64,000 nt of DNA, from assembly GCA_037200985.1 (NCBI GenBank), contig JBBCGJ010000001.1:620001-684000 (forward strand). Reading direction: 5' to 3'. This document shows, piece by piece, positions 1-64,000 of this stretch. The notes beneath the pieces are model-generated. The model was not told where the DNA came from and did not search any database. It was given only the letters and a program-made list of their open reading frames with translations. The stretch comes from Rhizomicrobium sp. (GTDB lineage Bacteria; Pseudomonadota; Alphaproteobacteria; Micropepsales; Micropepsaceae). Position 1 is the stretch's first letter. Every line of letters begins with the position of its first letter. The translations under genes were made by a program, and so were the position numbers.

Positions 1-204
1 AATGTGGATGGCGAGTCATTCGCCATAACAGCGGCCGTCTTGGTGTATCGGAATCGTGCCGAGCGCACCGTCGATATCATATCGGGTGAAAGACGGGACG
101 TTTTGCGTCGGGCAAACAATGCATTGGGCTTCGAGATCGCCTCCCGTACTTTCCTGATCGATCAGTCGACCGTGCTCGCATACAACATCAGCTTCTTCCT
201 TTGA
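1..204 (+). CDS. Aromatic-ring-hydroxylating dioxygenase beta subunit, C-terminal fragment
   Basis: The reading frame is already open at base 1, so only the last 67 residues are visible and the 5' part lies outside the window. The pattern VYRNRAERTVDIISGERRD, followed by RTFLIDQSTV and a hydrophobic end close to NISFFL, is the conserved tail of the small (beta) subunit of Rieske non-heme iron dioxygenases such as BphE/HcaF. This subunit is structural and supports the catalytic alpha subunit, which is probably just upstream. The Rieske ferredoxin starts 8 bases after the stop, as expected for one operon. Confidence 0.85.
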   Translation, partial: NVDGESFAITAAVLVYRNRAERTVDIISGERRDVLRRANNALGFEIASRTFLIDQSTVLAYNISFFL

Positions 205-211
205 GATAACG

Positions 212-531
212 ATGGCGTTTACGCTCGTCTGCACGACGTCCGACATTGCTGCAGGAGAGGCGCGCCGCATCGATCATGAGGAACCGGTAGCCCTCTTCAA
301 TGTCGATGGCACCTTCCTAGCAGTGCAGGACAAATGCACCCATGGCGATTGGTCGCTTGCGGAGGGATATGTCGATGGCGATGTCGTGGAGTGCACGCTC
401 CACATGGCGAAGTTTTGCCTGAGGACTGGCAAGGTTCTCGGCCCGCCGGCAACACGCCCTCTCAAGGTCTATCCTGTGCGTGTCGAGGGAAACAATGTCC
501 TGGTAGACCTTTCAGCGGGCGCCAGCGTCAT

Positions 532-535
<4 letters not shown>
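212..535 (+). CDS. Rieske [2Fe-2S] ferredoxin of a ring-hydroxylating dioxygenase
   Basis: A 107-aa soluble electron carrier that passes electrons from the reductase to the terminal dioxygenase. The Rieske ligands are visible: Cys42-x-His44 in KCTHGDWSL and Cys61-x2-His64 in ECTLHMAKF. Length and sequence match the BphF/HcaC ferredoxins. It follows the beta subunit by 7 bases and its stop overlaps the ATG of the reductase gene (ATGA at 532-535), indicating translational coupling. The exact substrate range cannot be read from this protein. Confidence 0.93.
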
Positions 536-2608
<2,073 letters not shown>

Positions 2609-2735
2609 TAGGCGCGATCCAGGTGCCCGCACAACGTTCGTCCATTCGGGACGATTCCACTCAGCCGAACGTTTGACCGAAGCTTTGCACTGGCATGGCG
2701 ATCAAGATCGCCGTGGCAAAGGAGAGCCACGATCG

Positions 2736-3566
2736 TCAGGTTTTTCGAGCGGTCGGCGCCTCCCCAATCTTCCTTGGACCGTGCTCGACCAATGGCTGGT
2801 TGGCAGCGCCAAGTCGTTTGCCAATTCGTCGGGCGCAGTTCTGCAATGGCTGCAATAGCTCCAGGCTGATCGGTCTGTCGGACCGCATAGAAATTGAGAC
2901 CGCAGCCACAACCTGAGCACCTGCCGCCATGACCGGGACGGCAAGGCAGTAGAGGCCGGACTGCAGTTCCGCATCGTCAACGGCAAAACCTTGTCGGCGG
3001 ATTCGTTCGAAAAGCCGTCGCAACCGGTTAGGGTCGGTCGTGGTGCGTTCGGTCAAAGCGATAAAGGGGCTAGCTGCCAGGTAGTCTTCCCGTTGAGCCG
3101 CCGCCTGATGCGCCAAGAGCGCCTTGCCGATTCCTGAGCAATAGGCTTCCAGCTGGATTTGTTCACTCGTCAGCACCGGCTCGCCGCCGCCATGCGCCTT
3201 GACGAGGTAGGTCACCATTCCTCCCTCAAGCACACCAAAATGCACCGTCGCTCCGACCTCTTTGGCCAGTTCCGTGGCCAATGGGCGTGCGACAGCCGCC
3301 AGGGTGCCGGACCAGTCACAAGACTTGATCAATCGTGCCAGGCGAACCCCGGGCGCGTATTGACCCGGTCCGACCCGACAGAGCATGCCGTTCCGGATGA
3401 AGACTGCCGTCAATCTCTGAGCCGTCGAAATCGGAATCCGCAATCGATCCGCCAGCTGAGTCAGCTTCGCGGAGGTTCCTGATTCGATGATGAGGTCCAG
3501 AAGGGCCAGTCCGCGTTCCAGACTGGTGGCCCCCTGGAGGGACGAGTGGGAGGGCCTAAAATTCAT
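2736..3566 (-). CDS. IclR family transcriptional regulator
   Basis: A 276-aa regulator with an N-terminal winged helix (LTQLADRLRIPISTAQRLTA, residues about 32-51) and a C-terminal effector-binding domain containing YCSGIGKALLA and FAVDDAEL. IclR proteins such as MhpR commonly control aromatic meta-cleavage operons. The gene is divergent from the hydratase gene with about 95 bases between starts. ATG 3566 is chosen; a GTG at 3590 would add eight residues. A perfect 8-bp inverted repeat overlaps this start, suggesting autoregulation. The effector is presumably an intermediate of the pathway encoded here. Confidence 0.88.
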   Translation of the reverse strand: MNFRPSHSSLQGATSLERGLALLDLIIESGTSAKLTQLADRLRIPISTAQRLTAVFIRNGMLCRVGPGQYAPGVRLARLIKSCDWSGTLAAVARPLATELAKEVGATVHFGVLEGGMVTYLVKAHGGGEPVLTSEQIQLEAYCSGIGKALLAHQAAAQREDYLAASPFIALTERTTTDPNRLRRLFERIRRQGFAVDDAELQSGLYCLAVPVMAAGAQVVAAVSISMRSDRPISLELLQPLQNCARRIGKRLGAANQPLVEHGPRKIGEAPTARKT

Positions 3567-3586
3567 TCTCTCACTATATGAGAGAA
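3566..3586. promoter_or_regulatory. Palindromic operator candidate in the IclR/hydratase divergent promoter
   Basis: TTCTCTCA and TGAGAGAA form a perfect inverted repeat separated by the five bases CTATA. It sits on the start codon of the IclR gene and about 75 bases upstream of the hydratase gene. Position and symmetry fit a regulator dimer site controlling both directions; assignment to this IclR protein is inference. Confidence 0.6.
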
Positions 3587-3660
3587 ACACGCGCCGGCCA
3601 ATTGCGAAAGCCGAGCCGGTCGGGCGTTAGTGTGCCCGACGAATTTTGAGTCGCACCACC

Positions 3661-4449
3661 ATGCCCGCTTCTTACCAATCCCTGGCCGATCGGCTTCGCC
3701 TCGCCTATCGCGACGGCGTGACCCCGCCGCTCCGTGACGGTCTGGAACCCAGCGATATCGATGGAGCCTATGCTGTCCAATCGATCAACACGGCTTACTG
3801 GGTTTCGCAAGGCCGAAAGATCGTCGGCCGCAAGATCGGGCTTACATCCAAAGCCGTTCAGGCCCAATTGGGAGTTGATCAACCCGATTTCGGTGTGTTG
3901 TTCGAGGACATGGAAATCAAGGATGGCGGTGTCCTCCCCATTGCCTCGGTACTTCAGCCCAAGGCAGAAGCCGAGATCGCTCTGATCCTTGGGTGCGACC
4001 TGAACCGGGACGGTCTCGTCGCCCACGACTTGCTGCGCGCCGCCGACTGCGCTTCTGCCGCCATCGAGATTGTCGACAGCCGGATCGCTGACTGGAAGAT
4101 TACCTTTGCCGATACCGTCGCCGACAATGGCTCATCAGCGTTTTTCGTGCTCGGCGCTCGCAAGCTACTGCTTCAAGGACTCGACCTTTTCACCTGCGGT
4201 ATGGCGCTCAAGGTGAATGGAGAGATTGCTTCTGTCGGAGCCGGCGCCGCCTGCCTCGGCCACCCGCTGAACGCAGCCGCATGGCTCGCCAACACCCTCG
4301 CGCGGCGGGGCGAGCCGCTCAAGATCGGCGACGTCCTTCTCACGGGCGCGCTCGGCCCCATGGTGCCGATCCGGGACGGGGACGAGGTTTCCGCCCAGAT
4401 CGGCGGCCTTGGCAGGGTTGGCTTTTCGATGGAGCTGGCGCGGCGATGA
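3661..4449 (+). CDS. mhpD: 2-keto-4-pentenoate (2-hydroxypenta-2,4-dienoate) hydratase
   Basis: A 262-aa enzyme of the MhpD/BphH/XylJ family. It hydrates 2-hydroxypenta-2,4-dienoate to 4-hydroxy-2-oxovalerate. Family features include [15 protein letters not shown], the acidic metal-binding region [11 protein letters not shown], and the C-terminal [15 protein letters not shown] 3661 is preferred over the upstream TTG 3646. It is the first gene of a run of three with 4-base stop/start overlaps, which encodes the last steps of the meta pathway. Confidence 0.92.
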
Positions 4450-5390
4450 TCAGAACTACGAAGGTCGCCATCATCGGCTCCGGCAATATCGGCACTGACC
4501 TGATGATTAAAATCAAACGCCTGTCGAAGGTGCTCGAGATCGCCGCCTTCGTCGGCATTGATCCGACGTCGGACGGATTGAAGCGAGCGCACGCCTTGGG
4601 CGTGCATACCAGCGCGAATGGGGTTCAGGGGCTCGTCGAGATGCCTCAGTTCGCAGACATCGACATCGTTTTTGATGCAACGTCCGCAGCGGCCCATAAC
4701 GGGCATGACGCGATCCTGCGTCGCCATGGCAAACGGGTGATCGATCTCACCCCGGCCGCAATCGGGCCCTACATTGTTCCTGCGGTAAACTCCGAGGCCA
4801 ATCTAGACGCCCAAAACGTCAACATGGTCACCTGTGGCGGCCAAGCCACAATCCCGATCGTCGCCGCTATCAACAGAATCGCGCATGTCCGCTACGCAGA
4901 GATCGTCGCATCAATCGCCTCCCGTTCGGCAGGCCCAGGCACGCGGGCGAATATCGACGAGTTTACGGAGACGACGGCGCGCGCGATCGCTGAAGTGGGG
5001 GGAGCGGATCGGGGTAAGGCGATCATCATCCTCAATCCGGCCGAACCGCCGCTCGTCATGCGTGACACGGTTTACTGCCTGACCGACAATGCCGATCAAA
5101 ATCTGATCGTCGCGTCCGTCGAGCGCATGGTCGCCGAGGTGCAGGCTTATGTGCCGGGGTATCGGCTCAAGCAGGCGATCCAGTTCGAACACATCGGCGA
5201 TAATCAGCCCCTGCATATCCCCGAGATGGGCGGCGACTTCACCGGGCTCAAGGTCACGGTTTTCCTGGAGGTTGAAGGCGCTGCGCACTACTTGCCCGCC
5301 TATGCCGGAAACCTCGACATCATGACCTCAGCCGCACTGCGAACGGGCGAACACATAGCGCTTCGAATTCAGCGAGAACGTGCCGCATGA
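4446..5390 (+). CDS. mhpF: Acetaldehyde dehydrogenase (acylating)
   Basis: A 314-aa enzyme of the MhpF/BphJ family that oxidises acetaldehyde from the aldolase to acetyl-CoA using NAD+ and CoA. It has the N-terminal nucleotide fold [13 protein letters not shown] and the catalytic Cys130 in [11 protein letters not shown]. In this family the enzyme forms a channelling complex with the aldolase, which is encoded immediately downstream. Its ATG overlaps the hydratase stop, and its stop overlaps the aldolase start. Confidence 0.94.
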
Positions 5391-6424
5391 CGGACCCCGC
5401 AAAGCTCTACATCCAAGACGTCACGTTGCGCGATGGGATGCACGCGATCCGGCATCGTTACGGTATCGACCAGGTTCAGACGATTGCTCGCGCGCTCGAC
5501 CAAGCCAAGGTCGATGCGATCGAAGTAGCCCACGGGGATGGGCTCTCGGGCTCCAGCTTCAACTACGGCTTCGGCGCACATACCGACTGGGATTGGATCG
5601 CGGCCGTGGCCGAGGTCATCACGCATGCCAAGCTGACCACGCTCCTGCTTCCCGGCATCGGCACGATCCACGACTTGAGGCACGCCCACGATCTTGGCGT
5701 CCGATCCGTCCGCATCGCAACCCATTGCACGGAGGCGGACGTCTCGCGGCAGCATATCGAATTCGCGCGCGAGCTGGACATGGATGTGTCCGGCTTCCTG
5801 ATGATGAGTCATATGATCGATCCCAAGGCTCTCGCCGCTCAGGCGAAGCTGATGGAAAGCTACGGGGCACATTGCGTTTACGTCACCGACAGCGGCGGCG
5901 CGATGACGATGGACCGCGTGGCAGCGTGCTTCCAAGCCTACGATTCGGTTCTGAAACCTGAGACGCAGCGCGGAATTCATGCGCATCACAATCTATCGCT
6001 TGGCGTAGCCAATTCGGTTGTGGCCGTGCAAAACGGAGCTATTCGAGTCGATGCGAGCCTCGCCGGCATGGGTGCGGGCGCAGGCAATGCCCCGCTGGAA
6101 GTCTTCATCGCCGTCGCCGACATCTATGGGTGGCAGCACGGGACGCGTCTCTTCGACCTGATGGACGCCGCCGAGGATCTCGTGCGGCCGTTGCAGGACC
6201 GGCCGGTACGGGTCGATCGCGAGACACTCAGTCTCGGCTATGCGGGTGTCTATTCGTCATTCCTGCGCCATGCCGAGAAGGCCTCGAAAGATTACGGGCT
6301 GGATACGCGCGACATTCTGGTTGAGCTCGGCCGGCGCCGGATGGTCGGCGGCCAGGAAGACATGATCGTTGATGTCGCGCTCGACTTGCTGAAACTGCAG
6401 GGGACTTCGAGTGAAAGTGGCTAG
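5387..6424 (+). CDS. mhpE: 4-hydroxy-2-oxovalerate aldolase
   Basis: A 345-aa class II aldolase of the MhpE/BphI family (HMGL-like TIM barrel). It cleaves 4-hydroxy-2-oxovalerate to pyruvate and acetaldehyde. The metal and catalytic motif [13 protein letters not shown] is at the N terminus and the metal-binding HAHHN motif is near residue 200, followed by the small-residue stretch AGMGAGAGN. It is coupled to the dehydrogenase gene by an ATGA overlap, as expected for partners in a complex. Confidence 0.94.
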
Positions 6425-6511
6425 CCCCGTCTCTGTGCGGACCCGGTCACCGGCGGTTAAGGCCGACAGTCGACTCTGAAGATACGCGCCAACATTGCGA
6501 GGTAATCAACC

Positions 6512-7390
6512 ATGAGTGTACGCGCCCTATCCTATATCGGCCTCGAGGCGAGCGATCTGCGCGCTTGGCTAGCGTTCGCAACCGACGTCTTGGGTCTGAT
6601 GAACGTACCGTCGGACGATCCCGCAACGATCAAATTCCGGCTCGATTCGCGCGCCTGGCGGATCGCTGTCGATAAGGGGGACCGCAACGATCTCACCTAT
6701 GTTGGCTTTGAGGTCGCCGGTCGGGACGATCTCGAAGCGATGCGGAAGCGGATTGACGCATTCGGGATAGAGACGGCTTCCGGCGACGTCGAACTTCGGC
6801 GCCAGCGCCGCGTGCTGGACCTCTTCCATTTTGAAGATCCGATGGGACTGCGGACGGAACTCTTCTATGGTGCGACCGAAGTCTTTGAGCAGCCTTTCTG
6901 CTCCGCAGCGGGCGTAACCTCTTTCGTGACTGCCGAGCAGGGGCTGGGCCACGTCGTGCTTCTCGTGCCCGATTTGGCAAAGGCGCGTGACTACTACGAG
7001 CGGGCGCTCGGCTTGCGCCTGACGGATGTCATCGCAATGGCAACGCCCGGCGGAACCGTCGAAATATTGTTCCTGAACTGCAACCCGCGACACCACACGA
7101 TCGCATTGGCGGAAATACCGAGCCCGCGGAGGTTGGACCATTTCATGATCCAGGTCGCCTCGCTCGATGACATGGGGCTTGCTTATGATCGGGCCTTGAA
7201 GTCGAAGGCACCGATACGGGCGACCATTGGCCGGCACAGCAACGATCATATGGTTTCTTTCTACGCCATTACGCCGTCAGGCGTAGCAGTTGAATATGGC
7301 TGGGGTGCCCGTGAGCTCGACCACAATTGGAACGTCGTGAGGTACGACTCCACCCGCGTGTGGGGCCATCATCCGCCTTCCAACAGTTAG
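6512..7390 (+). CDS. bphC: Extradiol ring-cleavage dioxygenase (2,3-dihydroxybiphenyl 1,2-dioxygenase type)
   Basis: A 292-aa two-domain vicinal oxygen chelate enzyme that opens a catechol ring next to the hydroxyls using Fe(II) and O2. The three iron ligands fall where expected for BphC: His147 (GLGHVVLL), His210 (RLDHFMI) and Glu261 (AVEYGWG). A His pair at HHTIAL matches the acid/base position. It is 87 bases after the aldolase gene with GCGAGG before ATG 6512. The true catechol substrate is not certain; the symbol reflects the family. Confidence 0.88.
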   Translation: MSVRALSYIGLEASDLRAWLAFATDVLGLMNVPSDDPATIKFRLDSRAWRIAVDKGDRNDLTYVGFEVAGRDDLEAMRKRIDAFGIETASGDVELRRQRRVLDLFHFEDPMGLRTELFYGATEVFEQPFCSAAGVTSFVTAEQGLGHVVLLVPDLAKARDYYERALGLRLTDVIAMATPGGTVEILFLNCNPRHHTIALAEIPSPRRLDHFMIQVASLDDMGLAYDRALKSKAPIRATIGRHSNDHMVSFYAITPSGVAVEYGWGARELDHNWNVVRYDSTRVWGHHPPSNS

Positions 7391-7435
7391 TTGCTGATTT
7401 GTGGAAGCCGACCGACCGAAATCGAAGGGCGTGAC

Positions 7436-9223
7436 ATGAACTCTTCTCATCACGGCGTGCGTGCCGATGTGTATACACAGGTGCTAATCGTCGGCGGAGG
7501 CCCTGCGGGGCTGACGGCGTCGCTATCGCTGTCGCGGCTCGGCGTGCCGCACATCGTTGTAAACCGCTACCCATCGACGGCGCATACGCCCCGAGCACAT
7601 ATTGTCAATCAACGCACGCTCGAGATCATGCGCGATCTGGGGATCGAAGGGCGCATCTTAGAGAAGGCCATCCCCAATGAACTCATGACCAACAACATCT
7701 GGTTTATGAGTATGGCGGGCGACGAAGTGGTCCGCACCCAGGCATGGGGCGGCGGCGAAAACCATTTCTCCGCCTATCGCCTGGCCAGTCCGTCGCTGAT
7801 CTGCAATCTGCCGCAACATGAGTTCGAGCCCCTGTTGGTAGACGCCATCGAAGAGGCGGCGATCGGCGAGATTCGATTCGGGCACGAGTTCACCCGCTTC
7901 GAACAGGATGAGGACGGCGTCACCGCTTGGGTGACCCATCGTGCGTCGGAGCGAACCTATACGATCCGCGCCAAGTATCTGATCGGAGCAGACGGCGCCC
8001 GCAGCCGGGTGATGGAACAGGCCGGCTTGAAGTTGGAAGGAAGTGGGGACCTGGGTCAGATCTGCTTCACCTGGCTCCGTGCCGATCTTAGGCGTTATGT
8101 GGAGCATCGGCCCGCCGTGCTGTTCTGGCGTATCGACTTCTTCACCGCGCCGGAGGAGGGGGGAAGCTTCATCTGCGTCAAGCCTTGGAACGAGTGGATC
8201 GTCAGCTGGATGATCGATCCCAGCAAGCCGTTCGATCCAAACGATCAGGCAACGCTCGAAACCCGCGTGCGCTCGGCGATCGGTGATCGCACCACAGCTG
8301 TCGAGATCATCAATGCATCGGTGTGGAGCGTGAATCGGCTCTATGCGCCCGAATACGCCAATGGGCGAGTGATGTGCATGGGCGACGCCGTCCACCGTCA
8401 TCCTCCGACCAATGGCTTGGGCCAGAACACTTCGATCGCGGACGCCTTCAACTTGGCATGGAAGCTGAAGTTGGTACTGGATGGAAAGGCGGCGCCCTCG
8501 CTGCTGGCGACCTACAGCACCGAAAGGGCGCCGATCGGCCGCCAGATCGTCGAGCGGGCGAACCAGACTCTTGTCGAGATGGGTACCATCGCGGCGGCAA
8601 TCGGCATTACGCCCGGACTGCCCCTCGAAGATCGCTGGGAGCGGATTCAGACCCTGCACGACGCCACAGATGAAGCACGTGCGCGTCGCCGCGCACTGGA
8701 CGAGGCCGTTGAGCTTCAGGACTTCGGCTTCAACGCAATCGGTGTCGAACTTGGCTATCGCTATCGCGGCGGCGCGCGGGTGGACGACGGCACGCCGGAG
8801 CCCGTACCCGCGGCACATCCCGACATCTGCTATCAACCGACGACCTGGCCAGGCGCACGCTTGCCGCATGCTTGGCTTGAACTCGATCGTCGTCGCGTTT
8901 CCACCTTGGACATTGTCGGGCATGGCCGCTTTGTGCTGCTGACAGGTCCAGGCGGCGCGGCACCTTGGGGCGAGGCGGCTGAAAAAGCAAAGCGCCTGAC
9001 CGGGGTCGAGGTCGCCGTGCAGCCGATCGGCTCAGCATATGGCGGTCTGCGCGATCCTCTTGGTCAATGGGCCAAGGTGAGGGAGGTGGACGACAGCGGG
9101 GCCGTGTTGGTCCGACCAGACGCGCATATCGCTTGGCGGTCGATGACGTCGGCCGATTCCGCTGAGCTCCCCAGGGTAATGGCCACGATCTTGGGCGGGA
9201 GCCAACAGTCGTTGCGGGCATGA
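7436..9223 (+). CDS. FAD-dependent aromatic hydroxylase, TfdB/2,4-dichlorophenol monooxygenase type
   Basis: A 595-aa class A flavoprotein monooxygenase. FAD-binding GGGPAG is at residues 20-25, the DG motif is in LIGADGARS, and the GD motif with the phenol-hydroxylase extension is GDAVHRHPPTNGLG (Asp317). A C-terminal thioredoxin-like domain follows, as in phenol hydroxylases. It would hydroxylate a phenol, or a carboxylated or ether-substituted ring, to a catechol using NAD(P)H. ATG 7436 is chosen because the fold begins soon after it. With a dioxygenase also in the cluster, it may open a second route to the same catechol. Confidence 0.88.
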   Translation: MNSSHHGVRADVYTQVLIVGGGPAGLTASLSLSRLGVPHIVVNRYPSTAHTPRAHIVNQRTLEIMRDLGIEGRILEKAIPNELMTNNIWFMSMAGDEVVRTQAWGGGENHFSAYRLASPSLICNLPQHEFEPLLVDAIEEAAIGEIRFGHEFTRFEQDEDGVTAWVTHRASERTYTIRAKYLIGADGARSRVMEQAGLKLEGSGDLGQICFTWLRADLRRYVEHRPAVLFWRIDFFTAPEEGGSFICVKPWNEWIVSWMIDPSKPFDPNDQATLETRVRSAIGDRTTAVEIINASVWSVNRLYAPEYANGRVMCMGDAVHRHPPTNGLGQNTSIADAFNLAWKLKLVLDGKAAPSLLATYSTERAPIGRQIVERANQTLVEMGTIAAAIGITPGLPLEDRWERIQTLHDATDEARARRRALDEAVELQDFGFNAIGVELGYRYRGGARVDDGTPEPVPAAHPDICYQPTTWPGARLPHAWLELDRRRVSTLDIVGHGRFVLLTGPGGAAPWGEAAEKAKRLTGVEVAVQPIGSAYGGLRDPLGQWAKVREVDDSGAVLVRPDAHIAWRSMTSADSAELPRVMATILGGSQQSLRA

Positions 9224-9266
9224 GCGCTCCGGGCCACGACTCTCTCTGATTTGGAAGCGAAACGAC

Positions 9267-9300
9267 GGGGGCAACCATAACGACCAATAGCGGGGGCAAC
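9267..9300. repeat. Short direct repeat before the DUF6499/DUF2285 gene
   Basis: GGGGGCAAC occurs at 9267-9275 and 9292-9300, exactly 25 bases apart, in the junction between the catabolic operon and the mobile-element regulators. It may be a paired regulator site; function unknown. Confidence 0.35.
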
Positions 9301-9329
9301 TAAGATGGGTGTTACAGGTAGACCGCACA

Positions 9330-10121
9330 ATGCCCCATGCAGCAGCAGCCACCAACGGCGATTGGCGCGACAGCGCGAACTATCACTGGATGACCGAACT
9401 TCCGCGTACCGCTTGGGCGTGGGAATTCATGCGGCGCAATCCGAGCTATCGGGACGACTTCTCCCAACATAGCGCAGGCCCGCAAGAGAGCAATGAACCC
9501 GAACATCTTGCCGCTCTGCGGTGGGGTCTGCTGCGATTCGAGAATCCTTGCGACGACGCGCGGACCGCCAACGTGCTTTGGCAGATGAAAGCGTGCCGGG
9601 ACGTGCTCCCGCTTGCCGCAGTCAAGATGCGATCAGGGACTGCCGCCGAGACGCTCAATTTGTCGACGCTTAAATGCCGCAGCGCTGTCTACGATTTTGG
9701 GACCGAGGAACGGCGGGAAGTCTTGCTGGCACAAGACGGCCGCTCGCTCCAACTAACGGTATTCGGGTCAATACCGTTGGAACAAGCGTTGCTACTCACG
9801 CCGGCACTGCCAGAGGCACGCTACGGCAAGGCGCGCCTCCTGGCTGTGAAGCGCCTTGCCGATGTTGTGAAGCATGGCTGCCTCCGACCGTCACTCTACC
9901 GCCGGGAGCGGCAGAGCGTGCGATTGGCACGGGTGGTTCAGGCGCTTGACGGATGGCTCGCTAAGGCGTCGCAGCGCGAAATCGCGATGGCGCTTTTCTC
10001 CAAGGGGAGAGTAGATCGGGACTGGCAAGATCCGCGCAATCATTTGCGCGACCATATTCGGCGAGCGGTCGCCTATGGCCGTGAGCTCATGTCTTCCCGA
10101 TACCGCCGGTTTCTCGATTAG
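9330..10121 (+). CDS. DUF6499 / DUF2285 domain protein (mobile-element regulator)
   Basis: A 263-aa protein. The N-terminal part (DWRDSANYHW ... AWEFMRRNPSY) is the DUF6499 transcriptional-regulator-like domain and the C-terminal part is DUF2285. Such proteins recur in integrative conjugative elements of proteobacteria and are thought to be DNA-binding regulators, though the biochemical role is not settled. ATG 9330 is the first good start. It marks the change from the catabolic cluster to mobile-element content; a short DUF2285 gene faces it. Confidence 0.75.
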   Translation: MPHAAAATNGDWRDSANYHWMTELPRTAWAWEFMRRNPSYRDDFSQHSAGPQESNEPEHLAALRWGLLRFENPCDDARTANVLWQMKACRDVLPLAAVKMRSGTAAETLNLSTLKCRSAVYDFGTEERREVLLAQDGRSLQLTVFGSIPLEQALLLTPALPEARYGKARLLAVKRLADVVKHGCLRPSLYRRERQSVRLARVVQALDGWLAKASQREIAMALFSKGRVDRDWQDPRNHLRDHIRRAVAYGRELMSSRYRRFLD

Positions 10122-10127
10122 CGCGGA

Positions 10128-10394
10128 CTAGCGCCGCAGCAAACGCTGATAGCCGTGCTCGCTCATCCAGCGTGCGCGTCTCAGATGTGAGGTTAGGCAG
10201 CGCTTCGCGCGCTCCGGCTCGCTCACCGGATCGATGGCAAGAACTATCCGTGCGATCTCCCCGTCGTCGGCGCCGCCTGCAGCAGCGTCAAGGAGACGGG
10301 CGTAGGTGATGAAGTGAGTCTGATCGTAATCGGTCAGACTATCGGACCAAGGCGCCTCATCGGCAATCGCCGGAGCTCTGCCGTCCTTCGCCAT
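10128..10394 (-). CDS. Short DUF2285 family protein
   Basis: An 88-aa protein convergent with the DUF6499/DUF2285 gene, six bases away. The C-terminal pattern of Arg-rich helices ending in HGYQRLLRR resembles DUF2285 proteins, which are probably small regulators in conjugative elements. The open frame extends upstream to 10676, but composition there is not protein-like and overlaps the XRE gene, so ATG 10394 is chosen. Confidence 0.6.
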   Translation of the reverse strand: MAKDGRAPAIADEAPWSDSLTDYDQTHFITYARLLDAAAGGADDGEIARIVLAIDPVSEPERAKRCLTSHLRRARWMSEHGYQRLLRR

Positions 10395-10542
10395 TACCGG
10401 TTCTCCATACGCGATAGCTCTCGATAGCGCGATCGAAAATAACGGCTGAAAAATTGCCTCGCCACAATGCGAGTTGAGTTCTCCACAGTCGAGTGAATTT
10501 CGAGACACCGCGCACATCTTACTGCTGGTTGTGAAGGCCGCA

Positions 10543-10989
10543 CTATCTCGGCTCCTTCTTGCGTCGACGTGTGACACCAGACTCATGTCGGATCGGTTCA
10601 TCAGATGCGAGAGTTGAAATGAGAGCGAGCACAACTTTACGCAAGCGCGGGCTGGGAATGCCCGAAAATGTCGCAAAGAGAGTCGACGCCTCGTCTGCGA
10701 CTACCGGCGCCGCAGGGGAACACTTGTCCAGTCCTTCAAAAAAATAGCCGATCTCGATTTTGAGAACGACAGACGCCTCGAACAGCCGACCCGCGCTAAT
10801 GCGGTTCAGGCCGCGCTCGTACTTTTGCACCTGCTGGAAGGTCAGGCCCAGGTCTTTGCCGAGATTGCCCTGTGATAGGTTGCGCGCCATGCGGGCAAGC
10901 CGTAGGCGTGCGCCGACATGCCGATCATAGTGTGTCGAGCGCTTGTGGGTCTGCGGCTGATTCGCTTGCCCCTGTGTTGACGGCCGCAT
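10543..10989 (-). CDS. XRE family helix-turn-helix regulator
   Basis: A 148-aa protein with an N-terminal lambda-repressor-type helix-turn-helix (LRLARMARNLSQGNLGKDLG then QVQKYERG, residues about 28-61) and an unassigned C-terminal half. It is divergent from a second XRE gene at 11109, with about 120 bases between, so the intergenic segment probably holds operators for one or both. The targets are unknown; regulators at this position in conjugative elements often control transfer or excision. Confidence 0.8.
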   Translation of the reverse strand: MRPSTQGQANQPQTHKRSTHYDRHVGARLRLARMARNLSQGNLGKDLGLTFQQVQKYERGLNRISAGRLFEASVVLKIEIGYFFEGLDKCSPAAPVVADEASTLFATFSGIPSPRLRKVVLALISTLASDEPIRHESGVTRRRKKEPR

Positions 10990-11108
10990 TGGTTGGTTGC
11001 CCTACATCCTGTGGCTGCAAAAATATCCTAAGAAGGGTATAAATCAACCGAACAAGGCGTAGAAAAACCCTCTCTGTAGCAAAAAGCAGGCCCGCGTGGC
11101 GATTGTGC

Positions 11109-11354
11109 ATGTGCATGATCACAGCGCGTCAAATACGAGGGGCAAGAGCTTTGCTGGGGTGGTCACAGCAGACCCTCGCGGACAAGGCCGTCGTGTCCCT
11201 GAATGCGATCACGCGCCTGGAACGCGGAGAGGTCGATCCGCGCTTCAGCACGGTAATGGCCGTGCAGAAGGCCATTACCAAGGCTGGCATCGAATTCATT
11301 TCAGAAGATGACAAGAAAGGTGAGGGCGTCCGACTCGCCAAAGCTGGCACCTAA
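11109..11354 (+). CDS. Small XRE family helix-turn-helix protein
   Basis: An 81-aa protein almost entirely made of one helix-turn-helix domain (QIRGARALLGWSQQTLADKA ... ITRLERGEVDPR). Starts at 11103 (TTG), 11109 (ATG) and 11115 (ATG) are all possible; 11109 is given, 11115 would remove two residues. It is divergent from the larger XRE gene. No fused effector domain is present, so a repressor or antitoxin-like role is possible but not shown. Confidence 0.75.
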   Translation: MCMITARQIRGARALLGWSQQTLADKAVVSLNAITRLERGEVDPRFSTVMAVQKAITKAGIEFISEDDKKGEGVRLAKAGT

Positions 11355-11801
11355 CGACAGCGGCGCTTGATTTGGGAGCAGACGGCGGTCGCACTCGGTC
11401 CCGCGGCTTCGCCGCTCCTGCGGGTGTGCCGCTTCGCGCGCGCTGGTCGCGCGCCGCCGGCCGCTCGACGGCGCATTCGCCCGCGCGAAGGGCGCGGGCT
11501 TCTGCAGCCTCCTTCTTCCGAGGCACGGCTGCCGCCGTGGTCATTCGCTTCTTTTCGGAGCAGACGCTCCGGCTCGGTCGCGGGATCGCTTGCGCTCGGA
11601 CGCGCCACATCCCCGGTCCTGCGCTGCCCCGCGACCTGCGACCGTGGGCGTGCTCGGACCGGGTGACCCCTTGACGCGTCCGCCCGCGACCTCGGCTCGG
11701 TCGGGCATTTCGTTTATCCACGGTCGCGTTACGTGAAATCGTACTTCGCGGCAGGCTTCAGCACCCCACTCTATATACTAGGAGCAGTATGGGCGTTGGC
11801 C
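11355..11801. other. GC-rich non-coding stretch with hairpins
   Basis: No convincing gene is seen. The stretch is strongly GC-rich with small hairpins, for example CGGAGC/GCTCCG at 11556-11571, and two imperfect copies of a GGAGCAGAC...CTCGGTC pattern near 11379 and 11557. It separates the regulator genes from the DUF4238 gene. Confidence 0.5.
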
Positions 11802-12821
11802 ATGACCGCACAAAACCAGCACTATGTCCCCAGGTTCATCCTCCGCCAGTTCCTGTCCGACGCGGAGAAGGAGCAGGTGCAGGTCTACGACAAACACGCA
11901 GACAAATCGTTTGTAACCTCCATCAAGAATATCATGGTGGAACGGCGTTTTAACGACTTTGTCTTTGAAGACTGGATTGTCTCATTCGAGGGCATCGCCA
12001 CCGGCATCGAGAACATCGTCTTGCCGAGCTATCGCCGCGTGATTGAGCGTCGGCAGCTGGATGGTACGCCGCAGGAAAAGGCCGATCTGGCGTTTCTCGT
12101 TGCCTTTCAGCTGCTGCGAACCAAGGCCCATCGCGAGTATGGAACCGCGGTTGAAGACGAAATACGAAAGCGCATCGAGTCCGAGGGTGGCAAGATGCAA
12201 GACATCAAAGGGTGGGCGCCATCGACCGAAGACACCATCAAGCAGGAACATCTAACGTTCATCCGCAAGCACATCGCGGACTTCGCCGGCATTATCGCAC
12301 AAAAGGATTTTGCGCTCATTTCAAGCATGCCGTCTCGAAGCTTCTATCTGGGCGACAACCCTGTCTGTCTGCACAACGAGCGTGATTTCGGTCCCTATGG
12401 CAATCTCGGTCTCGCGGTCGAAGGTATTCAGATCTACATGCCGCTAAGCGCCGAGCTCATGTTGTGTGCCTGGTGCCCCACCATCATGACGGCAAGTCGC
12501 AAGATGTTGGACGACGCAAAACAAATGGCGGAGCGCGAAGCACTTGCCGAGCTCATGGCTGGGCACATTACGGCGGACCAAATGCGGCAGAATCTTGATG
12601 CGAGCCGAACCCGCTTTAGTGTCGCAGAGTCGATGCACCAAGCCTTTGCAGAGGGACGCCCCATCGACTCGGTCGATGCGACGATGGACTTCTATAACTC
12701 GTTGCAGCTTAGCTATGCGCATCGCTACGTGGTCAGCCGCGAAGGAGATTTTGATTTTGCGCGCACGTTCAACCGGGAGAATCCTGAGGTGCGGCACGGC
12801 CGCCGGCCGCAGGTCGCATAA
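11802..12821 (+). CDS. DUF4238 family protein
   Basis: A 339-aa protein whose N terminus NQHYVPRFILRQF is the hallmark of DUF4238. The family has no established activity but is frequent in accessory and defence-rich islands. ATG 11802 is chosen because the conserved motif follows five residues later; the open frame upstream (from 11733) has no counterpart in the family. It is convergent with the Mrr-like nuclease gene, with 47 bases between. Role here is unknown. Confidence 0.75.
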   Translation: MTAQNQHYVPRFILRQFLSDAEKEQVQVYDKHADKSFVTSIKNIMVERRFNDFVFEDWIVSFEGIATGIENIVLPSYRRVIERRQLDGTPQEKADLAFLVAFQLLRTKAHREYGTAVEDEIRKRIESEGGKMQDIKGWAPSTEDTIKQEHLTFIRKHIADFAGIIAQKDFALISSMPSRSFYLGDNPVCLHNERDFGPYGNLGLAVEGIQIYMPLSAELMLCAWCPTIMTASRKMLDDAKQMAEREALAELMAGHITADQMRQNLDASRTRFSVAESMHQAFAEGRPIDSVDATMDFYNSLQLSYAHRYVVSREGDFDFARTFNRENPEVRHGRRPQVA

Positions 12822-12868
12822 GCAGCGGATGAGCGCCATGATTGTGGGCTAAGCGATGGCTTTCGATG

Positions 12869-14065
12869 TCATCGAAGCGAGAATTCCGCGATGAGCGCCG
12901 GTCGAGCTGCCAGGAGGCGTTCGAGGTGGCTCTCCGGCCACATTTCAATGCGCGGCAGGACGCCCGAGACGTTGTGTTTTTCAATCCAAGTCACGGCGTC
13001 CGCCGTGAAGCGCCCGCTCGTGGCGATTACAAGAACGTCCACCCTCGGATCGCTCCAGAGCGTCATCTGATCTTTCGCGCCGGCGGCATCCGGGACGGCC
13101 ACGCTGCGCGACAGCCAATGCTTGCATTGCAGGATGACGCGCTGTCGGAACGTGCCGGCCAGCTCGTCCTTGCTGACGCGCCATACCGAGAGATCGCGGC
13201 CGCGATCCGGCGCGCGCATCTGCATCAGCCATTCTGGATTCTCATAACCTGGCGCGTCGCTGATGAGACTGAAGACCAGTCGCTCAAAATCGTCGTCGCC
13301 GAGCTTCGACCACGCCAGCTCTGTCGCGATCGTACCCCTTGGCTTGGCGGCGACGAGTTCGGCCAGGTCGTCCACGCCGACCGGCAGCGCCTCATGCGTG
13401 CCGTAGAGCCCTTTGCGCAAGCCATCCTTAACCTGAGGCCAATCCATCCTCTCGATGTCGTCCAGGTCGCCGATGTGACCGAAATGCATGTGCCGATGCA
13501 TGTCGCTCCATCGCGCAGGCTTCTGCACGCTGCTTCCGAGCAAGACCTCGATCTGCTTCACATGGAGCTTGAAATCCGCCCACAGTGCGGCATCGAGCTG
13601 GTGCGGCGGTTCGAACGCATTGGCTTTCTGTCGCAGGGTGCGTAAGTCGGCATCAACGGTGTCGATCAGCGACACAAGAGCCTCGCGGATCAACGCGCGA
13701 CGCTTGTTGTTCAACCGAAAGCGGTATTCGCGCAGTTCGCGGCCGGGTTCTTCGACCCAGCTTTCGACACTTACATGCGCGCTCGGCTCGCCGAGCTCGT
13801 GGGCGTCAAATCGATTCTGCGCAATCGAATCCAGATCCTGCGGTTCGGCAGACGGCTTCCAGCCGTCGATCTTGGGCAGGGCTGCGAGCAGCAGGTTGTA
13901 GGAACGGCATCGGTCCTCATATTCCGGGTTGGTGCCGAAGGCGATCCCGCCGGGGGTGAGGGACTCGACCTCAGACCACAATCGTTCGAGTTTTGCGAGA
14001 TTGGCTTCGGCTGCCTCGAACTTTTCGAGAGCGGCCATAATGGGACTTCCGGTGTCGTCTGGCAT
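12869..14065 (-). CDS. Mrr-like restriction endonuclease family protein
   Basis: A 398-aa protein. The C-terminal third carries a PD-(D/E)xK-type core: GDDDFERLVFSLIS, then PDRGRDLSVWR (acidic residue), then VILQCKHW (the QxK motif), as in Mrr-type nucleases. The N-terminal two thirds are helical and unassigned and could sense DNA or modification. ATG 14065 is chosen; the longer frame above it runs through an intergenic palindrome and is not protein-like. A stand-alone type IV restriction role is plausible but inferred. Confidence 0.7.
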   Translation of the reverse strand: MPDDTGSPIMAALEKFEAAEANLAKLERLWSEVESLTPGGIAFGTNPEYEDRCRSYNLLLAALPKIDGWKPSAEPQDLDSIAQNRFDAHELGEPSAHVSVESWVEEPGRELREYRFRLNNKRRALIREALVSLIDTVDADLRTLRQKANAFEPPHQLDAALWADFKLHVKQIEVLLGSSVQKPARWSDMHRHMHFGHIGDLDDIERMDWPQVKDGLRKGLYGTHEALPVGVDDLAELVAAKPRGTIATELAWSKLGDDDFERLVFSLISDAPGYENPEWLMQMRAPDRGRDLSVWRVSKDELAGTFRQRVILQCKHWLSRSVAVPDAAGAKDQMTLWSDPRVDVLVIATSGRFTADAVTWIEKHNVSGVLPRIEMWPESHLERLLAARPALIAEFSLR

Positions 14066-14441
14066 GCGGCCAGAATAGCAGGTTCCTCGGCCAATCGGGC
14101 GTCCCGCGTTGGCGCGGCCGGGCTCTCGTGAACCGAGCCCGCGAAGACGTGGTCTCGGCCCTTCGGGCTTCGATCCCTTCTGTAATCGGATCGCCCAGGT
14201 CAAGGGGCTAGAGTCCGCTTTTGGCCCAAAGCGGACATTCGAGGCAGCGGCGTCTGCGCAGTGTGTCAGAGGCCCGAGTTGATCTCGGTTAAACCTCTCA
14301 GTCGGACCGACAGCGGGGTCATTTCGGAGTGACGATGATCTCGCGGAAGGAACGGGGAGGCATGGATGATACCTCCCCGCATCCATTAGCGTCTTCATAT
14401 GAAGATGATCAGAGAGACGCAGCCGCCTTCCGGATCAGTCG
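14066..14441. other. Intergenic stretch with one REP-like palindrome
   Basis: No gene is supported between the nuclease start and the end of the hydrolase gene. The only clear structure is the palindrome at 14213-14236. Confidence 0.5.
14213..14236. repeat. Dispersed intergenic palindrome, copy 1
   Basis: GTCCGCTTT (14213-14221) and AAAGCGGAC (14228-14236) are perfect inverted arms with a six-base loop. On the minus strand it reads GAATGTCCGCTTT, which is also present at 16079. Elements of this kind are common between genes in alphaproteobacteria. Confidence 0.65.
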
Positions 14442-15260
14442 TCAAGACCTGATGAACGAGAGCAGGTCGGGGTTGAGGACGTCCGCATGCGTGGTGAGCA
14501 TGCCATGGGGATAGCCGGGATAAGTCTTCAGCGATCCGTTCTTAAGCAGGTCGACCGCACGCGGCACTGAACTTGCGAACGGGACGACTTGATCAGCCTC
14601 GCCGTGCATCACCAGCACCGGCACGGTGATCTTCTTGAGGTCTTCGGTGTAATCTAAGAGCCAAGAGTCGACAGTCGCGTAGTGAGCGAGGGCACCGCCG
14701 GCCATTCCTTGGCGCCACCAGTTCGCAATGATGGCCTCTGAAGGCTTGGCCCCATCTAGGTTGTAGCCGTAGAACGGATTCTCAGGAACGAAACGGTAGA
14801 ACTCCGCCCGGTTGGCCAGCATACCCGCCCGGATCGTTTCGAACCACTCCGGCGGTTGACCGGAAGGGTTGTCCTTGCTCCGGTACATGTTCGGCGTCAA
14901 CGAAGCGACCAGCACCGCCTTCGCGACGCGCTCCTGGTGGCGAGCGACATAGCGAGCCACCTCACCGCCACCTGTCGAGTGCCCGATATGGATCGCGTCG
15001 CGCAGGTTGAGGTGTTCAGTCAGGGCCGCGAGGTCGGCAACCCAGTGGTCCATGTCGTTGCCGGTGCTGGGCTGATCGGACCGGCCGTGGCCGCGCCGGT
15101 CGTGGGCGATCACCCGGTAGCCGTGACGAAGGAAGAAGGTCATCTGGGCGTCCCAGTCGTCCGCTGTCAGCGGCCAACCGTGGCTGAAAACGATCGGCTG
15201 ACCTGATCCCCAATCCTTGTAGAAGATGTTCACGCCGTCTGTAGTAGTGATCGTAGGCAT
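14442..15260 (-). CDS. Alpha/beta hydrolase (non-heme chloroperoxidase / arylesterase type)
   Basis: A 272-aa alpha/beta hydrolase with the nucleophile elbow GHSTGG (Ser95), Asp223 in GEADQVVPF and His252 in GYPHGM, giving a complete triad. The pattern FYKDWGSGQP near the N terminus and HDRRGHGRSDQP is typical of cofactor-free haloperoxidase-like esterases. It does not look like a meta-cleavage product hydrolase. A TetR gene lies upstream in the same orientation, and a matching operator-like site precedes each of the two genes, suggesting control by that repressor. Confidence 0.85.
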   Translation of the reverse strand: MPTITTTDGVNIFYKDWGSGQPIVFSHGWPLTADDWDAQMTFFLRHGYRVIAHDRRGHGRSDQPSTGNDMDHWVADLAALTEHLNLRDAIHIGHSTGGGEVARYVARHQERVAKAVLVASLTPNMYRSKDNPSGQPPEWFETIRAGMLANRAEFYRFVPENPFYGYNLDGAKPSEAIIANWWRQGMAGGALAHYATVDSWLLDYTEDLKKITVPVLVMHGEADQVVPFASSVPRAVDLLKNGSLKTYPGYPHGMLTTHADVLNPDLLSFIRS

Positions 15261-15390
15261 TGTTCAGTTCCTTTCGATTAGCCGCGGGTTGAGTTTCATC
15301 GCTCGCTGGCGCGGCGTTCCAGCGGGTGATCTCTGCGAAACAGTTGGTACGCTTCGGCGTCAGAAGAGGCGGCGCCGGTCTCCGTATAAT

Positions 15391-15404
15391 ATGACCAGTC
15401 GTCT
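15391..15404. promoter_or_regulatory. TetR operator candidate upstream of the hydrolase gene
   Basis: ATGACCAGTCGTCT at 15391-15404 is an imperfect palindrome centred on GACC/GGTC and closely matches the site upstream of the TetR gene (16022-16035). It lies between the TetR stop and the hydrolase start, where the hydrolase promoter should be. Confidence 0.5.
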
Positions 15405-15421
15405 ATTAACGCGGCAATGTT

Positions 15422-16012
15422 TTAGGCAAGTAGGCATGGCAACACACACCTTTCAAAACTTTCGAACGGCTTCCCGCTGCGTTCCACCTTCGCGCGCATG
15501 ACAGTGCCTTCAAACGTGTCTATGAGCGCAACGGCAAGCTGTTTTGTATCTTTGGTTGAAGCCAGTTCTTTGTGCGTCTGCGCTTCATGCAAACAATCGG
15601 CAAGTTGTTCCGACCATTCTCGATAAACGGTCACTAGCTTTGCACGCACGTCTGCGCTGGAAGGCGTAACTTCAAGAGCCATGTTTCCGATCAGGCAACC
15701 GGAGGCATAACGGTGACGCTTGTGATATTCAGCCAGCCCCCGAAAGTAGTTGGCAATGCGGTGAAGCGGCGGGGTCGCCTTATCCCGCAAGAGCGGTCCA
15801 TACATCTCTGCGACTGATCCCCAGTATGCTCCCAGCACCTCAACTGCGAATGCCTCCTTGCTTTCAAAGTAGTTGTAGAACGATCCCTTGGGCACGCCGG
15901 CTGCAGCGGTTATTTCCTGAACGCCGGTGGCATTGAAGCCAATGCGGCTGAGCAGATCCCCTCCCCTTTCAAGGAGTTTAGAGCGGGTATCTGGGTTTGC
16001 GGGTCTGGGCAT
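15422..16012 (-). CDS. TetR/AcrR family transcriptional regulator
   Basis: A 196-aa repressor with the TetR helix-turn-helix at the N terminus (GVQEITAAAGVPKGSFYNYF, residues about 30-49) and a helical ligand-binding C terminus (YASGCLIGNMALEV). It is upstream of and collinear with the alpha/beta hydrolase gene. Palindromic GACCGGTC-type sites lie just before its own start and before the hydrolase, which suggests that it represses both and is relieved by a small, perhaps electrophilic or aromatic, ligand. Confidence 0.88.
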   Translation of the reverse strand: MPRPANPDTRSKLLERGGDLLSRIGFNATGVQEITAAAGVPKGSFYNYFESKEAFAVEVLGAYWGSVAEMYGPLLRDKATPPLHRIANYFRGLAEYHKRHRYASGCLIGNMALEVTPSSADVRAKLVTVYREWSEQLADCLHEAQTHKELASTKDTKQLAVALIDTFEGTVMRAKVERSGKPFESFERCVLPCLLA

Positions 16013-16021
16013 GGTTGTAAG

Positions 16022-16035
16022 ATGACCGGTCGTCT
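16022..16035. promoter_or_regulatory. TetR operator candidate upstream of its own gene
   Basis: GATGACCGGTCGTC matches its reverse complement at 12 of 14 positions and sits 10 bases upstream of the TetR start codon. A related GACCCGGTCGTC is at 16064-16075. Autorepression is the likely function. Confidence 0.6.
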
Positions 16036-16078
16036 TGTTATTGTCAAGCGGTATTTTTTGGCGACCCGGTCGTCGCTC

Positions 16079-16108
16079 TGAATGTCCGCTTTTGAGCGCA
16101 AAATGGAC
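16079..16108. repeat. Dispersed intergenic palindrome, copy 2
   Basis: GAATGTCCGCTTTT followed by an imperfect complementary arm (AAAATGGAC, 16100-16108). It shares 13 bases with copy 1 read on the other strand. A partial third copy, GAATGTCCGCT, is at 19266-19276. The remaining sequence from 16109 to 16377 shows no gene. Confidence 0.55.
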
Positions 16109-16377
16109 GTTCCAGGTGGCTGCCAGACGGACGGGGCATATAACAGTTCTCTGGACATATCATGGCGGACCTCGGCTGCGCCGAGGCCGCGCTCTACTGC
16201 GCACGGCCGGTGTCGCCGGCCATCTGATGCAAGAAGAAGAGCTATCGCCGCCGCGCGCTCGTGCGCTGTCACTACGAGCCTGCTAGGCCCGCCGCGGGAT
16301 GGCGCAACGGGGCGAACGGGGCACATCTTCCGCTTCGAACCAGTGGTGCGGATTTGGCAATGGTTGAAACAGATCGC

Positions 16378-17745
16378 TTAAACCCCATCCTGGGGGACAA
16401 AGTGCAGCGTTGTTGACCCGAGAGGATGCCACTCGGGCGTTGTGCTCTTGACCTGGCCGTCGGGGCGCAGGCGATGGTGGGCGGCGCCGGGAAACTGACC
16501 GGGATGAAGCGGTTGCTTGGCGTTCGGGTTGTGCCAGATGTCGATGCCCTCGGCCCAGCTCTCGAAATAGTCCGGCGCGTTCACATCATGGCGGAAGGCT
16601 ACAGGCGTCGTCGCTTGCGGGTCATGATTGACTGCCGTGCCGACACGATGGATACGCACGCGGCGCGACCCGAATCCCGCCAGTGTCCCCATCCGGTTGA
16701 ACTTTGCGATCGTGCCGGCATTGGAGAACAAGACGGCCGAGACGTTCTCGGTGCCGGGAAGGGTGAAAAAGCCGGACGCCACCGTCTTCGCCTTCCACAC
16801 ATGCTGCCCGATCTTTTCGGTTACGATTTTGAGCGTGCCGTCCGCGGCCTTCTCATAGGTGTGCCGGTAGCCGGTCACATAGGACTCGAACGCCGAGCGC
16901 GTGAAGGTCATCGACCGCGGGCCGGAAAAATCCTGGATCGCGAAAAGCAGCGGCTTGCCTTTGACATGGGGTAGCTCCCAATAGCGCTTCGCGAGCTTCG
17001 TCGTCAGCGAGCCGGCGAAGCGGATCGGCATGTAATTGCGCAGATAATCGTCGAAGTCCGGACCGGCATCTTTGGGCATGATGTCGATCGGCTGGCCTGA
17101 CGGATCGCGGCTGGGGTTTACCGTGACGGCTTCGATGAAGAATTCCGCCAGCGGGTTGCGGCAGTAGAGATCGGGAGCTGCATGCTTGCGCTCGATGTCG
17201 TAGCCCATTTCGGTGAAAGCGGCGAAAAGGTAGAGCTCCCAGATGCGGGCGTCGAAGCCGCTGGTCTGGAACTGTTCGATGAAGTTGCCGTCGGCATCCT
17301 CGTACCAGCGCATCATCGGCTCGATGATGCCGCGTGCCGCGGAATAGCCCTCGTCATCGCGCAACGCCCGAAATCCTGGATTGAGCTTGGTCTCGGGCGC
17401 CAATCGCTGGAAGAAGTCGATCGGTGTGCCCGCCTCGTCGCCCTGGAAGAATTCCTCGTCCGACTGGTGGGCGAGGCGTTCGATCTCCCGCCGCAGATGG
17501 GCTTCGGCATGGCGCTGGCTGCGATAATAGTCTTCCGCCGCGCCGATCCAGCGATAGCGGCCCTTGCGGTCCTTTCCGAACGCCATGCCGCCATAATCGT
17601 CGTCGGTCCGGTCGCGAAACACCATGCCCAGAACCCGGCCGTCCGCATGCTCGAACCAGGCGAGCTCGTCGATCATGAACCGGATGGCAGCTCGGCGGGC
17701 ATAGCCGGCCAGCGCATCGAACCGGATGAGCGATATCCGCTTCAT
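16378..17745 (-). CDS. Uncharacterised 455-aa protein with a possible nuclease-like core
   Basis: I do not recognise the family. ATG 17745 (MKRISLIRFDALAGYARR) is chosen because the open frame above it, up to 18492, has a His/Arg-rich composition typical of an antisense shadow. In the middle, WELYLFAAFTEMGYD, then APDLYC, then FFIEAVTV resembles the E ... PD ... ExV layout of PD-(D/E)xK-fold proteins, with Val in place of the usual Lys; this is inference only. It is divergent from a plus-strand frame 48 bases away, with TTGACA and TATACA hexamers in the gap. Confidence 0.6.
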   Translation of the reverse strand: MKRISLIRFDALAGYARRAAIRFMIDELAWFEHADGRVLGMVFRDRTDDDYGGMAFGKDRKGRYRWIGAAEDYYRSQRHAEAHLRREIERLAHQSDEEFFQGDEAGTPIDFFQRLAPETKLNPGFRALRDDEGYSAARGIIEPMMRWYEDADGNFIEQFQTSGFDARIWELYLFAAFTEMGYDIERKHAAPDLYCRNPLAEFFIEAVTVNPSRDPSGQPIDIMPKDAGPDFDDYLRNYMPIRFAGSLTTKLAKRYWELPHVKGKPLLFAIQDFSGPRSMTFTRSAFESYVTGYRHTYEKAADGTLKIVTEKIGQHVWKAKTVASGFFTLPGTENVSAVLFSNAGTIAKFNRMGTLAGFGSRRVRIHRVGTAVNHDPQATTPVAFRHDVNAPDYFESWAEGIDIWHNPNAKQPLHPGQFPGAAHHRLRPDGQVKSTTPEWHPLGSTTLHFVPQDGV

Positions 17746-17793
17746 TGTGGGGATTCCTTGACACCTGTAATGAGGTAATATACACCATTTCCC

Positions 17794-18696
17794 ATGATGC
17801 AATACCTTGCCCGCATCGAGCCCCTGGCCGTCTTCGATCGGACTGTGACGCGTGGCGTTTGGGGCGCCGAAAGCCCCTTGGCGCTGTCGGATACCGCGAT
17901 TGGGGTGGCGCAGGATTATCTGCTGGAGATCCGCCAGACGCAGGCGGGACGCGATGGCGTTTCGGCGGTCTGGCGGGCCAACCTCAACCGCTTGCTTGGG
18001 CGCGGGTCGTCGCACCGCGAATTCTGGCGCGCGCACGAGCTTCTTCATATCGATGTCGTTTTTCGGATTCCCGTGGTGGACGGCCAGCACCGTCTTCTGG
18101 CGGTCCCGGCGCATGGCAACGTCACGTTCGGCGCCGGTCTGGTGGTCGAGCCCGTGGTCTCGGCCAAACTCCGTGCCGACATCGTCGACATGGTGTTCGA
18201 TGTGTTGGGAGACGTGGCGAACGAGAGTTTCGCACCCGATCTTGTTCGCGATGTTTTTGCTGCCGCGCTTAAACAGCATATCCGCATCCGCATCCGCTTC
18301 GCCCGTGTCTTTGTCGAGACGACAGCAAGCGTTCCTTCCATGCACTCCTGGGTCCACGGCTTCATGCTGTGGACCGGCATCTCTCCTCCTGTTGCCGTGA
18401 CGGCGGGGCTGGCGATCCAGCTCGATCCCTTCACGCATATCCGAACAGGAGGACATGATGTCCGAGATTCCCGATCCTACGCTTGCCGCCATCGCCGGCG
18501 GCTATTCCACCGGCGGCCTGTCCAAGGCGACCGCCGCCGCCCTCTATCGCGTCGTCCGCTTGTTGCTGGCGTCGCGGTCCCTCAACGATGTGAGCGTGTT
18601 CGCCCATGTGCACCACGATCCGGGCGGGCGCTGCCTCGTCCCGGTCGTGGGCAAGTGGGCCATCAGTTTCGTCATGACCGCCAGCAGCGGGCCTGA
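17794..18696 (+). CDS. Hypothetical open frame upstream of the HigBA-like pair (5' part only plausible)
   Basis: The first about 220 residues have protein-like composition (for example LRADIVDMVFDVLGDVANESF) and no other frame here is better. After about 18455 the frame becomes Arg-rich and overlaps the toxin-like gene, which has a strong ribosome binding site, so the real 3' end is probably earlier or the gene is decayed. A chance-looking HELLH is present near residue 89. No family is recognised and no ribosome binding site is visible before 17794. Confidence 0.3.
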   Translation: MMQYLARIEPLAVFDRTVTRGVWGAESPLALSDTAIGVAQDYLLEIRQTQAGRDGVSAVWRANLNRLLGRGSSHREFWRAHELLHIDVVFRIPVVDGQHRLLAVPAHGNVTFGAGLVVEPVVSAKLRADIVDMVFDVLGDVANESFAPDLVRDVFAAALKQHIRIRIRFARVFVETTASVPSMHSWVHGFMLWTGISPPVAVTAGLAIQLDPFTHIRTGGHDVRDSRSYACRHRRRLFHRRPVQGDRRRPLSRRPLVAGVAVPQRCERVRPCAPRSGRALPRPGRGQVGHQFRHDRQQRA

Positions 18697-18781
18697 CGAT
18701 CTGCGCTTGGAGAAAACGGGAAAGACATGGTCAGAAAGTCCGAACCTCTCTTCGCACCCGAAAGGCCCGGCGACGTCCTGA
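18458..18781 (+). CDS. Putative HigB-like toxin or small partner of the HigA antitoxin
   Basis: A 107-aa protein preceded by a perfect AGGAGG five bases before ATG 18458 (a second ATG is at 18455). The stretch VVGKWAISFVMTASSGPDDLRLEK resembles, weakly, the RelE/HigB core in which a Trp-x-Ile/Val-x-Phe strand precedes the last strands. Its 3' end overlaps the HigA-like gene by 55 bases, the usual toxin-first order of higBA. The N-terminal part is not typical, so another small partner is possible. Confidence 0.5.
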   Translation: MSEIPDPTLAAIAGGYSTGGLSKATAAALYRVVRLLLASRSLNDVSVFAHVHHDPGGRCLVPVVGKWAISFVMTASSGPDDLRLEKTGKTWSESPNLSSHPKGPATS

Positions 18782-19050
18782 AGCGCTATATCCTAAACGG
18801 CGCCCAGCCGATCACCCAAGACGAGCTCGCCAAGGCGATGGGCGTGTCGCGGTTGACGATTAATCAACTCGTTCGCGGCAAGCGGGCGGTGACCGCGGTG
18901 ATGGCGCTCCGCTTGGCGCGCGTCTTGTCGACCACGCCCGACTTTTGGCTCAACCTCCAACGGGAGGTTGACTTGTTCGAGGCGCGAAAGATGGTCGCCG
19001 GTCAACTCAAGGGGCTACCTATTCTCCGCAGGGCGCAGTTGGCTGCCTAG
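18727..19050 (+). CDS. higA: HigA family antitoxin
   Basis: A 107-aa helix-turn-helix protein with the HigA signature: PGDVLKRYIL, then ITQDELAKAMGVSRLTINQL, then SRLT/LVRGKRAVTAVMALRL and TPDFWLNLQ. HigA antitoxins bind the HigB mRNA interferase and repress their operon. It follows and overlaps the HigB-like frame. Function as an antitoxin depends on the identity of that partner, which is less certain. Confidence 0.85.
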   Translation: MVRKSEPLFAPERPGDVLKRYILNGAQPITQDELAKAMGVSRLTINQLVRGKRAVTAVMALRLARVLSTTPDFWLNLQREVDLFEARKMVAGQLKGLPILRRAQLAA

Positions 19051-19331
19051 TCTGTCATCCCGCCAGCCGAACCGCACAGCCAAGCCGGCACACAGGATAT
19101 TCGGCGGTCAGCGCCCGCCAGATTCAGTTCGCCTGCGGCGCCGTCACATGGGTCCATTTAGAATCGCAAAGGGGCGAAAGGCTCTTTTCTGGATACGCCC
19201 GAACCTTTCGAGCCCACTCTTCCTCGAGCGAACAAGTCAAGAAAGGCGGGTCTAAACCGCTCGGGGAATGTCCGCTATCCTATGAGACTTCGGTAGGGTG
19301 ATTCGCGAACAAGCTCGTTCGGTCAATTACA
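19051..19331. other. Intergenic region before the SIR2-APAZ/Ago operon
   Basis: About 280 bases without a gene. It contains the partial repeat GAATGTCCGCT (19266-19276) and presumably the promoter of the Argonaute operon; no clear -35/-10 pair or operator could be picked out. Confidence 0.4.
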
Positions 19332-22223
19332 ATGAAGATGCAGTACAGCCCGATCGGCAAGCTCTATCGCTTGCTCACCACGCAGCCGGCGCCTGTTCTC
19401 CTCTTGGGGGCAGGTGCTTCGGTGAAGTCGGGCGTTCCGCTTGCCGGGCAGATGGTCGAACGCGCGGCCCGTTGGGCGTACGCCAATGCTCATGGCCGGT
19501 CTCCGGACGATCCGCGGCTGCTGCGCAGCGACTGGATGCCGTGGCTGGAAGATCAAGCCTGGTATAAAAAAGACGCGCCGCCCTACGACAACTACCCCGC
19601 CGCCGTGGAGAATCTACTCCAGCCGCGACAGGCACGGGCCGACTTCTTCCGCCAGCTGCTCATGACGGGGATTGCCCCCAGCCCAGGATACGAGACGCTC
19701 GCCGAATTCATGGCGCAGGGTCTGGTACCCGTCGTGCTCACGACCAATTTCGACACGCTCCTTCCCGAGGTCAGGGTTCTCAAACGCCGTCCTCACTATA
19801 TCGATGTGATCCAAACCCCATCCGACTATGTGAAGTTTTCCACGACACCGCAGTACCCACTGCTCGTGTACGCGCACGGCTCGGTCGACCACTATACCGA
19901 TAAGAACCGCGAGAACGAGGTGCAAAGGCTCGACGATGACTTGGTCGTCAAGCTAATCCCGCTGCTGCGCGACCGTCCCCTTATCGTTGTGGGCTATCGC
20001 GGTGCGGAAGCATCCGTAATGAAGCACCTCCTTCTCGATAACACCGACCAAGCGAACGCCTACAGACATGGCATTTTCTGGTGCAAGCTGAAGAATGAGC
20101 GGGAGGACGATCTCTCGCCCATGGTCAAGGAACTGGCTACGCGAATCAGTGGCAATTTCAGCTTGGTCGATATAGACGGCTTCGACGAACTGTTCAGCCG
20201 GGATCTCTGGCAGCTGCATTTGGACGCCGGCGCCGCGTCGGGGACGGTCTCGGCGCCCGCGACCGCGCTTGCGCCGACCTTCGACATGGCGCCGACGGGT
20301 TCCACCCAACTCGACGGACTCGACTGGCCGACACTGCGGCCCCGCCTTCAGAAGTATTGCTCCGAGCTGCAGATCAAGGTGCCTGCCGACCCGGACGACA
20401 ACTGGTACGCAGATCAGCTCTTCCAGGCCAATCTTGCGCTAAGGCTCGAAGACCGGTCGGTGCGCGCAACGCGCGCCGGTTGCTTGCTGTTTGGCTTGGC
20501 ACCGCAGACCGAGGTGCCAGGTGCCAAAGTGCTCATTCGTGCGGCCGGCAATGTCGATTGGATCGGTGCGGCCCTTGGACAAAAAGCGGGAGAAGTGGAA
20601 GACGCCAAACTCGAGCGGGTGATCGAGGGTAATCTGTGGGCGCAATACGACACGGTGATGGGCCTTCTCGGATCGTTCAATCGACCGTTCCGATTGAAGG
20701 GTGCAACATCGGAGACCGTGACGCCCTATCCGCCCCTTGCCATCAAAGAGGTGGTCGTCAACGCGCTTGTCCATCGCGACTACGGTGCCGAGGGCATGAT
20801 CGTGGTGGATCTTGAGCCGGGATCGATCCGGATTACCAACCCAGGTGGTCTGGTCGAGGAAGTCCAGCGACGGGTCGGCGACTCCATCGAAAGCGAGATC
20901 AGGAAGGGGCGACGCGGGATCAAAGGATATCGCAACCCCGTCATCGCCGACCTGTTCTACGGCAGTGGCGAAATGGACAAGCGCGGATCGGGACTGTCGG
21001 ACGTTTACCGCACCGTGCGTGACGCCGGTGGTGACGTGACTTTCGGTCCTGCGGAGGACAATTCAGCCTTCTCAGTCCAGCTGTTCTCGCGCCCGGAAGC
21101 CGTGGATCAAACCACCGGTACTGCTTTGCCGACGGTTTTGACCTCCACGACCTACGCCGGAAATGCCCTGGAAGTTGTGGAGCTGCCCAAGACGCTCTTT
21201 CATGGCCACACCGAGATCGAATGGGTCGGCGAGATATGGCGGCGGCTGCCGAACCAGTTCATTCCACCCTTCCTATTGCATGAACACAAGATTTTCACGT
21301 TCCATGACCTGGACGATGAGGCCAATCCCCTGCGGTCGTTGGTCGACCCAGGAACGATTGAACCGATCGCCACGAGCGAATTCTTCCAGGGCGCCGACGG
21401 CGAACGCCTGCTCGTCCGCATCTTAAACGACAGCCTGCGCAAGCATCTCTATTCCCGCGGACTCATCGTCGATAACAAGCGCAAGCGCGCCTATTTTTCG
21501 AGAACGCCGCAGGGTGTCCGCACCATCTCGTATCAAGGTCGGCTCCGGCGGGCGCGAAGAACCGTCGTGAAGGCACGAACATCGCCCGCCACGGGCAAGA
21601 TAACGTATTGGGAACATGAAGCCCTTGGCTATCAATTCCTCAAATTCGGAAACACTTGGGCGTTGATGCTCGAGCCGGGCTACGTGTTCACCTTTGATGG
21701 CAAGAAGGGGCTCCTGGCGCCCGAAAAGATAAATAAGCTCTCTACGAAACGGGCGTCGCGGGACTACAACAGTGCTGTGCTCAACGACCTGTCGTTCTGG
21801 ACATGGCTTATCGCCGGTGGAACTTCTCCGATTTTTTCATTCAACGTCTGCGGCGAACACCTTCCCATTGTCGCTGATCTCGAAGAAGAGCCTGCCGCAG
21901 AACCTGATCGACGGCCAGCCGAGCACGAAGACGAGCGCTGGGACGTTGTCGCGATCGATCGGGCGCAGCGTGCGTCGCAGTTCACCTCATTCCAGACTGA
22001 ACCCGGTACTCTGTTCGAACGACCTCCCGTGATCGCGCTCATGGCGAATCTACCGACCATAACGATCAACGACATGAACCTTGCGCCAGAGGACGGCTCA
22101 GACCTTCTGGAGGAGAGCGATGACCTGGAGGAACTGGAGGAGGAGCTTGAACAACTAGCCGAGGAGGGACGCCAAGAATCGGAAGCGGCGGCGCGCGATG
22201 GGGATACCGGCGATGGCGCTTAA
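19332..22223 (+). CDS. SIR2 / RecG-like ATPase / APAZ fusion, partner of short Argonaute
   Basis: A 963-aa three-part protein. Residues about 20-300 are a SIR2-like NADase domain: GAGAS (26-30), TTNFD with Asn139, AHGS with His182 and VVGYRG (219-224); the catalytic Asn and His are kept. Residues about 350-590 match the COG2865/RecG-like ATP-binding region: RAGCLLFG, IKEVVVNALVHRDY with Asn477, TNPGGL, YRNPVIADLFY and RGSGLSDVYR. The rest, ending in a very acidic tail, sits where the APAZ domain of short-Ago partners is found. The Argonaute gene overlaps its 3' end. By analogy with SIR2-APAZ/Ago systems it would degrade NAD+ when the complex detects invader DNA. The ATPase insert makes it nearly twice the usual length. 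Confidence 0.85.
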   Translation: MKMQYSPIGKLYRLLTTQPAPVLLLGAGASVKSGVPLAGQMVERAARWAYANAHGRSPDDPRLLRSDWMPWLEDQAWYKKDAPPYDNYPAAVENLLQPRQARADFFRQLLMTGIAPSPGYETLAEFMAQGLVPVVLTTNFDTLLPEVRVLKRRPHYIDVIQTPSDYVKFSTTPQYPLLVYAHGSVDHYTDKNRENEVQRLDDDLVVKLIPLLRDRPLIVVGYRGAEASVMKHLLLDNTDQANAYRHGIFWCKLKNEREDDLSPMVKELATRISGNFSLVDIDGFDELFSRDLWQLHLDAGAASGTVSAPATALAPTFDMAPTGSTQLDGLDWPTLRPRLQKYCSELQIKVPADPDDNWYADQLFQANLALRLEDRSVRATRAGCLLFGLAPQTEVPGAKVLIRAAGNVDWIGAALGQKAGEVEDAKLERVIEGNLWAQYDTVMGLLGSFNRPFRLKGATSETVTPYPPLAIKEVVVNALVHRDYGAEGMIVVDLEPGSIRITNPGGLVEEVQRRVGDSIESEIRKGRRGIKGYRNPVIADLFYGSGEMDKRGSGLSDVYRTVRDAGGDVTFGPAEDNSAFSVQLFSRPEAVDQTTGTALPTVLTSTTYAGNALEVVELPKTLFHGHTEIEWVGEIWRRLPNQFIPPFLLHEHKIFTFHDLDDEANPLRSLVDPGTIEPIATSEFFQGADGERLLVRILNDSLRKHLYSRGLIVDNKRKRAYFSRTPQGVRTISYQGRLRRARRTVVKARTSPATGKITYWEHEALGYQFLKFGNTWALMLEPGYVFTFDGKKGLLAPEKINKLSTKRASRDYNSAVLNDLSFWTWLIAGGTSPIFSFNVCGEHLPIVADLEEEPAAEPDRRPAEHEDERWDVVAIDRAQRASQFTSFQTEPGTLFERPPVIALMANLPTITINDMNLAPEDGSDLLEESDDLEELEEELEQLAEEGRQESEAAARDGDTGDGA

Positions 22224-23709
22224 GTTCGAACTTCTGGAGTTTCCGCCGCCCGGGCTCGAATTTGGCGGGTCGGGTGAATTCGAAGACCCACGCTTGGGGC
22301 TGACCGCGGGCGGACCCTTTGACCTTCGGTTTGGTGCGGCGCGCTCTGAACGTGTCTGTGTCGGTGTTGTCGGTCCCGTCGACATGATAGAGGCCGCTCG
22401 CGCGTGGCTCATCCGCATTCAAGGAGAGTTGCACGATCCTCCTACCGTACAGGCTTATCCGCCTTACCCGGGATTCCAGCACATTTTTCGTTCGAAGCTG
22501 AGCGTCGCCGAAAATTGGACGATCTTGCTTGACGAGATGCAGCTGGCCGCTGCGTTGGCGAACTCCAACGTCAGCCAGCGATTTGACCGTGTCCTGGATC
22601 TCTATGCAGCCGGTATCCAACACCTGGCGACCTCCGAAACGGTGCGCCCTGATGTCGTGATGTGCTGCCTTCCTGATGAGGTTCTTCTCAAGTGCCGCTC
22701 GGTGACAAAGACGATTACGAAAGCGGAAAAAAGAGAGGTTGAAGCGCTGAAAAAGCGCAAGGCTAGCCTCCAATATGAATTGTTCGAGTCGGTCGCCATC
22801 GACGAGCCCGAACCAGAAGACTTGTTGTTTCGAGATTTTCGTCGCGCCCTGAAGGCGCGTGCGATGCAGGCCGGTATGCCCATTCAGATCGCCACCAACC
22901 GTCTGTTGATTGACGCCAAGGCATCCCAAGGACCATCGACCCGTGCGTGGAACAGCTCGGTCGGCCTCTATTACAAAGCCGGCGGCATCCCGTGGCGCTT
23001 GAAGAGCAACGGGCCGGAGACGTGCTTCGTTGGTATCAGCTTCAATCACGTGCGCACTACGGAGCGGCATGTCGTGAAATCGAGCCTGGCGCAGGCTTTT
23101 TCAAGCCAGGGGGAAGGATTTGCGCTGCGCGGTGGAGACATAGAGTGGACCGAAGAGCAGGGGCGCACTGTTCACCTGACGGGCGACCAGGCGTTTCAGC
23201 TGGGCCGGCAAATCTTGGCCGAGTATGAAGAACGCGTAGGCGGCGTGCCGCTTCGCATTGTGATGCACAAATCGTCGAAGTTTTCGGAAGCAGAGTCGGA
23301 AGGCTTTCGATCGGCGCTCGTCGCCGTGCCGCTCGTCGAGCTGATCAATATTATGCCCACAACCTTTCGGCTCGTTCGCTTTGGATCTTACCCACCCAAT
23401 AGAGGAACCCTCTGCCGGGTGAATGGCAGTTCGGCATATCTGTTCACGACGGGTTACATGCCGGAACTGAGCACCTATCCCGGTCCTCACATCCCGGCGC
23501 CGGTGCAAATTCGCAGCGACCAACCGATCGAAATCGAACGCGCAGCACGCGACATCCTGGGCCTGGCCCGCATGAATTGGAACACCGCCAGCATAACGGG
23601 CGGTCAACCGGTGACGCTGAGTTTTGCGCGCCAGGTCGGCGGTATCATGGCCGAATACGCGCGAATTGACGATCGTCGGCCGCTCGCATCGTTCCGCTTC
23701 TACATGTAA
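22198..23709 (+). CDS. Short prokaryotic Argonaute (MID-PIWI, inactive PIWI)
   Basis: A 503-aa protein of short-pAgo size, lacking N and PAZ domains. The start LEFGGSGEFEDPRLGL, the strand DVVMCCLPDE and the stretch AWNSSVGLYYKAGGIPWRL are characteristic of short pAgos. The PIWI strand FVGISFNH has Ser where an active slicer has Asp, and the later MHKSSKF also lacks the acidic residue, so target cleavage is not expected. Short pAgos use a guide to find target nucleic acid and trigger the effector, here the SIR2 protein encoded just upstream. ATG 22198 overlaps that gene by 26 bases; ATG 22213 is an alternative start. Confidence 0.9.
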   Translation: MGIPAMALKFELLEFPPPGLEFGGSGEFEDPRLGLTAGGPFDLRFGAARSERVCVGVVGPVDMIEAARAWLIRIQGELHDPPTVQAYPPYPGFQHIFRSKLSVAENWTILLDEMQLAAALANSNVSQRFDRVLDLYAAGIQHLATSETVRPDVVMCCLPDEVLLKCRSVTKTITKAEKREVEALKKRKASLQYELFESVAIDEPEPEDLLFRDFRRALKARAMQAGMPIQIATNRLLIDAKASQGPSTRAWNSSVGLYYKAGGIPWRLKSNGPETCFVGISFNHVRTTERHVVKSSLAQAFSSQGEGFALRGGDIEWTEEQGRTVHLTGDQAFQLGRQILAEYEERVGGVPLRIVMHKSSKFSEAESEGFRSALVAVPLVELINIMPTTFRLVRFGSYPPNRGTLCRVNGSSAYLFTTGYMPELSTYPGPHIPAPVQIRSDQPIEIERAARDILGLARMNWNTASITGGQPVTLSFARQVGGIMAEYARIDDRRPLASFRFYM

Positions 23710-23885
23710 GAAATCGGGCCCGCCGGGCAGGGTCACAATCTGTTTCACGGCGTGAAGTGGAGCTACGGGATCAAAGGACAATTGGCGAATTTCCAAAGCG
23801 CCATCGTGCCCTAGCGGCGCTGCTTGAAGCGCACCAGCCTTAGATCGCAAATCAGCAGGTCTTATTCGTGAGCGGCCGTGGCTGG

Positions 23886-23998
23886 AGGGGGAAAGCCTTC
23901 CCCCTGGGCCGAGTCTGAACCGTCTCGGCCCACCCCCTTCGAACGGGGCCAAAGCCCCGCAACGCCCCAAGAGATAAGGACAGCGCCTGCCGGCGCTG
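23886..23998. ncRNA. Run of four hairpins, candidate structured RNA
   Basis: Four consecutive perfect stems: AGGGGGAA/TTCCCCCT (23886-23905), TGGGCCGAG/CTCGGCCCA (23905-23932), CGGGGC/GCCCCG (23944-23959) and CAGCGCC/GGCGCTG (23981-23998). They lie 179 bases upstream of an IS110 transposase, where IS110 elements can encode a bridge RNA; they could instead belong to the conjugative element. Confidence 0.45.
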
Positions 23999-24087
23999 GC
24001 GTTGTTTGAAGGCAATTCCCCGTCGCGCGGGTGGGCGGCGCTCCCTTCTAGGCCCGCCGCGGCGTGCCGCAACGCGCTACGCGCGTC

Positions 24088-25336
24088 CTCCGCTGATGGG
24101 GTGGACGGCCCCTCCTTACGACATCGATGTGCCAAGGTGTGGCCGTTTCAGGACCCACACGGGAAGGAGCCGCCCCATGCAAGTTAGCACGATCGGATTG
24201 GATATTGCGAAGTCGGTGTTTCAGGTACACGGCGTTGATGGCGCCGGCGCCGTGGTCGTTCGTCAGCGCCTGGCGCGCAGCCGGGTTCTCGCGTTCTTCG
24301 AGCGGCTCCCGCCCTGCCTGATAGGGATCGAAGCGTGCGGCACGGCCCACCATTGGGCACGGCAGCTCACGGCGCTGGGCCACGAGGTGCGGCTGATGCC
24401 GGCGCACTATGTGAAGCCTTATGTGAAGCGGCAGAAGAACGACGCCGCCGATGCCGAGGCGATCTGCGAGGCGGTGACGCGGCCGACCATGCGGTTCGTG
24501 CCGATCAAGACGCCGCAGGCCCAGGCTTTGGCATTGGTCCATCGGGTCCGCACCCAGCTGGTGGGCCAGCGTACCGCCATGCTCAATGCCCTTCGAGCCG
24601 GTCTGGCCGAGTTCGGCATCGTGTCCGCGCAAGGGCAACGCGGCGCCAACGAGATCCTCAAGATCGCCCAGGCCGGCGACGCCCGCATTCCGGAGCTTGC
24701 GCGCGATGTCTACGCCATGATGGCCGCTGCCATCCGAGCCGTCGAGGCGCGCCTCGTCGGCCTCGACCGCAAGATCGCCGCCGACACCGAGACGAACGAA
24801 GCCTGCAAACGCTTGCGCACGATCCCGGGCGTCGGACCGATCACCGCCAGCACGGTCACGGCGTTGGCAGGCGATGTCTCGCGCTTCGCCTCGGGCCGCG
24901 ATTTCGCCGCCTGGGTCGGGTTGACGCCCAAACAGGACTCCTCCGGCGGAAAGACCAGGCTCGGCCGCATCACCAAGGCCGGCGACCGGACCTTGAGGAC
25001 CCTCTTCGTGATGGGTGCCTTTGCCATGATCCGGCGCGCACGGACCGATCCCGAAAAGGCCTCGCCCTGGCTGCTCTCGCTGCTCGGCCGCAGGCCGGCA
25101 CTCGTCGCCGCCGTCGCCCTCGCCAACAAAATGGCCCGTATCGTCTGGGCGATCCTGGTCAAAGGCGGAACCTACCGCAGGCCCCTCACCGCATAGGGCA
25201 CACGCAATTCCCGGGGCGCAAACCGCTCCGGGAAGGCAGGGAAATGCTTGAGCCATGACGACGAACCGGTCGAGCCGGGGACCGCTCAATTCGCAAAGCG
25301 CAAGGAGCCTTCGAGCCCGCTTCGCTGATGGAATGG
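24088..25336 (+). mobile_element. IS110 family insertion sequence (boundaries approximate)
   Basis: One intact IS110-family transposase gene with flanking non-coding DNA. A similar 17-base sequence, (C)T(C/T)CGCTGATGG(G/A)(G/A)TGG, occurs at 24088-24104 and 25320-25336 and is used here as a provisional limit. IS110 elements lack classical long terminal inverted repeats, so true ends cannot be fixed without an empty-site comparison. Confidence 0.5.
24177..25196 (+). CDS. IS110 family transposase
   Basis: A 339-aa DEDD-type recombinase. The N-terminal RuvC-like domain shows Asp9 in IGLDIAKS, Glu in LIGIEACGTAHHW, and the Asp cluster in KNDAADAEAI. The C-terminal Tnp20 domain has IPGVGPITASTV and the Ser in KQDSSGGKTRLGRITKAGD. 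All catalytic positions are present and there is no internal stop, so it is probably active. ATG 24177 is preceded by GGGAAGGAG. Longer frames on both strands over this gene are shadows. Confidence 0.93.
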   Translation: MQVSTIGLDIAKSVFQVHGVDGAGAVVVRQRLARSRVLAFFERLPPCLIGIEACGTAHHWARQLTALGHEVRLMPAHYVKPYVKRQKNDAADAEAICEAVTRPTMRFVPIKTPQAQALALVHRVRTQLVGQRTAMLNALRAGLAEFGIVSAQGQRGANEILKIAQAGDARIPELARDVYAMMAAAIRAVEARLVGLDRKIAADTETNEACKRLRTIPGVGPITASTVTALAGDVSRFASGRDFAAWVGLTPKQDSSGGKTRLGRITKAGDRTLRTLFVMGAFAMIRRARTDPEKASPWLLSLLGRRPALVAAVALANKMARIVWAILVKGGTYRRPLTA

Positions 25337-25579
25337 CGCGTCCGCGGATTTCATCAGGGCCAGCGGTCCGCGTACCGCACCAAAAGGCCGTACACATGAC
25401 CGCATCCACCGCTCCCGTCACAGCCCAAAATCTCCTTGCCAAACCGGGGCCGTCCACACATGCGCTCCGGCCCTGAAGGGTGCGGCCCGCCTCTGACGGC
25501 GGGCCTCTCCGGTCGAAGACGCCGCCCACCCCCGCTTTGGGGGAATTGCTGGGGCGGGGTTCCGAGCCGGAGGCACGCC
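25197..25579. other. Non-coding region between IS110 and ardC
   Basis: No gene is supported. It contains the second copy of the CGCTGATGG repeat (25320-25336), a small hairpin CCCCC-GCTTT-GGGGG near 25531-25545, and a CCGGAGG ribosome binding site before the ArdC gene. Confidence 0.4.
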
Positions 25580-26521
25580 ATGCACCAGACCGATCAGCAG
25601 TCGAGCAGCGGCTCGCGCCGCGCCAATCTTTATCAAGACGTCACGGACCGCATCATCTGCGAACTGGAGCAGGGGAGCGTGCCGTGGGTGCAGCCTTGGT
25701 CCGCCGCCAGCGCGCCGCTCGGCATGCCGCGCAGCGCCGCGTCCCGCAAATTCTACTCGGGCATCAACGTGCTCATCCTGTGGGATACCGTCATCCGGCA
25801 TGGATATGCGCATCAGGAGTGGCTGACCTTTCGCCAAGCCCTGAGCCTCGGCGGCCATGTCCGCAAGGGCGAGCGCGGCACCGCCATCTGCTACGCCGAC
25901 CGCTTCATCCCGAAGAAGGAGCAGGAGCGCGCCCGCGAGTCCGGTGACGCGCCCACCGCCGTGCCGTTCCTCAAACGCTTCGTCGTGTTCAATGTGGAGC
26001 AGTGCGACGGACTGCCCCCTCATATCGTCGCCGCACCGGAACCCGTTGCGCCGTCCGAGCTATCGCCGGATGCGGAAACCTTGATCGCGGCCACAGGCGC
26101 GAAGCTTGTCGAAAGCGGTGGCGAGGCGTTCTATCATCGTGGCGAGGATTTCATCCGGCTTCCCCACCGCGAAACCTTCCTCTCGCCCGCCGACTACTAT
26201 TGCACCGCGCTGCATGAGCTCGGGCATTGGACCGCGCACCCCGCGCGTCTCAATCGCGACCTGCAACACCGCTTCGGCTCATCGGCGTATGCGCGCGAAG
26301 AACTCATCGCGGAACTGACGAGCGCGTTCCTTTGCGCGCATCTGAACATCGTCCCGCAAATCCGCCATGCCGATTATCTCGGCCATTGGCTGAAAATCCT
26401 GAAAGAGGACAGCCGCGCGATCTTTCACGCGAGCAGCCAAGCCAGCAAGGCGACCGACTTCATCCTCGCATTCCAGCAGCCGCGCGAGGCCGAGATTCCG
26501 ACTGCCGAGGCAGCGGAATAG
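25580..26521 (+). CDS. ardC: ArdC-like antirestriction protein (ssDNA-binding domain plus zinc metallopeptidase)
   Basis: A 313-aa protein. The N-terminal domain (LYQDVTDRIICELEQGSVPW ... YSGINVLILW, residues about 17-70, with HVRKGERGTAICYADRF further on) is the ArdC ssDNA-binding domain; the C-terminal half has the zincin motif HELGHWTAH. ArdC proteins protect incoming conjugative DNA from restriction in the recipient. ATG 25580 follows CCGGAGG. It begins the run of conjugative-element core genes and precedes the ParB-like gene. Confidence 0.88.
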   Translation: MHQTDQQSSSGSRRANLYQDVTDRIICELEQGSVPWVQPWSAASAPLGMPRSAASRKFYSGINVLILWDTVIRHGYAHQEWLTFRQALSLGGHVRKGERGTAICYADRFIPKKEQERARESGDAPTAVPFLKRFVVFNVEQCDGLPPHIVAAPEPVAPSELSPDAETLIAATGAKLVESGGEAFYHRGEDFIRLPHRETFLSPADYYCTALHELGHWTAHPARLNRDLQHRFGSSAYAREELIAELTSAFLCAHLNIVPQIRHADYLGHWLKILKEDSRAIFHASSQASKATDFILAFQQPREAEIPTAEAAE

Positions 26522-26602
26522 GTGCATCCCGCACCGCCCGGCCTCGCGCGCGATCTGACGACGAACGACGAGGCCGGTTCACTCCCCAAAGGAGCACTCA
26601 CC

Positions 26603-28330
26603 ATGGAATTGGCACACATCGAGTTCAGCAAGCTCAAAATCTCCAAGACCAACATGCGCTATCGCGATCCACCGCCGGATGTCTCGGACATCCTGCCGTC
26701 GATCCGCGTCAAGGGCGTTCTGCAACCCCTCATCGTGCGGCCCGAGGACGGCAAGTTCGGCGTCGTCGCCGGTCGGCGGCGCTGGTTTTCCTTGAAGGCC
26801 GTGAAGGAGAAGATGGGCGAGGTCGCAGCCCCGCCCTGCGCCATCATGGCGGAAGGCGATGACGCCGAAGCCATCGAGGCGTCCTTGCTGGAGAATGTCG
26901 CGCGCCGCGATCCCGACCCGATGCGCGAATACGAAACCTTCGTGCGGCTCATTAAGGAGGGCCGCACGGTGGACGGCATTGCCGCCACCTTCGGCATGAC
27001 CAAGACTCAGGTCAACCAGCGCCTCGCGCTCGGCAATCTGTTGCCCAAGATCAGGGACGCCTATCGCGCCGAGGCAATAGACGACGAGACGGTACGCTAC
27101 CTGACGATGGCCTCGCAGGCGCAACAGCGCAAATGGCTGCGCCTGTTCAACGATCCGCACCAGCATTGCCCGCGCGGCTTTTCGCTCAAGCAATGGCTGT
27201 TCGGCGGGCAGCAGATCGCGACCAGCCACGCGCTGTTCAAGCTGGCCGACTACACCGGCCAGACCATCGAGGATTTGTTCGGCGAGGACAGCTATTTCGC
27301 CGACGCGGACCTGTTCTGGGCCTTGCAGAACCGCGCCATCGCGGAGAAGCGCGAGGCGCTGCTCAAGTCCGGCTGGAGCGCGGTCGATATCCTCGAAATC
27401 GGCCAGCACTTCCAGCAATACGAGCATGTGCGGGTGTCCAAGAAGAAGGGCGGCAAGGTGTTCGTCGCGGTCGGCCATGACGGTGCCGTCGAAATCTTCG
27501 AGGGCTGGCTGTCGCAGAAGGAAGCCCGCAAGCTGGCCAAGGCCGGGGAACGCGAGAGCGGCAAAGCCGCGATGGCACCGCGTGCCAGCAGCGGTCCGGT
27601 GATGACGCACGCTTTGGAGAACTATGTGGACCTGCATCGCCATCTGGCCGTCCGGCAGGCGCTCATCGCACATCCCGGGGCCGCCTTGCGGCTCGCGGTC
27701 GCGCACGTGGCGGCCGCATCGGGCAATTGGAGCGTCAAGCCCGATCCGCAGACGACGCGCAATCCGGCCATCCGCGCCAGCATCGAGAGCAGTGCGGCGC
27801 AGACGGCGTTCGCCGCCGAGGAAGACGTGGTGTTCGGATTGCTCGGCTGGTCGCGCGACGACGGCGAGGACGCGGGGTTTGTCACGCGCCGTCAGACCGT
27901 GGATGTGTTCGCGCATCTGCTGACGCTGGGCGATGCCGCTGTGCTGGTGATCGCAGCCTTCTTCATGGCCCGGAGCTTGGCTGTCGGCAGTGACGTGGTG
28001 GAGGCGGTGGGCGCACAACTGGCCGTGGACGCGCGCGCCTTCTGGCGACCGGACGACACGTTCTTCGATCTCATCCGCGACCGCGCCACGGTCAATGCGC
28101 TCGTAGCCGAGGTCGCGGGCGATGCCGTCGCCAAGGCCAATGTCGCGGAGAAGGCCAAGTCCCAGAAGCAGATCGTCCGCGACTGTCTCGCGGGCGCGAA
28201 CGGGCGCGCCAAGGTGGAGGGCTGGTTGCCCGGCTGGCTGGCGTTTCCGGCGCGGGAGGTGGGGCAGGGCGGTTCTACGCCTGCCAAGCTGGACAGCGAA
28301 AACGAACCCGCGCGCATGGCCGCCGAGTAG
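26603..28330 (+). CDS. ParB/RepB-like nuclease-domain protein (mobile-element type)
   Basis: A 575-aa protein with the ParB N-terminal domain at residues about 5-110 (ILPSIRVKGVLQPLIVRP, VVAGRRRW, SLLENVARRD) followed by a KorB/ParB-type helix-turn-helix (IAATFGMTKTQVNQRLALGN). The remaining about 370 residues are not assigned and are much longer than in chromosomal ParB. Such long ParB-like proteins accompany ArdC in conjugative elements and plasmids and may act in maintenance or regulation. GGAG eight bases before ATG 26603 supports this start. A terminator follows. Confidence 0.85.
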   Translation: MELAHIEFSKLKISKTNMRYRDPPPDVSDILPSIRVKGVLQPLIVRPEDGKFGVVAGRRRWFSLKAVKEKMGEVAAPPCAIMAEGDDAEAIEASLLENVARRDPDPMREYETFVRLIKEGRTVDGIAATFGMTKTQVNQRLALGNLLPKIRDAYRAEAIDDETVRYLTMASQAQQRKWLRLFNDPHQHCPRGFSLKQWLFGGQQIATSHALFKLADYTGQTIEDLFGEDSYFADADLFWALQNRAIAEKREALLKSGWSAVDILEIGQHFQQYEHVRVSKKKGGKVFVAVGHDGAVEIFEGWLSQKEARKLAKAGERESGKAAMAPRASSGPVMTHALENYVDLHRHLAVRQALIAHPGAALRLAVAHVAAASGNWSVKPDPQTTRNPAIRASIESSAAQTAFAAEEDVVFGLLGWSRDDGEDAGFVTRRQTVDVFAHLLTLGDAAVLVIAAFFMARSLAVGSDVVEAVGAQLAVDARAFWRPDDTFFDLIRDRATVNALVAEVAGDAVAKANVAEKAKSQKQIVRDCLAGANGRAKVEGWLPGWLAFPAREVGQGGSTPAKLDSENEPARMAAE

Positions 28331-28348
28331 ACACGGCTTAACGTCGAT

Positions 28349-28379
28349 GGGCGGCGGCGCAATCCGCCGCCCGTTTTTT
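28349..28379 (+). terminator. Rho-independent terminator after the ParB-like gene
   Basis: GGGCGGCGG (28349-28357) pairs perfectly with CCGCCGCCC (28364-28372) over a six-base loop and is followed by G and six T. It lies 19 bases after the ParB-like stop and 4 bases before the end of the convergent gene. Confidence 0.85.
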
Positions 28380-28382
28380 GTC

Positions 28383-30032
28383 TCAGGCCTTGACCAGCGC
28401 GTTGTTCTGGCTCGTCATTGCGGCCGTAGGGCAGCGCATCTCTGCAAAGGTCAGCAGCGCCGCCCGCATCAGCGTCATGAACAGGTCTTCCAGCGCCTGT
28501 ACGTCATCTTCGGGCAGAATGGTGTGAACCCCGCCCCGGACACGATGCGCCATCACCAGATCGGCGACCTCGCGGCCGCCCGGTTGCGTCCGCAGCGCAT
28601 CGATCTTCGCCTTGAGCGCCGGCCAATCCTCCGCCAACCGGGCTTGACGTGCCAGACGCGAAACATCGTCGCGATCCAGCAAGGCGAGCACGTCCGCATC
28701 CCGCCATAGCTGTTTGAATTTTTCATAGAGCTGCGTCTTGGTCCCGCCCAGGGCGACTGCGATGTGCTCGACCGCGAGCGCCATCCCCTGAAGATCGCTT
28801 TTCATGCCCTCGCGCGCGAATTGTTCGCTGCTGAAGACGTGCTTTTCAAACGAACTGAGCCGCCAGAAGAACGCCTCCTGCCCCTTGTCGGCCAGGAAGG
28901 TGACAAAGGCGTCCAAGGCGTCGTCGCCGATCTGATATCCCTTGTCCTTAAGCGAGCCCTTCAACGTCCAGCGGACGCGATCCTGTTCCTGTTTGCTCCA
29001 GTCGGGCCAAATCACGTCGAGAATCGGCTCGAACCAGCCGCCGGTCTTGCCGACACGGTCGCGCATCGCAGCATAGCTCAGCTTGCCGAAATACCGCGTC
29101 AGCCGCACCGTCTCCGCGATCATTTCCCTGTACGCGTCCGCGATAAGCGGACGACCATCGCGCCGCCAATCGGACCAACGCCGTGCCAGAAATTGGCACA
29201 TCGCGACCAGATCATCGCTCGTCACACCGTGTTTGCGCACGGCATCGACGGCCGCTTTCTCGATGGCGGCGTGATTGCGCGCGCGTTGCTCGGCGTTAAG
29301 CCAAAAGCGGCCGCCACCCCGGTCTTTCACGATGTCCAGCAAGGCACGCTCGCATTCCTGGCCAAACCAGACCATCGCATCCATCGCTTTGACATGCTCG
29401 TCATATTCTCTGACGACCGAGATCGTCACCAAATTGAACGACGCCACCGGTCCGGGCCCGCGGCCGTTGTCCACCGCCGCATACGCGGCATCGCTGACCG
29501 CCTGATCGGCGAGGTTGATCCGGTAGCGCACGCCAGCGTCTGCGACCTCCGCCGCCAGCAACAGCTGCCATGTCGTGTAAAAGACGAGAACATTGTTGGG
29601 GTCGTATAGTCCGGTTTCGGCCTCGTTGCTGACATCGATACGCATATCCCTCCATGCCACGAAATCGGTCGTTGCGGGGTCTTGGAGGAACGACACGAAG
29701 CGCGGTTCTGGATCGTCCAGCGGATGCACCGTTAGGCCATAAGCCGTAAACGCACTCCAGCGCCACAGGGCGTTTCTGAGCGCGACGGCAGCGTCCCAGC
29801 GCGGGCCGTCCGGCTCGACCGGAAGAACCAGAGTGCGCGGGCGGTCATGGGTTTCCAGCCAGTAGCGCCGGCCAACATCGTCGGGAAACCGGATTCGCAG
29901 GCGCGGCCGCAACAGCCCGGTGTGCTCCAGCGTTTCCAAAAGACCGTCACCCACATAATCATGAGGGAAGGCGCGCAAAGGCTCAAGTTCGCGAAGGAAC
30001 TCGCGACTGTCCATGAATCTGACGAAGCGCAT
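28383..30032 (-). CDS. Uncharacterised 549-aa protein
   Basis: I do not recognise the family. The protein is soluble, mixed alpha/beta in the N-terminal 250 residues and strongly helical after that (for example the helices around AYREMIAETVRLTRYFGKLS and ADKGQEAFFWRLSSFEKHVF). No nucleotide-binding or nuclease motif is obvious. It is divergent from the PIN-like gene, about 145 bases apart, and the two are inserted as a unit between the ParB-like gene and DUF736. They may form a two-gene accessory system. Confidence 0.65.
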   Translation of the reverse strand: MRFVRFMDSREFLRELEPLRAFPHDYVGDGLLETLEHTGLLRPRLRIRFPDDVGRRYWLETHDRPRTLVLPVEPDGPRWDAAVALRNALWRWSAFTAYGLTVHPLDDPEPRFVSFLQDPATTDFVAWRDMRIDVSNEAETGLYDPNNVLVFYTTWQLLLAAEVADAGVRYRINLADQAVSDAAYAAVDNGRGPGPVASFNLVTISVVREYDEHVKAMDAMVWFGQECERALLDIVKDRGGGRFWLNAEQRARNHAAIEKAAVDAVRKHGVTSDDLVAMCQFLARRWSDWRRDGRPLIADAYREMIAETVRLTRYFGKLSYAAMRDRVGKTGGWFEPILDVIWPDWSKQEQDRVRWTLKGSLKDKGYQIGDDALDAFVTFLADKGQEAFFWRLSSFEKHVFSSEQFAREGMKSDLQGMALAVEHIAVALGGTKTQLYEKFKQLWRDADVLALLDRDDVSRLARQARLAEDWPALKAKIDALRTQPGGREVADLVMAHRVRGGVHTILPEDDVQALEDLFMTLMRAALLTFAEMRCPTAAMTSQNNALVKA

Positions 30033-30175
30033 CGGCGATACCGGTTAAAGCCGCTGCAATTTACGCTCCGGCTGGGTCCGCGTGAAACCCGAAGAATATA
30101 CCGAACCGGTATGTCCACATGAAAGGTGGCGGCGCGTCCTGAATCGGGCGGCGATTCGCCGTATTGTCCCGCCCG

Positions 30176-31270
30176 ATGACGATCGACCGCTACGCCCGTG
30201 AGCGACAGATTGCGCTGGCGCGCGAGATGGCGCCGCGTGCCAAGATCTACCTCGATTTGCGCTTTTGGATATTGGCGCGCGAAGCCGCGGCCGGGAACGG
30301 CACTCCGGCAGACATCAGGATTCTAGAAGCCTTGCGACACGGCGTACGGGCCGGCGTACTGCTTTGTCCCGTCTCCGAAAGCGTCGTCATGGAGCTCTTG
30401 AAGCAGGCCAACACGGCCGCGCGGCGCCAAGCGACCGCCACGCTGATCGATGAGCTCAGTCTTGGCGTGTGCCTCGTCCCGATCGATGTTCGCGCCAAAA
30501 CGGAGGTCGCGCATTTTTGGCATGCGTTGTCCAGCGCGTCCGAGCTTTATCCCGTCTCGGAACTGATCTGGTCCAAGCTCGCCTATGCTTTCGGGTACTT
30601 GCATCCGCAGATTGCGGGATGGACGCCGGAGCAAGAGCTCGCGTTCCAAAAGGATTTTCTCGACAAGATGTGGGACAAACCACTTGTCGAAATGGCGACG
30701 GCAATTGGCGACACGGGTTGGGAACAACGCGAGGACTTCGAGCGCTTGGCACGAGCCCTGAATCAAGGCAACGCGGATCATCTCCGCGACATCCGCGACT
30801 TCAAACAGACCTATCAACTCGAACTCAAAGGCGTGATCGATCTCTACGGCGATGTTGCCGCCGATGTCGTGTGCGACATGGCCGTTGCGAATAATGTCGC
30901 TCCACCACGGCGTGGCTCATCCGAATGGAAAGCCACGGCGAATGCCTGCAAGAATGTGCTGTTCGCTGGTTTTGCGCAGGAGCGCACCCGGACCGCGCTT
31001 CGGACGGTCCACATCCAGACCTGCCTGCATGCCGATCTGCGGCTGAACAAGCGCCGAAAATTCGTGGCAAACGACTTCTATGACTTCAATCACGCCGCCG
31101 CTGCGCTCGGCTATTGCGACGCATTCTTCACCGAGGGGTCGCTCCGTGCGATGGTGACGGCAAAGCATGTGGCCCTCGACAAGCGATACGGTTGTCGCGT
31201 CACGGACGATGTGGAGGAAGCGGCCCAAATCCTGGAGGCGATTGTCGCCGGTCGTGAAACCGCCGGCTAG
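30176..31270 (+). CDS. PIN-like domain protein
   Basis: A 364-aa protein. KIYLDLRFWILA at the N terminus, VSESVVMELL in the next helix and NDFYDFNHAAAALGYCDAFF near the C terminus place Asp, Glu and Asp residues as in PIN-fold ribonucleases, where the last segment usually carries the third acidic residue before CDAFFTE. The central part (about residues 80-270) is a helical insertion. ATG 30176 is preferred to TTG 30164. An RNase effector paired with the divergent 549-aa protein is a reasonable hypothesis, not shown. Confidence 0.6.
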   Translation: MTIDRYARERQIALAREMAPRAKIYLDLRFWILAREAAAGNGTPADIRILEALRHGVRAGVLLCPVSESVVMELLKQANTAARRQATATLIDELSLGVCLVPIDVRAKTEVAHFWHALSSASELYPVSELIWSKLAYAFGYLHPQIAGWTPEQELAFQKDFLDKMWDKPLVEMATAIGDTGWEQREDFERLARALNQGNADHLRDIRDFKQTYQLELKGVIDLYGDVAADVVCDMAVANNVAPPRRGSSEWKATANACKNVLFAGFAQERTRTALRTVHIQTCLHADLRLNKRRKFVANDFYDFNHAAAALGYCDAFFTEGSLRAMVTAKHVALDKRYGCRVTDDVEEAAQILEAIVAGRETAG

Positions 31271-31835
31271 CGACTGCTTTCAGTTCGGTTCCATCCCGCG
31301 AAACATTATCGTCCGCCGCACGGCGCATGCCGATTGGCGCTGCGCGCCAAAGAGTCCTCGGGCTCGGCGACACGGACGTCGGGCCAAATTGCCTTCCCAG
31401 CCCCCACTTCTTCGCGTCACGGCGAGACCGGAACGGGCGTGTGCGCCGCATGCGGGTTGCCGGAATCGGCGTTGGCGGAAGAGTGTCCGACTGCCCGGCC
31501 GCTGCCGATTGCCTCGAGGCGTGCCCGCCGTCCTGACCGTCTCGCGATTGCGTGCCTAAAGGACCATTCCCTCCCTTGCTTTGGCTGTGAACCTACGGGC
31601 GGGTCCAGCCCGTTCGAAACCGTTGCGGCCAACTATTTTCCCCGCCGCGCTCGCCCCTGCGGTGCGTTCGCGCGGCTCCTCGCGCATCGCTTCGCTCAAA
31701 ATAGTTGGCCGCTCGGGTCCTCCGCGATGCTGCGGCCCGGCCCAAGAGGGCCGGGTTCCACGGTCTGTCCCCGCCCGCACCCGGTTCGCCATCGCAAGGG
31801 AGAATGGTCTCCCGCGATCTCAAATGGAGACAGCC
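31271..31835. other. Non-coding region upstream of the first DUF736 gene
   Basis: About 565 bases without a supported gene; open frames here are short or Arg/Pro-rich. It contains the long-spaced perfect inverted repeat listed at 31625-31712 and the promoter region of the DUF736 gene. Confidence 0.5.
31625..31712. repeat. Perfect 15-bp inverted repeat with 58-base spacer
   Basis: GCGGCCAACTATTTT (31625-31639) and AAAATAGTTGGCCGC (31698-31712) are exact reverse complements. The GC-rich spacer contains smaller complementary parts. It is 123 bases upstream of the DUF736 gene, in a place where another core gene of this element also has a large inverted repeat. Confidence 0.7.
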
Positions 31836-32159
31836 ATGACAGCCATCGGTCACGTCACGAAGCAGAAAGACGGCAACTACAAGGGCCAGCTCAGGACGCT
31901 TTCCTTCCGCGCCCCCATCGACATCCTGCTCAACCCCAGCAAGAGCGGCGATACGCAGCCCGACTATCGGGTCTACAGCCAGGCCGTCGAAATCGGCGCT
32001 GGCTGGGTTAAGAAGGGCAAGACGTCCGGCGAAGACTATGTGTCGCTGAGCCTCGCGGACCCCGCTTTCGGGCCCAAGAAGCTCTACGCCAATCTCGGCC
32101 GCGCCGCCGGCCAGGACGATCCGGACGTGTTTGCCGTGATCTGGAATCCGCAGGATTGA
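31836..32159 (+). CDS. DUF736 family protein (first copy)
   Basis: A 107-aa protein starting MTAIGHVTKQKDGNYKGQL, the DUF736 signature, with the conserved ending YANLGRA ... FAVIWNPQ. The family is almost confined to conjugative plasmids and elements of proteobacteria; the molecular role is unknown. ATG 31836 is chosen because GGAGA lies five bases before it; ATG 31824 would add four residues. A second, divergent copy is at 50537. A terminator-like hairpin follows. Confidence 0.88.
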   Translation: MTAIGHVTKQKDGNYKGQLRTLSFRAPIDILLNPSKSGDTQPDYRVYSQAVEIGAGWVKKGKTSGEDYVSLSLADPAFGPKKLYANLGRAAGQDDPDVFAVIWNPQD

Positions 32160-32172
32160 TCCCTGCATGGCT

Positions 32173-32198
32173 CCCCGCGCCCGGCGACGGGCGCGGGG
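32173..32198 (+). terminator. Terminator-like hairpin after DUF736
   Basis: CCCCGCGCCC (32173-32182) pairs perfectly with GGGCGCGGGG (32189-32198), followed by A and TTTT. The T-run is short, so termination may be partial. Confidence 0.6.
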
Positions 32199-32319
32199 AT
32201 TTTCCTTGCCATAACTCGCACCGCACGGGCCGCAATTTCGCGGTGCGATCCCGCGCGCCGGCATCGAGCCGGCGCGCGGGATGAGCAGTCGAGGGGCGTC
32301 TCGTCGGTTCTTCCAGCCT

Positions 32320-32487
32320 ACGGGGCCGCTCGGGCCCCCTCAAGGATGCGCGGTGCCCCCAATTTTGCCGAGCGCGGAGCGCGCGCGTGCCGCGCGCCCA
32401 TTTTATTTGGCGCTCGACAAAATCGGCACCCCCGCGCCCCGCTGCGCGGCGGCTTCGCCGTCCTTGACCCAGCCCGAGCGGCCCCGT
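32320..32487. repeat. Nested 168-base inverted repeat
   Basis: Outer arms ACGGGGCCGCTCGGGC (32320-32335) and GCCCGAGCGGCCCCGT (32472-32487) are exact complements. Next inward, TCAAGG (32340-32345) pairs with CCTTGA (32462-32467), and ATTTTGCCGAGCGC (32362-32375) pairs with 32410-32423 with one mismatch. The rest of 32160-32524 shows no gene. It ends 37 bases before a small core gene. Confidence 0.7.
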
Positions 32488-32524
32488 GCCCCGCCTTCCG
32501 TCAACCAGACGAAAGGAACACACC

Positions 32525-32701
32525 ATGATGGCGCTCTACGATCACATCCAGCAGCTGCGGGCCGAGCTCAGCCAGCGCGCATTGCCGCACCGCGAGCGCG
32601 CCCGCGTGCAAGCGGAGCTTGCGCGGGCGATCCGCGATCACGACGCGCTCGATCGCGAATTCGATCGCGCGCTTGAGGCTTTCGACGAAGAAGGGAGGTG
32701 A
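32525..32701 (+). CDS. Small helical protein of the conjugative element
   Basis: A 58-aa protein that is almost wholly amphipathic helix (YDHIQQLRAELSQRALPHRE ... ALDREFDRALEAFDEEG), probably a coiled coil. AAAGGAA precedes ATG 32525 (a second ATG is at 32528). It lies between DUF736 and the excisionase-like gene and just downstream of a large inverted repeat. Function is unknown; the strong ribosome binding site and charged composition argue that it is real. Confidence 0.6.
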   Translation: MMALYDHIQQLRAELSQRALPHRERARVQAELARAIRDHDALDREFDRALEAFDEEGR

Positions 32702-32888
32702 CGACGTAAGGCGCAGCATGTCATGGCGCGACGGCGCGTGTGCCACGCCGACCTACGCCCTCGCGCCATGGCGAATTTGCGCGACTCGCGTTTTCGCCCG
32801 CTGTGCAGCGCTGGTCTTGCCTTTACCGTCGTCGATGGGGGCGTCACGGCTCCTGTCGTGCGCCTCGCCCGAGATACAGCGAGGATCT

Positions 32889-33149
32889 ATGGACAACGAC
32901 GGCTCCGAGCGCGCGCGCAATTCGGCTCAATCTTCCGAGGGATTGCCGCGCTTTCGCTTCAAAAGCCCCTTTCTCACAACGCAACAAGCCGGGGCCTATG
33001 TCGGTCTTTCCGGGCGCACGTTGGAAAAGATGCGCTGCAATGGTGGTGGCCCCGAATATCGCAAGCACGGCCGCTATGTCCGCTATCACATCGACGCCCT
33101 CGACGCTTGGTCGGCGTCGCATTCGCAACAGTCCACGGCGGAAACCTAG
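32889..33149 (+). CDS. Excisionase/MerR-like helix-turn-helix protein
   Basis: An 86-aa protein with a winged-helix of the HTH_17 type: PFLTTQQAGAYVGLSGRTLE, then NGGGPEYRKHGRYVRYHIDALDAW. Proteins of this size and motif act as recombination directionality factors or regulators in mobile elements. GAGG lies a few bases before ATG 32889. It is followed by the TraF peptidase gene with one base between. The 187 bases before it (32702-32888) show no gene. Confidence 0.75.
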   Translation: MDNDGSERARNSAQSSEGLPRFRFKSPFLTTQQAGAYVGLSGRTLEKMRCNGGGPEYRKHGRYVRYHIDALDAWSASHSQQSTAET

Positions 33150-33150
33150 C

Positions 33151-33690
33151 GTGTCGCTCCGTCGGAGGTTGTGCGCGCTGGCGGCGCAACGCCCAACGCG
33201 CAGTACGCTAGTCGCGGCGCTTTGCGGCCTGGCGATGCTCGGCGCACCGATTGGGCTTGGGGTGGCGCCGAGATTGGTGTGGAACGCGAGCGCGAGTGCG
33301 CCGGTCGGCCTCTACGCCGTCGTCGATCCTGCCGTGGCGCAGGGTGACCTGGCGCTGGTGCAGACGCCGGCAACGATCCGCGTTCTAGCCGCCGCGCGGG
33401 GATACATCCCAGCGAACGTACCCTTGGTGAAGCGCATCGCGGCGACGAGCGGCGATGTGGTCTGCGCCCAAGGCGGTGCGATTTCCATCGACGCGGTCTA
33501 CGTGGCCCGGCGCCGCGCACGCGATCGCGCTAGCCGCCTGTTGCCGTGGTGGTCGGGTTGCCGGCGGCTCGCCTCCAATGAGGTGTTTCTGCTCATGGCG
33601 CAGGTGCCGGACTCGTTCGACGGGCGCTATTTCGGACCGACGTCGCGCGCCGCGATCATCGGAAAGCTGGTGCCCCTATGGCTGGAATAG
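33151..33690 (+). CDS. traF: TraF-like S26 signal peptidase of the conjugation system
   Basis: A 179-aa membrane-anchored serine peptidase. One transmembrane segment is near the N terminus (LVAALCGLAMLGAPIGLGVA), the catalytic Ser is in NASASAPVGLY and the Lys in VPLVKRIAATSGD, as in the S26 family. TraF peptidases process and cyclise the TrbC pilin in RP4-type systems, and trbC is present in this element. GTG 33151 is the first start after the previous stop. It overlaps the transglycosylase gene by 13 bases. Confidence 0.85.
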   Translation: MSLRRRLCALAAQRPTRSTLVAALCGLAMLGAPIGLGVAPRLVWNASASAPVGLYAVVDPAVAQGDLALVQTPATIRVLAAARGYIPANVPLVKRIAATSGDVVCAQGGAISIDAVYVARRRARDRASRLLPWWSGCRRLASNEVFLLMAQVPDSFDGRYFGPTSRAAIIGKLVPLWLE

Positions 33691-34424
33691 TCCTTCTCGC
33701 CGCCTGCGTGCTGTGTTCGGAACCTGCCGCCGCCGCGCCGCCGCTGTCCGTGGTGCAGGCAGACCAGCCACTGTCCCCGTCGCCCTGGCAAACCTTCGTG
33801 GACCAAGCCGCCAGGCAATTCGGCATTCCCGACGCATGGATTCGCGGCGTCATGCAGGCCGAGAGTGGCGGGCGAACGGTGCTCCGCGGCAAGCCGATCA
33901 CCTCCGTTAAGGGCGCGATGGGCCTGATGCAGATCATGCCCGAAACCTACCGCGCGCTGCGCGCGCAATATGGACTGGGCGACAATGCCTACGATCCCCG
34001 GGACAATATTTTCGCGGGCGCGGCCTATCTGCGGCAGATGTATGAGCGCTTCGGCTATCCCTCCTTGTTCGCCGCCTACAATGCCGGTCCCAGGCGGCTC
34101 GACGACTTCCTGCTGCGCGGACAGCCGCTGCCGCGCGAGACCTTGCGCTACGTCCAAAGCATCGTCCCGGGTGCGGAAGTCGCACTCTCGACCGAGCCGG
34201 GCGCGACGCCATCCTTGCCGCTCCAGAACCCGTCGCCAGCGGTTCCGCAGCCTCCGACCGTGTCTCTGAACGCGCTGTTTTTCCTGCGGGCGGACACGAT
34301 TTCGGGGTCCAGTCCGCCTGCACAGGCCACTCCGTCGCCATCACAGACCAACGATCACGGCGGGGGATTTGCCGCTCCGAACAGCGCTGGACTGTTCGTC
34401 CCGCTGTCGGGTTTGAGCCGCTAA
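33678..34424 (+). CDS. Lytic transglycosylase (VirB1-like)
   Basis: A 248-aa secreted SLT-domain enzyme that opens peptidoglycan for the mating channel. A signal peptide (MAGIVLLAACVLCSEPAAAA) is followed by the domain with the catalytic Glu in GVMQAESGG, then MGLMQIMPETY and AAYNAGP. The C-terminal about 70 residues are Pro/Ser/Thr-rich. It overlaps the TraF gene and precedes the relaxase. Confidence 0.88.
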   Translation: MAGIVLLAACVLCSEPAAAAPPLSVVQADQPLSPSPWQTFVDQAARQFGIPDAWIRGVMQAESGGRTVLRGKPITSVKGAMGLMQIMPETYRALRAQYGLGDNAYDPRDNIFAGAAYLRQMYERFGYPSLFAAYNAGPRRLDDFLLRGQPLPRETLRYVQSIVPGAEVALSTEPGATPSLPLQNPSPAVPQPPTVSLNALFFLRADTISGSSPPAQATPSPSQTNDHGGGFAAPNSAGLFVPLSGLSR

Positions 34425-34599
34425 CCATCGCAGATCATCGCAAGTGAGCGCAGATGAAAGGTCCGATCATGAATTGGAGCGCGGTAGGGCAAGATAAAGG
34501 ACGGCACCATCGGCGCCTAAGTCGTTGTCTGCACGTCCAAATGCACGGTGCCAGCGCGTTTGCGCCGGCACCAATGCGGCACCAGGCGCACGCAGCGCC

Positions 34600-36591
34600 A
34601 TGGTTGCGCGGATCGGTGCCGGCGTGAGCGCCGACGACGAGTTCGAGCCGAAGCTCGGTCGAATCCGGCATGGCGGGAGCAAGACCGGCCGGCGCTTTTT
34701 GCAGCGCGTGCTGCAGTCGGCAGCCTTGGCGGGACGATCGGCCGGCAAGGGCAAGACGTTCCATGGCAATCGCATCGGCCGTGGCTCCGGCGTCGGGCGC
34801 GTCCTGGCGTCGCGGGATAAATACGCCGCCTTTCGGCAGCGGCGGGTCATCGTCAAATCCCGCGTCGTCAAGCTCCGGGGCGCCGGGCTCAGGGCCGCCC
34901 AGCAGCACTTGCGCTATATCCAGCGCGATGGCGTGACGCGGGACGGCGAACCGGGCCGGGCCTACGACGCCGCGAACGACCGCGCCGAGACGAAGCCGTT
35001 TCTGGACCGCAGCGAGGGCGATCGCCACCAGTTTCGCATCATCGTCTCGGCCGAAGACGGGGCGGCGTATGACGACCTCAAGCCGGTAACGCGGCGGCTG
35101 ATGCAGCAGATGGAGGAAGACCTCGGAACCAAACTCGACTGGGTTGCGGTCGATCACTTCAACACCGGCCACCCGCATACCCACATCGTCCTGCGCGGCA
35201 AGGATGACCGCGGACAGGACCTCGTCATCGCGCGCGACTACATGGCGGACGGCATGCGGGAGCGCGCCGCCGAAATCGTCTCGCTTGACCTGGGACCGAA
35301 GTCGGACCGCGACGTGGAAGACCGGCTGCGAGGCGAAGTGGAGCAAGAGCGGTTCACCAGTCTCGACCGCGATCTGCTGCGGCGGTCGGGGGACGACGGC
35401 GTTGTTGCGTTCGGGGAGACTGAACGCGACGCATTCCGGCAGACGCTCAGGACCGGGCGGTTGCAGAAGTTGACGCGGCTCGGCTTGGCGGACCAGATCG
35501 GTCCGGGCCGTTGGCAATTGGCGACGGAGATGGAACCGACGCTGCGGCGCATGGGCGAGCGCGGCGACATCATCAAGACGCTGCATCGCGAATTGCAGGC
35601 CGCGGGTATGGCCCGCGCCATGTCCGACTATGCGATCTTCGATCCGGGCGCGGCGCAGGCCAAACCCGTGCTTGGCCGGATTGCCGGGCGCGGTCTGTCG
35701 GACGAACTCAACGACCGCCATTATCTGATCGTCGACGGCGTGGACGGCCGCGCTCACTATGTCGAGATCGGGGAGGTCCATGAGGACCTTGCCTTGGGAT
35801 CGATCGTCCGGGTGACGGGCCGTCCTGCCGAACCGCGCGAGGTGGACCGCACGGTGGCGCGGATTGCCGAGCGGAATGCCGGCCGCTACAGCGCGGAGCT
35901 GCACCATCGCGCCGACCCGGCGGCCTCGCCGGCGTTCGTGGCGGCGCATGTTCGGCGGCTGGAGGCCATGCGGCGGCTCGCCGGCGCCGCCGCCCGCGAA
36001 CCGGATGGCGTTTGGCGGATCGCGCCCGACCATCTGGCGCGGGCGTCGGCCTTTGAACAGAGCCAGGCCGGCAAGTCGCCTGTCATCGTCGAAACGCTCT
36101 CGCGGTTGTCATTGGAGCAGCAGATCGGCACCGAAGGGGCAACCTGGTTGGACCGCACCTTGACGAACGGCGGAGGCCCGGCGTTCCGCGACGCGGGGTT
36201 CGGGCGCGAGGCGAATTCGGCTCTGGCGCGGCGGCGGCAATGGCTGATGGAGCAAGGGTTTGGCGATACGGCCGTAGAGGGCGCCGTCAGCCGGCCCGAC
36301 ATGCTGGCCGCTCTGACTCGCCGTGAGCTCGCCAAGACCGGCTTGCAAATCGCCCGCGACAGCGGGCTCACCTATGTCGAGGCGGGCAAGACGATCGAGG
36401 GCGTCTATCGGCGCGCGGTCGATCTCGCCAGCGGCCGCTTCGCCGTGATCGAGAAGAGCCGCGAATTCACGCTGGTCCCGTGGCGGCCGGCCCTGGATCG
36501 GCAGCTTGGCAAGCCGGTGAGCGGTATCGCCCGGGGTGACACGATTTCTTGGTCGATGGGAAGGCAGCGTGGCGGACCTGGGGTATCGTGA
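34600..36591 (+). CDS. Relaxase (VirD2-like with DUF3363)
   Basis: A protein of 663 aa from ATG 34600; GTG 34624 is an equally good start and gives the family-like N terminus SADDEFEPKLGRIR. The histidine motif HPHTHIVLRG (near residue 191), with upstream DWVAVDHFNTG, forms the metal site; this enzyme nicks oriT and pilots the DNA strand. The large C-terminal part is DUF3363, typical of relaxases in Tn4371-like and alphaproteobacterial elements. oriT was not identified but should be nearby. TraG, its coupling protein, is downstream beyond one inserted gene. Confidence 0.85.
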   Translation: MVARIGAGVSADDEFEPKLGRIRHGGSKTGRRFLQRVLQSAALAGRSAGKGKTFHGNRIGRGSGVGRVLASRDKYAAFRQRRVIVKSRVVKLRGAGLRAAQQHLRYIQRDGVTRDGEPGRAYDAANDRAETKPFLDRSEGDRHQFRIIVSAEDGAAYDDLKPVTRRLMQQMEEDLGTKLDWVAVDHFNTGHPHTHIVLRGKDDRGQDLVIARDYMADGMRERAAEIVSLDLGPKSDRDVEDRLRGEVEQERFTSLDRDLLRRSGDDGVVAFGETERDAFRQTLRTGRLQKLTRLGLADQIGPGRWQLATEMEPTLRRMGERGDIIKTLHRELQAAGMARAMSDYAIFDPGAAQAKPVLGRIAGRGLSDELNDRHYLIVDGVDGRAHYVEIGEVHEDLALGSIVRVTGRPAEPREVDRTVARIAERNAGRYSAELHHRADPAASPAFVAAHVRRLEAMRRLAGAAAREPDGVWRIAPDHLARASAFEQSQAGKSPVIVETLSRLSLEQQIGTEGATWLDRTLTNGGGPAFRDAGFGREANSALARRRQWLMEQGFGDTAVEGAVSRPDMLAALTRRELAKTGLQIARDSGLTYVEAGKTIEGVYRRAVDLASGRFAVIEKSREFTLVPWRPALDRQLGKPVSGIARGDTISWSMGRQRGGPGVS

Positions 36592-36675
36592 CCATACCTT
36601 TTGCGGTCATGTAATTGAGCGATCTTCGCGGTAATATTGCCCCGCAACTAGCCGAGCAGAGAACACCAGTCGGAC

Positions 36676-38529
36676 ATGCCGAATTTCATTCAGACAATCC
36701 GCCTGCCGGGGACAAAAGATGTTCTTGATCTGGCATACCCCGATCTGGACGGCCGCAACGCCATCAACGTTGTTTGTGGCTCGAACAATTCGGGCAAATC
36801 ATATCTTCTTGAGCGAACGCGGCAGTTCCTGGAAAAGGGAACGCAAAGCAAGCCGCCGGCTGTCACGCATCAAATTGGAATCGCGCTAACGGAGCCCAAG
36901 TCGCCACCGCCCAGCTGCCAGTTTTTCGGCAAGAGCTGGCTGCGTAAGGAGCAACTCAAGACAATTGCCTATCAAAGACAACATCGTCGACCACATTCGA
37001 GCGATGTCCTCGACTATGCTTCGGCATCTCTCACCATTCTATATTTTCTCGTCGCAGATAGTTTCGCGCAAGGCAACGCCGTTCCGCTTTCCAAATGGTT
37101 GGATGATCACGAACTGCGGACACGGACCATCGGCGGCTTTCCGGTTGATGAAGAAAAGTTGCACAGGGGTCGGAGCACCGACACGCTGATGATGGAATTT
37201 GAATCCATTGTCGGTGGGCGGCTTTACTTTCGGCGTGCACAAGAGAACACCGTGGACCTGGTTCTAGCTTATGGCGATGGAACGACAGCGCACTTCGAGG
37301 AATGGAGTGACGGTCAGAAAAATATCCTTCTGATCATGGCCCTCATACAGCAGGCGGCCACACAGGTTGTCCTGCTCGATGAAATAGAGAATCACTTTCA
37401 CCCGAAGTACATCACGCTGGTGCTGGACTATCTTCGCCGAAATGTTCCGCAGTCGATCGTGACGACGCATCACCCACATGTGATATTTAGTGAGCTTGTG
37501 GACCGCGTGTTCTATCTTGAGGCGACGCGCCCGCCATTCCCGGAGGGCGACCCGCCTCTTGAGCTGCGTCATCTCAAGCAGCCTGCGCAGCAAGCTCCAT
37601 CGCGAAGCATGCATCGCCTTATAGACTCATTTGGGAAAGTCACGGCCATCTATCGGCTGTTTCACGATCAAGACCGACAGCTGATCAAGCAGGCGCAGCA
37701 AATCCGCGGTGACGCCGATATCATTTTCCATACGGCTCTCACACGGATCTTCTTGCAGGACATTGTGCCGGCGAAGGGCGGTCCTCTGCCGGACCGACAG
37801 TCTCAGCAGTTGCTTACGGTGCTACGGGACGAATTTCACGCGCTCGCTGGAAGACCTGTTCGCTTACTCGAGATCGGTTCTGGACTCGGCCGTATTCCAG
37901 CGGACATGAACAAATTATCTCCCGATCAAGTCGGCCCGAGCGTAGATTGGCAGTGTTGGGAACCGAACGTTGGGGTTCGTGCTCGCCTGCGCGAGGAAAT
38001 TCGCCAGAAACACATTCGGGCTACGGTGTTAGAGAAATTGGACGCCGCCACAGGATACTTCGATGTCTGTTTGGTCGCTAACGTATGCCATGAGCTAACA
38101 CCTGAGCAATTTATCGACGTGCTGTCTGTTGTGACAAGTCGGCTTCGCGTCTCTGAAGGTTTATTGTTGGTTCAGGAGCTATATCCCCTCTTGAATGCCG
38201 AGAAATTCGCGGTGCCTTACTCGGCCGATCACATGGCCCGCATCGTCACCGCGTGTGGGTTTGCTGTCCATTCGTTGCAGTTTCCCGTCCGGGATGCCTC
38301 GGCATATTGCATCGTCGGGCGAAAGACCGTTGACCAGCCGGACATTCGCACGACAGCGGCTACGGCGATCTCCGCTGCCTGGAATGAAATCGAGAGGGCC
38401 GCCATCGACAGTTACGCGTCGAGGTCGGGGGTTTCTAGTTACGAAGGATATAGCAGCGCAGTCCAGGACATGACCACGATTGCCAGCATAGCGGCTTGGA
38501 GGAAGGGGCGGTGGACGGCGAGTCCTTAA
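36676..38529 (+). CDS. AAA ATPase fused to a SAM-dependent methyltransferase-like domain
   Basis: A 617-aa two-domain protein. Residues about 1-290 are an ABC/OLD-type AAA ATPase: Walker A GSNNSGKS (35-42), signature-like EEWSDGQK (near 211), Walker B VVLLDEIENHFHP (Asp235/Glu236) and the His switch TTHHPHV. Residues about 330-560 look like a class I methyltransferase: RLLEIGSGLGRI (Glu399), CWEPN and FDVCLVANVCHELTPEQ. I do not know an established family with this fusion. It stands alone between relaxase and traG, with sequence less GC-biased than its neighbours, so it is probably cargo, perhaps an anti-phage gene. Confidence 0.75.
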   Translation: MPNFIQTIRLPGTKDVLDLAYPDLDGRNAINVVCGSNNSGKSYLLERTRQFLEKGTQSKPPAVTHQIGIALTEPKSPPPSCQFFGKSWLRKEQLKTIAYQRQHRRPHSSDVLDYASASLTILYFLVADSFAQGNAVPLSKWLDDHELRTRTIGGFPVDEEKLHRGRSTDTLMMEFESIVGGRLYFRRAQENTVDLVLAYGDGTTAHFEEWSDGQKNILLIMALIQQAATQVVLLDEIENHFHPKYITLVLDYLRRNVPQSIVTTHHPHVIFSELVDRVFYLEATRPPFPEGDPPLELRHLKQPAQQAPSRSMHRLIDSFGKVTAIYRLFHDQDRQLIKQAQQIRGDADIIFHTALTRIFLQDIVPAKGGPLPDRQSQQLLTVLRDEFHALAGRPVRLLEIGSGLGRIPADMNKLSPDQVGPSVDWQCWEPNVGVRARLREEIRQKHIRATVLEKLDAATGYFDVCLVANVCHELTPEQFIDVLSVVTSRLRVSEGLLLVQELYPLLNAEKFAVPYSADHMARIVTACGFAVHSLQFPVRDASAYCIVGRKTVDQPDIRTTAATAISAAWNEIERAAIDSYASRSGVSSYEGYSSAVQDMTTIASIAAWRKGRWTASP

Positions 38530-38680
38530 CACCACCAGGACTGACCGCTGCGAAACACGGTGCCGTCAGAATTATCCGAATCTCATAGCCTCATCTACGA
38601 CAGCGAAGATCGGCGTAGATAAAGGCGATTTTCATTTTGTGATTTTTCCGCGACTCCTGATTCGCCAGGAGATAGATCGC

Positions 38681-40717
38681 GTGACGCCAACCAAATTCCT
38701 CATCGGTCAAATCACGGTCGTTTTCGCCGTCGCCGTCGGCGGGATGTGGTTCGCTACGGAGTGGGCAGCGTGGCGCCTCGGCTATCAGCCGCAGCTCGGA
38801 TTGCCCTGGTTCGTCCTAGCCGGTCGGCCGATCTATCACCCCTGGTGTTTGTTCGTCTGGTGGTATGCCTACGACGCATATGCGCCGAGACTCTTCAACG
38901 AAGCTGGCGCGATCGCGGCCACCAGCGGTTTCGCCGGCTGTGCCGTCGCGATCATCGGCTCCCTGTGGCGCGCGCGGCAGACCCAACACGTTACGACGTA
39001 TGGCTCGTCGCGCTGGGCCACCAGCCGTGAAATCCGCAGTGCCGGGCTCTTTCGGCCTTCGGGCGTGTTTCTCGGCCAGCTGGGCACCGACTATCTGCGC
39101 CACGACGGCCCCGAGCATGTGATGGCCTTCGCGCCCACGCGCTCCGGAAAGGGCGTCGGCCTGGTCGTTCCGACCCTGTTGTCCTGGACTCAGAGCGTCG
39201 TCATCCACGACATCAAAGGTGAGAACTGGCAACTCACGGCCGGTTGGCGCAGCCGCTTCTCCTATTGCCTTCTGTTCAATCCGACCGACGCTCGCAGTGC
39301 CCGCTACAATCCGTTGCTCGAAGTGCGCAAGGGCCCGGATGAAGTCCGCGATGTGCAGAATATCGCCGACATTCTGGTCGATCCCGAAGGTGCGCTTGAG
39401 CGGCGGTCGCATTGGGAGAAGACCAGCCACTCGCTGCTTGTCGGCACGATCCTGCATATCCTGTATGCGGAAGAGGAAAAAACCCTTGCGCGCGTCGCGA
39501 GCTTCCTGTCAGACCCCAAGCGGTCGTTCGAGCACACGCTGCGGGCGATGATGGCGACAAACCACATCGGCACGCCCAAAGCGCCGATCGTCCATCCCGT
39601 GGTCGCGTCCGCGGCGCGCGAAGTGCTCAATAAGTCCGAGAATGAGCGCTCCGGCGTGCTGTCGACCGCCATGTCGTTCCTCGGCCTGTACCGCGATCCG
39701 ACCGTCGCCAGAGCGACGGCGGCTTGCGATTGGCGCATCGCCGATTTGGTCGATGCCGCACGGCCGGTCTCCCTCTATCTGGTCATACCGCCGTCCGACA
39801 TCTCGCGAACCAAGCCGCTCGTTCGGCTGGTCCTCAATCAGATAGGCCGGCGGCTGACCGAGCGCCTGGAGGGCGATCCGAGCAAGAGCCGCAAGCACAA
39901 GCTACTGATGATGCTCGACGAATTTCCCGCACTTGGCCGGCTCGATTTCTTCGAGACCGCGCTCGCCTTCATGGCCGGATATGGAATCCGCGCCTATCTC
40001 ATCGCGCAATCGCTCAATCAGATCTCGAAGGCCTATGGCGAGAACAACGCCATCCTCGACAATTGCCATGTGCGCATCGCGTTTTCGTCCAACGACGAAC
40101 GTACCGCCAAACGGATCTCGGATGCTTTGGGCACGGCGACCGAATTGCGGGCCCAGAAGAACTATGCCGGACATCGTCTTTCGCCCTGGCTATCCCATGT
40201 GATGATCAGCCGGCAGGAGACGGCGCGCCCGCTCCTCACGCCGGGCGAAGTCATGCAGCTGCCGCCGGATGACGAGCTGGTCCTGGTGTCCAGCCTAGCG
40301 CCGATCCGCGCCCAGAAGCTGCGCTACTACCAAGACCAAAACTTCATCACCCGCGTGACCCCGGCACCTGTCCTAGCGGAGGGCGCCTTCCGGGATGCCC
40401 CGGAGCCGCGCCCGAACGATTGGAGCGGGCAGGTGCGGGGTCTCCATCAGGAACTGGCAGCCGCATTGGGCGGCGAGTTCTCGTCTGCCGAGGACGAGGG
40501 CGGATTGCAGTTGCAGCGACATCCTGGGCTCGGCGAGCAACAGGACGGTCAGCGTAACGATCAAGACATGGGCGTCTCCGCCGAAAGCGATGACGAGACG
40601 GACTCGCAGACTGTCTCGATTAGCCAGGGCGGTCTGAAGCCGCTCGGCCGGGCGCACGCCATCAACGAGGGCGAACACCGGCACGGTGCCGATGACGACC
40701 TTATCCCGGCGTTCTGA
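38681..40717 (+). CDS. traG: Type IV coupling protein TraG/VirD4
   Basis: A 678-aa membrane ATPase that connects the relaxosome to the mating channel. Two N-terminal transmembrane regions precede Walker A APTRSGKGVGLVVP and Walker B LLMMLDEFPALGRL; the pair GYGIRAYLIAQSLNQI is also typical. GTG 38681 is chosen because AGGAG lies about nine bases upstream and the product begins TPTKFLIGQI like other TraG proteins; an upstream GTG at 38639 is less likely. A CopG gene and the trb operon follow. Confidence 0.93.
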   Translation: MTPTKFLIGQITVVFAVAVGGMWFATEWAAWRLGYQPQLGLPWFVLAGRPIYHPWCLFVWWYAYDAYAPRLFNEAGAIAATSGFAGCAVAIIGSLWRARQTQHVTTYGSSRWATSREIRSAGLFRPSGVFLGQLGTDYLRHDGPEHVMAFAPTRSGKGVGLVVPTLLSWTQSVVIHDIKGENWQLTAGWRSRFSYCLLFNPTDARSARYNPLLEVRKGPDEVRDVQNIADILVDPEGALERRSHWEKTSHSLLVGTILHILYAEEEKTLARVASFLSDPKRSFEHTLRAMMATNHIGTPKAPIVHPVVASAAREVLNKSENERSGVLSTAMSFLGLYRDPTVARATAACDWRIADLVDAARPVSLYLVIPPSDISRTKPLVRLVLNQIGRRLTERLEGDPSKSRKHKLLMMLDEFPALGRLDFFETALAFMAGYGIRAYLIAQSLNQISKAYGENNAILDNCHVRIAFSSNDERTAKRISDALGTATELRAQKNYAGHRLSPWLSHVMISRQETARPLLTPGEVMQLPPDDELVLVSSLAPIRAQKLRYYQDQNFITRVTPAPVLAEGAFRDAPEPRPNDWSGQVRGLHQELAAALGGEFSSAEDEGGLQLQRHPGLGEQQDGQRNDQDMGVSAESDDETDSQTVSISQGGLKPLGRAHAINEGEHRHGADDDLIPAF

Positions 40718-40724
40718 GGGCACC

Positions 40725-41174
40725 ATGAAACCGCGGCAGAACCTTTATCTCGACCAAGACGTGGCGGAGCAGCTCGACGCGCTGACGGCCAAAGTCGGCT
40801 CCTCGAAATCCGCCATCGTCAACGACGCGGTACGAGCCTATCTGGCCCGGCGCGGTGCCAAGGAGCTCGATGACGCTTTCAAGGCGCGACTCGACCGCGT
40901 CAGCGAACAGCTCCGGCGGCTGGGGCGCGACCAGAGCGTGATGATCGAAAGTTTCGCGCTCTTCGTGCGCTACCACCTTGGCATCACGCCGGCTTTGCCG
41001 GCGTCCGAGCAGGCGGCGGCGCAGGCCCTCGGCCGCGACCGCTTCCAGCAGTTCATCGAGCAGGTCGGGCGCCGCATGGCCGGCGACAAGCGCATCGCGC
41101 AGGAGGTTGCCGAGCGCGCGATTGCCGCGCGGACGACGAGCGAATCCAAGCTTCAGACGATGGCGGCCGAGTGA
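40725..41174 (+). CDS. Ribbon-helix-helix (CopG-type) conjugation protein
   Basis: A 149-aa protein with an N-terminal ribbon-helix-helix (RQNLYLDQDVAEQLDALTAK ... SAIVNDAVRAYLARR). It is found between traG and trbB in Tn4371-like elements and probably regulates the trb operon or assists the relaxosome. It is 7 bases after traG, and its stop overlaps the start of trbB. Confidence 0.82.
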   Translation: MKPRQNLYLDQDVAEQLDALTAKVGSSKSAIVNDAVRAYLARRGAKELDDAFKARLDRVSEQLRRLGRDQSVMIESFALFVRYHLGITPALPASEQAAAQALGRDRFQQFIEQVGRRMAGDKRIAQEVAERAIAARTTSESKLQTMAAE

Positions 41175-42169
41175 TGGGCGCGATCCGCGAACATAGCGAA
41201 AGCCACGAGCGCCGCCGCACGATGCTCCGCACCGCGCTGGGGCCGGCGATCGCCGAAGCGCTGTCGGACCCGCTGGTGATCGAGATCATGGTCAATCCGG
41301 ACGGCCTGCTTAGGCTTGACCGGCTCGGCGCGGGTCGCTGCGAAACCCCATCGCACCTTGCGCCCAGCGAGGTGGAACGCATCATCCGGCTGGTCGCCTC
41401 GCATGTCCGCCTGGAGGCGCATGCGAACAATCCCATTGTCAGCGCCGAGCTTCCGTCGCGCGAAGACGGTGTTGCCGGCGAACGCTTCGAGGGCCTGTTG
41501 CCGCCGGTCGCCTTGGCGCCGTGCTTCACGATCCGCAAGCCTGCCAGGCGAGTCTATACCCTCGACGACTATGTGAATGACCGGATCATGCTGCCGCTGC
41601 AGGCCGAAGCGCTCCGCGTGGCCGTCGCGTCCCGCAAGAACATCCTAGTCGCGGGCGGCACCAGCTCGGGCAAGACCACGCTGGCGAACGCGCTTCTTGC
41701 GGAAGTGGCGACGCTCAATGAGCGCGTGATCCTCATCGAGGATACCCGTGAGCTGCAATGCGCCGCGCCGGACTGTGTAGCGTTGCGCACTAAGCCCGGT
41801 GTCGTCTCGCTGGCTGACCTGGTGCGGTCGACGCTGCGCTTGCGGCCGGACCGCATCATCGTCGGCGAGGTGCGCGGTCCCGAAGCGCTCGACATGCTCA
41901 AAGCCTGGAACACTGGCCACCCGGGAGGCGTGGCGACCGTGCATGCGAATTCCGCACAGAGCGCGCTCTACCGGCTGGAGCAGCTTGTGCAGGAAGTCGT
42001 CGTCACGGTGCCGCGGCGGCTGATCGCGGAAGCGATCGATCTCGTCGTCTTCATCAGCGGTCGCGGCGTCTCCCGCCGCATCGAGACAATCGCCGACGTG
42101 CGCGGTCTGTCGCCGGACGGCGACTACCTCATCGACATGCCCATCGCCCCGAAACTGCAAGTGCTCTGA
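41174..42169 (+). CDS. trbB: TrbB, VirB11-like ATPase
   Basis: A 331-aa cytoplasmic hexameric ATPase that drives the type IV secretion channel. Walker A is GGTSSGKTTLANAL; the Asp box ILIEDTRELQC, Walker B RIIVGEVRGPEALDML and His box TGHPGGVATVHAN are all present. ATG 41174 overlaps the previous stop (TGATG); GTG 41171 is an alternative. First gene of the trbBCDEJLFGI block. Confidence 0.95.
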   Translation: MGAIREHSESHERRRTMLRTALGPAIAEALSDPLVIEIMVNPDGLLRLDRLGAGRCETPSHLAPSEVERIIRLVASHVRLEAHANNPIVSAELPSREDGVAGERFEGLLPPVALAPCFTIRKPARRVYTLDDYVNDRIMLPLQAEALRVAVASRKNILVAGGTSSGKTTLANALLAEVATLNERVILIEDTRELQCAAPDCVALRTKPGVVSLADLVRSTLRLRPDRIIVGEVRGPEALDMLKAWNTGHPGGVATVHANSAQSALYRLEQLVQEVVVTVPRRLIAEAIDLVVFISGRGVSRRIETIADVRGLSPDGDYLIDMPIAPKLQVL

Positions 42170-42186
42170 CAAGGAGAAAATTCGTC

Positions 42187-42510
42187 ATGACAAATGCTCG
42201 GTCCATCCAGCGCATCGCGGCTCTGTCGGTCGCCGCCTCTCTGCTTCTGATCTCGTCGGCGCAGGCTGCCGGCACCAACATGCCGTGGGAGCAGCCGCTT
42301 CAGCAGATATTGGATTCGGTGCAGGGGCCGGTGGCCAAGATCGTTGCGGTGATCATCATCATCGTCACCGGCCTGACTTTAGCCTTCGGGGAGACGGCCG
42401 GAGGTTTTAGGCGCCTGATTCAGATCGTGTTCGGCCTCTCGATCGCCTTTGCGGCTTCGAGCTTCTTCATGTCGTTTTTCTCCTTCGGCGGCGGAGCGCT
42501 GGTGTCGTGA
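42187..42510 (+). CDS. trbC: TrbC, conjugative pilin
   Basis: A 107-aa VirB2-like pilin precursor: a signal peptide ending in AQA, then two hydrophobic segments (IVAVIIIIVTGLTLAFG and IVFGLSIAFAASSFFMSFF). It is probably processed by TraF encoded upstream. AAGGAG lies before ATG 42187. Its stop overlaps the trbD GTG. Confidence 0.93.
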   Translation: MTNARSIQRIAALSVAASLLLISSAQAAGTNMPWEQPLQQILDSVQGPVAKIVAVIIIIVTGLTLAFGETAGGFRRLIQIVFGLSIAFAASSFFMSFFSFGGGALVS

Positions 42511-42761
42511 TCGAAGGTTTCGAGATTCCGCTGCACCGTTCGCTCACCGAGCCGATCCTGCTTGCCGGAGCGCCGCGGGCCATCGCGATCGTCAATGGAA
42601 CGATCGCGGCCGCACTGGGTCTCGGCCTTCAGCTCTGGATCGCCGGTCTGTTGCTCTGGGTGGTCGGCCACTCGGTGGCCGTCTTCGCCGCCAAGCGCGA
42701 CCCGGATTTCGCAGACGTTCTGCGCCGGCATCTTCGTCAGAGGTCTTATCTGTCATGCTGA
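42507..42761 (+). CDS. trbD: TrbD, VirB3-like channel protein
   Basis: An 84-aa inner-membrane protein, IPLHRSLTEPILLAGAPRA followed by one long hydrophobic region, the VirB3 pattern. It starts at GTG 42507, overlapping the trbC stop, and overlaps trbE by seven bases. VirB3-type proteins work with the VirB4-like ATPase encoded next. Confidence 0.92.
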   Translation: MIEGFEIPLHRSLTEPILLAGAPRAIAIVNGTIAAALGLGLQLWIAGLLLWVVGHSVAVFAAKRDPDFADVLRRHLRQRSYLSC

Positions 42762-45220
42762 ATCTTGCCGAATATCGCAACGCGTCCGACCGACTGGCCG
42801 ACCATCTGCCGTGGGCGGCATTGGTGGCGCCGGGCGTTGTCCTCAACAAGGATGGCAGCTTCCAGCGCACGTTCCGCTTTCGCGGGCCGGACCTGGAAAG
42901 CGCAACGGAGTCCGAGCTCGTCGCCGCCTGTGCGCGCGTCAACAACGTCTTACGACGCCTCGGCACCGGCTGGGCCTTGTTCTTCGAGGCCGATCGCTTT
43001 GCGGCGCCTGGCTATGCGCAGTCGGCTTTTCCCGATGCGGCGTCCTGGCTGGTAGACGCGGAGCGCCGCGCACAGTTTGAGGACGGAACACTGGCGGGCG
43101 CCAGCGAAGTCCGCGCGGTGCATCGCGAGCACTATGAAAACGCCTACTACCTCACACTCTTATATATGGCGCCGCCGGACCAAGTGGCGCGCGCCGAACG
43201 GGCTCTGGTCGAGACCGGCGAAGATCGGCAATCGCGAGATTGGCGCCATGAGCTTGGCGCTTACGTGGCGGAAGCCAATCGCACGCTCGATCTTTTGGGC
43301 CAGGTCATGGCGGAAATCGCTCCGCTCGACGATGGCGAGACACTGACCTTTCTGCACCGCACCGTCTCGACCAAGCGGCATGCCGTCACGGCGCCCGACG
43401 AGCCGGCCTATCTGGACGCGATCCTGACCGATCAGCCGCTGCACGGCGGCCTTGAGCCGATGCTGGGCGAAGCGCATCTGCGCACAATCACCATTCTCGG
43501 CTTTCCGAACACGACGCGGCCGGGATTGCTCGATGCGTTGAACCACCTCGATTTTCCCTATCGCTGGACGACTCGCTTCATCGCCATGGACAAGACGGAA
43601 GCCACCAAGGCGCTCACCAAACTGCGCCGTCAATGGTTCAACAAACGCAAGTCCGTCACCCAGCTCCTGCGCGAGGTGATGCACAACGAGCCGGTCCAGC
43701 TTCTCGATTCGGACGCTGACAACAAGGTCGTGGATTCGGACGAGGCCCTGCAGGCACTCGGCGGCGATCACGTCGCCTTCGGCTATCTGACCACGACGGT
43801 CTGCGTGACGGACGAGAACCGCATGCGCGTCGAGGAGAAGGTCCGCGCTGTCGAACGCGTCATCAATGGCTTGGGCTTTACGACGATCCGCGAGAGCTTG
43901 AACGCTGTGGAAGCATGGCTCGGCAGTCTGCCGGGACATGTCTACGCCAATGTCCGCCAACCGCTCGTGCACACGCTGAACCTAACGCATCTGATGCCGC
44001 TCTCGTCGGTCTGGGCCGGGCCGAAGCGCAATGAGCATCTGGGCGGTCCGCCATTGTTCTATGCGGAGACCAGCGGCTCAACGCCGTTCCGTTTCTCGAC
44101 CCATGTTGGCGACGTCGGCCATACGCTGATTGTCGGACCCACCGGCGCCGGTAAATCCGTTCTTCTCGCGCTCATGGCGATGCAATTCCGGCGGTATGCC
44201 CGTGCGCAGGTCTATATCTTCGACAAGGGCAATTCGGCGCGTGCTGCGGTGCTGGCGATGGGCGGCGCGCATCATGAACTGGGATCAGACGGAGCACTGA
44301 CATTTCAGCCCTTGATCGGCATCGACGATCCTGCCGAACGGAGTTGGGCAGCGGAATGGGTCGGGACGCTACTCGACCACGAGAAGATCGCGCTGACGCC
44401 GGAGGTAAAGGAATCTCTCTGGTCCGCCTTAACCAGCCTGGCGTCCGCCCCCACAGCCGAGCGCACGCTGACCGGGCTTTCGGTGCTGCTGCAATCGAAC
44501 GCCCTCAAATCGGCCCTTCTGACCTACACCCTGGAGGGACCGTTCGGCCGCTTGCTCGACGCGGCGGAAGACAATCTCGCGCTGGCAGACTTACAGTGCT
44601 TCGAGACCGAGAATTTGCTGCACCAGTCCAGCGTTGTCCTGCCGGTGCTGACCTATTTGTTCCATCGGCTCGAAGCGCGGTTCACGGGACGACCCACGCT
44701 TCTTATTCTGGACGAGGCCTGGGTCTATCTCGACAACCCGCTCTTTGCCGCGCGTATCCGCGAATGGCTGAAAGTGCTGCGCAAGAAGAACGTGTCCGTC
44801 GTGTTTGCGACGCAATCCCTCGCGGACATCGCCAACTCCTCCATCGCGCCTGCGATCATCGAGAGCTGCCCGCAGCGCATATTTCTGCCCAATGAGCGCG
44901 CGGTCGAGCCGCAGAGCCGCACGGCCTATGAGCAGTTCGGACTCAACGACAGGCAGATCGAGCTGGTCAGTCGCGCTGTGCCGAAGCGGCAATATTACCT
45001 GCAATCGCGGCGCGGCAATCGTCTCTTCGAGCTCGGGCTTGGCCCCATCGCGCTGGCGTTCTGCGCGGCGTCGTCGCCGGCAGAACAGGCAATCATCGAG
45101 CGCGTCCGGGGTGTGAGCGCTCCGGATGCCTTCGCCGCAAGTTTCCTGGACGCCCGCGGACTGGACTGGGCGTCCAGCCTTCTCGATCAGCAACCCAACC
45201 AACTGGAGGCCGCCGAATGA
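42755..45220 (+). CDS. trbE: TrbE, VirB4-like ATPase
   Basis: An 821-aa ATPase of the type IV secretion machinery. Walker A is GPTGAGKSVLLALM, Walker B LLILDEAWVYLDNP, and VFATQSLADIANS follows; the N terminus MLNLAEYR is conserved. The longer frame from 42449 overlaps trbC and trbD, so ATG 42755 is chosen. It powers channel assembly and substrate transfer with TrbB and TraG. Confidence 0.95.
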   Translation: MLNLAEYRNASDRLADHLPWAALVAPGVVLNKDGSFQRTFRFRGPDLESATESELVAACARVNNVLRRLGTGWALFFEADRFAAPGYAQSAFPDAASWLVDAERRAQFEDGTLAGASEVRAVHREHYENAYYLTLLYMAPPDQVARAERALVETGEDRQSRDWRHELGAYVAEANRTLDLLGQVMAEIAPLDDGETLTFLHRTVSTKRHAVTAPDEPAYLDAILTDQPLHGGLEPMLGEAHLRTITILGFPNTTRPGLLDALNHLDFPYRWTTRFIAMDKTEATKALTKLRRQWFNKRKSVTQLLREVMHNEPVQLLDSDADNKVVDSDEALQALGGDHVAFGYLTTTVCVTDENRMRVEEKVRAVERVINGLGFTTIRESLNAVEAWLGSLPGHVYANVRQPLVHTLNLTHLMPLSSVWAGPKRNEHLGGPPLFYAETSGSTPFRFSTHVGDVGHTLIVGPTGAGKSVLLALMAMQFRRYARAQVYIFDKGNSARAAVLAMGGAHHELGSDGALTFQPLIGIDDPAERSWAAEWVGTLLDHEKIALTPEVKESLWSALTSLASAPTAERTLTGLSVLLQSNALKSALLTYTLEGPFGRLLDAAEDNLALADLQCFETENLLHQSSVVLPVLTYLFHRLEARFTGRPTLLILDEAWVYLDNPLFAARIREWLKVLRKKNVSVVFATQSLADIANSSIAPAIIESCPQRIFLPNERAVEPQSRTAYEQFGLNDRQIELVSRAVPKRQYYLQSRRGNRLFELGLGPIALAFCAASSPAEQAIIERVRGVSAPDAFAASFLDARGLDWASSLLDQQPNQLEAAE

Positions 45221-45927
45221 AACTCTTTCGCACAATACTTCTCGCCACCGCGCTTTCCGTCGCGAGCCTTGCGCCGGCTCAGGCCCAATGGGCCGTCTTC
45301 GACTCCGCGAACTACGCCCAAAACCTTCTTGAAGCGGCGCGCGCGCTGCAACAGATCAACAATCAGATCCAATCGCTTCAGAACGAGGCGACGATGCTGC
45401 AGAACATGGGGAAGAACCTCACCTCGCTCAACACCTCGCAGCTCGGCACGATGGTCACGGCGCTGACCCAGATCAGCACTCTGATGAATCAAGGTCAGGG
45501 CATCGCCTTCAACGTTAGCGCCACAACCGCGGCCTTCGCGCAGACCTATCCGCAGTCCTATCCCAGCGGCACGTCGACGGCCACGTTGGCGGCAGATGCC
45601 TTAAAGCGCTGGCAGGACTCGATGGCGGCATTCCAGCAGACGCTGACCATCCAGGCGCAGGTCGCCCAGAATGTTCAGGCCGATACGGCGACCCTCACCA
45701 GCCTGACGAACGCCTCTCAAGCCGCCGTCGGCAATCTGCAAGTCAGTCAGGCGACCAACCAGCTTCTTGCTCTGTCGATCAAGCAGCAGCTCCAGATTCA
45801 AAACCTGATGGCGGCGCAGTACCGCGCGGCATCGTTGGATCAGGCGCGCAATGCCGAATCCGATGTGCAAGCCCAGTCCCAGTTTTCCACCTTCCTGGGC
45901 AACGGCTCCGCCTACACCCCGCAATAG
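45217..45927 (+). CDS. trbJ: TrbJ, VirB5-like protein
   Basis: A 236-aa periplasmic protein with a signal peptide ending in APAQAQ, then long Gln/Asn-rich helices (ALQQINNQIQSLQNEATML). TrbJ proteins localise to the pilus tip and can take part in entry exclusion. It overlaps the trbE stop by four bases. Confidence 0.92.
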   Translation: MKLFRTILLATALSVASLAPAQAQWAVFDSANYAQNLLEAARALQQINNQIQSLQNEATMLQNMGKNLTSLNTSQLGTMVTALTQISTLMNQGQGIAFNVSATTAAFAQTYPQSYPSGTSTATLAADALKRWQDSMAAFQQTLTIQAQVAQNVQADTATLTSLTNASQAAVGNLQVSQATNQLLALSIKQQLQIQNLMAAQYRAASLDQARNAESDVQAQSQFSTFLGNGSAYTPQ

Positions 45928-45952
45928 CGAAAAACCGACAAGGCTCACGGGC

Positions 45953-47302
45953 GTGAACAATCTCAACGTCATCGACAACTTCATGCAGACGTTCATCCGC
46001 TACATCGACAGCGGATTTGGGCTTCTGCAAGGTGATGTGGCGGCGCTCACGACCGTCCTGATCGGCATCGATATCACGCTCGCGGCTTTATTCTGGGCGA
46101 TGGACGGCGAGGCGAACGTCCTCGCCCGTCTCATCAAAAAGGTTCTCTATGTCGGAAGCTTTGCCTTCATCATCAACAACTTCTCGACGCTCTCGACGAT
46201 CATTTTCAATTCATTCTCAACCCTGGGACTGGACGCGACCAATAGCGGCCTGACGGCGGCCGATCTGTTGCGGCCCGGCAAACTCGCGGGAACGGGGTAT
46301 CAGGCGGCCTATCCGCTTCTTCAGCAAGCTGGCACGCTCATCGGCTTCACCACTTTCTTCAGCAACTTCGTGACCATCGTGGTCCTGCTATTCGCTTGGG
46401 TTGTTGTTATCCTTTCCTTCTTCATCCTCGCCATTCAGCTTTTCATCACGATTCTGGAATTCAAGCTGACGACGCTGGCCGGATTTGTCCTGGTGCCCTT
46501 CGCGCTGTGGAACAAAACGGCGTTTCTCGCCGAGCGCGTCCTCGGCAATGTGGTGTCGTCGGGCATCAAGGTCATGGTGCTGGCCGTCATCGTCGGTATA
46601 GGCACGACGTTCTTCAGCCAGTTCATTTCGGCGCTCCAGGGCCACCCGCCAAGCCTGTCCGATGCCATGTCGCTGGCGCTCGCGTCGTTGTCGTTATTTG
46701 GACTTGGGATCTTCGCTCCCGGCATCGCAACCGGCCTTGTTTCCGGTGCGCCGCAGCTCGGCGCGGGTGCGGTTCTTGGGACAGCCGGAGCGCTCGTTGG
46801 CGGCGCGGCGCTTGCGGGCGCCGGCGCGGCCGGGGCCGGACGCTTGGTCGGAGGCGCCGGCATGAGTGCGGTTCGCGCCGGGACGGCGCTGACATCCGGA
46901 GCCTCGACGGCCAACCAGCTGGCCCAGGCGACGTCCGGCGAAAGCGGCGCTGCCGGTGTTGGTGCCGGATTGGCGGGCGTGGCGCGCGCCGGGGCCGGTG
47001 CTGTCAAAAATGCCGCTCAAGGTATTGGCGAGCGGATGGCATCGGGGTTGAGCGACAGTGCCCAGGCCGGGCGCGATGCCGCCTTCCGGGCCACCGGCGG
47101 CACGCGATCGGGCCAAGCCGCCAACGAGAACAAGGCGGGCGGAGCCCAGTCCGCGACATCGGGCGGAGCGCCCGACTGGGCGCGCCGGCTGCGCAGCGAA
47201 CAGCGCATGCGCGCCCATGCCCATGCCACGACCCAGGCCATCAAAGAGGGCGACCGGCCGGGCGCCGCCGCCACGCCAGACCTCGACCAGCGGGAGAGCT
47301 AG
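45953..47302 (+). CDS. trbL: TrbL, VirB6-like inner-membrane protein
   Basis: A 449-aa polytopic membrane protein; several hydrophobic helices occupy residues about 30-300 (for example IVVLLFAWVVVILSFFIL and VLAVIVGIGTTFF), followed by a long Gly/Ala-rich soluble tail. GTG 45953 is chosen because VNNLNVIDNFMQTF is the usual TrbL start. The next gene begins one base after its stop. Confidence 0.92.
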   Translation: MNNLNVIDNFMQTFIRYIDSGFGLLQGDVAALTTVLIGIDITLAALFWAMDGEANVLARLIKKVLYVGSFAFIINNFSTLSTIIFNSFSTLGLDATNSGLTAADLLRPGKLAGTGYQAAYPLLQQAGTLIGFTTFFSNFVTIVVLLFAWVVVILSFFILAIQLFITILEFKLTTLAGFVLVPFALWNKTAFLAERVLGNVVSSGIKVMVLAVIVGIGTTFFSQFISALQGHPPSLSDAMSLALASLSLFGLGIFAPGIATGLVSGAPQLGAGAVLGTAGALVGGAALAGAGAAGAGRLVGGAGMSAVRAGTALTSGASTANQLAQATSGESGAAGVGAGLAGVARAGAGAVKNAAQGIGERMASGLSDSAQAGRDAAFRATGGTRSGQAANENKAGGAQSATSGGAPDWARRLRSEQRMRAHAHATTQAIKEGDRPGAAATPDLDQRES

Positions 47303-47986
47303 ATGTTCAGACGGACCTTGCAACGCTACGGCCAGACTTCGGAAGCCATCACACCCTATCAGCGCGCCGGCCAAGTGTGGGACGACCGCATCGGCTCGGC
47401 GCGGGTTCAAGCCCGAAACTGGCGGCTCATATCCTTCGGGTCGCTGAGTCTCGCATTCCTGCTGACGGGAGAAATCGTCTGGCAGTCGACGCAGAGCCGC
47501 GTCGTGCCATACGTCGTGCAAGTCGACAAGTTCGGCGCGGTACAGGCCATCGGCCCCGCGGTCCAGAACTATACGCCGACCGATGCGGAGATCGCCTGGT
47601 ATCTGGCGCGCTTTGTGACTGACATTCGGTCGCTCTCGCTCGATCCGGTCATCGTTCGCCACAATTGGTTGGAAGCCTACGACTACGCGACCGATCACGG
47701 CGCCGTATTTCTCAATCAATACGCGCAGACCAACGATCCCTTCAAAGCCGTCGGCCAGCGCACGGTATCCGTGCAGGTCACCAGCGTGGTCCGCGTCTCC
47801 GACAATTCGTTTCAGGTCAAATGGACCGAGCAGACCTTTGAGCACGACACGCTCGCGAAGACGGAGCGCTGGACCGCGATTCTCGCCGTCGTGACCAAGG
47901 AGCCAGCCACGGCCGAGACGCTCAGGAAGAACCCGCTCGGGCTCTACATCAACGGCGTGAACTGGTCGCGCGAACTCGACAGCTAA
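47303..47986 (+). CDS. trbF: TrbF, VirB8-like protein
   Basis: A 227-aa inner-membrane protein with a short cytoplasmic N terminus, one membrane helix (LISFGSLSLAFLLTGEIVWQ) and a periplasmic NTF2-like domain (VVPYVVQVDKFG ... RWTAILAVVTKEP). It is part of the VirB8 bridge between the inner-membrane complex and the core. It is contiguous with trbL. Confidence 0.94.
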   Translation: MFRRTLQRYGQTSEAITPYQRAGQVWDDRIGSARVQARNWRLISFGSLSLAFLLTGEIVWQSTQSRVVPYVVQVDKFGAVQAIGPAVQNYTPTDAEIAWYLARFVTDIRSLSLDPVIVRHNWLEAYDYATDHGAVFLNQYAQTNDPFKAVGQRTVSVQVTSVVRVSDNSFQVKWTEQTFEHDTLAKTERWTAILAVVTKEPATAETLRKNPLGLYINGVNWSRELDS

Positions 47987-48000
47987 CCAAGGAGAATTCC

Positions 48001-49011
48001 ATGAACTATCTCGCCCGAATCGTCGTGTTGCTGCCGCTCTGTGCGATCGCGCTGTCCGGCTGCGCCAGCGCCACCTGGCTGCCCTCGTTTCTGCAGAAAG
48101 ATCCGCCGTTTCAACAGGCCGCAATCGCGCCCGATGCCCCGCCGATCGTCCATACGGTGCAGATCGTGCAGCCGCTTCCGCTGCCCGGTCAACTTCAGCC
48201 GCCGCCGCGCCGCGCCACCCATGTCGCCCGCCCGCCAAAATCCCGCGTCGAGTCCGCAAACCAAGCTGCGCTGCTGGAGCCGACCAGCGAGGGCTACATC
48301 AATGCGATACAAATCTATCCCTATTCCGAGGGCGCACTCTATCGGCTCTATGCCACGCCGCAGGAAGTCAGCGACATCGCCCTGCAACCCGGCGAAAACC
48401 TGACCGCGATTTCGGCCGGCGACACGACACGCTGGGTTGTCGGCGATACGACGAGCGGATCGGGCTCGAACAAGCAGGTCCACATCCTGGCAAAGCCTTT
48501 TGCAGCCAACCTCAGAACCAACCTCGTCATCACGACGGATCGCAGGAGTTATCACCTACAGCTCGAAAGCACGGACCGGACCTACATGGCGGCGATTTCC
48601 TGGACTTATCCGCAAGATGGCCTGGTCACGGAGAGCCGCGGCGGGGGCGCGGTCGCGCCAGCGCGGCCGGCTGACAACATCCCGGCGCTCGACAGTCTGC
48701 ATTTCGACTATGTGATCAGCGGCGACAATCCGCCGTGGAAACCGACGCGCGCCTTCGACGACGGCACGCACGTCTATATCGAATTCCCGACATCGCTCAA
48801 TCAGGGCGATGCGCCGCCGCTGTTTGTTGCCGGACCCGGTGGCAGCAGCAACCTCGTGAACTATCGTGTTCGCGGCAACTATTACATCGTCGATCAACTC
48901 TTCCAGACCGCCGAATTGCGTCTCGGACAGGACCATCAGCAGATCGTCCGTATCAAACGAACGGGCGAGCTGCGCACGGCCGATGCCAACCGCAACCAGC
49001 AGGCCCGGTGA
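48001..49011 (+). CDS. trbG: TrbG, VirB9-like outer-complex lipoprotein
   Basis: A 336-aa periplasmic/outer-membrane core protein. The signal peptide ends in a lipobox-like LSGCAS, followed by a Pro-rich linker and the VirB9 domain (KQVHILAKPFAANLRTNLVI, DRRSYHLQLES, YYIVDQLFQTAELRLG). AAGGAG precedes ATG 48001. The stop is five bases before trbI. Confidence 0.94.
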   Translation: MNYLARIVVLLPLCAIALSGCASATWLPSFLQKDPPFQQAAIAPDAPPIVHTVQIVQPLPLPGQLQPPPRRATHVARPPKSRVESANQAALLEPTSEGYINAIQIYPYSEGALYRLYATPQEVSDIALQPGENLTAISAGDTTRWVVGDTTSGSGSNKQVHILAKPFAANLRTNLVITTDRRSYHLQLESTDRTYMAAISWTYPQDGLVTESRGGGAVAPARPADNIPALDSLHFDYVISGDNPPWKPTRAFDDGTHVYIEFPTSLNQGDAPPLFVAGPGGSSNLVNYRVRGNYYIVDQLFQTAELRLGQDHQQIVRIKRTGELRTADANRNQQAR

Positions 49012-49016
49012 GCACC

Positions 49017-50231
49017 ATGAGCGACGCTGCTATCAATCCGGGTGGTCCGCCGAAACTCGATCCGGAGTCGCTTGTCCTTCGTGGACGACCGAGGCCGGTC
49101 GCCCGCATCAAGCGCCATGTTGTGATCGGAGTCGTCGGCGTCGCGGCCGTCGGCATTTTTGTCGCGACGTGGCTTGCGCTCAAGGCGTCGCCGCTCGCGA
49201 GACCGGCCTCGAACGAAGAACTCTACAACATCGACCGGAAGCCCACGGCGGACGGTCTCGCGGCATTGCCGTCCGGTTACGACAAGATCAAGCCGGCTCT
49301 CGGCCCGCCGCTACCGGGAGACTTAGGACCCGCGGAATTGCGCGCGCGCAACAATCTCGGCGTGCCAGTTGTCGGAGCAGCGGGTGAGAACGATGCCGCC
49401 CGCGCGGAGGAACTGCACCTGGCCCAACTCGCCCGTCAGGCGAACGAGGGCAATGTCTTCTTTCAGGCGGGGGCTGGTCACGCCGGAACAATCGATCCGA
49501 CGACCACAGCGTCGGGCGGTTCCACGCCGACCGCTGACACCACAGTCGCCGGCGATCACGTCGCGCTGGACCCGACGCGCGACCCCGGTGATGTGCAACG
49601 CAAGCTTGACTTCGTCAACGCGCATGATGATCGCAGCGTTTACAATCCGCATGCGATCCAGGATCCGGTGTCGCCCTACGAAGTCATGGCGGGCACGTTG
49701 ATATCGGCCAGCCTGATTACGGGATTGGACTCCGACCTCCCGGGCCTTGTCGTCGCCCAGGTCACACAGAATGTCTATGACACGGTCAGCGGACAAACGC
49801 TCATGATCCCGCAGGGGTCTCGGCTGATCGGCAGCTATGACAGCGTTATCGCCTTCGGCCAAAGCCGCGCGCTTGTCGTGTGGCAGCGGATCATCATGCC
49901 GGACGGCTCGTCTATCCAGATCGACAATCTGCCCGCGACCGACGCGCAAGGCTATTCAGGTCTCGAGGATGATGTCGATTACCACACCTGGGCCCTCATC
50001 AAGGGCGTGGCGATCTCGACCTTGCTCGGCGTCGGCACCGAACTGTCGCTGAGCGGCCAAAGCGACCTTCTGCTTTCGATCCGCGAGTCGACGCAGGACA
50101 GCGTCAACCAGGCCGGCCAACAGATTACGCAAAAGAATCTGAACATCCAGCCCACGATCAAGGTGCGGCCGGGCTGGCCTCTGCGCGTCGTCGTTCACAA
50201 GGACCTGGTGCTGCGGCCATACCGCAGCTGA
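49017..50231 (+). CDS. trbI: TrbI, VirB10-like protein
   Basis: A 404-aa protein that spans inner membrane and periplasm and joins the outer-membrane core. One membrane helix (HVVIGVVGVAAVGIFVATW) is near the N terminus and the conserved domain follows (YEVMAGTLISASLITGLDSD, GSRLIGSYDS, PGWPLRVVVHKDLVLRPY). Last of the trbBCDEJLFGI block; DUF2274 follows. Confidence 0.95.
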   Translation: MSDAAINPGGPPKLDPESLVLRGRPRPVARIKRHVVIGVVGVAAVGIFVATWLALKASPLARPASNEELYNIDRKPTADGLAALPSGYDKIKPALGPPLPGDLGPAELRARNNLGVPVVGAAGENDAARAEELHLAQLARQANEGNVFFQAGAGHAGTIDPTTTASGGSTPTADTTVAGDHVALDPTRDPGDVQRKLDFVNAHDDRSVYNPHAIQDPVSPYEVMAGTLISASLITGLDSDLPGLVVAQVTQNVYDTVSGQTLMIPQGSRLIGSYDSVIAFGQSRALVVWQRIIMPDGSSIQIDNLPATDAQGYSGLEDDVDYHTWALIKGVAISTLLGVGTELSLSGQSDLLLSIRESTQDSVNQAGQQITQKNLNIQPTIKVRPGWPLRVVVHKDLVLRPYRS

Positions 50232-50243
50232 TGGAATGTTACC

Positions 50244-50501
50244 ATGTCGAACCTGAAGCTCGCAAAGCTCCCCGACCGGAAGCCAGTCAAGATCACGATC
50301 ACCGTGTCGGCGGAGTTGAGCGCGTCCCTCCAAGCCTATGCAGCGACCTATCGCGAAGCCTATGGCGATGAAGAGGAAGTCAGCGAGCTGATCCCCTACA
50401 TGGTGGAGCAATTCCTGGCGGCCGATCGAGCGTTCGCAAAGTCGCAGAAGGCGAGTCCCGTCCCGCGGGCGAATGGCGCGCGCGAGGCGCGGGACAAGTA
50501 G
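50244..50501 (+). CDS. DUF2274 family protein
   Basis: An 85-aa protein starting SNLKLAKLPDRKPVKITITV, the DUF2274 signature, with the helix EEEVSELIPYMVEQFLAADRAF. The family accompanies trbI in Tn4371-like elements. The strand-helix-helix pattern resembles a small DNA-binding ribbon-helix-helix protein, which is inference. It follows trbI by 12 bases. Confidence 0.88.
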   Translation: MSNLKLAKLPDRKPVKITITVSAELSASLQAYAATYREAYGDEEEVSELIPYMVEQFLAADRAFAKSQKASPVPRANGAREARDK

Positions 50502-50536
50502 TTTAGTTCGCAGCAGCGGCAACAAAGGAGAAGATC

Positions 50537-50851
50537 ATGGCTATCATCGGCACATTCACACCCACGAAAGACGGAGGCTGGAGCGGCGCTATCCGCACAT
50601 TGACCATCGACGTCAAGGCGAAGTTCGTCCCGAACGACAATCGCGAGAATGACCGTGCGCCGGCATTCCGCATTTTCGCCGGCCGCTCAGAACTAGGAGC
50701 GGCGTGGGCGCAGAGGACCAAAGACGAAAATCCGCGCGACTATCTCAGCGTCCAGATCGACGATCCGAGCCTTCCCGAACCGATATCGGCGGCGATGTTT
50801 CACGGCAGGGACGGCGAAGAGGCGCAATTGGTTTGGAATAGAAGGCAGTAA
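50537..50851 (+). CDS. DUF736 family protein (second copy)
   Basis: A 104-aa protein, MAIIGTFTPTKDGGWSGAIR, with the usual ending AMFHGRDGEEAQLVWNR. It is a clear but divergent paralogue of the copy at 31836. AAGGAGAAG precedes ATG 50537. It closes the transfer region together with DUF2274 and the small excisionase-like gene. Confidence 0.88.
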   Translation: MAIIGTFTPTKDGGWSGAIRTLTIDVKAKFVPNDNRENDRAPAFRIFAGRSELGAAWAQRTKDENPRDYLSVQIDDPSLPEPISAAMFHGRDGEEAQLVWNRRQ

Positions 50852-50875
50852 AAAGCGCACCAGAAAGGATGTTGC

Positions 50876-51109
50876 ATGAGACCCGAAGTTAGCGCGCCCG
50901 CGGGCGCAGCCAGGAAGTTCGCCGGTTCTACCGTTCCCTTTTCGGAGCGGCCGACATGCACGATCGCCGAGGCCTGTAGCGCAGTCGGATTTGGAAAGAC
51001 CAAGCTCTACGAACTCATCGATGGGGGAGAGGTAGATAGCATTAGAATTGGCCGGCGAAGGCTTGTTCGAGTGCCCTCGCTGCTCCAATTTCTTGGGCCC
51101 TCGAAGTAG
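50876..51109 (+). CDS. Excisionase-like helix-turn-helix protein
   Basis: A 77-aa protein with an HTH_17-type fold, TIAEACSAVGFGKTKLYELI then EVDSIRIGRRRLVRVPSLLQ. It resembles excisionases of tyrosine-recombinase elements and DNA-binding regulators of the AlpA type. AAAGGATG lies before ATG 50876. It is the last gene of the transfer block before the repeat-bearing promoter of the Fic operon; the tyrosine recombinase at 59900 could be its partner. Confidence 0.75.
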   Translation: MRPEVSAPAGAARKFAGSTVPFSERPTCTIAEACSAVGFGKTKLYELIDGGEVDSIRIGRRRLVRVPSLLQFLGPSK

Positions 51110-51174
51110 AGGTTTCGCGACAGGTCGGGTCTGGTCGGTTTTGATCCAAATCGGATATGGATACGGCCGCGGCT

Positions 51175-51283
51175 TTGCGCATTCTTTGCGCAGGTTATAG
51201 TTGCGCTTACAAACTTTCGTTGCGCATATGCCTTGATAGTTGCGCATAAAAATGGTTTAGTTGCGCATAGATTCTACGCGCAA
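51175..51283. repeat. Six direct repeats of TTGCGC(A/T), candidate operator array
   Basis: TTGCGC(A/T) occurs at 51175, 51186, 51201, 51220, 51240 and 51261 on the plus strand, and its reverse complement core GCGCAA is at 51278. The last four copies are 19, 20 and 21 bases apart, about two helical turns, and three of these four are preceded by AG. The array fills the promoter of the Fic/GajA-like/GajB-like operon and ends at its start codon. Confidence 0.75.
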
Positions 51284-51293
51284 CGAGGGCTGA

Positions 51294-52679
51294 GTGGCAA
51301 AACGAATCCCGGACGAAGATCTGCTGGCGATCGAGTCGGTCCTGCGGCGCCATCCGGGCGGTGCGTCAGCCCAGCAAATCCAGGCCGAACTCAGCCCTCA
51401 AACGCCCCAGCGAACCCTGCAATACCGGCTCCGGTATCTGACCACTCATGGCCGCGTAGTGCGGGACGGCGACGGCCGCTGGGCCAAATATCACCTGCCG
51501 GTAGCCGCGCCGAACGCCGCTGATCCGACGGACCGAGACGATGCGATCATAACGGTCTCGGAGGCCGGCAGGGATATACGGGACTATATGCGCCCGCCGC
51601 CGGAGGCACGCAAACCAGCCGGCTACAATCGCCACTTTCTCGATGCCTATCGCCCGAACGTCACCGCCTATCTGTCGGCGGCAGAACGCGCGCATCTGGC
51701 ACAGGTGGGAGGCGCGGATGTCCGTGAGCAACCAGCCGGCACCTACGCCAAACATATTCTGAATCGGCTTCTGATCGATCTGGCGTGGAATTCGAGCCGG
51801 CTCGAAGGCAACACCTATTCGCTGCTCGATACCAAACGCCTCATCGAACTGGGAGAGGAAGCACAGGGGCGCGAGCATCTCGAAGCCCAGATGATCCTGA
51901 ACCACAAGGATGCGATCGAATTCCTGGTCGGCAGCGCCGAGGAGATCGGCTTCAATCGCTATACGATGCTCAATCTCCATGCGCTGCTGGCGAATAATCT
52001 GCTGGCGGACCCAGCAGCGGCGGGCAGGCTTCGGCACATCGCGGTCGGCATCGAACGATCCGCATTCCATCCGCTCGAGGTGCCGCAGCTGATCGCCGAA
52101 TGTTTCGATCAGATTCTCGCCACGGCGGCCGCGATCAAAGATCCGTTCGAGCAGGCGTTCTTCGTCATGGTGCAGCTTCCCTATCTTCAACCCTTCGACG
52201 ACGTGAACAAACGCGTGTCGCGCCTCGCGGCCAATATTCCGCTGATCAAAGGCAACCTCTCACCGCTGTCTTTTGTCGACGTTCCCCGGGCGACCTACAC
52301 CGAGGCGGTGCTCGGCGTGTACGAGTTGAACAAGGTCGATCTTCTGAAAGATGTGTTCGTATGGGCCTATGAGCGCTCGGCAGCGCGCTACGCCGCGGTC
52401 CGCCAATCGCTGGGGGAACCTGATCCCTTTCTGCTGCGTCATCGCACTCATTTGCGCGAAGTCATCGGCGAGATCATCCGCAGCCGCATGAACAGAAAAG
52501 ATGCTGTCGCCCATATCGCTGCCTGGTCCAGGAACAAGATCGCTCCCGCGGACCGGTCGCGCTTCACCGAGGCGGCGGAGAGGGAATTGACGAGCCTGCA
52601 CGAGGGAAATTTTGCGCGGTATCAGATTCGGCCGTCCGAGTTCGCCGCATGGCAGGAGATTTGGGGAGGAGCGCGATGA
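51294..52679 (+). CDS. Fic family protein with N-terminal winged helix
   Basis: A 461-aa protein. Residues about 1-65 look like a winged helix (LLAIESVLRRHPGGASAQQI, LQYRLRYLTTHGRVVRDG). An inhibitory-type helix SSRLEGN (Glu171) precedes the Fic core, whose motif is LQPFDDVNKRVSR (Gln299): the catalytic His of HPFx(D/E)GN(G/K)R is Gln. I recall the PFDDVNKR form as a known Fic subgroup, so AMP transfer is doubtful and a regulatory role is possible. GTG 51294 follows the repeat array. ATGA overlap with the next gene indicates an operon with the Gabija-like pair. Confidence 0.85.
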   Translation: MAKRIPDEDLLAIESVLRRHPGGASAQQIQAELSPQTPQRTLQYRLRYLTTHGRVVRDGDGRWAKYHLPVAAPNAADPTDRDDAIITVSEAGRDIRDYMRPPPEARKPAGYNRHFLDAYRPNVTAYLSAAERAHLAQVGGADVREQPAGTYAKHILNRLLIDLAWNSSRLEGNTYSLLDTKRLIELGEEAQGREHLEAQMILNHKDAIEFLVGSAEEIGFNRYTMLNLHALLANNLLADPAAAGRLRHIAVGIERSAFHPLEVPQLIAECFDQILATAAAIKDPFEQAFFVMVQLPYLQPFDDVNKRVSRLAANIPLIKGNLSPLSFVDVPRATYTEAVLGVYELNKVDLLKDVFVWAYERSAARYAAVRQSLGEPDPFLLRHRTHLREVIGEIIRSRMNRKDAVAHIAAWSRNKIAPADRSRFTEAAERELTSLHEGNFARYQIRPSEFAAWQEIWGGAR

Positions 52680-54439
52680 GCGCACCTGGATCACCAGCTT
52701 CGGCGCCTGCGATCTATCGCTTCTCGATCGAGCGCTTTCGAGGAATCAAATCGCTCGTCTGGCAGCCGGCAAAGGGTGTCAACGTCATTCTTGGCGGCGG
52801 CGACGTTGGCAAGACGACCATCCTGGACGCAATCGGCCTGCTGCTCAGCCCCGTCAACCCGGCTAATCTTGCCGATACCGACTATCACGCGCGCGACATC
52901 GCGGCGGGCTTTTTGATCGAGGCGGTCATCTCTCTGCCGCCAGGCAGCGGCATCAGCGATCAGTTCAAGCCGTCTTGGCCGTGGGAGTGGAATGGTACGG
53001 ACGTCTCGGTTCCGAGCACCGACGACGACGGCAACCCTCCCGGCGATCCGGTATATCGCGTGCGCGTGCGGGGCACCGAGGATCTGGAGCTCATTTACGA
53101 GATCGTGCAACCCGATGGCTCGACCGACGGCTTCCCGGTTGGGTTGCGCCGTTCGATCGGGCTGGTGCGACTGAGTGGCGATGACCGAAACGACCGTGAC
53201 TTGCGGCTCGTGCAAGGCTCGGCACTCGACCGGCTGCTCTCCGACAAAGGCCTGCGTTCGCGCATGGCGAGCGAGTTGGCTAAAAGCGATGTGAAGAGTG
53301 AACTGACGGATGGCGCGAAGAAGGCGCTCGAAGATCTCGACGCGGCCTTCAAGGCCAAGAGCCTACCGGCCGGACTCGATCTCGCCATCACTGGCGGGCA
53401 GGGTCCCTCCATTGCATCGTTAGTCGGCCTGACAGCAGACCGCGACGGCACGCCTCTGCCGCTCGCAAGCTGGGGCGCAGGAACGCGTCGGCTCTCCGCT
53501 CTCGCGATTGCCGAACAGAACCAGGGCGAGGCACCGATCACGATCGTTGACGAAGTCGAACGTGGGCTCGAGCCTTATCGCCAGCGAACGCTCATGGACA
53601 AGCTGCAGGCCGCCAAGTCGCAGGTATTCGTCACAACGCACAGCCCGGCAGCAATCTCAGCCGTGTCCGAGGCGGGCGTTTGGTATGTCGATCCTGCAGG
53701 TAGGATCGGGGCGCTCGATGCCCTCAAGATTGCGCGACATCGCAAAGTCGATCCCGAGACGTTTCTGGCGCGTTTTGCGGTTGTCGCCGAAGGCGCGACG
53801 GAAGCCGGCCTGACCGCATCTTTGCTGGAGCGGGCGCTGGGCGCGGCGCTGGAACAACACGGCGTGCATGTCACGGATGGCGGCGGGCACGAAAACACGT
53901 TGGGCCTGCTCGAAGCGCTGGCCGCGGGCGGGCTTCGCTTTGGTGGGTTCGTCGACGACGAAGCCAAGCATCCGGAGCGCTGGGCGAAGCTCGCCGCGAA
54001 GCTCGACAAGCTGCTCTTCCGTTGGCCTTCGCTTTGCACCGAAAACAATGTGATCGCGACCATACCGGACGACAAATTGGAAGCACTGATCATCGATCCG
54101 AAGAACGAGAAGACCGGCATGCGTTGCCGGACACTGTCCGAGCGTCTGGGCATCGCGGACAAGGATTTCGCGGCGCTCAAGGCAAAAGCGGGAGACGGCT
54201 TCCGGGCGCTCATCATCGAGGCCGCACGGGGCTCGGTGCCGCCCGGCAAGGAAAGCGAGAATAAACAGTACAAGGCGCATGCCGGGACATGGTTCAAATC
54301 GATGGAGGGTGGGCGCGAACTCGCAGGCAAAATTTTCAGCCTCGGCGCCTGGCCGGTCTTGAAGCCGCAACTGCTGCCGTTCTGCAACGCAGTCCGGAAG
54401 GCGATCGACCTGCCGGACGTCGCGGACTTGCCGCCTTGA
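52676..54439 (+). CDS. GajA-like OLD family ATPase with TOPRIM nuclease domain
   Basis: A 587-aa protein. The N-terminal ATPase has Walker A GGGDVGKTT (40-48), signature SWGAGTRRL and Walker B TIVDEVERGLEP (Asp292/Glu293), then FVTTHSPAA. The C-terminal TOPRIM has Glu372 in VVAEGATEAG and the acidic pair Asp427/Asp428 in FGGFVDDEAKH. Size and layout match GajA of Gabija, a nucleotide-sensing DNA nickase active against phage. ATG 52676 overlaps the Fic stop; its own stop overlaps the helicase start. Confidence 0.88.
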   Translation: MSAPGSPASAPAIYRFSIERFRGIKSLVWQPAKGVNVILGGGDVGKTTILDAIGLLLSPVNPANLADTDYHARDIAAGFLIEAVISLPPGSGISDQFKPSWPWEWNGTDVSVPSTDDDGNPPGDPVYRVRVRGTEDLELIYEIVQPDGSTDGFPVGLRRSIGLVRLSGDDRNDRDLRLVQGSALDRLLSDKGLRSRMASELAKSDVKSELTDGAKKALEDLDAAFKAKSLPAGLDLAITGGQGPSIASLVGLTADRDGTPLPLASWGAGTRRLSALAIAEQNQGEAPITIVDEVERGLEPYRQRTLMDKLQAAKSQVFVTTHSPAAISAVSEAGVWYVDPAGRIGALDALKIARHRKVDPETFLARFAVVAEGATEAGLTASLLERALGAALEQHGVHVTDGGGHENTLGLLEALAAGGLRFGGFVDDEAKHPERWAKLAAKLDKLLFRWPSLCTENNVIATIPDDKLEALIIDPKNEKTGMRCRTLSERLGIADKDFAALKAKAGDGFRALIIEAARGSVPPGKESENKQYKAHAGTWFKSMEGGRELAGKIFSLGAWPVLKPQLLPFCNAVRKAIDLPDVADLPP

Positions 54440-55953
54440 GCGACGAGACCGTCCGCGCAGCGCTGCGATCCGACGTTCCGCTCGTTCTGGTCGAGGCGCC
54501 GGCCGGCTGTGGCAAGACGCACCAGGGCGCTGATTATGCGCACGAGGTTGCACCGTCCGTCCTAGGCCGGCTCCTCATTCTGACCCACACGCATGCCGCC
54601 TGTTCGGTCTTCGCCGAACGAACGCGAATCGGCCAATCGCGCGTCGAGATTCGCACGATCGACAGCCTTATCGCGCAGATTGCGACAGCTTATCATGTCG
54701 GGCTTGGTCTACCCGCCGATGCCACAGCCTGGGCGCGGCGAAATACGGACGGCTATGCGCAGGTTGCTCTGAAAGTGGCGAGTCTATTGGCGCGGCGCCC
54801 AATGATCGCGGCGTCCCTAGCTAAGCGTTATCCGGTCGTGATTTGCGACGAGCATCAAGACTGCAGCGGCGACCAGCACGCCCTGGGCATGGCGCTGCTG
54901 GCACACGGATCGCGGCTTCGCGTGTTCGCCGATCCGATGCAACGCATTTACAAGGAGAAAGCGCTCGCCGGTTCCAGCCCTGGCTGCGACTGGGCTGCCC
55001 TCACAAAGAAAGCGCAGGCCTATGAGCAGCTCGATACACCACACCGCTGGGAGACGGGTTGCCCGGAGCTCGGAAAATGGACCTTGCAGGCGCGCGCCGC
55101 ACTAATGTCCGGCGGAAAAGTTGATCTCCGCAATGGATTGCCGCCGAGCGTCAGCGTGGTATTTGCCGAGAATCAGGCGCAAAGAAATCTGGAATATCAT
55201 CTCGCAACCGCAGATCGGAAGCCGATCGATGCGTTCGAGAAAGCGCAGACCTCGCTCCTTGTGTTGACCCATCACAACGACACGGCGCGCTCGTTTCGCG
55301 GGTTCTTCAACCGGCGCCTTCCCCTTTGGGAAGGTCATACGCGCGCCGCCTTGGAGGGGCTGGTGGACGCTGTCGGTGCTCAGCACGGCGATGCGCCGAT
55401 GCTCGCTGCTGCGGTCGTTACGTTCATGAACGACGTTGGCAAAGGATTCAGTCCGTCTGCCTTTGGCGATCGACTCGAGAAGGAAGTTCGTGACGGCTGC
55501 ACGGCCCGAAGCAGGGGCAAGCCCGCGATCATCCAGGAGCTTGGCCGGTGCCTGCTTGCCGATCCCGATCATCGGGGTGTCGCCAACATGCTTCGCCGCC
55601 TTGCGGAACTGAAACAGTCGAATGGAGACTTCGCGGACATCGAAATGGACTGTCACAAAGAGTTCTGGGATGCGGTCCGGCTGGGCGCGTTCGACAGTAT
55701 CGACGAAGGGCTGACCGAGATCACGCATCGCCGTACCTATTCAAGGCCAAAGCCGCCGGATAAGGCGATCAGTACGATCCACAAGGCCAAGGGACTTGAA
55801 TGCGGCAGCGTCATTATTATGCCTTGCGATGCCAAGACGTTTCCCGAACGGCCGGACGCGCGCTGTCTTCTGTATGTTGCGCTCAGCCGCGCCAAGAGCC
55901 GTCTCTTGCTTGTCGTGTCGCGCAACGCTCCGAGCCCGCTCCTAGCAATTTAG
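54436..55953 (+). CDS. GajB-like UvrD/PcrA family helicase
   Basis: A 505-aa superfamily 1 helicase-like protein starting at TTG 54436 (TTGA overlap with the GajA-like gene). Walker A is EAPAGCGKTHQG (20-31), Walker B VVICDEHQDCSG (near 138), FADPMQRIY is motif III-like, STIHKAKGLECGSVII motif V and LYVALSRAKSRLLLV motif VI. Length matches GajB (about 500 aa), which associates with GajA and is activated by DNA ends. The coupling of all three genes suggests fixed stoichiometry with the Fic protein. Confidence 0.88.
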   Translation: MSDETVRAALRSDVPLVLVEAPAGCGKTHQGADYAHEVAPSVLGRLLILTHTHAACSVFAERTRIGQSRVEIRTIDSLIAQIATAYHVGLGLPADATAWARRNTDGYAQVALKVASLLARRPMIAASLAKRYPVVICDEHQDCSGDQHALGMALLAHGSRLRVFADPMQRIYKEKALAGSSPGCDWAALTKKAQAYEQLDTPHRWETGCPELGKWTLQARAALMSGGKVDLRNGLPPSVSVVFAENQAQRNLEYHLATADRKPIDAFEKAQTSLLVLTHHNDTARSFRGFFNRRLPLWEGHTRAALEGLVDAVGAQHGDAPMLAAAVVTFMNDVGKGFSPSAFGDRLEKEVRDGCTARSRGKPAIIQELGRCLLADPDHRGVANMLRRLAELKQSNGDFADIEMDCHKEFWDAVRLGAFDSIDEGLTEITHRRTYSRPKPPDKAISTIHKAKGLECGSVIIMPCDAKTFPERPDARCLLYVALSRAKSRLLLVVSRNAPSPLLAI

Positions 55954-56032
55954 GCGGCAATGCCAAGGACTTGGCGCGCGTCCCCGTATACAAAATCTGC
56001 GAGAATGCCGGACGCCGATCGATCGTCGCTGC

Positions 56033-56224
56033 TCAGCTGAGGTTCGAAAGATTTTGCCGGCCCCAGTCATGGGAATGCAGTTGTTCGCCGCCGAGCAGAT
56101 GTAGGTTCAGATGATAGATGGTCTGCGCGCTATCGGAACTGGTGTTGATCAACGGCAGGAAGCCGAACCGGTCAGTATGCTTCTGGCGCGCGAGCTTCAC
56201 CGCCAATCCAGCCATCTCAGCCAC
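56033..56224 (-). pseudogene. Truncated HIT family protein remnant
   Basis: The 63-residue frame contains FLPLINTSSDSAQTIYHLNL and HLLGGEQLHSHDWG, the C-terminal end of a HIT (histidine triad) nucleotide hydrolase, where QTxxHxHxHLLGG is conserved. The N-terminal two thirds are missing and the triad reads HLNLHLL, with Asn at the nucleophilic His position. Both facts indicate a dead fragment, probably of an old chromosomal gene disrupted by island insertion. Confidence 0.6.
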
Positions 56225-56311
56225 GACTGCCGCTGCCCGCAGAAACGGGGGTATCGTCCAGAGTTGGCATTTCGGGTTTGGCTGGACCCGCGGTGCTGGC
56301 AGCGTTTGTGC

Positions 56312-56327
56312 CGATAACTTGGAATTA
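56312..56327 (+). promoter_or_regulatory. Shared start-site motif, copy at the 947-aa gene
   Basis: CGATAACTTGGAATTA, followed by three bases and ATGG. The same 16 bases with the same spacing precede the glycosyltransferase gene on the other strand (59836-59851). GATAAC could be a -10 element for a leaderless or very short 5' leader. Confidence 0.6.
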
Positions 56328-56330
56328 TGT

Positions 56331-59174
56331 ATGGCGAGACTACTCCTAACCGGAGACGCGCCGCTTGATCGAAATATTTTTTATGACCCTTCGGAAACTG
56401 TTGGGGCGCTCCTTGCAGCCGTTATTGCCTTCTTTCGCGGCGAAGGTACAGCTCATCTTCTGTTGAGCGCCGGGGAAGGATTGAATTCAAGACAAATTCT
56501 CTTGAAGGCTCTTCAGTTGGCGCCTTCATTGCTCGGCTTCGATTTACGCACTTTTTGGGTAAGCGCGGCGCGCGGAGATCGGCAGGACGATGTTTTGAAG
56601 CAAGTCTACCGGCACCTTTCGAAAACGTGGCTCGAATATCTGCCAATCCGAAGCCTCAGCCCGGATATCAATTTTCTTGAAGAAGCGACCGAACCTGGCC
56701 GCCACGTCGATCGCATCCATTCGATCCTATCGCGACTTTCGTCTAGCAATCTCGTATTTGTCGCCGATCTAACTAAGTGGCGCTCGGATCAGGAGACTAC
56801 ACGCGATTATCGCGAAACGCTTGAACGGATCGCATCGCGCACACTCGTTAGAAATTGCTTATTCATAACAATTGTTCACCAGGCACAATCGCGGCAGGCT
56901 AAGGGTAGATCGGGCATTATCGAGATCCCCGAAGTCGAAGCCCGGTTTGAAAAAAGTCTGAACAAACTCCTGAGAGCGCGTCGTCGGGGAAACGGCGAAT
57001 TGAGGAGTCTCCCATCTCAGCGTGTGCAGTACGAACGCATATTGGCGCCATGGTACGCATATGGCCGACCGATCGCAGGATCACGCTCCGAATTTCTTAC
57101 GGAGCAGATACCCGCGACGGCAGATACCATAAAGCTATTGCTCCAAGAAGATCTGATCTATCCCTTGATAGCGGACGGCTATTCTCTGACGGTCGACGGG
57201 CTTCAAGCCGCGTCGCACGATCTTAAAGCGGCGCGCCAACAGGCCAGCCAATTAGCCGACATAGCGCCAAACGTATTGCGAATTATGGACTTCATGCCGC
57301 CCGAAAGGTTATCCGAAGTGCGATCTGATGTTCAGCGACTTCTCAGCAATGACCCAACGCCGTCCACACTGTTGAGGATGATTGCTGCCGTCATGGCGCC
57401 TGAATCTGGTGCCGCGGAATGGCAAAGCCGCCTGCTCGAATACCTGTCGGCGCCAAAAACACTCCGACAGGATTCGGAGCTGGTAAGAAACGGTTCATAC
57501 TCGCGCATCGCCATAAATTATCTCGGCCAGGCTCTTCTGGCGAATGCTCATAAGCTCGACACCGCCCATTTTCACGCATTCGAGACAATTTCTTATCTTT
57601 ATGCCGATTCGATCGTCAACAAGACGGATGTTCACCCGAGCGATATCCTTGAAGCCTCTGGCTGGGTATACAATATTGGGTACGTGTATGACCGGGCGCA
57701 CGCGCTCGAACGCAAGACATCGATTTCCGCTCGGAAAAAGCTGCAAAGCGATGCGGCGGCTCTGTACGCGCTGACCAGAATCTACGATGCACCTCTAGGC
57801 ATGCGGTTGGAGGTTGGTTTTCTAAAAGGTCTGTATCAGTACAACATCGGGGCATTTTCCGAGTCCTCCGATACATTTTTGCTTGCGTTGCGCGAGTCGC
57901 TCGAAAACGGTTCCACAACGATAGATTCTGCAGACGATTTCGATTTATCGGCAGGGGAATTAGCGCCTTCGCTGTTTACCAACGCACTGCGATCCGCTGA
58001 ATCATGCCCGCCCGCAAAACGCGCGCAAATCTTCTTGTATCTGCGCCAACTTGACAGGCATTTCGTCCATCGCTTCGGATTTTCGATATTCAACGATGTT
58101 GTTAACTCTACGGACAATGGCGGAAAAGCCTCCTTCCGTTCCGAGCTATGGAATTTCTCGGCCAGCAGCAAACCGGACCTGGGAATCGTAAGTCACACGG
58201 CAGCGTCTGGGGACACCGCCTATTTGGGTTCTTTGATATTTCGCGAACTTAATCTCTCGGTTCGCTGCTTCTCGCCGGATTCGTTGGATGCGTTACGAAA
58301 AGTAGATAGCGATGCGCGGTATCCGTTATTGGTTTCGGGAGGTCCGGAATCTCGCTTCGGATTGGGGGATTTTATCACTGAAATGGATCCTTCAATTAAA
58401 TCTCTTTTCCAATTTATCAGCAGCGGTCCCGTCGGAATTCCAATTGAAATAGCGACGAGAAGGCCCTCTCGCACTGTATTAGCAACTTGGTCGCTCGGCG
58501 ACAGTGTTCGCGCAACTCGCCGTTGGATTCGCAACGCAAAGGAGACACGCATGTTAGATGGCACGATCGTTCAGCAACTGCTCGACAATCCGATTGTTAG
58601 TTCAATAACGTCAAAGGTGGGCGTCAAGATCATCGACCGCTTGGTCGACGCGGCAGTTTCAGCGATCTCGAAGCGCATGACCAAAATTGGTGCGGATGTC
58701 GAGAACGACATGGCCGCGTTGAAGGCACGTATCGAGCCCGTTTTTACTGCCAAGCGAAATCAGTCGATGTCTGGCGCTTCCCCTCAGCGTGTAGCCGAAG
58801 AGGCGCTGTCGAAAGTCAGCACATTGGAGCAGCGCGCGTTGCTAGAAACCTTGAGCGGAACGCAATGGATCGTCGTTCTCGAAGACGCCCTTGACCAGCT
58901 GAGAGCTTCGAGCGTTTCTTTGGCCGAACTTCAGTCGATTCTCGAACTTCTACTCGGCGTCGCCACAAGTGCCATGGTCGAAGGATTTCGCGATGAGCGA
59001 CGCCGACAAAAGTTGATCGGCTTTCAATCGGCGTTTCGAGAGTTCATCTTCGAAACGGACAATATGTCCATTCGCGAACAGGCACGATCTGTCCGTAACA
59101 ACGAATTGGTTTCCGATCTAATGACCCGTGTCTTCACGAGCTCAACGGCATTTTTGAGTTTTCTTCGCGAGTAG
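56331..59174 (+). CDS. Uncharacterised 947-aa protein with degenerate NTPase-like N terminus
   Basis: I do not recognise the family. Residues about 20-260 have the strand-helix rhythm of a P-loop NTPase (HLLLSAGEGLNSRQILLKAL, SSNLVFVADLTKW, RNCLFITIVHQA), but no Walker lysine is visible. Residues about 360-660 are helical and repeat-like. A further alpha/beta region includes ARYPLLVSGGPESRFGLGDF, then a helical C terminus. ATG 56331 is fixed by the shared start-site motif. The gene has lower GC than the transfer region and overlaps the convergent glycosyltransferase gene by 41 bases. A STAND-like sensor is one possibility. Confidence 0.7.
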   Translation: MARLLLTGDAPLDRNIFYDPSETVGALLAAVIAFFRGEGTAHLLLSAGEGLNSRQILLKALQLAPSLLGFDLRTFWVSAARGDRQDDVLKQVYRHLSKTWLEYLPIRSLSPDINFLEEATEPGRHVDRIHSILSRLSSSNLVFVADLTKWRSDQETTRDYRETLERIASRTLVRNCLFITIVHQAQSRQAKGRSGIIEIPEVEARFEKSLNKLLRARRRGNGELRSLPSQRVQYERILAPWYAYGRPIAGSRSEFLTEQIPATADTIKLLLQEDLIYPLIADGYSLTVDGLQAASHDLKAARQQASQLADIAPNVLRIMDFMPPERLSEVRSDVQRLLSNDPTPSTLLRMIAAVMAPESGAAEWQSRLLEYLSAPKTLRQDSELVRNGSYSRIAINYLGQALLANAHKLDTAHFHAFETISYLYADSIVNKTDVHPSDILEASGWVYNIGYVYDRAHALERKTSISARKKLQSDAAALYALTRIYDAPLGMRLEVGFLKGLYQYNIGAFSESSDTFLLALRESLENGSTTIDSADDFDLSAGELAPSLFTNALRSAESCPPAKRAQIFLYLRQLDRHFVHRFGFSIFNDVVNSTDNGGKASFRSELWNFSASSKPDLGIVSHTAASGDTAYLGSLIFRELNLSVRCFSPDSLDALRKVDSDARYPLLVSGGPESRFGLGDFITEMDPSIKSLFQFISSGPVGIPIEIATRRPSRTVLATWSLGDSVRATRRWIRNAKETRMLDGTIVQQLLDNPIVSSITSKVGVKIIDRLVDAAVSAISKRMTKIGADVENDMAALKARIEPVFTAKRNQSMSGASPQRVAEEALSKVSTLEQRALLETLSGTQWIVVLEDALDQLRASSVSLAELQSILELLLGVATSAMVEGFRDERRRQKLIGFQSAFREFIFETDNMSIREQARSVRNNELVSDLMTRVFTSSTAFLSFLRE

Positions 59175-59832
59175 CAAGCCCTGCGGCATCAAGCAGAAGA
59201 TCGATCGTGTCGGCTGCCATTTTCAGATACTGTGAATGCGGTCGCAGGTAATCGACGACAGGCTCGATTTCATGCACCCTGATATCATAACCTTTGGCCA
59301 GCGCATTGATGTGAACTGCTGTATCAAAACCCCATCCGTCGCCAAACTTATTGAAGTCGATACCAGACTTGTCGACCAGATACATTCCCGAATTTAGTAG
59401 AGCGACATGCTTTAGTCCGTGAAAATAGCGGTCGACGAACGGCTTGATCACGAAATAAGTCATCGCCCAGTACTGTTGATCGTGCGGCCATTGCCCTGAG
59501 ACCAGCGACGCCTCTCGCTCGCGCGTATTCCAAAAGTCTTCAATCCAATGAGATTGGGTATTCAGAATATCGGCGTCAATTTTGAAAACCCATTTTGTCT
59601 CTGCTGCGGAAAAGCCGGCTTTCAAGGTCGCTCCGAAACCTGGCACCGAGCAATTGACAACCCGTGCGCCAGCCTTTGTCGCAAGAAGCGCAGTGTCGTC
59701 CGTGGAAGCATTGTTAGACACGATGACTTCGCGGACGAGCTTTGATTTCATGCATTCATGCACAACTTTCGATATCGTTCCGGACTCATTTCTGGCGGGA
59801 ATGACCACCGTGATCGGCGCCGTACTGACCAT
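59134..59832 (-). CDS. Glycosyltransferase family 2
   Basis: A 232-aa GT-A fold enzyme. TVVIPARNESGTISKVV, VREVIVSNNASTDDT and the metal-binding WVFKIDADIL are classical GT2 motifs. The C-terminal part GYDIRVHEIEPVVDYLRPHS carries the acceptor side. No membrane anchor is seen. ATG 59832 is preferred to TTG 59844 because the start-site motif shared with the 947-aa gene has the same 3-base spacing here. Donor and acceptor are unknown. Confidence 0.85.
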   Translation of the reverse strand: MVSTAPITVVIPARNESGTISKVVHECMKSKLVREVIVSNNASTDDTALLATKAGARVVNCSVPGFGATLKAGFSAAETKWVFKIDADILNTQSHWIEDFWNTREREASLVSGQWPHDQQYWAMTYFVIKPFVDRYFHGLKHVALLNSGMYLVDKSGIDFNKFGDGWGFDTAVHINALAKGYDIRVHEIEPVVDYLRPHSQYLKMAADTIDLLLDAAGLATREENSKMPLSS

Positions 59833-59835
59833 CGG

Positions 59836-59851
59836 TAATTCCAAGTTATCG
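59836..59851 (-). promoter_or_regulatory. Shared start-site motif, copy at the glycosyltransferase gene
   Basis: On the minus strand CGATAACTTGGAATTA, then CCG and ATGG. Identical over 16 bases to the copy at 56312 and with the same distance to the start codon. Confidence 0.6.
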
Positions 59852-59899
59852 CTAGAAGCCCCGTGCTAAAGATAACCCAAGGTTGTCGGCAAGTACAGA

Positions 59900-60793
59900 T
59901 CAGACCAGGGCGCGCATAACGTCCGCCCGTTCTAGGGCGCTCCGGAGGGCGGCGTCGCTGACGTGCGTGTATATTTGAGTCGTAGCAATGCTTGCGTGGC
60001 CGAGAAGGCGTTGAACAAACCGAATGTCGACTCCGCCCTCAAGCAGCAGAGTCGCGGCGGTGTGACGTAACATGTGCGGTGTTACTCGGCCGAGGCGCCC
60101 GCGGCGGGCCACTGAATGGAGCCTAAGGCGAAGACATTGCGGCGTGAGCTGCCGACCTCTGCGGTTTCGAAATAGGGGGGCTGTCGCTCGGTCAGGTTCG
60201 GGCAGGGTCCGAATGTGCGATGCCATCACCTTGCGGACACGACTGTTTGCGATGATGACGATCCGCTCGCGGGCGCCCTTGCCGTAGACGCTAATTTCAC
60301 CGGTGTCCGGTCGTATGTCTCTTACCCGCAAGGAACAAAGCTCGGACACGCGGAGTCCCGTTGCTGCCATTAGTGCCAGACACAGGTGCGTCGTGTCTTC
60401 GCCCGGCACTAGGTCGGATTGATGCGCGCGAGCGTTATCGAGCAATACGCGCAGTTCGTGGCGGGGAATTGCCTTCGGAAGCCTCGTCGGCATCCGAATT
60501 TTCAATTTCCACGCGCCAAATGCTTCCAGCGCAAGTGCTTCATCAGTTGCGTGAAAGAAGGCGCGAACCGATGCAAATTTGCGTTTGATCGTTGCCGGAG
60601 AATACTTTGGATCCTCCGCAATCCTGATCACGCAGTTCCGCACCGAGGTAGCCGACGGCATCTCTCCGCGTGGCATCAATGCGTCAAACTGGTGGAGGTC
60701 GTTCTCGTAAGCGTCGAGTGTATGAGACGAAAGCCTACGAACCGACCGACATCGTTCCAAATAACTATCAATCTGACTACGCAACGCACCCAT
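59900..60793 (-). CDS. Tyrosine recombinase/integrase (XerC/D-like)
   Basis: A 297-aa site-specific recombinase. The N-terminal SAM-like DNA-binding domain covers residues about 1-90. The catalytic set is complete: Arg148 (TGLRVSEL), Lys172 (GKGARE), His240-x2-Arg243 (HMLRHTAAT), His266 (LLGHASI) and Tyr275 (TQIYTHV). It lies inside the group of genes sharing the CGATAACT motif but does not carry the motif itself. It may mobilise this island or the conjugative element; no att sites were found. Confidence 0.92.
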   Translation of the reverse strand: MGALRSQIDSYLERCRSVRRLSSHTLDAYENDLHQFDALMPRGEMPSATSVRNCVIRIAEDPKYSPATIKRKFASVRAFFHATDEALALEAFGAWKLKIRMPTRLPKAIPRHELRVLLDNARAHQSDLVPGEDTTHLCLALMAATGLRVSELCSLRVRDIRPDTGEISVYGKGARERIVIIANSRVRKVMASHIRTLPEPDRATAPLFRNRRGRQLTPQCLRLRLHSVARRGRLGRVTPHMLRHTAATLLLEGGVDIRFVQRLLGHASIATTQIYTHVSDAALRSALERADVMRALV

Positions 60794-60876
60794 CTAAACC
60801 CCCAGCTTTCAAGGAGAGGGGTATCAGCAGCACTTTAATTTGAGGTTCCTAGCCAACCCTGAGGGGCACGATCTAA

Positions 60877-60899
60877 CGATAACTGTCAATTATGGAGAG
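60877..60899 (+). promoter_or_regulatory. 23-bp inverted repeat, left copy, over the GNAT-like gene start
   Basis: CGATAACTGTCAATT followed directly by ATGGAGAG. The complete 23 bases recur exactly, inverted, at 62613-62635 over the start of the methyltransferase gene. GATAAC lies where a -10 box of a leaderless transcript would be. Confidence 0.7.
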
Positions 60900-61983
60900 C
60901 TTTAGGTCCGTTCACGAGTTGCGTATGTTTGACCGCACTGCATCGGGACGGCGCGATCTGAATGCGGCGCTAGCCATTTTCGCACGCAACACTTCGCCCC
61001 TCATCCGCACGCAGATAAATCAGATTCAAGAGAAATTCGAGACGCCGGAGAGTGCGACGGGCCGCTTTTACTACGCCGGCTTCTATGCCAATGACTGCAT
61101 CGTCGGCTTCAATATGTTCGCATACTATCCGCGATCGCGCGTAATCATCGTGGATCACATGGCGCTTGAGCCGGAGCATCGCCGACATGGCTCTTTTTAC
61201 ATTTTCGCATCTCTACTTCAGCAATGGATTTTGACGAATATCCCTGACGTCTCATACGTGGTGACCGAGGTCGGCGTCGATCCGGCATTCGATCACGGGG
61301 ACATAACAGGGTCGCTTCTGGTCCGCCTGCTGCGCCAAGTTGGCTTTGGGCGCGTACATGTGAAGTACTATCTTCCGAACAACGAGCCGAAGATCTATCA
61401 GAAGAAATTCGAGGCGGCACTGATGTTGCGCGGGCTGAACCGTGTTCCTCAGGTCCGGGCCGAAGACCTGATAGATATTGTAAAGGTCATTCTATTTGAA
61501 CATGACCTAACTTGGTACCAGGACTACTTCGGCGATTTTCTGCCGCGCTATAAAGCCCATCTCTCAGAAATCCTGGCTGACATTCAGCGCCAGGTGGAGC
61601 ACGAGCCGACGATCGAGGTGAACGGAGACGCTTATGATGAACTGGGCGGCCCGGCACCAATCGCGAAGTCCGTTCTAGGCCTTCCGTTTTCGGCTTTAGG
61701 TCATTCCGTCCTCTTTGTCGTGATGCTCGCGGCTGTGACCCTCGCATCGTGGTTTCTTGGCCTTGGCCAAGGCGTCATGGCGTTCACCTTGATCGTGGTA
61801 CTGGCATATGCAGGACTAGCCGCCTTGTCCGAAGCCCGCGCACTGAACGTCTTCGACAGGCTGGGTAAAGTGACGATCGATCTGGTCGAACGCCTCAAGC
61901 CGACTTCCGGCAAAAAAAGAATCCATTATCGGCAAACTCGCCGATCCCTGGTATCAAAGTCAAAGGACGATCCAGCCAGCTAA
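60892..61983 (+). CDS. GNAT-like acetyltransferase domain protein with C-terminal membrane segments
   Basis: A 363-aa protein. Residues about 55-190 resemble a GNAT fold: VIIVDHMALEPEHRRHGSFY is the acetyl-CoA-binding beta4-alpha3 region, although the usual Q/RxxGxG/A loop is replaced by EHRRHGS. Residues about 265-315 contain two hydrophobic helices (VLFVVMLAAVTLASWFLG, MAFTLIVVLAYAGLAA). The start ATG 60892 lies inside the inverted repeat. The 3' end overlaps the convergent methyltransferase gene by 89 bases. Substrate unknown. Confidence 0.7.
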   Translation: MESFRSVHELRMFDRTASGRRDLNAALAIFARNTSPLIRTQINQIQEKFETPESATGRFYYAGFYANDCIVGFNMFAYYPRSRVIIVDHMALEPEHRRHGSFYIFASLLQQWILTNIPDVSYVVTEVGVDPAFDHGDITGSLLVRLLRQVGFGRVHVKYYLPNNEPKIYQKKFEAALMLRGLNRVPQVRAEDLIDIVKVILFEHDLTWYQDYFGDFLPRYKAHLSEILADIQRQVEHEPTIEVNGDAYDELGGPAPIAKSVLGLPFSALGHSVLFVVMLAAVTLASWFLGLGQGVMAFTLIVVLAYAGLAALSEARALNVFDRLGKVTIDLVERLKPTSGKKRIHYRQTRRSLVSKSKDDPAS

Positions 61984-62620
61984 ACTTTGCTGAGAAATTC
62001 GAGTTCCTTGTGATTTTGTACGCCAGGGCGGATGCGATGTGGGAGTAGTCGGATGCCACAATCTCGAATCCAGCCGCCTTAAGAGTCCGCAAAACATTCT
62101 TGCGGCTATACATCCAGAGTTGTTCGTCGCCCTTGTAGAAGGTGCTTACGAATGCCGCATCGGACCGGTACTTCGGGCTGAACAACAGCTCGAATGTATT
62201 GGAGAGCTCCACATGCAACAACATCGGAGCGCCGTGGGCCGCCACGCGCGCCATCTCAATTACCAGTTCGACAAGCGAGCAATAGCTTGCTACCGCACCA
62301 ACACAGATTACGGCGTCGGCGCATCCGTCGGCGAGCGGCAATTTGTGCGCATCTGCGCACACGGCCAAAGGCTGTCCGACCAAGCGATCGAAGGCGAAAT
62401 CGACTTGGATATATCTCGAACACGAAACATTCTGGCGAATTCCACCAGATCCTATGTCGATGACGACATCGGGATTGTTTAGCAGCGCCGAAAATCTTTC
62501 GATGGCGCGTTTGACGCGCGTGAGCATATACGCATGCCACCGATCTTCGTCCGAATAGATGTCGGCGACCGCATTGTATTTCGCCTGTACGCGAGCCGAG
62601 TAGTCGGCCGGTCTCTCCAT
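61895..62620 (-). CDS. Class I SAM-dependent methyltransferase
   Basis: A 241-aa protein with motif I VVIDIGSGG (near residue 55), then YIQVDFAFDRL, an acidic LAVCADAHKLPLADGCADAV typical of methyltransferase 11 enzymes, and ICVGAVASY. The C terminus TLIPGIGEFADNGFFF appears genuine although it overlaps the convergent gene. ATG 62620 lies inside the right copy of the inverted repeat. Target (small molecule, lipid or sugar) is unknown. Confidence 0.82.
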   Translation of the reverse strand: MERPADYSARVQAKYNAVADIYSDEDRWHAYMLTRVKRAIERFSALLNNPDVVIDIGSGGIRQNVSCSRYIQVDFAFDRLVGQPLAVCADAHKLPLADGCADAVICVGAVASYCSLVELVIEMARVAAHGAPMLLHVELSNTFELLFSPKYRSDAAFVSTFYKGDEQLWMYSRKNVLRTLKAAGFEIVASDYSHIASALAYKITRNSNFSAKFSWLDRPLTLIPGIGEFADNGFFFCRKSA

Positions 62621-62635
62621 AATTGACAGTTATCG
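62613..62635 (-). promoter_or_regulatory. 23-bp inverted repeat, right copy, over the methyltransferase start
   Basis: Exact inverted copy of 60877-60899. With the left copy it encloses the convergent GNAT-like/methyltransferase pair in a 1759-base unit. Confidence 0.7.
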
Positions 62636-62856
62636 GTAATTTGCCCCGACACAACTATACCTTGCATCCGTGCGCGCTGCTAGTATTCGTTTGGCCCGAT
62701 TTGCCAAATGACTAAGAAGCTAGCGCGCATCACCTTGGCGCCGTGTTGGAAGGCTTGCTAGGTCCACTGGTCCGCAATCTAGTTCTGAGCCTCTCCGCCG
62801 AACAGGCAGACTGTAGGTTACAGCCGAGGTGACGCTGAGTGGTACGAGACGCGGGC

Positions 62857-63489
62857 ATGGCTATTTCTGCACACGACTATCTGGCGATTGCCAGGGAGGC
62901 ACAACGTCAGGACACGCGCACCGTGATCGCGTACCTTGATCAGATTTTGCCATTCCTATGGCAGGCGGACTACGAGGCACAGGCACCGGCCACGTCAAAC
63001 CTACTAACGATCACGTTTGGCGGCCGCCGTCCAGGTGAGCCTTTCTGTCGCTATTTGTTTGATCAAGCGAGTGCCAGTTCGGGTACATCCCTTGTCGAGG
63101 ATCGGGTGGTTGCAGCGTGGGGGATCAGCAGGCATGTGCCGGCCGCGAGTCGGAACCGCTCTCGGATGCACGGTTTTCTGCGGAGCGTTTGGTCAACGGT
63201 CTACCCGGGCGCGGACCGCGGGCATTTTCTGGCCCACACCCTCGGCGGCGGGCTCGATATCAACCTGTTCCCGCAATCCAAAAGGGTGAATCGCTCCGGT
63301 CTATGGCGGCAGATGGAAACTTACTGCAGCCGGAATCCAGGGACCTTCTACTTTGTCCGGCCGCTCTACCAGAACGGCAGCTGGATTCCATCCGAGCTGG
63401 AGTTCGGTATCTTCAAGACTGTAAGCCCAGATCCCTCGGAGTATTGGGGTCATGTGTTTGTGAATGATATGCTATCTGACAAGGCGTGA
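62857..63489 (+). CDS. DNA/RNA non-specific endonuclease-like protein (beta-beta-alpha-metal)
   Basis: A 210-aa protein. RGHFLAHTLGGGLDINLFPQ, then KRVNRSGLWRQME, matches the DRGH ... N ... motif of Endonuclease_NS-type nucleases, with the general-base His, the metal-binding Asn and the downstream LWRQMET helix. The N-terminal about 100 residues are unassigned. No signal peptide is seen. ATG 62857 is chosen; GTG 62839 is possible. No immunity gene is evident next to it, so a defence or DNA-processing role is as likely as a secreted toxin. Confidence 0.65.
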   Translation: MAISAHDYLAIAREAQRQDTRTVIAYLDQILPFLWQADYEAQAPATSNLLTITFGGRRPGEPFCRYLFDQASASSGTSLVEDRVVAAWGISRHVPAASRNRSRMHGFLRSVWSTVYPGADRGHFLAHTLGGGLDINLFPQSKRVNRSGLWRQMETYCSRNPGTFYFVRPLYQNGSWIPSELEFGIFKTVSPDPSEYWGHVFVNDMLSDKA

Positions 63490-64000
63490 GGCGTAGTAAA
63501 GAAAGCGGCTCAATTGTTTGGCAAGAAACATGTTTCGGAAACCGACGCGGCACTGTAAAATCTTCATGATGATCGTGGTCGTTCGTTATTGAGCTCGACC
63601 AGCCGCAGAATTTCTGGGTACGGCCTGGGTACAGTAGCTTTTCGTAGGAGACAGAATTGTTGGATGTCAGCAGGTTACAGGGCTTTCGCGAGTCCTCTTC
63701 TGGGCACCAGGAAAAATTCAATTAAATCAATCGCTTAGTTGAAAACATAAGCCGTACACGGATGAATAAGAAAGAAATCTGCCAGTAAAACCAGGCTCTT
63801 GCTATCCAGCCCATAAAGTGGGTTCGAGTCCGCAAACGGGATTCAAACTGTCTCACGACCATCGAACCACGGTTGGCTTCAGCACGGGTGTCTTGCCGCC
63901 GCCTTCGAACATGTTGGCGATCTTCGGCACGCCCTTCAGAACGAGGCGCGCCATTCAGTTTCCCGATCAGGCGCGATTTCATGCAATCAAATATGTGAAG
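63490..64000. other. AT-richer terminal stretch without an intact gene
   Basis: No complete gene is supported. A possible remnant lies on the minus strand at 63853-63954. A T-arm-like GGTTCGAGTCC at 63829-63839 does not fold as a tRNA. The region may be the edge of the island. Confidence 0.45.
63853..63954 (-). pseudogene. Possible remnant of an isocitrate lyase/PEP mutase family gene
   Basis: A 33-codon frame reads LKGVPKIANMFEGGGKTPVL, which resembles the VPKxANxxEGGxTPLL strand of the oxaloacetate decarboxylase/PEP mutase family. Stops flank it on both sides and no other part of the family is near. The match is short and could be chance. Confidence 0.25.

Follow-up and report, generated by a model that had tools for sequence, protein, structure and literature searches.

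A 64,000-nt stretch of DNA from Rhizomicrobium sp. (GenBank assembly GCA_037200985.1, contig JBBCGJ010000001.1, positions 620,001 to 684,000 of the forward strand) was analyzed and is termed the window here. Among its conjugative transfer genes lies an open reading frame at 36676-38529 (+) that starts with ATG, contains no internal stops and encodes a 617-aa protein, in which a full ABC/AAA_21 ATPase is joined to a class I SAM methyltransferase (MTase). A previous reading of this DNA, made from the sequence alone, had proposed a single-gene ATPase-MTase fusion of this length, and the intact reading frame and co-linear relatives bear this out. All the motifs quoted in the sequence-only reading were present: GSNNSGKS (residues 35-42), EEWSDGQK (208-215), LLDEIENH (233-240), LLEIGSGLG (397-405) and ANVCHELTPEQ (468-478). 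The features of the locus are as follows.

34525-36591 (+), upstream flank: VirD2-family relaxase, start codon uncertain
36592-38561 (no strand), cargo insert containing the fusion gene only, from blastn against ten congeneric elements
36676-38529 (+), ATPase-MTase fusion gene (P0001), 617 aa, with ten homologues
36676-37665 (+), ABC/AAA_21 ATPase half, residues 1-330, matching Pfam AAA_21 and nearest to PtuA/AriA
36778-36801 (+), Walker A GSNNSGKS, residues 35-42; G35, N37, G40 and K41 invariant in 10 members
37297-37320 (+), ABC signature EEWSDGQK, residues 208-215; W210, S211, G213 and Q214 invariant
37372-37404 (+), Walker B and D-loop region LLDEIENHFHP, residues 233-243; D235, E236, E238, H242 and P243 invariant
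37468-37479 (+), H-loop HHPH, residues 265-268; H265, H266, P267 and H268 invariant
37735-38331 (+), class I SAM MTase domain, residues 354-552, well modelled and structurally close to OxaG and SgvM
37864-37893 (+), SAM-binding motif I LLEIGSGLGR, residues 397-406; G401, G403 and R406 invariant in 10 members
38077-38106 (+), post-beta4 motif ANVCHELTPE, residues 468-477; N469, V470, H472 and P476 invariant
38089-38091 (+), putative catalytic base His472, from profile alignment with His278 of 1fp1
38176-38217 (+), family hallmark after beta5, ELYPLLNAEKFAVP, residues 501-514; E501, P504, L505, L506, E509, A512 and P514 invariant, partly by construction, since a loosened ELYPLL motif was the search pattern that found those members
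38344-38502 (+), C-terminal helical tail, residues 557-609, two helices in the model; weakly conserved and absent where records or genes are cut
38639-40717 (+), downstream flank: TraG/VirD4 coupling protein, start codon uncertain

Homology of the window to ten congeneric elements stopped at approximately 36496-36591 (in most cases at 36578-36591, the relaxase ending at 36591) and restarted on the right between 38562 (L081) and 38682 (L089), leaving an insert of about 2 kb between the relaxase and traG genes in which the fusion is the sole gene. The same relaxase and traG genes, with 66-81% DNA identity, were detected in the congeneric genomes, and in L089 the two adjoin with almost nothing between them, confirming an earlier suggestion that the fusion interrupts the relaxase-traG order. 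A proposed difference in composition was also upheld, the fusion gene having a GC content of 0.549 and a GC3 of 0.607 versus 0.63-0.69 and 0.77-0.83 for the flanking transfer genes; this lower GC content fits a recent arrival. The inserts between relaxase and traG in the congeners (L081-L090) ranged from about 0.1 to 12.6 kb and had the following contents.

L081: class 1 DISARM, with a DNA MTase, DrmA, DrmB and DrmC
L082: type IIG RM, a HEPN/RES protein and PDC-S51
L083: AraC/GNAT-type genes
L084: a NERD-domain protein
L085 and L087: RND metal-efflux operons, by sequence reading
L086: two small uncharacterised genes
L088: an HNH protein and an AbiJ_NTD4/Abi_C-like protein, just under the Pfam cut-off
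L089 and L090: almost nothing

In this family of elements, the space between relaxase and traG is a hotspot for cargo, and the fusion is, as had been supposed, cargo of a conjugative element, alone in its insert. Defence or defence-like genes were detected at 4 of the 10 congeneric sites, so the position favours a defence function; it does not prove one, as putative RND efflux operons and metabolic genes are inserted at the same site.

Other candidate defence genes were present elsewhere in the window. At 19332-23709 (+), a 963-aa SIR2 protein (PADLOC Aga_SIR2-PNTD1-PNTD2, 1212 bits) precedes a short prokaryotic Argonaute of 503 aa (pAgo_I, 476 bits), and these two genes are, on their model matches, a SPARSA-like defence pair. 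Beyond the transfer genes, at 51294-54439 (+), a gene for a Fic/DOC-domain protein overlaps that of a 596-aa GajA-like OLD-type ATPase (PADLOC GajA, 1.6e-71).

The N-terminal half of the fusion matched two Pfam families above the cut-off, AAA_21 (2.1e-14) and AAA_15 (6.4e-10), with AAA_21 exceeding its gathering score. As Walker A, signature, Walker B and H-loop are all in place, the ATPase is complete, in agreement with the previous reading, and the invariance of all four motif sets identifies the protein, at the level of sequence, as an ABC/AAA_21 ATPase. The best PADLOC match was AriA (7.2e-17), accompanied by PtuA (3e-12) and a weak match to MAD3 (6.5e-13). PtuA also provided the top PDB profile matches, and VIA comparison of the N-terminal half with retron-Ec83 PtuA gave Z scores of 15.1 (276 residues, rmsd 5.2; 9e90) and 15.0 (254 residues, rmsd 3.9). 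This likeness to PtuA and AriA is restricted mostly to the nucleotide-binding core. Among the NCBIfam and PADLOC matches, no model spanned the whole protein, the best covering the ATPase core of AriA, PtuA or MAD3, and the NCBIfam PtuA score of 27.3 bits was below the cut-off of 500. ABC-F ribosome-protection models matched 8 of the 10 members about as well as PtuA did; only one Walker A/signature/Walker B set is present, however, and the tandem ABC pair of ABC-F proteins is missing. No TOPRIM domain was detected in a Pfam scan of the window protein and its relatives, the C-terminal half folding instead as an MTase. Hence, the term OLD-like, as initially applied to this ATPase, was a loose label: by profile and fold, the nearest relatives are PtuA of retrons and Septu and AriA of PARIS rather than the TOPRIM-bearing OLD proteins, and the fusion is not an OLD protein minus its TOPRIM domain.

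Assignment of the C-terminal half was based on profiles and a structural model. Methyltransf_12 was below threshold in the window protein (E = 0.066) and matched 7 of the 10 members, with a best value of 2.3e-7, while Methyltransf_2 (PF00891) matched 5 of the 10 members (best 8.9e-4), the window protein not being among them. Modelling of the MTase half alone without an alignment gave a pLDDT of 42, which was useless, and a full-length AlphaFold2 model built from a nine-row alignment was therefore used. This model was moderate as a whole (mean pLDDT, 73; pTM, 0.48) and did not place the domains reliably relative to each other; within it, the MTase domain had pLDDT values mostly of 80-92. VIA comparison of residues 354-552 gave Z scores of 15.6 for OxaG and SgvM, 15.3 for METTL6 and 15.0 for Coq5. 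These results indicated a class I MTase fold for the C-terminal half, as had been proposed, and its membership of the class I SAM-dependent MTase superfamily; the proposal thus withstood the refuting condition set with it, a C-terminal half with some other fold.

The nearest folds and profiles were those of O-, N- and C-methyltransferases of small molecules or of METTL-type enzymes. In the profile alignment with plant-type O-methyltransferases, H472 is placed on His278 of the chalcone/isoliquiritigenin OMT (1fp1), which we take to be the catalytic base of that enzyme. H472 is invariant in 10 members and occupies the His position after beta4 of the COMT-type (PF00891) enzymes. The [DNS]PP[YFW] motif of DNA MTases is missing after beta4, where the window protein has NVCHELTP and all members have NVxHxxxP, and no PADLOC DNA-MTase model was among the best 25 matches. 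The fold and this one residue point to an MTase of the small-molecule/O-methyltransferase type, for which the most likely substrate would be a small molecule, or else a macromolecule methylated on a hydroxyl or similar group. This probable type and the absent DNA-MTase motif make it unlikely that the modification system suggested as one possibility in the sequence-only reading is a DNA modification system.

In order to determine the distribution of the fusion, several collections were searched. A tblastn search of 72,556 plasmids with the whole protein detected only two full-length fusions, with 29% and 25% identity. Alignment of these two homologues with the window protein yielded an MTase-half motif, E-[LI]-[YF]-P-L-L-x2-E-x2-A-V-P, and a loosened ELYPLL motif, converted to a degenerate DNA pattern and run on 84,980 species genomes, detected 40 loci. 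A profile check confirmed 8 of these, the already known plasmid copy not being counted: Ruegeria (frameshifted), Sphingomonas soli, Altericroceibacterium, an Acidobacteriota MAG, two Pseudoalteromonas, Mucilaginibacter and a Cytophagales MAG. The ten further members thus obtained are from the Alphaproteobacteria, Pseudoalteromonas (Gammaproteobacteria), an Acidobacteriota MAG and the Bacteroidota, i.e., three phyla. They are full length or nearly so, share 24-34% identity with the window protein (the closest, at 34%, being the Acidobacteriota member) and have both halves in the same order, except in copies truncated by a contig end or frameshift. In one such copy, from Ruegeria sp. XHP0148 (L049 4441-6292), a frameshift generates frames of 450 and 216 aa beside intact neighbours, due either to decay or to an assembly error.

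Walker A, W-S-x-G-Q, Walker B, HHPH, GxGxGR, NVxHxxxP and ELYPLL were invariant or nearly so in the ten-member alignment. Comparison of the two Pseudoalteromonas copies gave dN/dS values of 0.069 for the ATPase and 0.057 for the MTase, indicative of purifying selection and, hence, of use of both halves. The MTase half was not found without the ATPase in 299 genomes, where only the window's own fusion was detected. A protein search of 50,697 phage records revealed no fusion homologues, and no relative was detected by single-sequence peptide-pattern scans of genome and viral contigs or by a three-sequence alignment against viral contigs. Among 385 genomes of the class, 398 of the phylum and 96 of the family, only the window's own copy was observed, indicating that the family is rare. 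The fusion is, nevertheless, a rare conserved family and not an accident of one genome. Pfam, PADLOC, NCBIfam and the literature searched contained no name for or description of it, as the previous reading had anticipated, although a mention in a classification of ABC ATPases is possible.

The genes surrounding the other copies were compared by all-against-all blastp, with approximately 10 kb to either side where the records allowed. No gene partner was common to divergent members, and genes were shared only between close relatives of one element; this search for the fusion and its neighbours, which had been recommended at the outset, therefore yielded ten co-linear homologues with no conserved neighbour among the divergent ones, and argues for a one-gene system. 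On the Allorhizobium plasmid, the neighbours of the copy include a nucleotidyltransferase/HNH pair, SIR2, DarT and an ABC three-component system (ABC-3C). The Acidobacteriota copy has a Schlafen-AlbA_2 protein within 20 bp downstream and a 700-aa HATPase protein nearby (L065 7679-8947 and 12289-14391), in a locus that also contains TrbI- and TrbL-like genes. Both of these copies are in defence-like islands. The Ruegeria and Pseudohalocynthiibacter copies are on one common element, with the fusion located between traG-side cargo and virB11. The Pseudoalteromonas copies are surrounded by ordinary chromosomal genes, with what reads as a GNAT-like gene close downstream and a VOC-like gene also near, and one Bacteroidota copy is likewise among ordinary chromosomal genes.

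A QueC/OGG/PfkB cluster was considered as a partner and rejected, as it was present only beside the Ruegeria and Pseudohalocynthiibacter copies. This cluster (L068 10821-15166 and L069 13754-18099) adjoins the fusion on the mobile element and encodes an OGG-like glycosylase, a PfkB/nucleoside deoxyribosyltransferase fusion, QueC, an uncharacterised protein and a VUT-family transporter; it could constitute a system of its own, deazaguanine-related or like type IV CBASS. In the window, a 368-aa protein without a Pfam match, encoded at 30164-31270 (+), has a homologue (27% identity, 1.7e-28) about 5.6 kb from the Mucilaginibacter fusion (L063 10634-11683).

Several known systems resemble parts of the fusion. 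In PARIS, phage proteins are sensed by the ATPase AriA, which sets free the TOPRIM tRNase AriB; the two are also found fused in one polypeptide (PMC12409363). Septu has PtuA as its regulatory ATPase, and a PtuA-like ATPase with other partners has been proposed (PMC11980606). Class 1 OLD proteins are single-gene systems in which the same kind of ATPase is joined to a C-terminal TOPRIM domain (PMC10568477). The fusion shares an ABC-type ATPase core, its best structural match, with PtuA of Septu and of retrons Ec78 and Ec83, but carries its MTase in cis and has no neighbouring HNH gene, whereas Septu has a separate HNH protein, PtuB. With PARIS, which contains the best PADLOC match and also has one-polypeptide forms, it would share an ATPase sensor plus effector; the PARIS effector, separate or fused, is however a TOPRIM protein and not an MTase. 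OLD nucleases are similarly single-gene ABC ATPases with a C-terminal catalytic domain but are defined by the TOPRIM domain that the fusion lacks. MADS, matched weakly through MAD3, is a multigene system in contrast to the one gene here. The MTase of MADS is a DNA MTase encoded by a separate gene. The PF00891/COMT-type O-MTases and UbiE-like MTases have the same class I fold and the same His position after beta4; the fusion, however, has no N-terminal dimerisation domain, and its MTase was seen only joined to the ATPase in the sets searched. As the defining feature of each is missing, the fusion is not an OLD nuclease, PtuAB, PARIS, ABC-F or a DNA MTase. It may well work like PtuA or AriA but with a different effector.

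The most likely reading, for which we consider the chances about even, is that the fusion is a stand-alone immunity protein, anti-phage or anti-plasmid, borne by conjugative elements, in which a PtuA/AriA-type sensor would control an MTase effector. The ATPase would dimerise or oligomerise on ATP and serve as both sensor and lock, with the C-terminal MTase taking the place of the nucleases of the related systems (the HNH protein PtuB and the TOPRIM protein AriB). Sensing of an invader would unlock the MTase, which, with His472 as general base, would then methylate a cellular small molecule or macromolecule at a hydroxyl or similar group, and this methylation would halt growth or the invader's replication. 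The absence of a conserved partner and its status as sole gene of the insert suggest that the fusion needs no partner other than, at most, host factors. The effector step would be without precedent, as no known defence system in the literature searched has a small-molecule-type MTase as a toxic effector. A bolder proposal, which we advance tentatively and regard as somewhat more likely to be wrong than right, is that this is a new class of immune protein in which the sensor ATPase directly controls a small-molecule-type MTase, with immunity arising from methylation of a metabolite, signal or translation component and not from cutting of nucleic acids or marking of DNA.

Four other explanations were weighed. 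The MTase fold could be a sensory or regulatory SAM-binding module attached to an active ATPase, such as a factor for translation or DNA remodelling, as might be suggested by the ABC-F matches; this is unlikely given the single ABC domain where ABC-F needs two in tandem, the low dN/dS of the MTase half, and the invariance of His472 and of ELYPLLxxExxAxP (the latter partly due to the search pattern), which is more than SAM binding needs. Resistance or metabolic cargo, i.e., an enzyme under ATP control for inactivation of an antibiotic or for synthesis or modification of a secondary metabolite, would be consistent with an MTase fold resembling those of natural-product O-, N- and C-MTases, with the efflux operons at the hotspot and with the GNAT- and VOC-like genes adjoining the Pseudoalteromonas copies. 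It is nonetheless improbable, as there is neither a conserved biosynthetic or transporter partner nor a second gene in the insert, and PtuA/AriA-type ATPases are not known to occur in resistance or metabolic pathways. Location of four lineages on conjugative elements or plasmids, including the window and the Ruegeria/Pseudohalocynthiibacter element, would fit a factor serving the element itself in conjugation control, entry exclusion or plasmid addiction, but most related elements lack the fusion gene and about half of the members are outside transfer regions, which makes such a role rather doubtful. Marking of DNA for discrimination of self from non-self, as by a compact restriction-modification or BREX/DISARM-like modification factor, is very unlikely: although MTases of defence loci are usually DNA MTases and DISARM and type IIG systems with DNA MTases occupy the hotspot in congeners, the fusion lacks both the [DNS]PP[YFW] motif and a target-recognition domain, its nearest folds and profiles are not those of DNA MTases, no PADLOC DNA-MTase model is among its best 25 matches, and the insert contains no nuclease partner.

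The immunity reading, if correct, bears on a widespread design. ATPases of the PtuA, AriA and OLD type form a common sensor chassis of bacterial immunity, whose effectors, as described in the literature searched, are nucleases. The fusion raises the questions of which substrate is methylated and what acts as the switch, and these are directly testable, since a single gene of about 2 kb that moves as its own cargo can be examined in one cloning step. With an always-fused, conserved version whose O-MTase-like active site is intact, this chassis would gain a new effector chemistry.

Follow-up and report, generated by a model that had tools for sequence, protein, structure and literature searches.

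A divergent Gabija pair headed by a catalytically altered Fic protein downstream of a conserved operator array

Three overlapping genes of the window, a 64,000-nucleotide stretch that is part of a 4.64-Mb single-contig Rhizomicrobium genome, are, as read from their sequences, a divergent Gabija pair headed by a catalytically altered Fic protein. The Fic protein probably binds DNA and regulates its own promoter, most likely as a repressor, with its gene heading the pair in one transcription and translation unit. The operator array at its promoter is, by comparison of sequences, conserved and near-exclusive to fic promoters. The genes are arranged as follows, with 4 bp shared at each junction.

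51294-52679, plus strand: fic; GTG start, TGA stop; predicted N-terminal winged helix (residues 1-70) and class II Fic fold with Gln299.
52676-54439, plus strand: gajA-like; ATG start (ATGA junction), TGA stop; ABC ATPase and TOPRIM.
54436-55953, plus strand: gajB-like; TTG start (TTGA junction), TAG stop; UvrD-type SF1 helicase.

A sequence-only reading had described this trio as a Gabija-like pair led by a coupled, winged-helix Fic protein with Gln in place of the catalytic His. The description is borne out by Pfam, PADLOC, motifs, AlphaFold with Foldseek and the overlaps; the winged helix is seen in the AlphaFold model and the Gln in the sequence.

The GajA-like protein matches Pfam AAA_21 (1.6e-19) and, just below the cut-off, an OLD-like TOPRIM domain (1.3e-4). 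Its motifs are GGGDVGKT (Walker A), VDEVERGLEP (DE) and TTHSP (H-loop); TOPRIM residues E372 and D427 are invariant. The GajB-like protein carries the Pfam UvrD N and C domains. The best PADLOC models, PDLC04168 for GajA (1.5e-71) and PDLC04173 for GajB (1e-57), are matched over nearly the full length. In Foldseek, the AlphaFold model of GajA retrieves OLD nuclease 6p74 first (3.7e-17) and solved GajA 8u7i second (1.9e-16). Identity to solved GajA is 11-14%, and a sequence search of the PDB matches GajB only at E 3e-4. The pair has the features of Gabija: two genes, an ATPase-TOPRIM protein with intact motifs, a UvrD-like SF1 helicase directly 3', Gabija models as the best PADLOC matches, similarity to characterised Gabija proteins and a fold that matches solved GajA. 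It differs in being headed by a translationally coupled Fic under an operator array and in its remote sequences. The gajAB unit presumably functions in anti-phage defence.

In Pfam, the fic product matches the Fic domain (4e-9) and nothing else. The winged helix is unreported there and a WYL domain is absent; any likeness to BrxR/CapW is one of role, not of membership. The AlphaFold model (pLDDT 90.9) has helices at residues 7-18, 26-32 and 39-51 and strands at 56-58 and 65-67, the latter two forming the wing. Residues 1-70 are thus predicted to form an N-terminal winged helix, the HTH element of a DNA-binding Fic. The nearest structures in Foldseek are FICD/Fic-1 (4.7e-9); PADLOC gives weak matches to PDC-S04 (1.4e-15) and SoFic (1.1e-9). 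No small antitoxin gene lies beside fic: DUF736 and excisionase-like HTH_17 genes are upstream, gajA is downstream, and no antitoxin model was matched. Two motifs mark the Fic fold.

51795-51812, plus strand: inhibitory-helix motif S168-R-L-E-G-N173 of class II Fic (78 homologues compared).
52188-52226, plus strand: Fic motif Q299PFDDVNKRVSRL, Gln for His (motif alignment of homologues).

S168, E171, G172 and N173 are invariant and R169 and L170 at least 90% conserved among the 78 homologues. S167 with S168RLEGN173 gives SxxxEG, which conforms to the class II pattern (S/T)xxxE(G/N), N-terminal to the Fic motif at 299. The catalytic His of HxFx(D/E)GN(G/K)RxxR, as found in active AMP transferases, is Gln299 in the present motif (Q299-PFDDVNKRVSR). 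AMPylation has presumably been lost in this Fic, on the basis of one residue. N305, R307 and R310 are strictly conserved, as is the inhibitory helix, which suggests a selected nucleotide pocket and would suit an enzyme, an AMP or other nucleotide transferase acting through Gln299 on GajA, on GajB or on a phage protein. Such an enzyme is improbable: the catalytic base is Gln in 90 of 90 homologues, the H192A exchange abolishes activity in CccR (PMC9755527), and the conserved pocket could equally serve ligand sensing. For an autoregulator, the Fic fold with His changed to Gln and the class II inhibitory motif kept would be an oligomerisation and ligand-sensing domain, not an AMP transferase, and its conserved nucleotide pocket, lacking the His, could plausibly sense a ligand.

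Copies of TTGCGCNTA lie 5' of fic at 51201, 51220, 51240 and 51261, at a spacing of 19-21 bp. The promoter region is composed as follows.

51175-51209, plus strand: outer operator-like copies TTGCGCATT (51175-51183), TTGCGCAGG (51186-51194) and TTGCGCTTA (51201-51209), from the sequence.
51220-51228, plus strand: operator copy TTGCGCATA, 19 bp from the preceding copy.
51233-51238, plus strand: -35-like TTGATA, its position relative to the operator conserved in 51 homologous loci.
51240-51248, plus strand: operator copy TTGCGCATA within the 17-bp promoter spacer, from promoter comparison.
51256-51261, plus strand: -10-like TTTAGT, from promoter comparison.
51261-51269, plus strand: operator copy TTGCGCATA overlapping the -10 end, from promoter comparison.
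51275-51283, minus strand: inverted operator copy, TACGCGCAA on the plus strand, just 5' of the start codon, from the sequence.

The first two outer copies (51175, 51186) are less regular than the four from 51201. An inverted copy near the start codon is common among fic homologues too. The 200 bp 5' of fic hold eight copies of a TTGCGCG-like 7-mer on either strand, a number reached in 0 of 60 shuffles. At least two TTGCG[CT] within 160 bp upstream are present at 92.6% of 81 Fic loci, against 0.65% of 3,699 control pieces. Upstream of fic homologues, neighbouring copies are 19, 20 or 21 bp apart in 149 of about 180 pairs, and at 51 loci an operator lies inside the spacer of a promoter composed of -35 TTGATA, 17 bp and a -10 element. 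In-register pairs number 186 at fic promoters and 2 elsewhere in 1.34 Mb. The whole 4.64-Mb genome holds no second array; a distributed regulon is rejected, the pattern occurring only at this fic in the genome and almost nowhere else in the neighbourhoods. None of seven Fic-less GajA genes has the array 5' of it. Phage decoy arrays were sought by a pattern scan of IMG/VR and rejected: at least 120 stretches match, none bears a Fic among the matches listed, and the three-copy stretches among these resemble, by eye, peptide-coding repeats and not promoters.

Iterons are direct repeats at about 20-bp spacing, and the copies here look iteron-like. It is nevertheless extremely improbable that they are replication iterons or partition sites of a mobile element, unrelated to Fic. 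They adjoin fic in many phyla, chromosomes included, and almost nowhere else; the repeat sequence also tracks a residue of the Fic wing, and as a general reading the proposal is contradicted.

51480-51482, plus strand: codon of wing residue Trp63, found to co-vary with the TA flank of the operator (mutual information, tree contrasts).

Trp63 is the best of 461 alignment columns in mutual information with the TA flank (table 64/3/4/20, Fisher 2.4e-13). On the tree, Trp63 is concordant in about 8.7 of 14 independent operator contrasts and opposite in 0. In the strict phylogenetic test, on well-supported branches only, 3 contrasts remain, so the co-variation is strong and not proof. In L016 the operator core is TGGCGC and the predicted recognition helix RTLQRHL instead of RTLQYRL; in L053 TTGCGC is absent and the predicted helix is GTLRYRL. 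The Fic protein itself probably reads the array. Operators of the L045/L049 type are TTGCGCGAT, and distant homologues have arrays of different sequence and similar spacing: L123 (TGTCCTTAT), L124 (TTGTCCATTAA), L127 (TGGCCGTAT) and L147 (TGTCGTAA). In a shuffle test, repeats are clearly above shuffles for L123, L124, L127 and L120 and are not separated from them for L106, L108, L109 and L119. The arrays of the distant homologues suggest an operator code that may be mappable family-wide.

The N-terminal winged helix would bind the iterated operators over the fic promoter. With one operator between the -35 and -10 elements and others flanking them, a row of bound Fic on one helix face would block RNA polymerase; direct repeats two helical turns apart would fit a head-to-tail Fic assembly on one face of the DNA. 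Since fic, gajA and gajB overlap and share a promoter, repression would hold gajAB down and keep a potentially toxic nuclease-helicase low until an infection-related signal lifts it. The operator sites straddle the fic promoter, so Fic would also set the level of any other cotranscribed cassette. The upstream copies of the array would equally suit an activator, which counts against a repressor; we infer repression rather than activation, as we do the inducing signal and the sensor role. Repression of its own promoter by a Fic protein has a direct precedent in CccR of Yersinia pseudotuberculosis, a class II Fic with an HTH (PMC9755527). In CccR the HTH is C-terminal, His192 is active and AMPylates FtsZ, the protein is exported by the T6SS, and there is a single palindrome (10 bp, N26, 10 bp) (PMC9755527). 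The present Fic has its winged helix at the N-terminus and Gln in place of His; its promoter carries several direct repeats spaced 19-21 bp, and a defence cassette follows it. DNA binding by a Fic winged helix is precedented by CbFic2 (PMC10628234). Three roles had been offered for the Fic protein by the sequence-only reading: the operator array and the wing co-variation favour a regulator; nothing was found in favour of self-protection or of a sensor of anti-defence.

In GTDB, 386 stretches encode Fic relatives, the best 80 of which were read in detail; many of these loci are from binned metagenomes, and some are truncated at a contig end. GajAB directly follows Fic in 5 of the best 80. A fixed two-way Fic-Gabija partnership is ruled out by this count and by sister GajA genes without Fic. 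The earlier notion of a fixed Gabija partner holds inside one GajA clade (support 94), which comprises the six Fic-linked GajA, and fails outside it: the seven nearest sister GajA genes (plasmids and one genome) and eight more remote GajA loci, retrieved with flanks of 1.5 kb, are without Fic. The same Fic-GajA-GajB order is found in five other genomes, one of them Verrucomicrobiota, hence in six genomes of two phyla; the hosts include Bradyrhizobium, Reyranella, an acetobacterium and a verrucomicrobium. A 4-bp overlap is kept at both junctions in 6 of 6, and pairwise identities of 72-98% are nearly equal for Fic, GajA and GajB. Overlaps kept and identities matched across such unlike hosts indicate a stable three-gene unit that travels together. 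This GajA was found in 0 of the other 60 related genomes searched, and a close-relative scan gave no GajA relatives in viral contigs.

Fic is often found without GajAB (plasmids, genomes, one phage contig), which together with the seven Fic-less sister GajA genes would be expected if Fic were an unrelated passenger of a mobile element placed before gajAB by chance. Chance placement is highly improbable, given the order, overlaps and matched identities in the six genomes, the shared unit and promoter architecture, and same-clade Fic proteins at the head of different defence genes, some of them overlapping in the same way. Rare linkage to GajAB in a neighbourhood survey had been named in advance as a result that would speak against a Fic-Gabija connection; family-wide, rare linkage is what was found, and the idea of a regulator stands because the same Fic family heads other defence cassettes.

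Fic proteins linked to GajAB or to SIR2-APAZ/short pAgo all fall within one well-supported clade of 37, in which the genes after Fic are GajA, SIR2-APAZ with short pAgo, an nSTAND3 ATPase or JetC-JetD; several of these cassettes keep the same overlapping start after Fic. SIR2-APAZ and short pAgo follow Fic in L068 and L101, and in L072, where the cassette runs off the contig; they are interrupted or cut in L055, L010, L070 and L075. An nSTAND3 ATPase follows in L035 and L076. In L042 (8289-15340) the order is JetB-Fic-JetC-JetD, a Wadjet operon in which Fic, with its own array, separates jetB from jetC. Divergent from Fic are PD-T7-1 with an Hjc-like protein and, elsewhere, an exonuclease-ATPase pair. 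Outside the clade of 37, Fic mostly stands as an orphan; in L021, AbiEi-AbiEii lies 143 bp downstream of it. A point against a cassette regulator is that most Fic relatives are not accompanied by a defence gene in the same direction, so that an orphan Fic appears to control itself alone. Long open frames (1717 aa, G717) had hinted at fusions of Fic to an effector; these are ruled out, as the frames continue open on the upstream side alone and the end of Fic is normal.

The Fic protein may alternatively resemble an antitoxin that binds GajA or GajB post-translationally and holds them off until infection, autoregulation being usual for such antitoxins. Tight translational coupling and the matched identities of the three proteins agree with this. 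In L010, L055, L070, L075 and L076, moreover, Fic is intact while the neighbouring effector genes are disrupted or lost, which would be expected of a partner that does harm when uncontrolled. An antitoxin is nonetheless unlikely: the family heads the unrelated proteins GajA, SIR2-APAZ, nSTAND3 and JetC, so one conserved protein-protein inhibition is not to be expected, and most copies are orphans. It is unlikely, as a further extension of the repressor reading, that array-binding repressors form a phylum-crossing family in which the pseudo-Fic senses infection and into which many cassettes (Gabija, SPARSA, nSTAND3, Wadjet, PD-T7-1) have been plugged, and that orphan phage and plasmid copies reading the same operator also silence the cassettes in trans as anti-defence.

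SoFic and PDC-S04, like the present protein, are Fic proteins filed as anti-phage candidates. We take both to be single-gene systems; here Fic heads an operon, its winged helix is at the opposite end from that of SoFic, and Gln replaces His. Regulators that head or adjoin diverse immune operons and control their promoter are known as BrxR/CapW (WYL) and CapK/CapS (PMC9122601, PMC9122588, PMC13373217). Their sensor domains, WYL or STAS and kinase, are unrelated to Fic, and in two of these papers a search for Fic found no mention of it. RptR, encoded by the first gene in a defence island, acts as a repressor at its own promoter through direct repeats that overlap the -10 element (PMC12255303); it differs in being a 9-kDa protein with adjacent 9-bp repeats and no Fic domain. 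No published link of Fic with Gabija, SIR2-APAZ/short pAgo or defence regulators was found in the open-access literature, so an account elsewhere is possible. The best reading is an autorepressor that would hold an exchangeable defence cassette in check, from a new family of defence-leading regulators comparable to BrxR/CapW and CccR. How toxic immune systems like Gabija stay quiet before infection is largely an open question, and the known cis-regulators BrxR/CapW, CapK/CapS and RptR have domains other than Fic. A Fic-fold regulator with a readable operator code, shared by several unrelated defence systems, would offer a testable handle on silencing before infection, and its array a sequence signature for finding more defence cassettes. 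Such a regulator also suggests a role without catalysis for a fold that is mostly described as an AMP transferase.

Immediately upstream of the trio are TrbG/CagX and TrbI homologues, DUF2274, DUF736 and an excisionase-like HTH protein; given these neighbours, the trio is probably cargo of an integrative conjugative element. The Fic nearest by tree path, L013, lies without GajAB beside a DUF2274/TrbI-type module and an integrase, its neighbours having been identified by reading the sequences. Just 3' of gajB, at 56331-59171 on the plus strand, a 947-aa protein is encoded. Searches of Pfam, PADLOC and NCBIfam give it no match, nor does tblastn against plasmids; it is possibly another cargo gene.

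In L068 (6449-13552) and L101 (3449-10552), PD-T7-1 and the Hjc-like gene diverge from the Fic, SIR2-APAZ and short pAgo operon; between these loci, a genome scaffold and a 22-kb plasmid, the four proteins share 92-99% identity. In L076 (1684-5866) a deletion scar of SIR2 (1-50) and pAgo (448-474) lies between intact Fic and the nSTAND3 gene; one cassette was apparently replaced by another. In the Roseibium/Labrenzia loci L100 (2455-5741), L103 (983-5742) and L051 (3984-8743), the operator array separates Fic from a divergent SbcCD-like pair, an exonuclease of the metallophosphatase type and a large AAA ATPase. On a viral contig (L110, 2654-4060), a complete operator array accompanies an orphan Fic, which is encoded between the gene of a CI-like S24 repressor and apparent terminase and portal genes, the latter judged by reading the sequences. 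The closest Fic-less GajA (L092, 4320-11159) stands behind an AbiEi/AbiEii-like pair, its gajB annotated in two pieces and adjoined by an anti-phage dCTP deaminase gene. Proteins of the 'RHE_PE00001 family', possibly another regulator, are encoded 5' of other Fic-less gajAB pairs on rhizobial plasmids (L094, 4563-5723; L096, 3178-4317).

Follow-up and report, generated by a model that had tools for sequence, protein, structure and literature searches.

In the G segment of phage Mu and the C segment of P1, alternative gene sets lie in opposite orientation within about 3 kb of DNA that inverts between two inverted sites; the gene of the recombinase (Gin or Cin, respectively) is found at one end, and only the set that lies beside an external promoter is expressed. 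Gin and Cin are serine recombinases that act with an enhancer, and their cargo consists of tail-fibre genes only. In the pilin inversion of Moraxella, two alternative coding sequences are exchanged behind one fixed 5' end; the enzyme, Piv, is a DEDD recombinase encoded next to the invertible region, and the genes that are swapped are homologous pilins. Tyrosine recombinases acting on short inverted repeats, with mixed orientations in a clonal population as a result, have been described for the pneumococcal hsdS inversion by PsrA/CreX (PMC4948785, PMC7096588) and for the RecV switches of C. difficile (PMC5903667), and these enzymes invert portions of a gene, or elements of resident genes that carry a promoter. 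Finally, the dif (pdif) modules of Acinetobacter carry Xer-type sites at their ends and are shuffled between replicons, depending on the XerCD proteins of the host (PMC13141974, PMC12907356).

Here we describe a locus of Rhizomicrobium sp. in which four copies of a short motif bound two gene pairs, with a tyrosine recombinase gene between them. We put at roughly 0.87 the probability that these copies are the crossover sites of the recombinase, and that the gene pairs form reversible inversion switches that are also exchangeable cassettes. The locus shares with Mu G/Gin and P1 C/Cin the inverted sites, the opposed alternative genes and the recombinase gene at one end, but it has a tyrosine recombinase, combines in each module genes that are unrelated to each other, and carries a cargo that varies between loci. 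With the Moraxella system it has in common a recombinase beside the invertible region and the proposed swapping of alternative coding sequences behind one 5' end, even though the enzyme is of another type than Piv and the module genes are not homologous. Unlike the substrates of PsrA/CreX and RecV, those considered here are whole, unrelated and exchangeable gene pairs, served by a dedicated recombinase clade in many phyla. In core geometry and module exchange the locus resembles the pdif modules, from which it differs by having its own recombinase, a 7-bp spacer specific to each pair, and convergent genes starting at the sites. No description of this gene-pair switch was found in the open-access literature, which is weak evidence of novelty; the switch, widespread in bacteria, appears to be undescribed so far.

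Two inverted site pairs around a recombinase gene

The window, a stretch of 64,000 nucleotides (contig JBBCGJ010000001.1, positions 620,001 to 684,000), contains the four motif copies where a preliminary description had placed them: CGATAACTTGGAATTA at 56312-56327 (+) and 59836-59851 (-), and CGATAACTGTCAATTATGG at 60877-60895 (+) and 62617-62635 (-). That description had held their conservation to be beyond chance, and shuffled sequence agrees, giving with up to three mismatches a mean of 0.11 matches to CGATAACTTGGAATTA and 0 to CGATAACTGTCAATTATGG. The fixed distance to the start codons that it reported also holds, with two values: the ATG lies 19 nt past the C of CGATAA in the genes of the 947-aa protein and the GT2 glycosyltransferase, and 15 nt past it in those of the GNAT-like protein and the methyltransferase. 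What it had missed is that the four copies make up two inverted pairs that face inwards, 56312(+)/59851(-) and 60877(+)/62635(-), with centres specific to each pair and a tyrosine recombinase gene between the pairs. Read from outside to inside, each copy consists of ATAA, seven bases and TTAT (or TTAC), the seven being CTTGGAA in the first pair and CTGTCAA in the second. Both pairs are thus inverted short core sites with an identical overlap sequence, as found in inversion systems. The features of the locus are as follows.

56312..59851, no strand: module 1, proposed invertible segment of 3.54 kb; inverted pair with a private spacer, predicted to invert from what is seen in relatives
56312..56328, + strand: site 1a, distal, CGATAA-CTTGGAA-TTAT
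56331..59174, + strand: 947-aa protein, distal gene of module 1 in the present orientation; no family match
59134..59832, - strand: GT2 glycosyltransferase of module 1, adjoining the recombinase and codirectional with it (Glycos_transf_2, 1.8e-15)
59835..59851, - strand: site 1b, adjoining the 3' end of the recombinase gene, CGATAA-CTTGGAA-TTAC
59900..60793, - strand: 297-aa XerC/D-like tyrosine recombinase, proposed to act on the four sites (Pfam Phage_integrase PF00589, 9e-36)
60877..62635, no strand: module 2, proposed invertible segment of 1.76 kb; inverted pair with a private spacer
60877..60893, + strand: site 2a, adjoining the 5' end of the recombinase gene, CGATAA-CTGTCAA-TTAT
60892..61983, + strand: GNAT-like protein with a C-terminal hydrophobic stretch, gene of module 2 adjoining the recombinase (alignment with relatives)
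61895..62620, - strand: SAM methyltransferase, distal gene of module 2 (Methyltransf_11, 1.9e-06, and alignment with relatives)
62619..62635, - strand: site 2b, distal, CGATAA-CTGTCAA-TTAT

Each module therefore holds two convergent genes between one inverted site pair. The GNAT assignment draws on an aligned relative that scores above the Acetyltransf_1 cut-off, and the gene pair of module 2 also occurs in Streptococcus, Aliarcobacter, other Alphaproteobacteria and Granulicella. The reading frame of the 947-aa protein is open upstream, through site 1a, to an ATG at 56118, and the start-site pattern points to 56331 as its start. Plasmids and further genomes of the class contain no relatives of this protein, which gave no match to the STAND NTPase alignment with hhalign and yielded an unusable single-sequence AlphaFold model (pLDDT 37); a degenerate P-loop noticed by eye was unconfirmed. 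Gabija-like genes lie beside the locus (PADLOC: best GajA model 1.6e-71, best GajB model 1.4e-57); they fit a defence neighbourhood, while being no proof of a defence role.

The recombinase, whose gene sits between the two site pairs and next to both modules, belongs to the tyrosine recombinase superfamily, with R148, K172, H240, R243 and H266 invariant and a match to the integrase fold. Its best relatives of solved structure are XerA, an XerC-like protein and XerD. It is not XerC or XerD proper, since it remains below both equivalog cut-offs (TIGR02224, XerC: 201.7 bits against 335.15; TIGR02225, XerD: 186.4 bits against 329.6) and falls in a clade apart from them. Nor is the locus an integron: the IntI model TIGR02249 gives 101.1 bits against a curated cut-off of 265, and the sites form inverted pairs instead of a direct cassette array. 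In a maximum-likelihood tree, from which two control rows (L086 and L240) with aberrantly long branches were ignored, the site-associated recombinases form one clade (SH-aLRT 100) separate from XerC/D, and at least one site is present at 50 of its 55 members. Bit scores separate the two as well (at least 270 for the clade, at most 223 for XerC/D, over 385 alphaproteobacterial genomes). A recombinase of the clade is encoded by 11 of those 385 genomes, by 5 of the 398 in a phylum-wide draw, and by 3 of 399 from one order picked since a member was known there.

Paired sites and inversion in other bacteria

The same layout was surveyed around 80 relatives of the recombinase and at further loci. 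Inverted pairs occur in Pseudomonadota, Actinomycetota, Acidobacteriota, Bacteroidota, Bacillota and Campylobacterota, at least six phyla in all, and further phyla within the clade showed single sites. In each of the 29 tabulated pairs the two spacers are the same, with 11 different centres overall, whereas 100,000 permutations gave at most 15 matching pairs out of 29; the first listing had demanded matching centres, and the count was rechecked against a site listing free of that demand, in which no neighbouring inward pairs with differing centres were seen. At L298, one additional pair of the same kind has its core written in the opposite sense. In all the tabulated pairs the sites are inverted and the recombinase lies outside the repeats, and the module genes converge from their starts at the sites, most commonly with the ATG 14 bases past the G of GATAACT. 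That the sites serve to integrate or excise a circle was considered and rejected, as the asymmetric spacer is inverted, never direct, in every tabulated pair; because of this, inversion is the expected intramolecular product. A pattern scan of viral contigs for GATAACTNNNAATTATGG gave one match only in each stretch listed, and E. coli genomes contain no DNA similar to the Aliarcobacter locus.

Inversion at such sites is seen in a pair of plasmids of Aliarcobacter cryaerophilus, the one strain pair in which the same module was found in both orientations. Between NZ_CP032824.1 and NZ_MK715471.1, a module of 3458 bp is inverted and 99.91% identical, while the flanks are colinear (99.90% identical on the recombinase side and 99.88% on the far side), and the breakpoints are the 17-bp sites AATAATAGGATATTATA, of the form ATAA-N7-TTAT. 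Only three differences exist between the two modules; through one of them, the loss of a single base, the NTPase gene of NZ_MK715471.1 is split. Draft assemblies, too, are interrupted at such sites: of 56 contig ends at recombinase loci, 12 are no more than 8 bases away from a site, where about 0.04 would be expected. In G393, G398, G399, G401 and G402, the module makes up its own contig, with both sites at its ends within a few bases, and the two flanks end at the same site. In Patulibacter sp. NTP18, both ends of the module contig run into the recombinase-side flank, and the far flank is in addition connected to one of the gene starts, so that both orientations were present in the sequenced sample. 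The Aliarcobacter plasmid pair and the Patulibacter assembly are the cases, both in relatives, in which both orientations occur with breakpoints at the sites; the genome containing the window is one finished contig, an assembly type in which mixtures of orientations are not visible.

The motif had been read in the preliminary description as a common promoter type, probably leaderless, or as the target of a common regulator of four separately transcribed genes. We regard a promoter, leaderless start signal or operator of this kind as very improbable, even though four start codons lie at a fixed distance from the motif and GATAACT, 8-14 nt before the ATG, is weakly -10-like. A genome-wide search, through which more members of such a regulon were to be found, gives for the core CGATAACTNNNAATTA with at most one mismatch exactly four matches in 4.64 Mb, all of them at the locus. 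The centres match within pairs and differ between pairs in 29 of 29 cases, and the sites are breakpoints of an inversion and of assemblies. Neither a conserved -35 nor a conserved Shine-Dalgarno sequence was found upstream of 28 proximal and 28 distal copies from the window and relatives, no sigma-70-like promoter was found at 56000-63000, and the promoter and terminator scan gave no more sites there than in shuffled sequence. The fixed distance follows from coding sequences that begin at the crossover site. The sites may additionally aid transcription or leaderless translation. That all four gene starts are part of one system, as had also been proposed, was borne out.

Exchange of the cargo

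Modules are also replaced as a whole in relatives. In plasmids of Streptococcus salivarius and S. equinus, recombinase regions that are at least 90% identical, with the same flanks, enclose between the same sites three different gene pairs: GNAT/methyltransferase, polyprenyl synthetase/unknown and SHMT-like/TPR-NTPase. Between S. salivarius ICDC2 and NU10 the flanks are 99.6% identical, the homology ends at the sites and the gene pairs differ. Likewise, a GNAT/methyltransferase pair of A. faecis occupies the place of the ATP-grasp/NTPase pair of A. cryaerophilus. By Pfam, the cargo enzymes comprise ATP-grasp ligases, SHMT-like enzymes, GT2 and GT4 glycosyltransferases (of which two match 'GT4-conflict'), aminotransferases, carbamoyl-, sulfo-, methyl- and phosphatidyltransferases, and a tRNA-editing domain. 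The genes opposite to them encode AAA_16/STAND-type NTPases or proteins without a Pfam match, and some of the NTPases bear a Mrr-nuclease, SIR2 or esterase-like domain at the N-terminus.

Least probable of the explanations considered is that a transposon or integrative element, mobilised by the recombinase, has the inverted repeats as its ends. A recombinase together with inverted ends and a patchy distribution would suit such an element; in every tabulated pair, however, the recombinase lies outside the repeats, each pair has a centre of its own, and the same flanks with different modules indicate that the site stays while the cargo changes. We consider unlikely, even if clearly less so, that the sites serve mainly for horizontal movement, as in double-crossover cassettes similar to dif modules or integrons, with inversion as a by-product and both genes expressed either way. 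Flanks that are nearly identical enclose different cargo, with the sites as breakpoints; the same cargo pair is present in distant phyla, and an AGG centre is common to 10 of the 29 pairs, all of which speaks for this explanation. Against it, the two coding sequences of a module invariably converge, each beginning at the crossover, an arrangement in which expression depends on orientation, and the mixed populations in draft genomes point to frequent inversion.

The proposed inversion switch

In the switch that we favour, the tyrosine recombinase encoded at 59900-60793 would use the core crossover sites ATAA-N7-TTAT, pairing two sites with matching spacers and inverting the module between them, so that either gene of the module could be placed beside the recombinase. 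In the present state of the window, the GT2 gene is the one beside and codirectional with the recombinase, and the GNAT gene the one beside it on the divergent side; inversion would bring the 947-aa gene and the methyltransferase gene next to it. Given what is seen in relatives, the modules of this strain probably invert, presumably by the action of the neighbouring recombinase. The different centres (TGG and GTC) should prevent recombination between the two modules. Since the coding sequences begin at the crossover, a promoter outside the module, joined in Streptococcus by a Shine-Dalgarno-like sequence within the repeat, could serve either gene, and expression would be mainly that of the gene adjoining the recombinase, resulting in an either/or switch, although the distal end of the module may also support expression. 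Such a switch would presumably have a physiological role in this strain. Replacement of the cargo would proceed by recombination at both sites, that is, by cassette exchange.

We think it somewhat probable that these loci represent a class of self-contained binary switches spanning phyla, in which the recombinase clade flips unrelated convergent genes, one of them being expressed, and in which the same sites allow exchange of modules between loci, combining phase variation with a cassette system. Typically, the alternatives would be a STAND-type NTPase and an enzyme of biosynthesis or surface modification, and the switches would perhaps let cells hedge their bets in defence or surface chemistry. 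Immune sensors are numerous among STAND NTPases. Should expression follow orientation, a clade annotated merely as 'tyrosine-type recombinase/integrase' would control the alternative expression of an enzyme or a STAND NTPase. The motif provides a rule, an inverted ATAA-N7-TTAT pair with convergent genes and an adjacent recombinase, that recognises invertible gene pairs in many phyla, including those on finished plasmids of the culturable Streptococcus salivarius and Aliarcobacter. Inverted sites matched by their spacers would amount to a natural recombinase-mediated cassette exchange, and would also supply orthogonal recombinase/site pairs. In a hand tally of the enzyme/NTPase modules, which counts the two Aliarcobacter plasmids separately, the enzyme gene adjoins the recombinase in 13 of 15 modules located 3' of it, and the NTPase gene does so in five of six located 5' of it, a bias in orientation which suggests that inversion may be rare or selected.

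Orientation of the enzyme/NTPase modules

Orientation was tallied by hand for 21 enzyme/NTPase modules, comprising module 1 of the window and those found beside recombinase relatives in other genomes. Where the module lies 3' of the recombinase gene, the enzyme gene adjoins the recombinase in 13 of 15 cases, and where it lies 5', this position is taken by the NTPase gene in five of six. In the inverted module of the Aliarcobacter cryaerophilus plasmid NZ_MK715471.1, the NTPase gene (L315, 1940-4407), distal to the recombinase, is split by a single-base deletion; in a second plasmid, NZ_CP032824.1, it is intact and adjoins the recombinase.

Unusual arrangements in related loci

Single near-palindromic sites, possibly representing the empty state of the system, occur beside the recombinase without a partner in the locus:
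L021, 10941
L014, 1814
L015, 4909
L047, 8634

The 20.8-kb locus of Sphingomonas caeni (L043) resembles the window, since only one recombinase of this kind is detectable beside two modules whose spacer sequences differ from each other:
8173-9857, first module
17858-19530, second module

In two Rhodopseudomonas assemblies (L025 and L038), the contig stops within the recombinase gene, in its 3' end. Because the assemblies break there despite a complete module on the other side, these breaks suggest an additional rearranging end.

Surroundings of module 1 and other possible cargo

Immediately to the left of module 1 lies a further gene pair:
52649-55953, Gabija-like pair, consisting of an OLD-type ATPase (GajA model match, 1.6e-71) and a UvrD-like helicase (GajB model match, 1.4e-57)

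Just outside site 1a, the outer boundary of the module, lies a remnant (56040-56270, minus strand) that by eye resembles a HIT-family protein's C-terminal portion, possibly a gene disrupted on the arrival of module 1.

Also by eye, 19332-22223 reads as a large SIR2-like protein and 36676-38529 as an AAA protein whose C-terminal part is methyltransferase-like; both lie near genes reading like conjugative-transfer functions (about 38600-50200). The former two may be additional defence genes carried by an integrated conjugative element.
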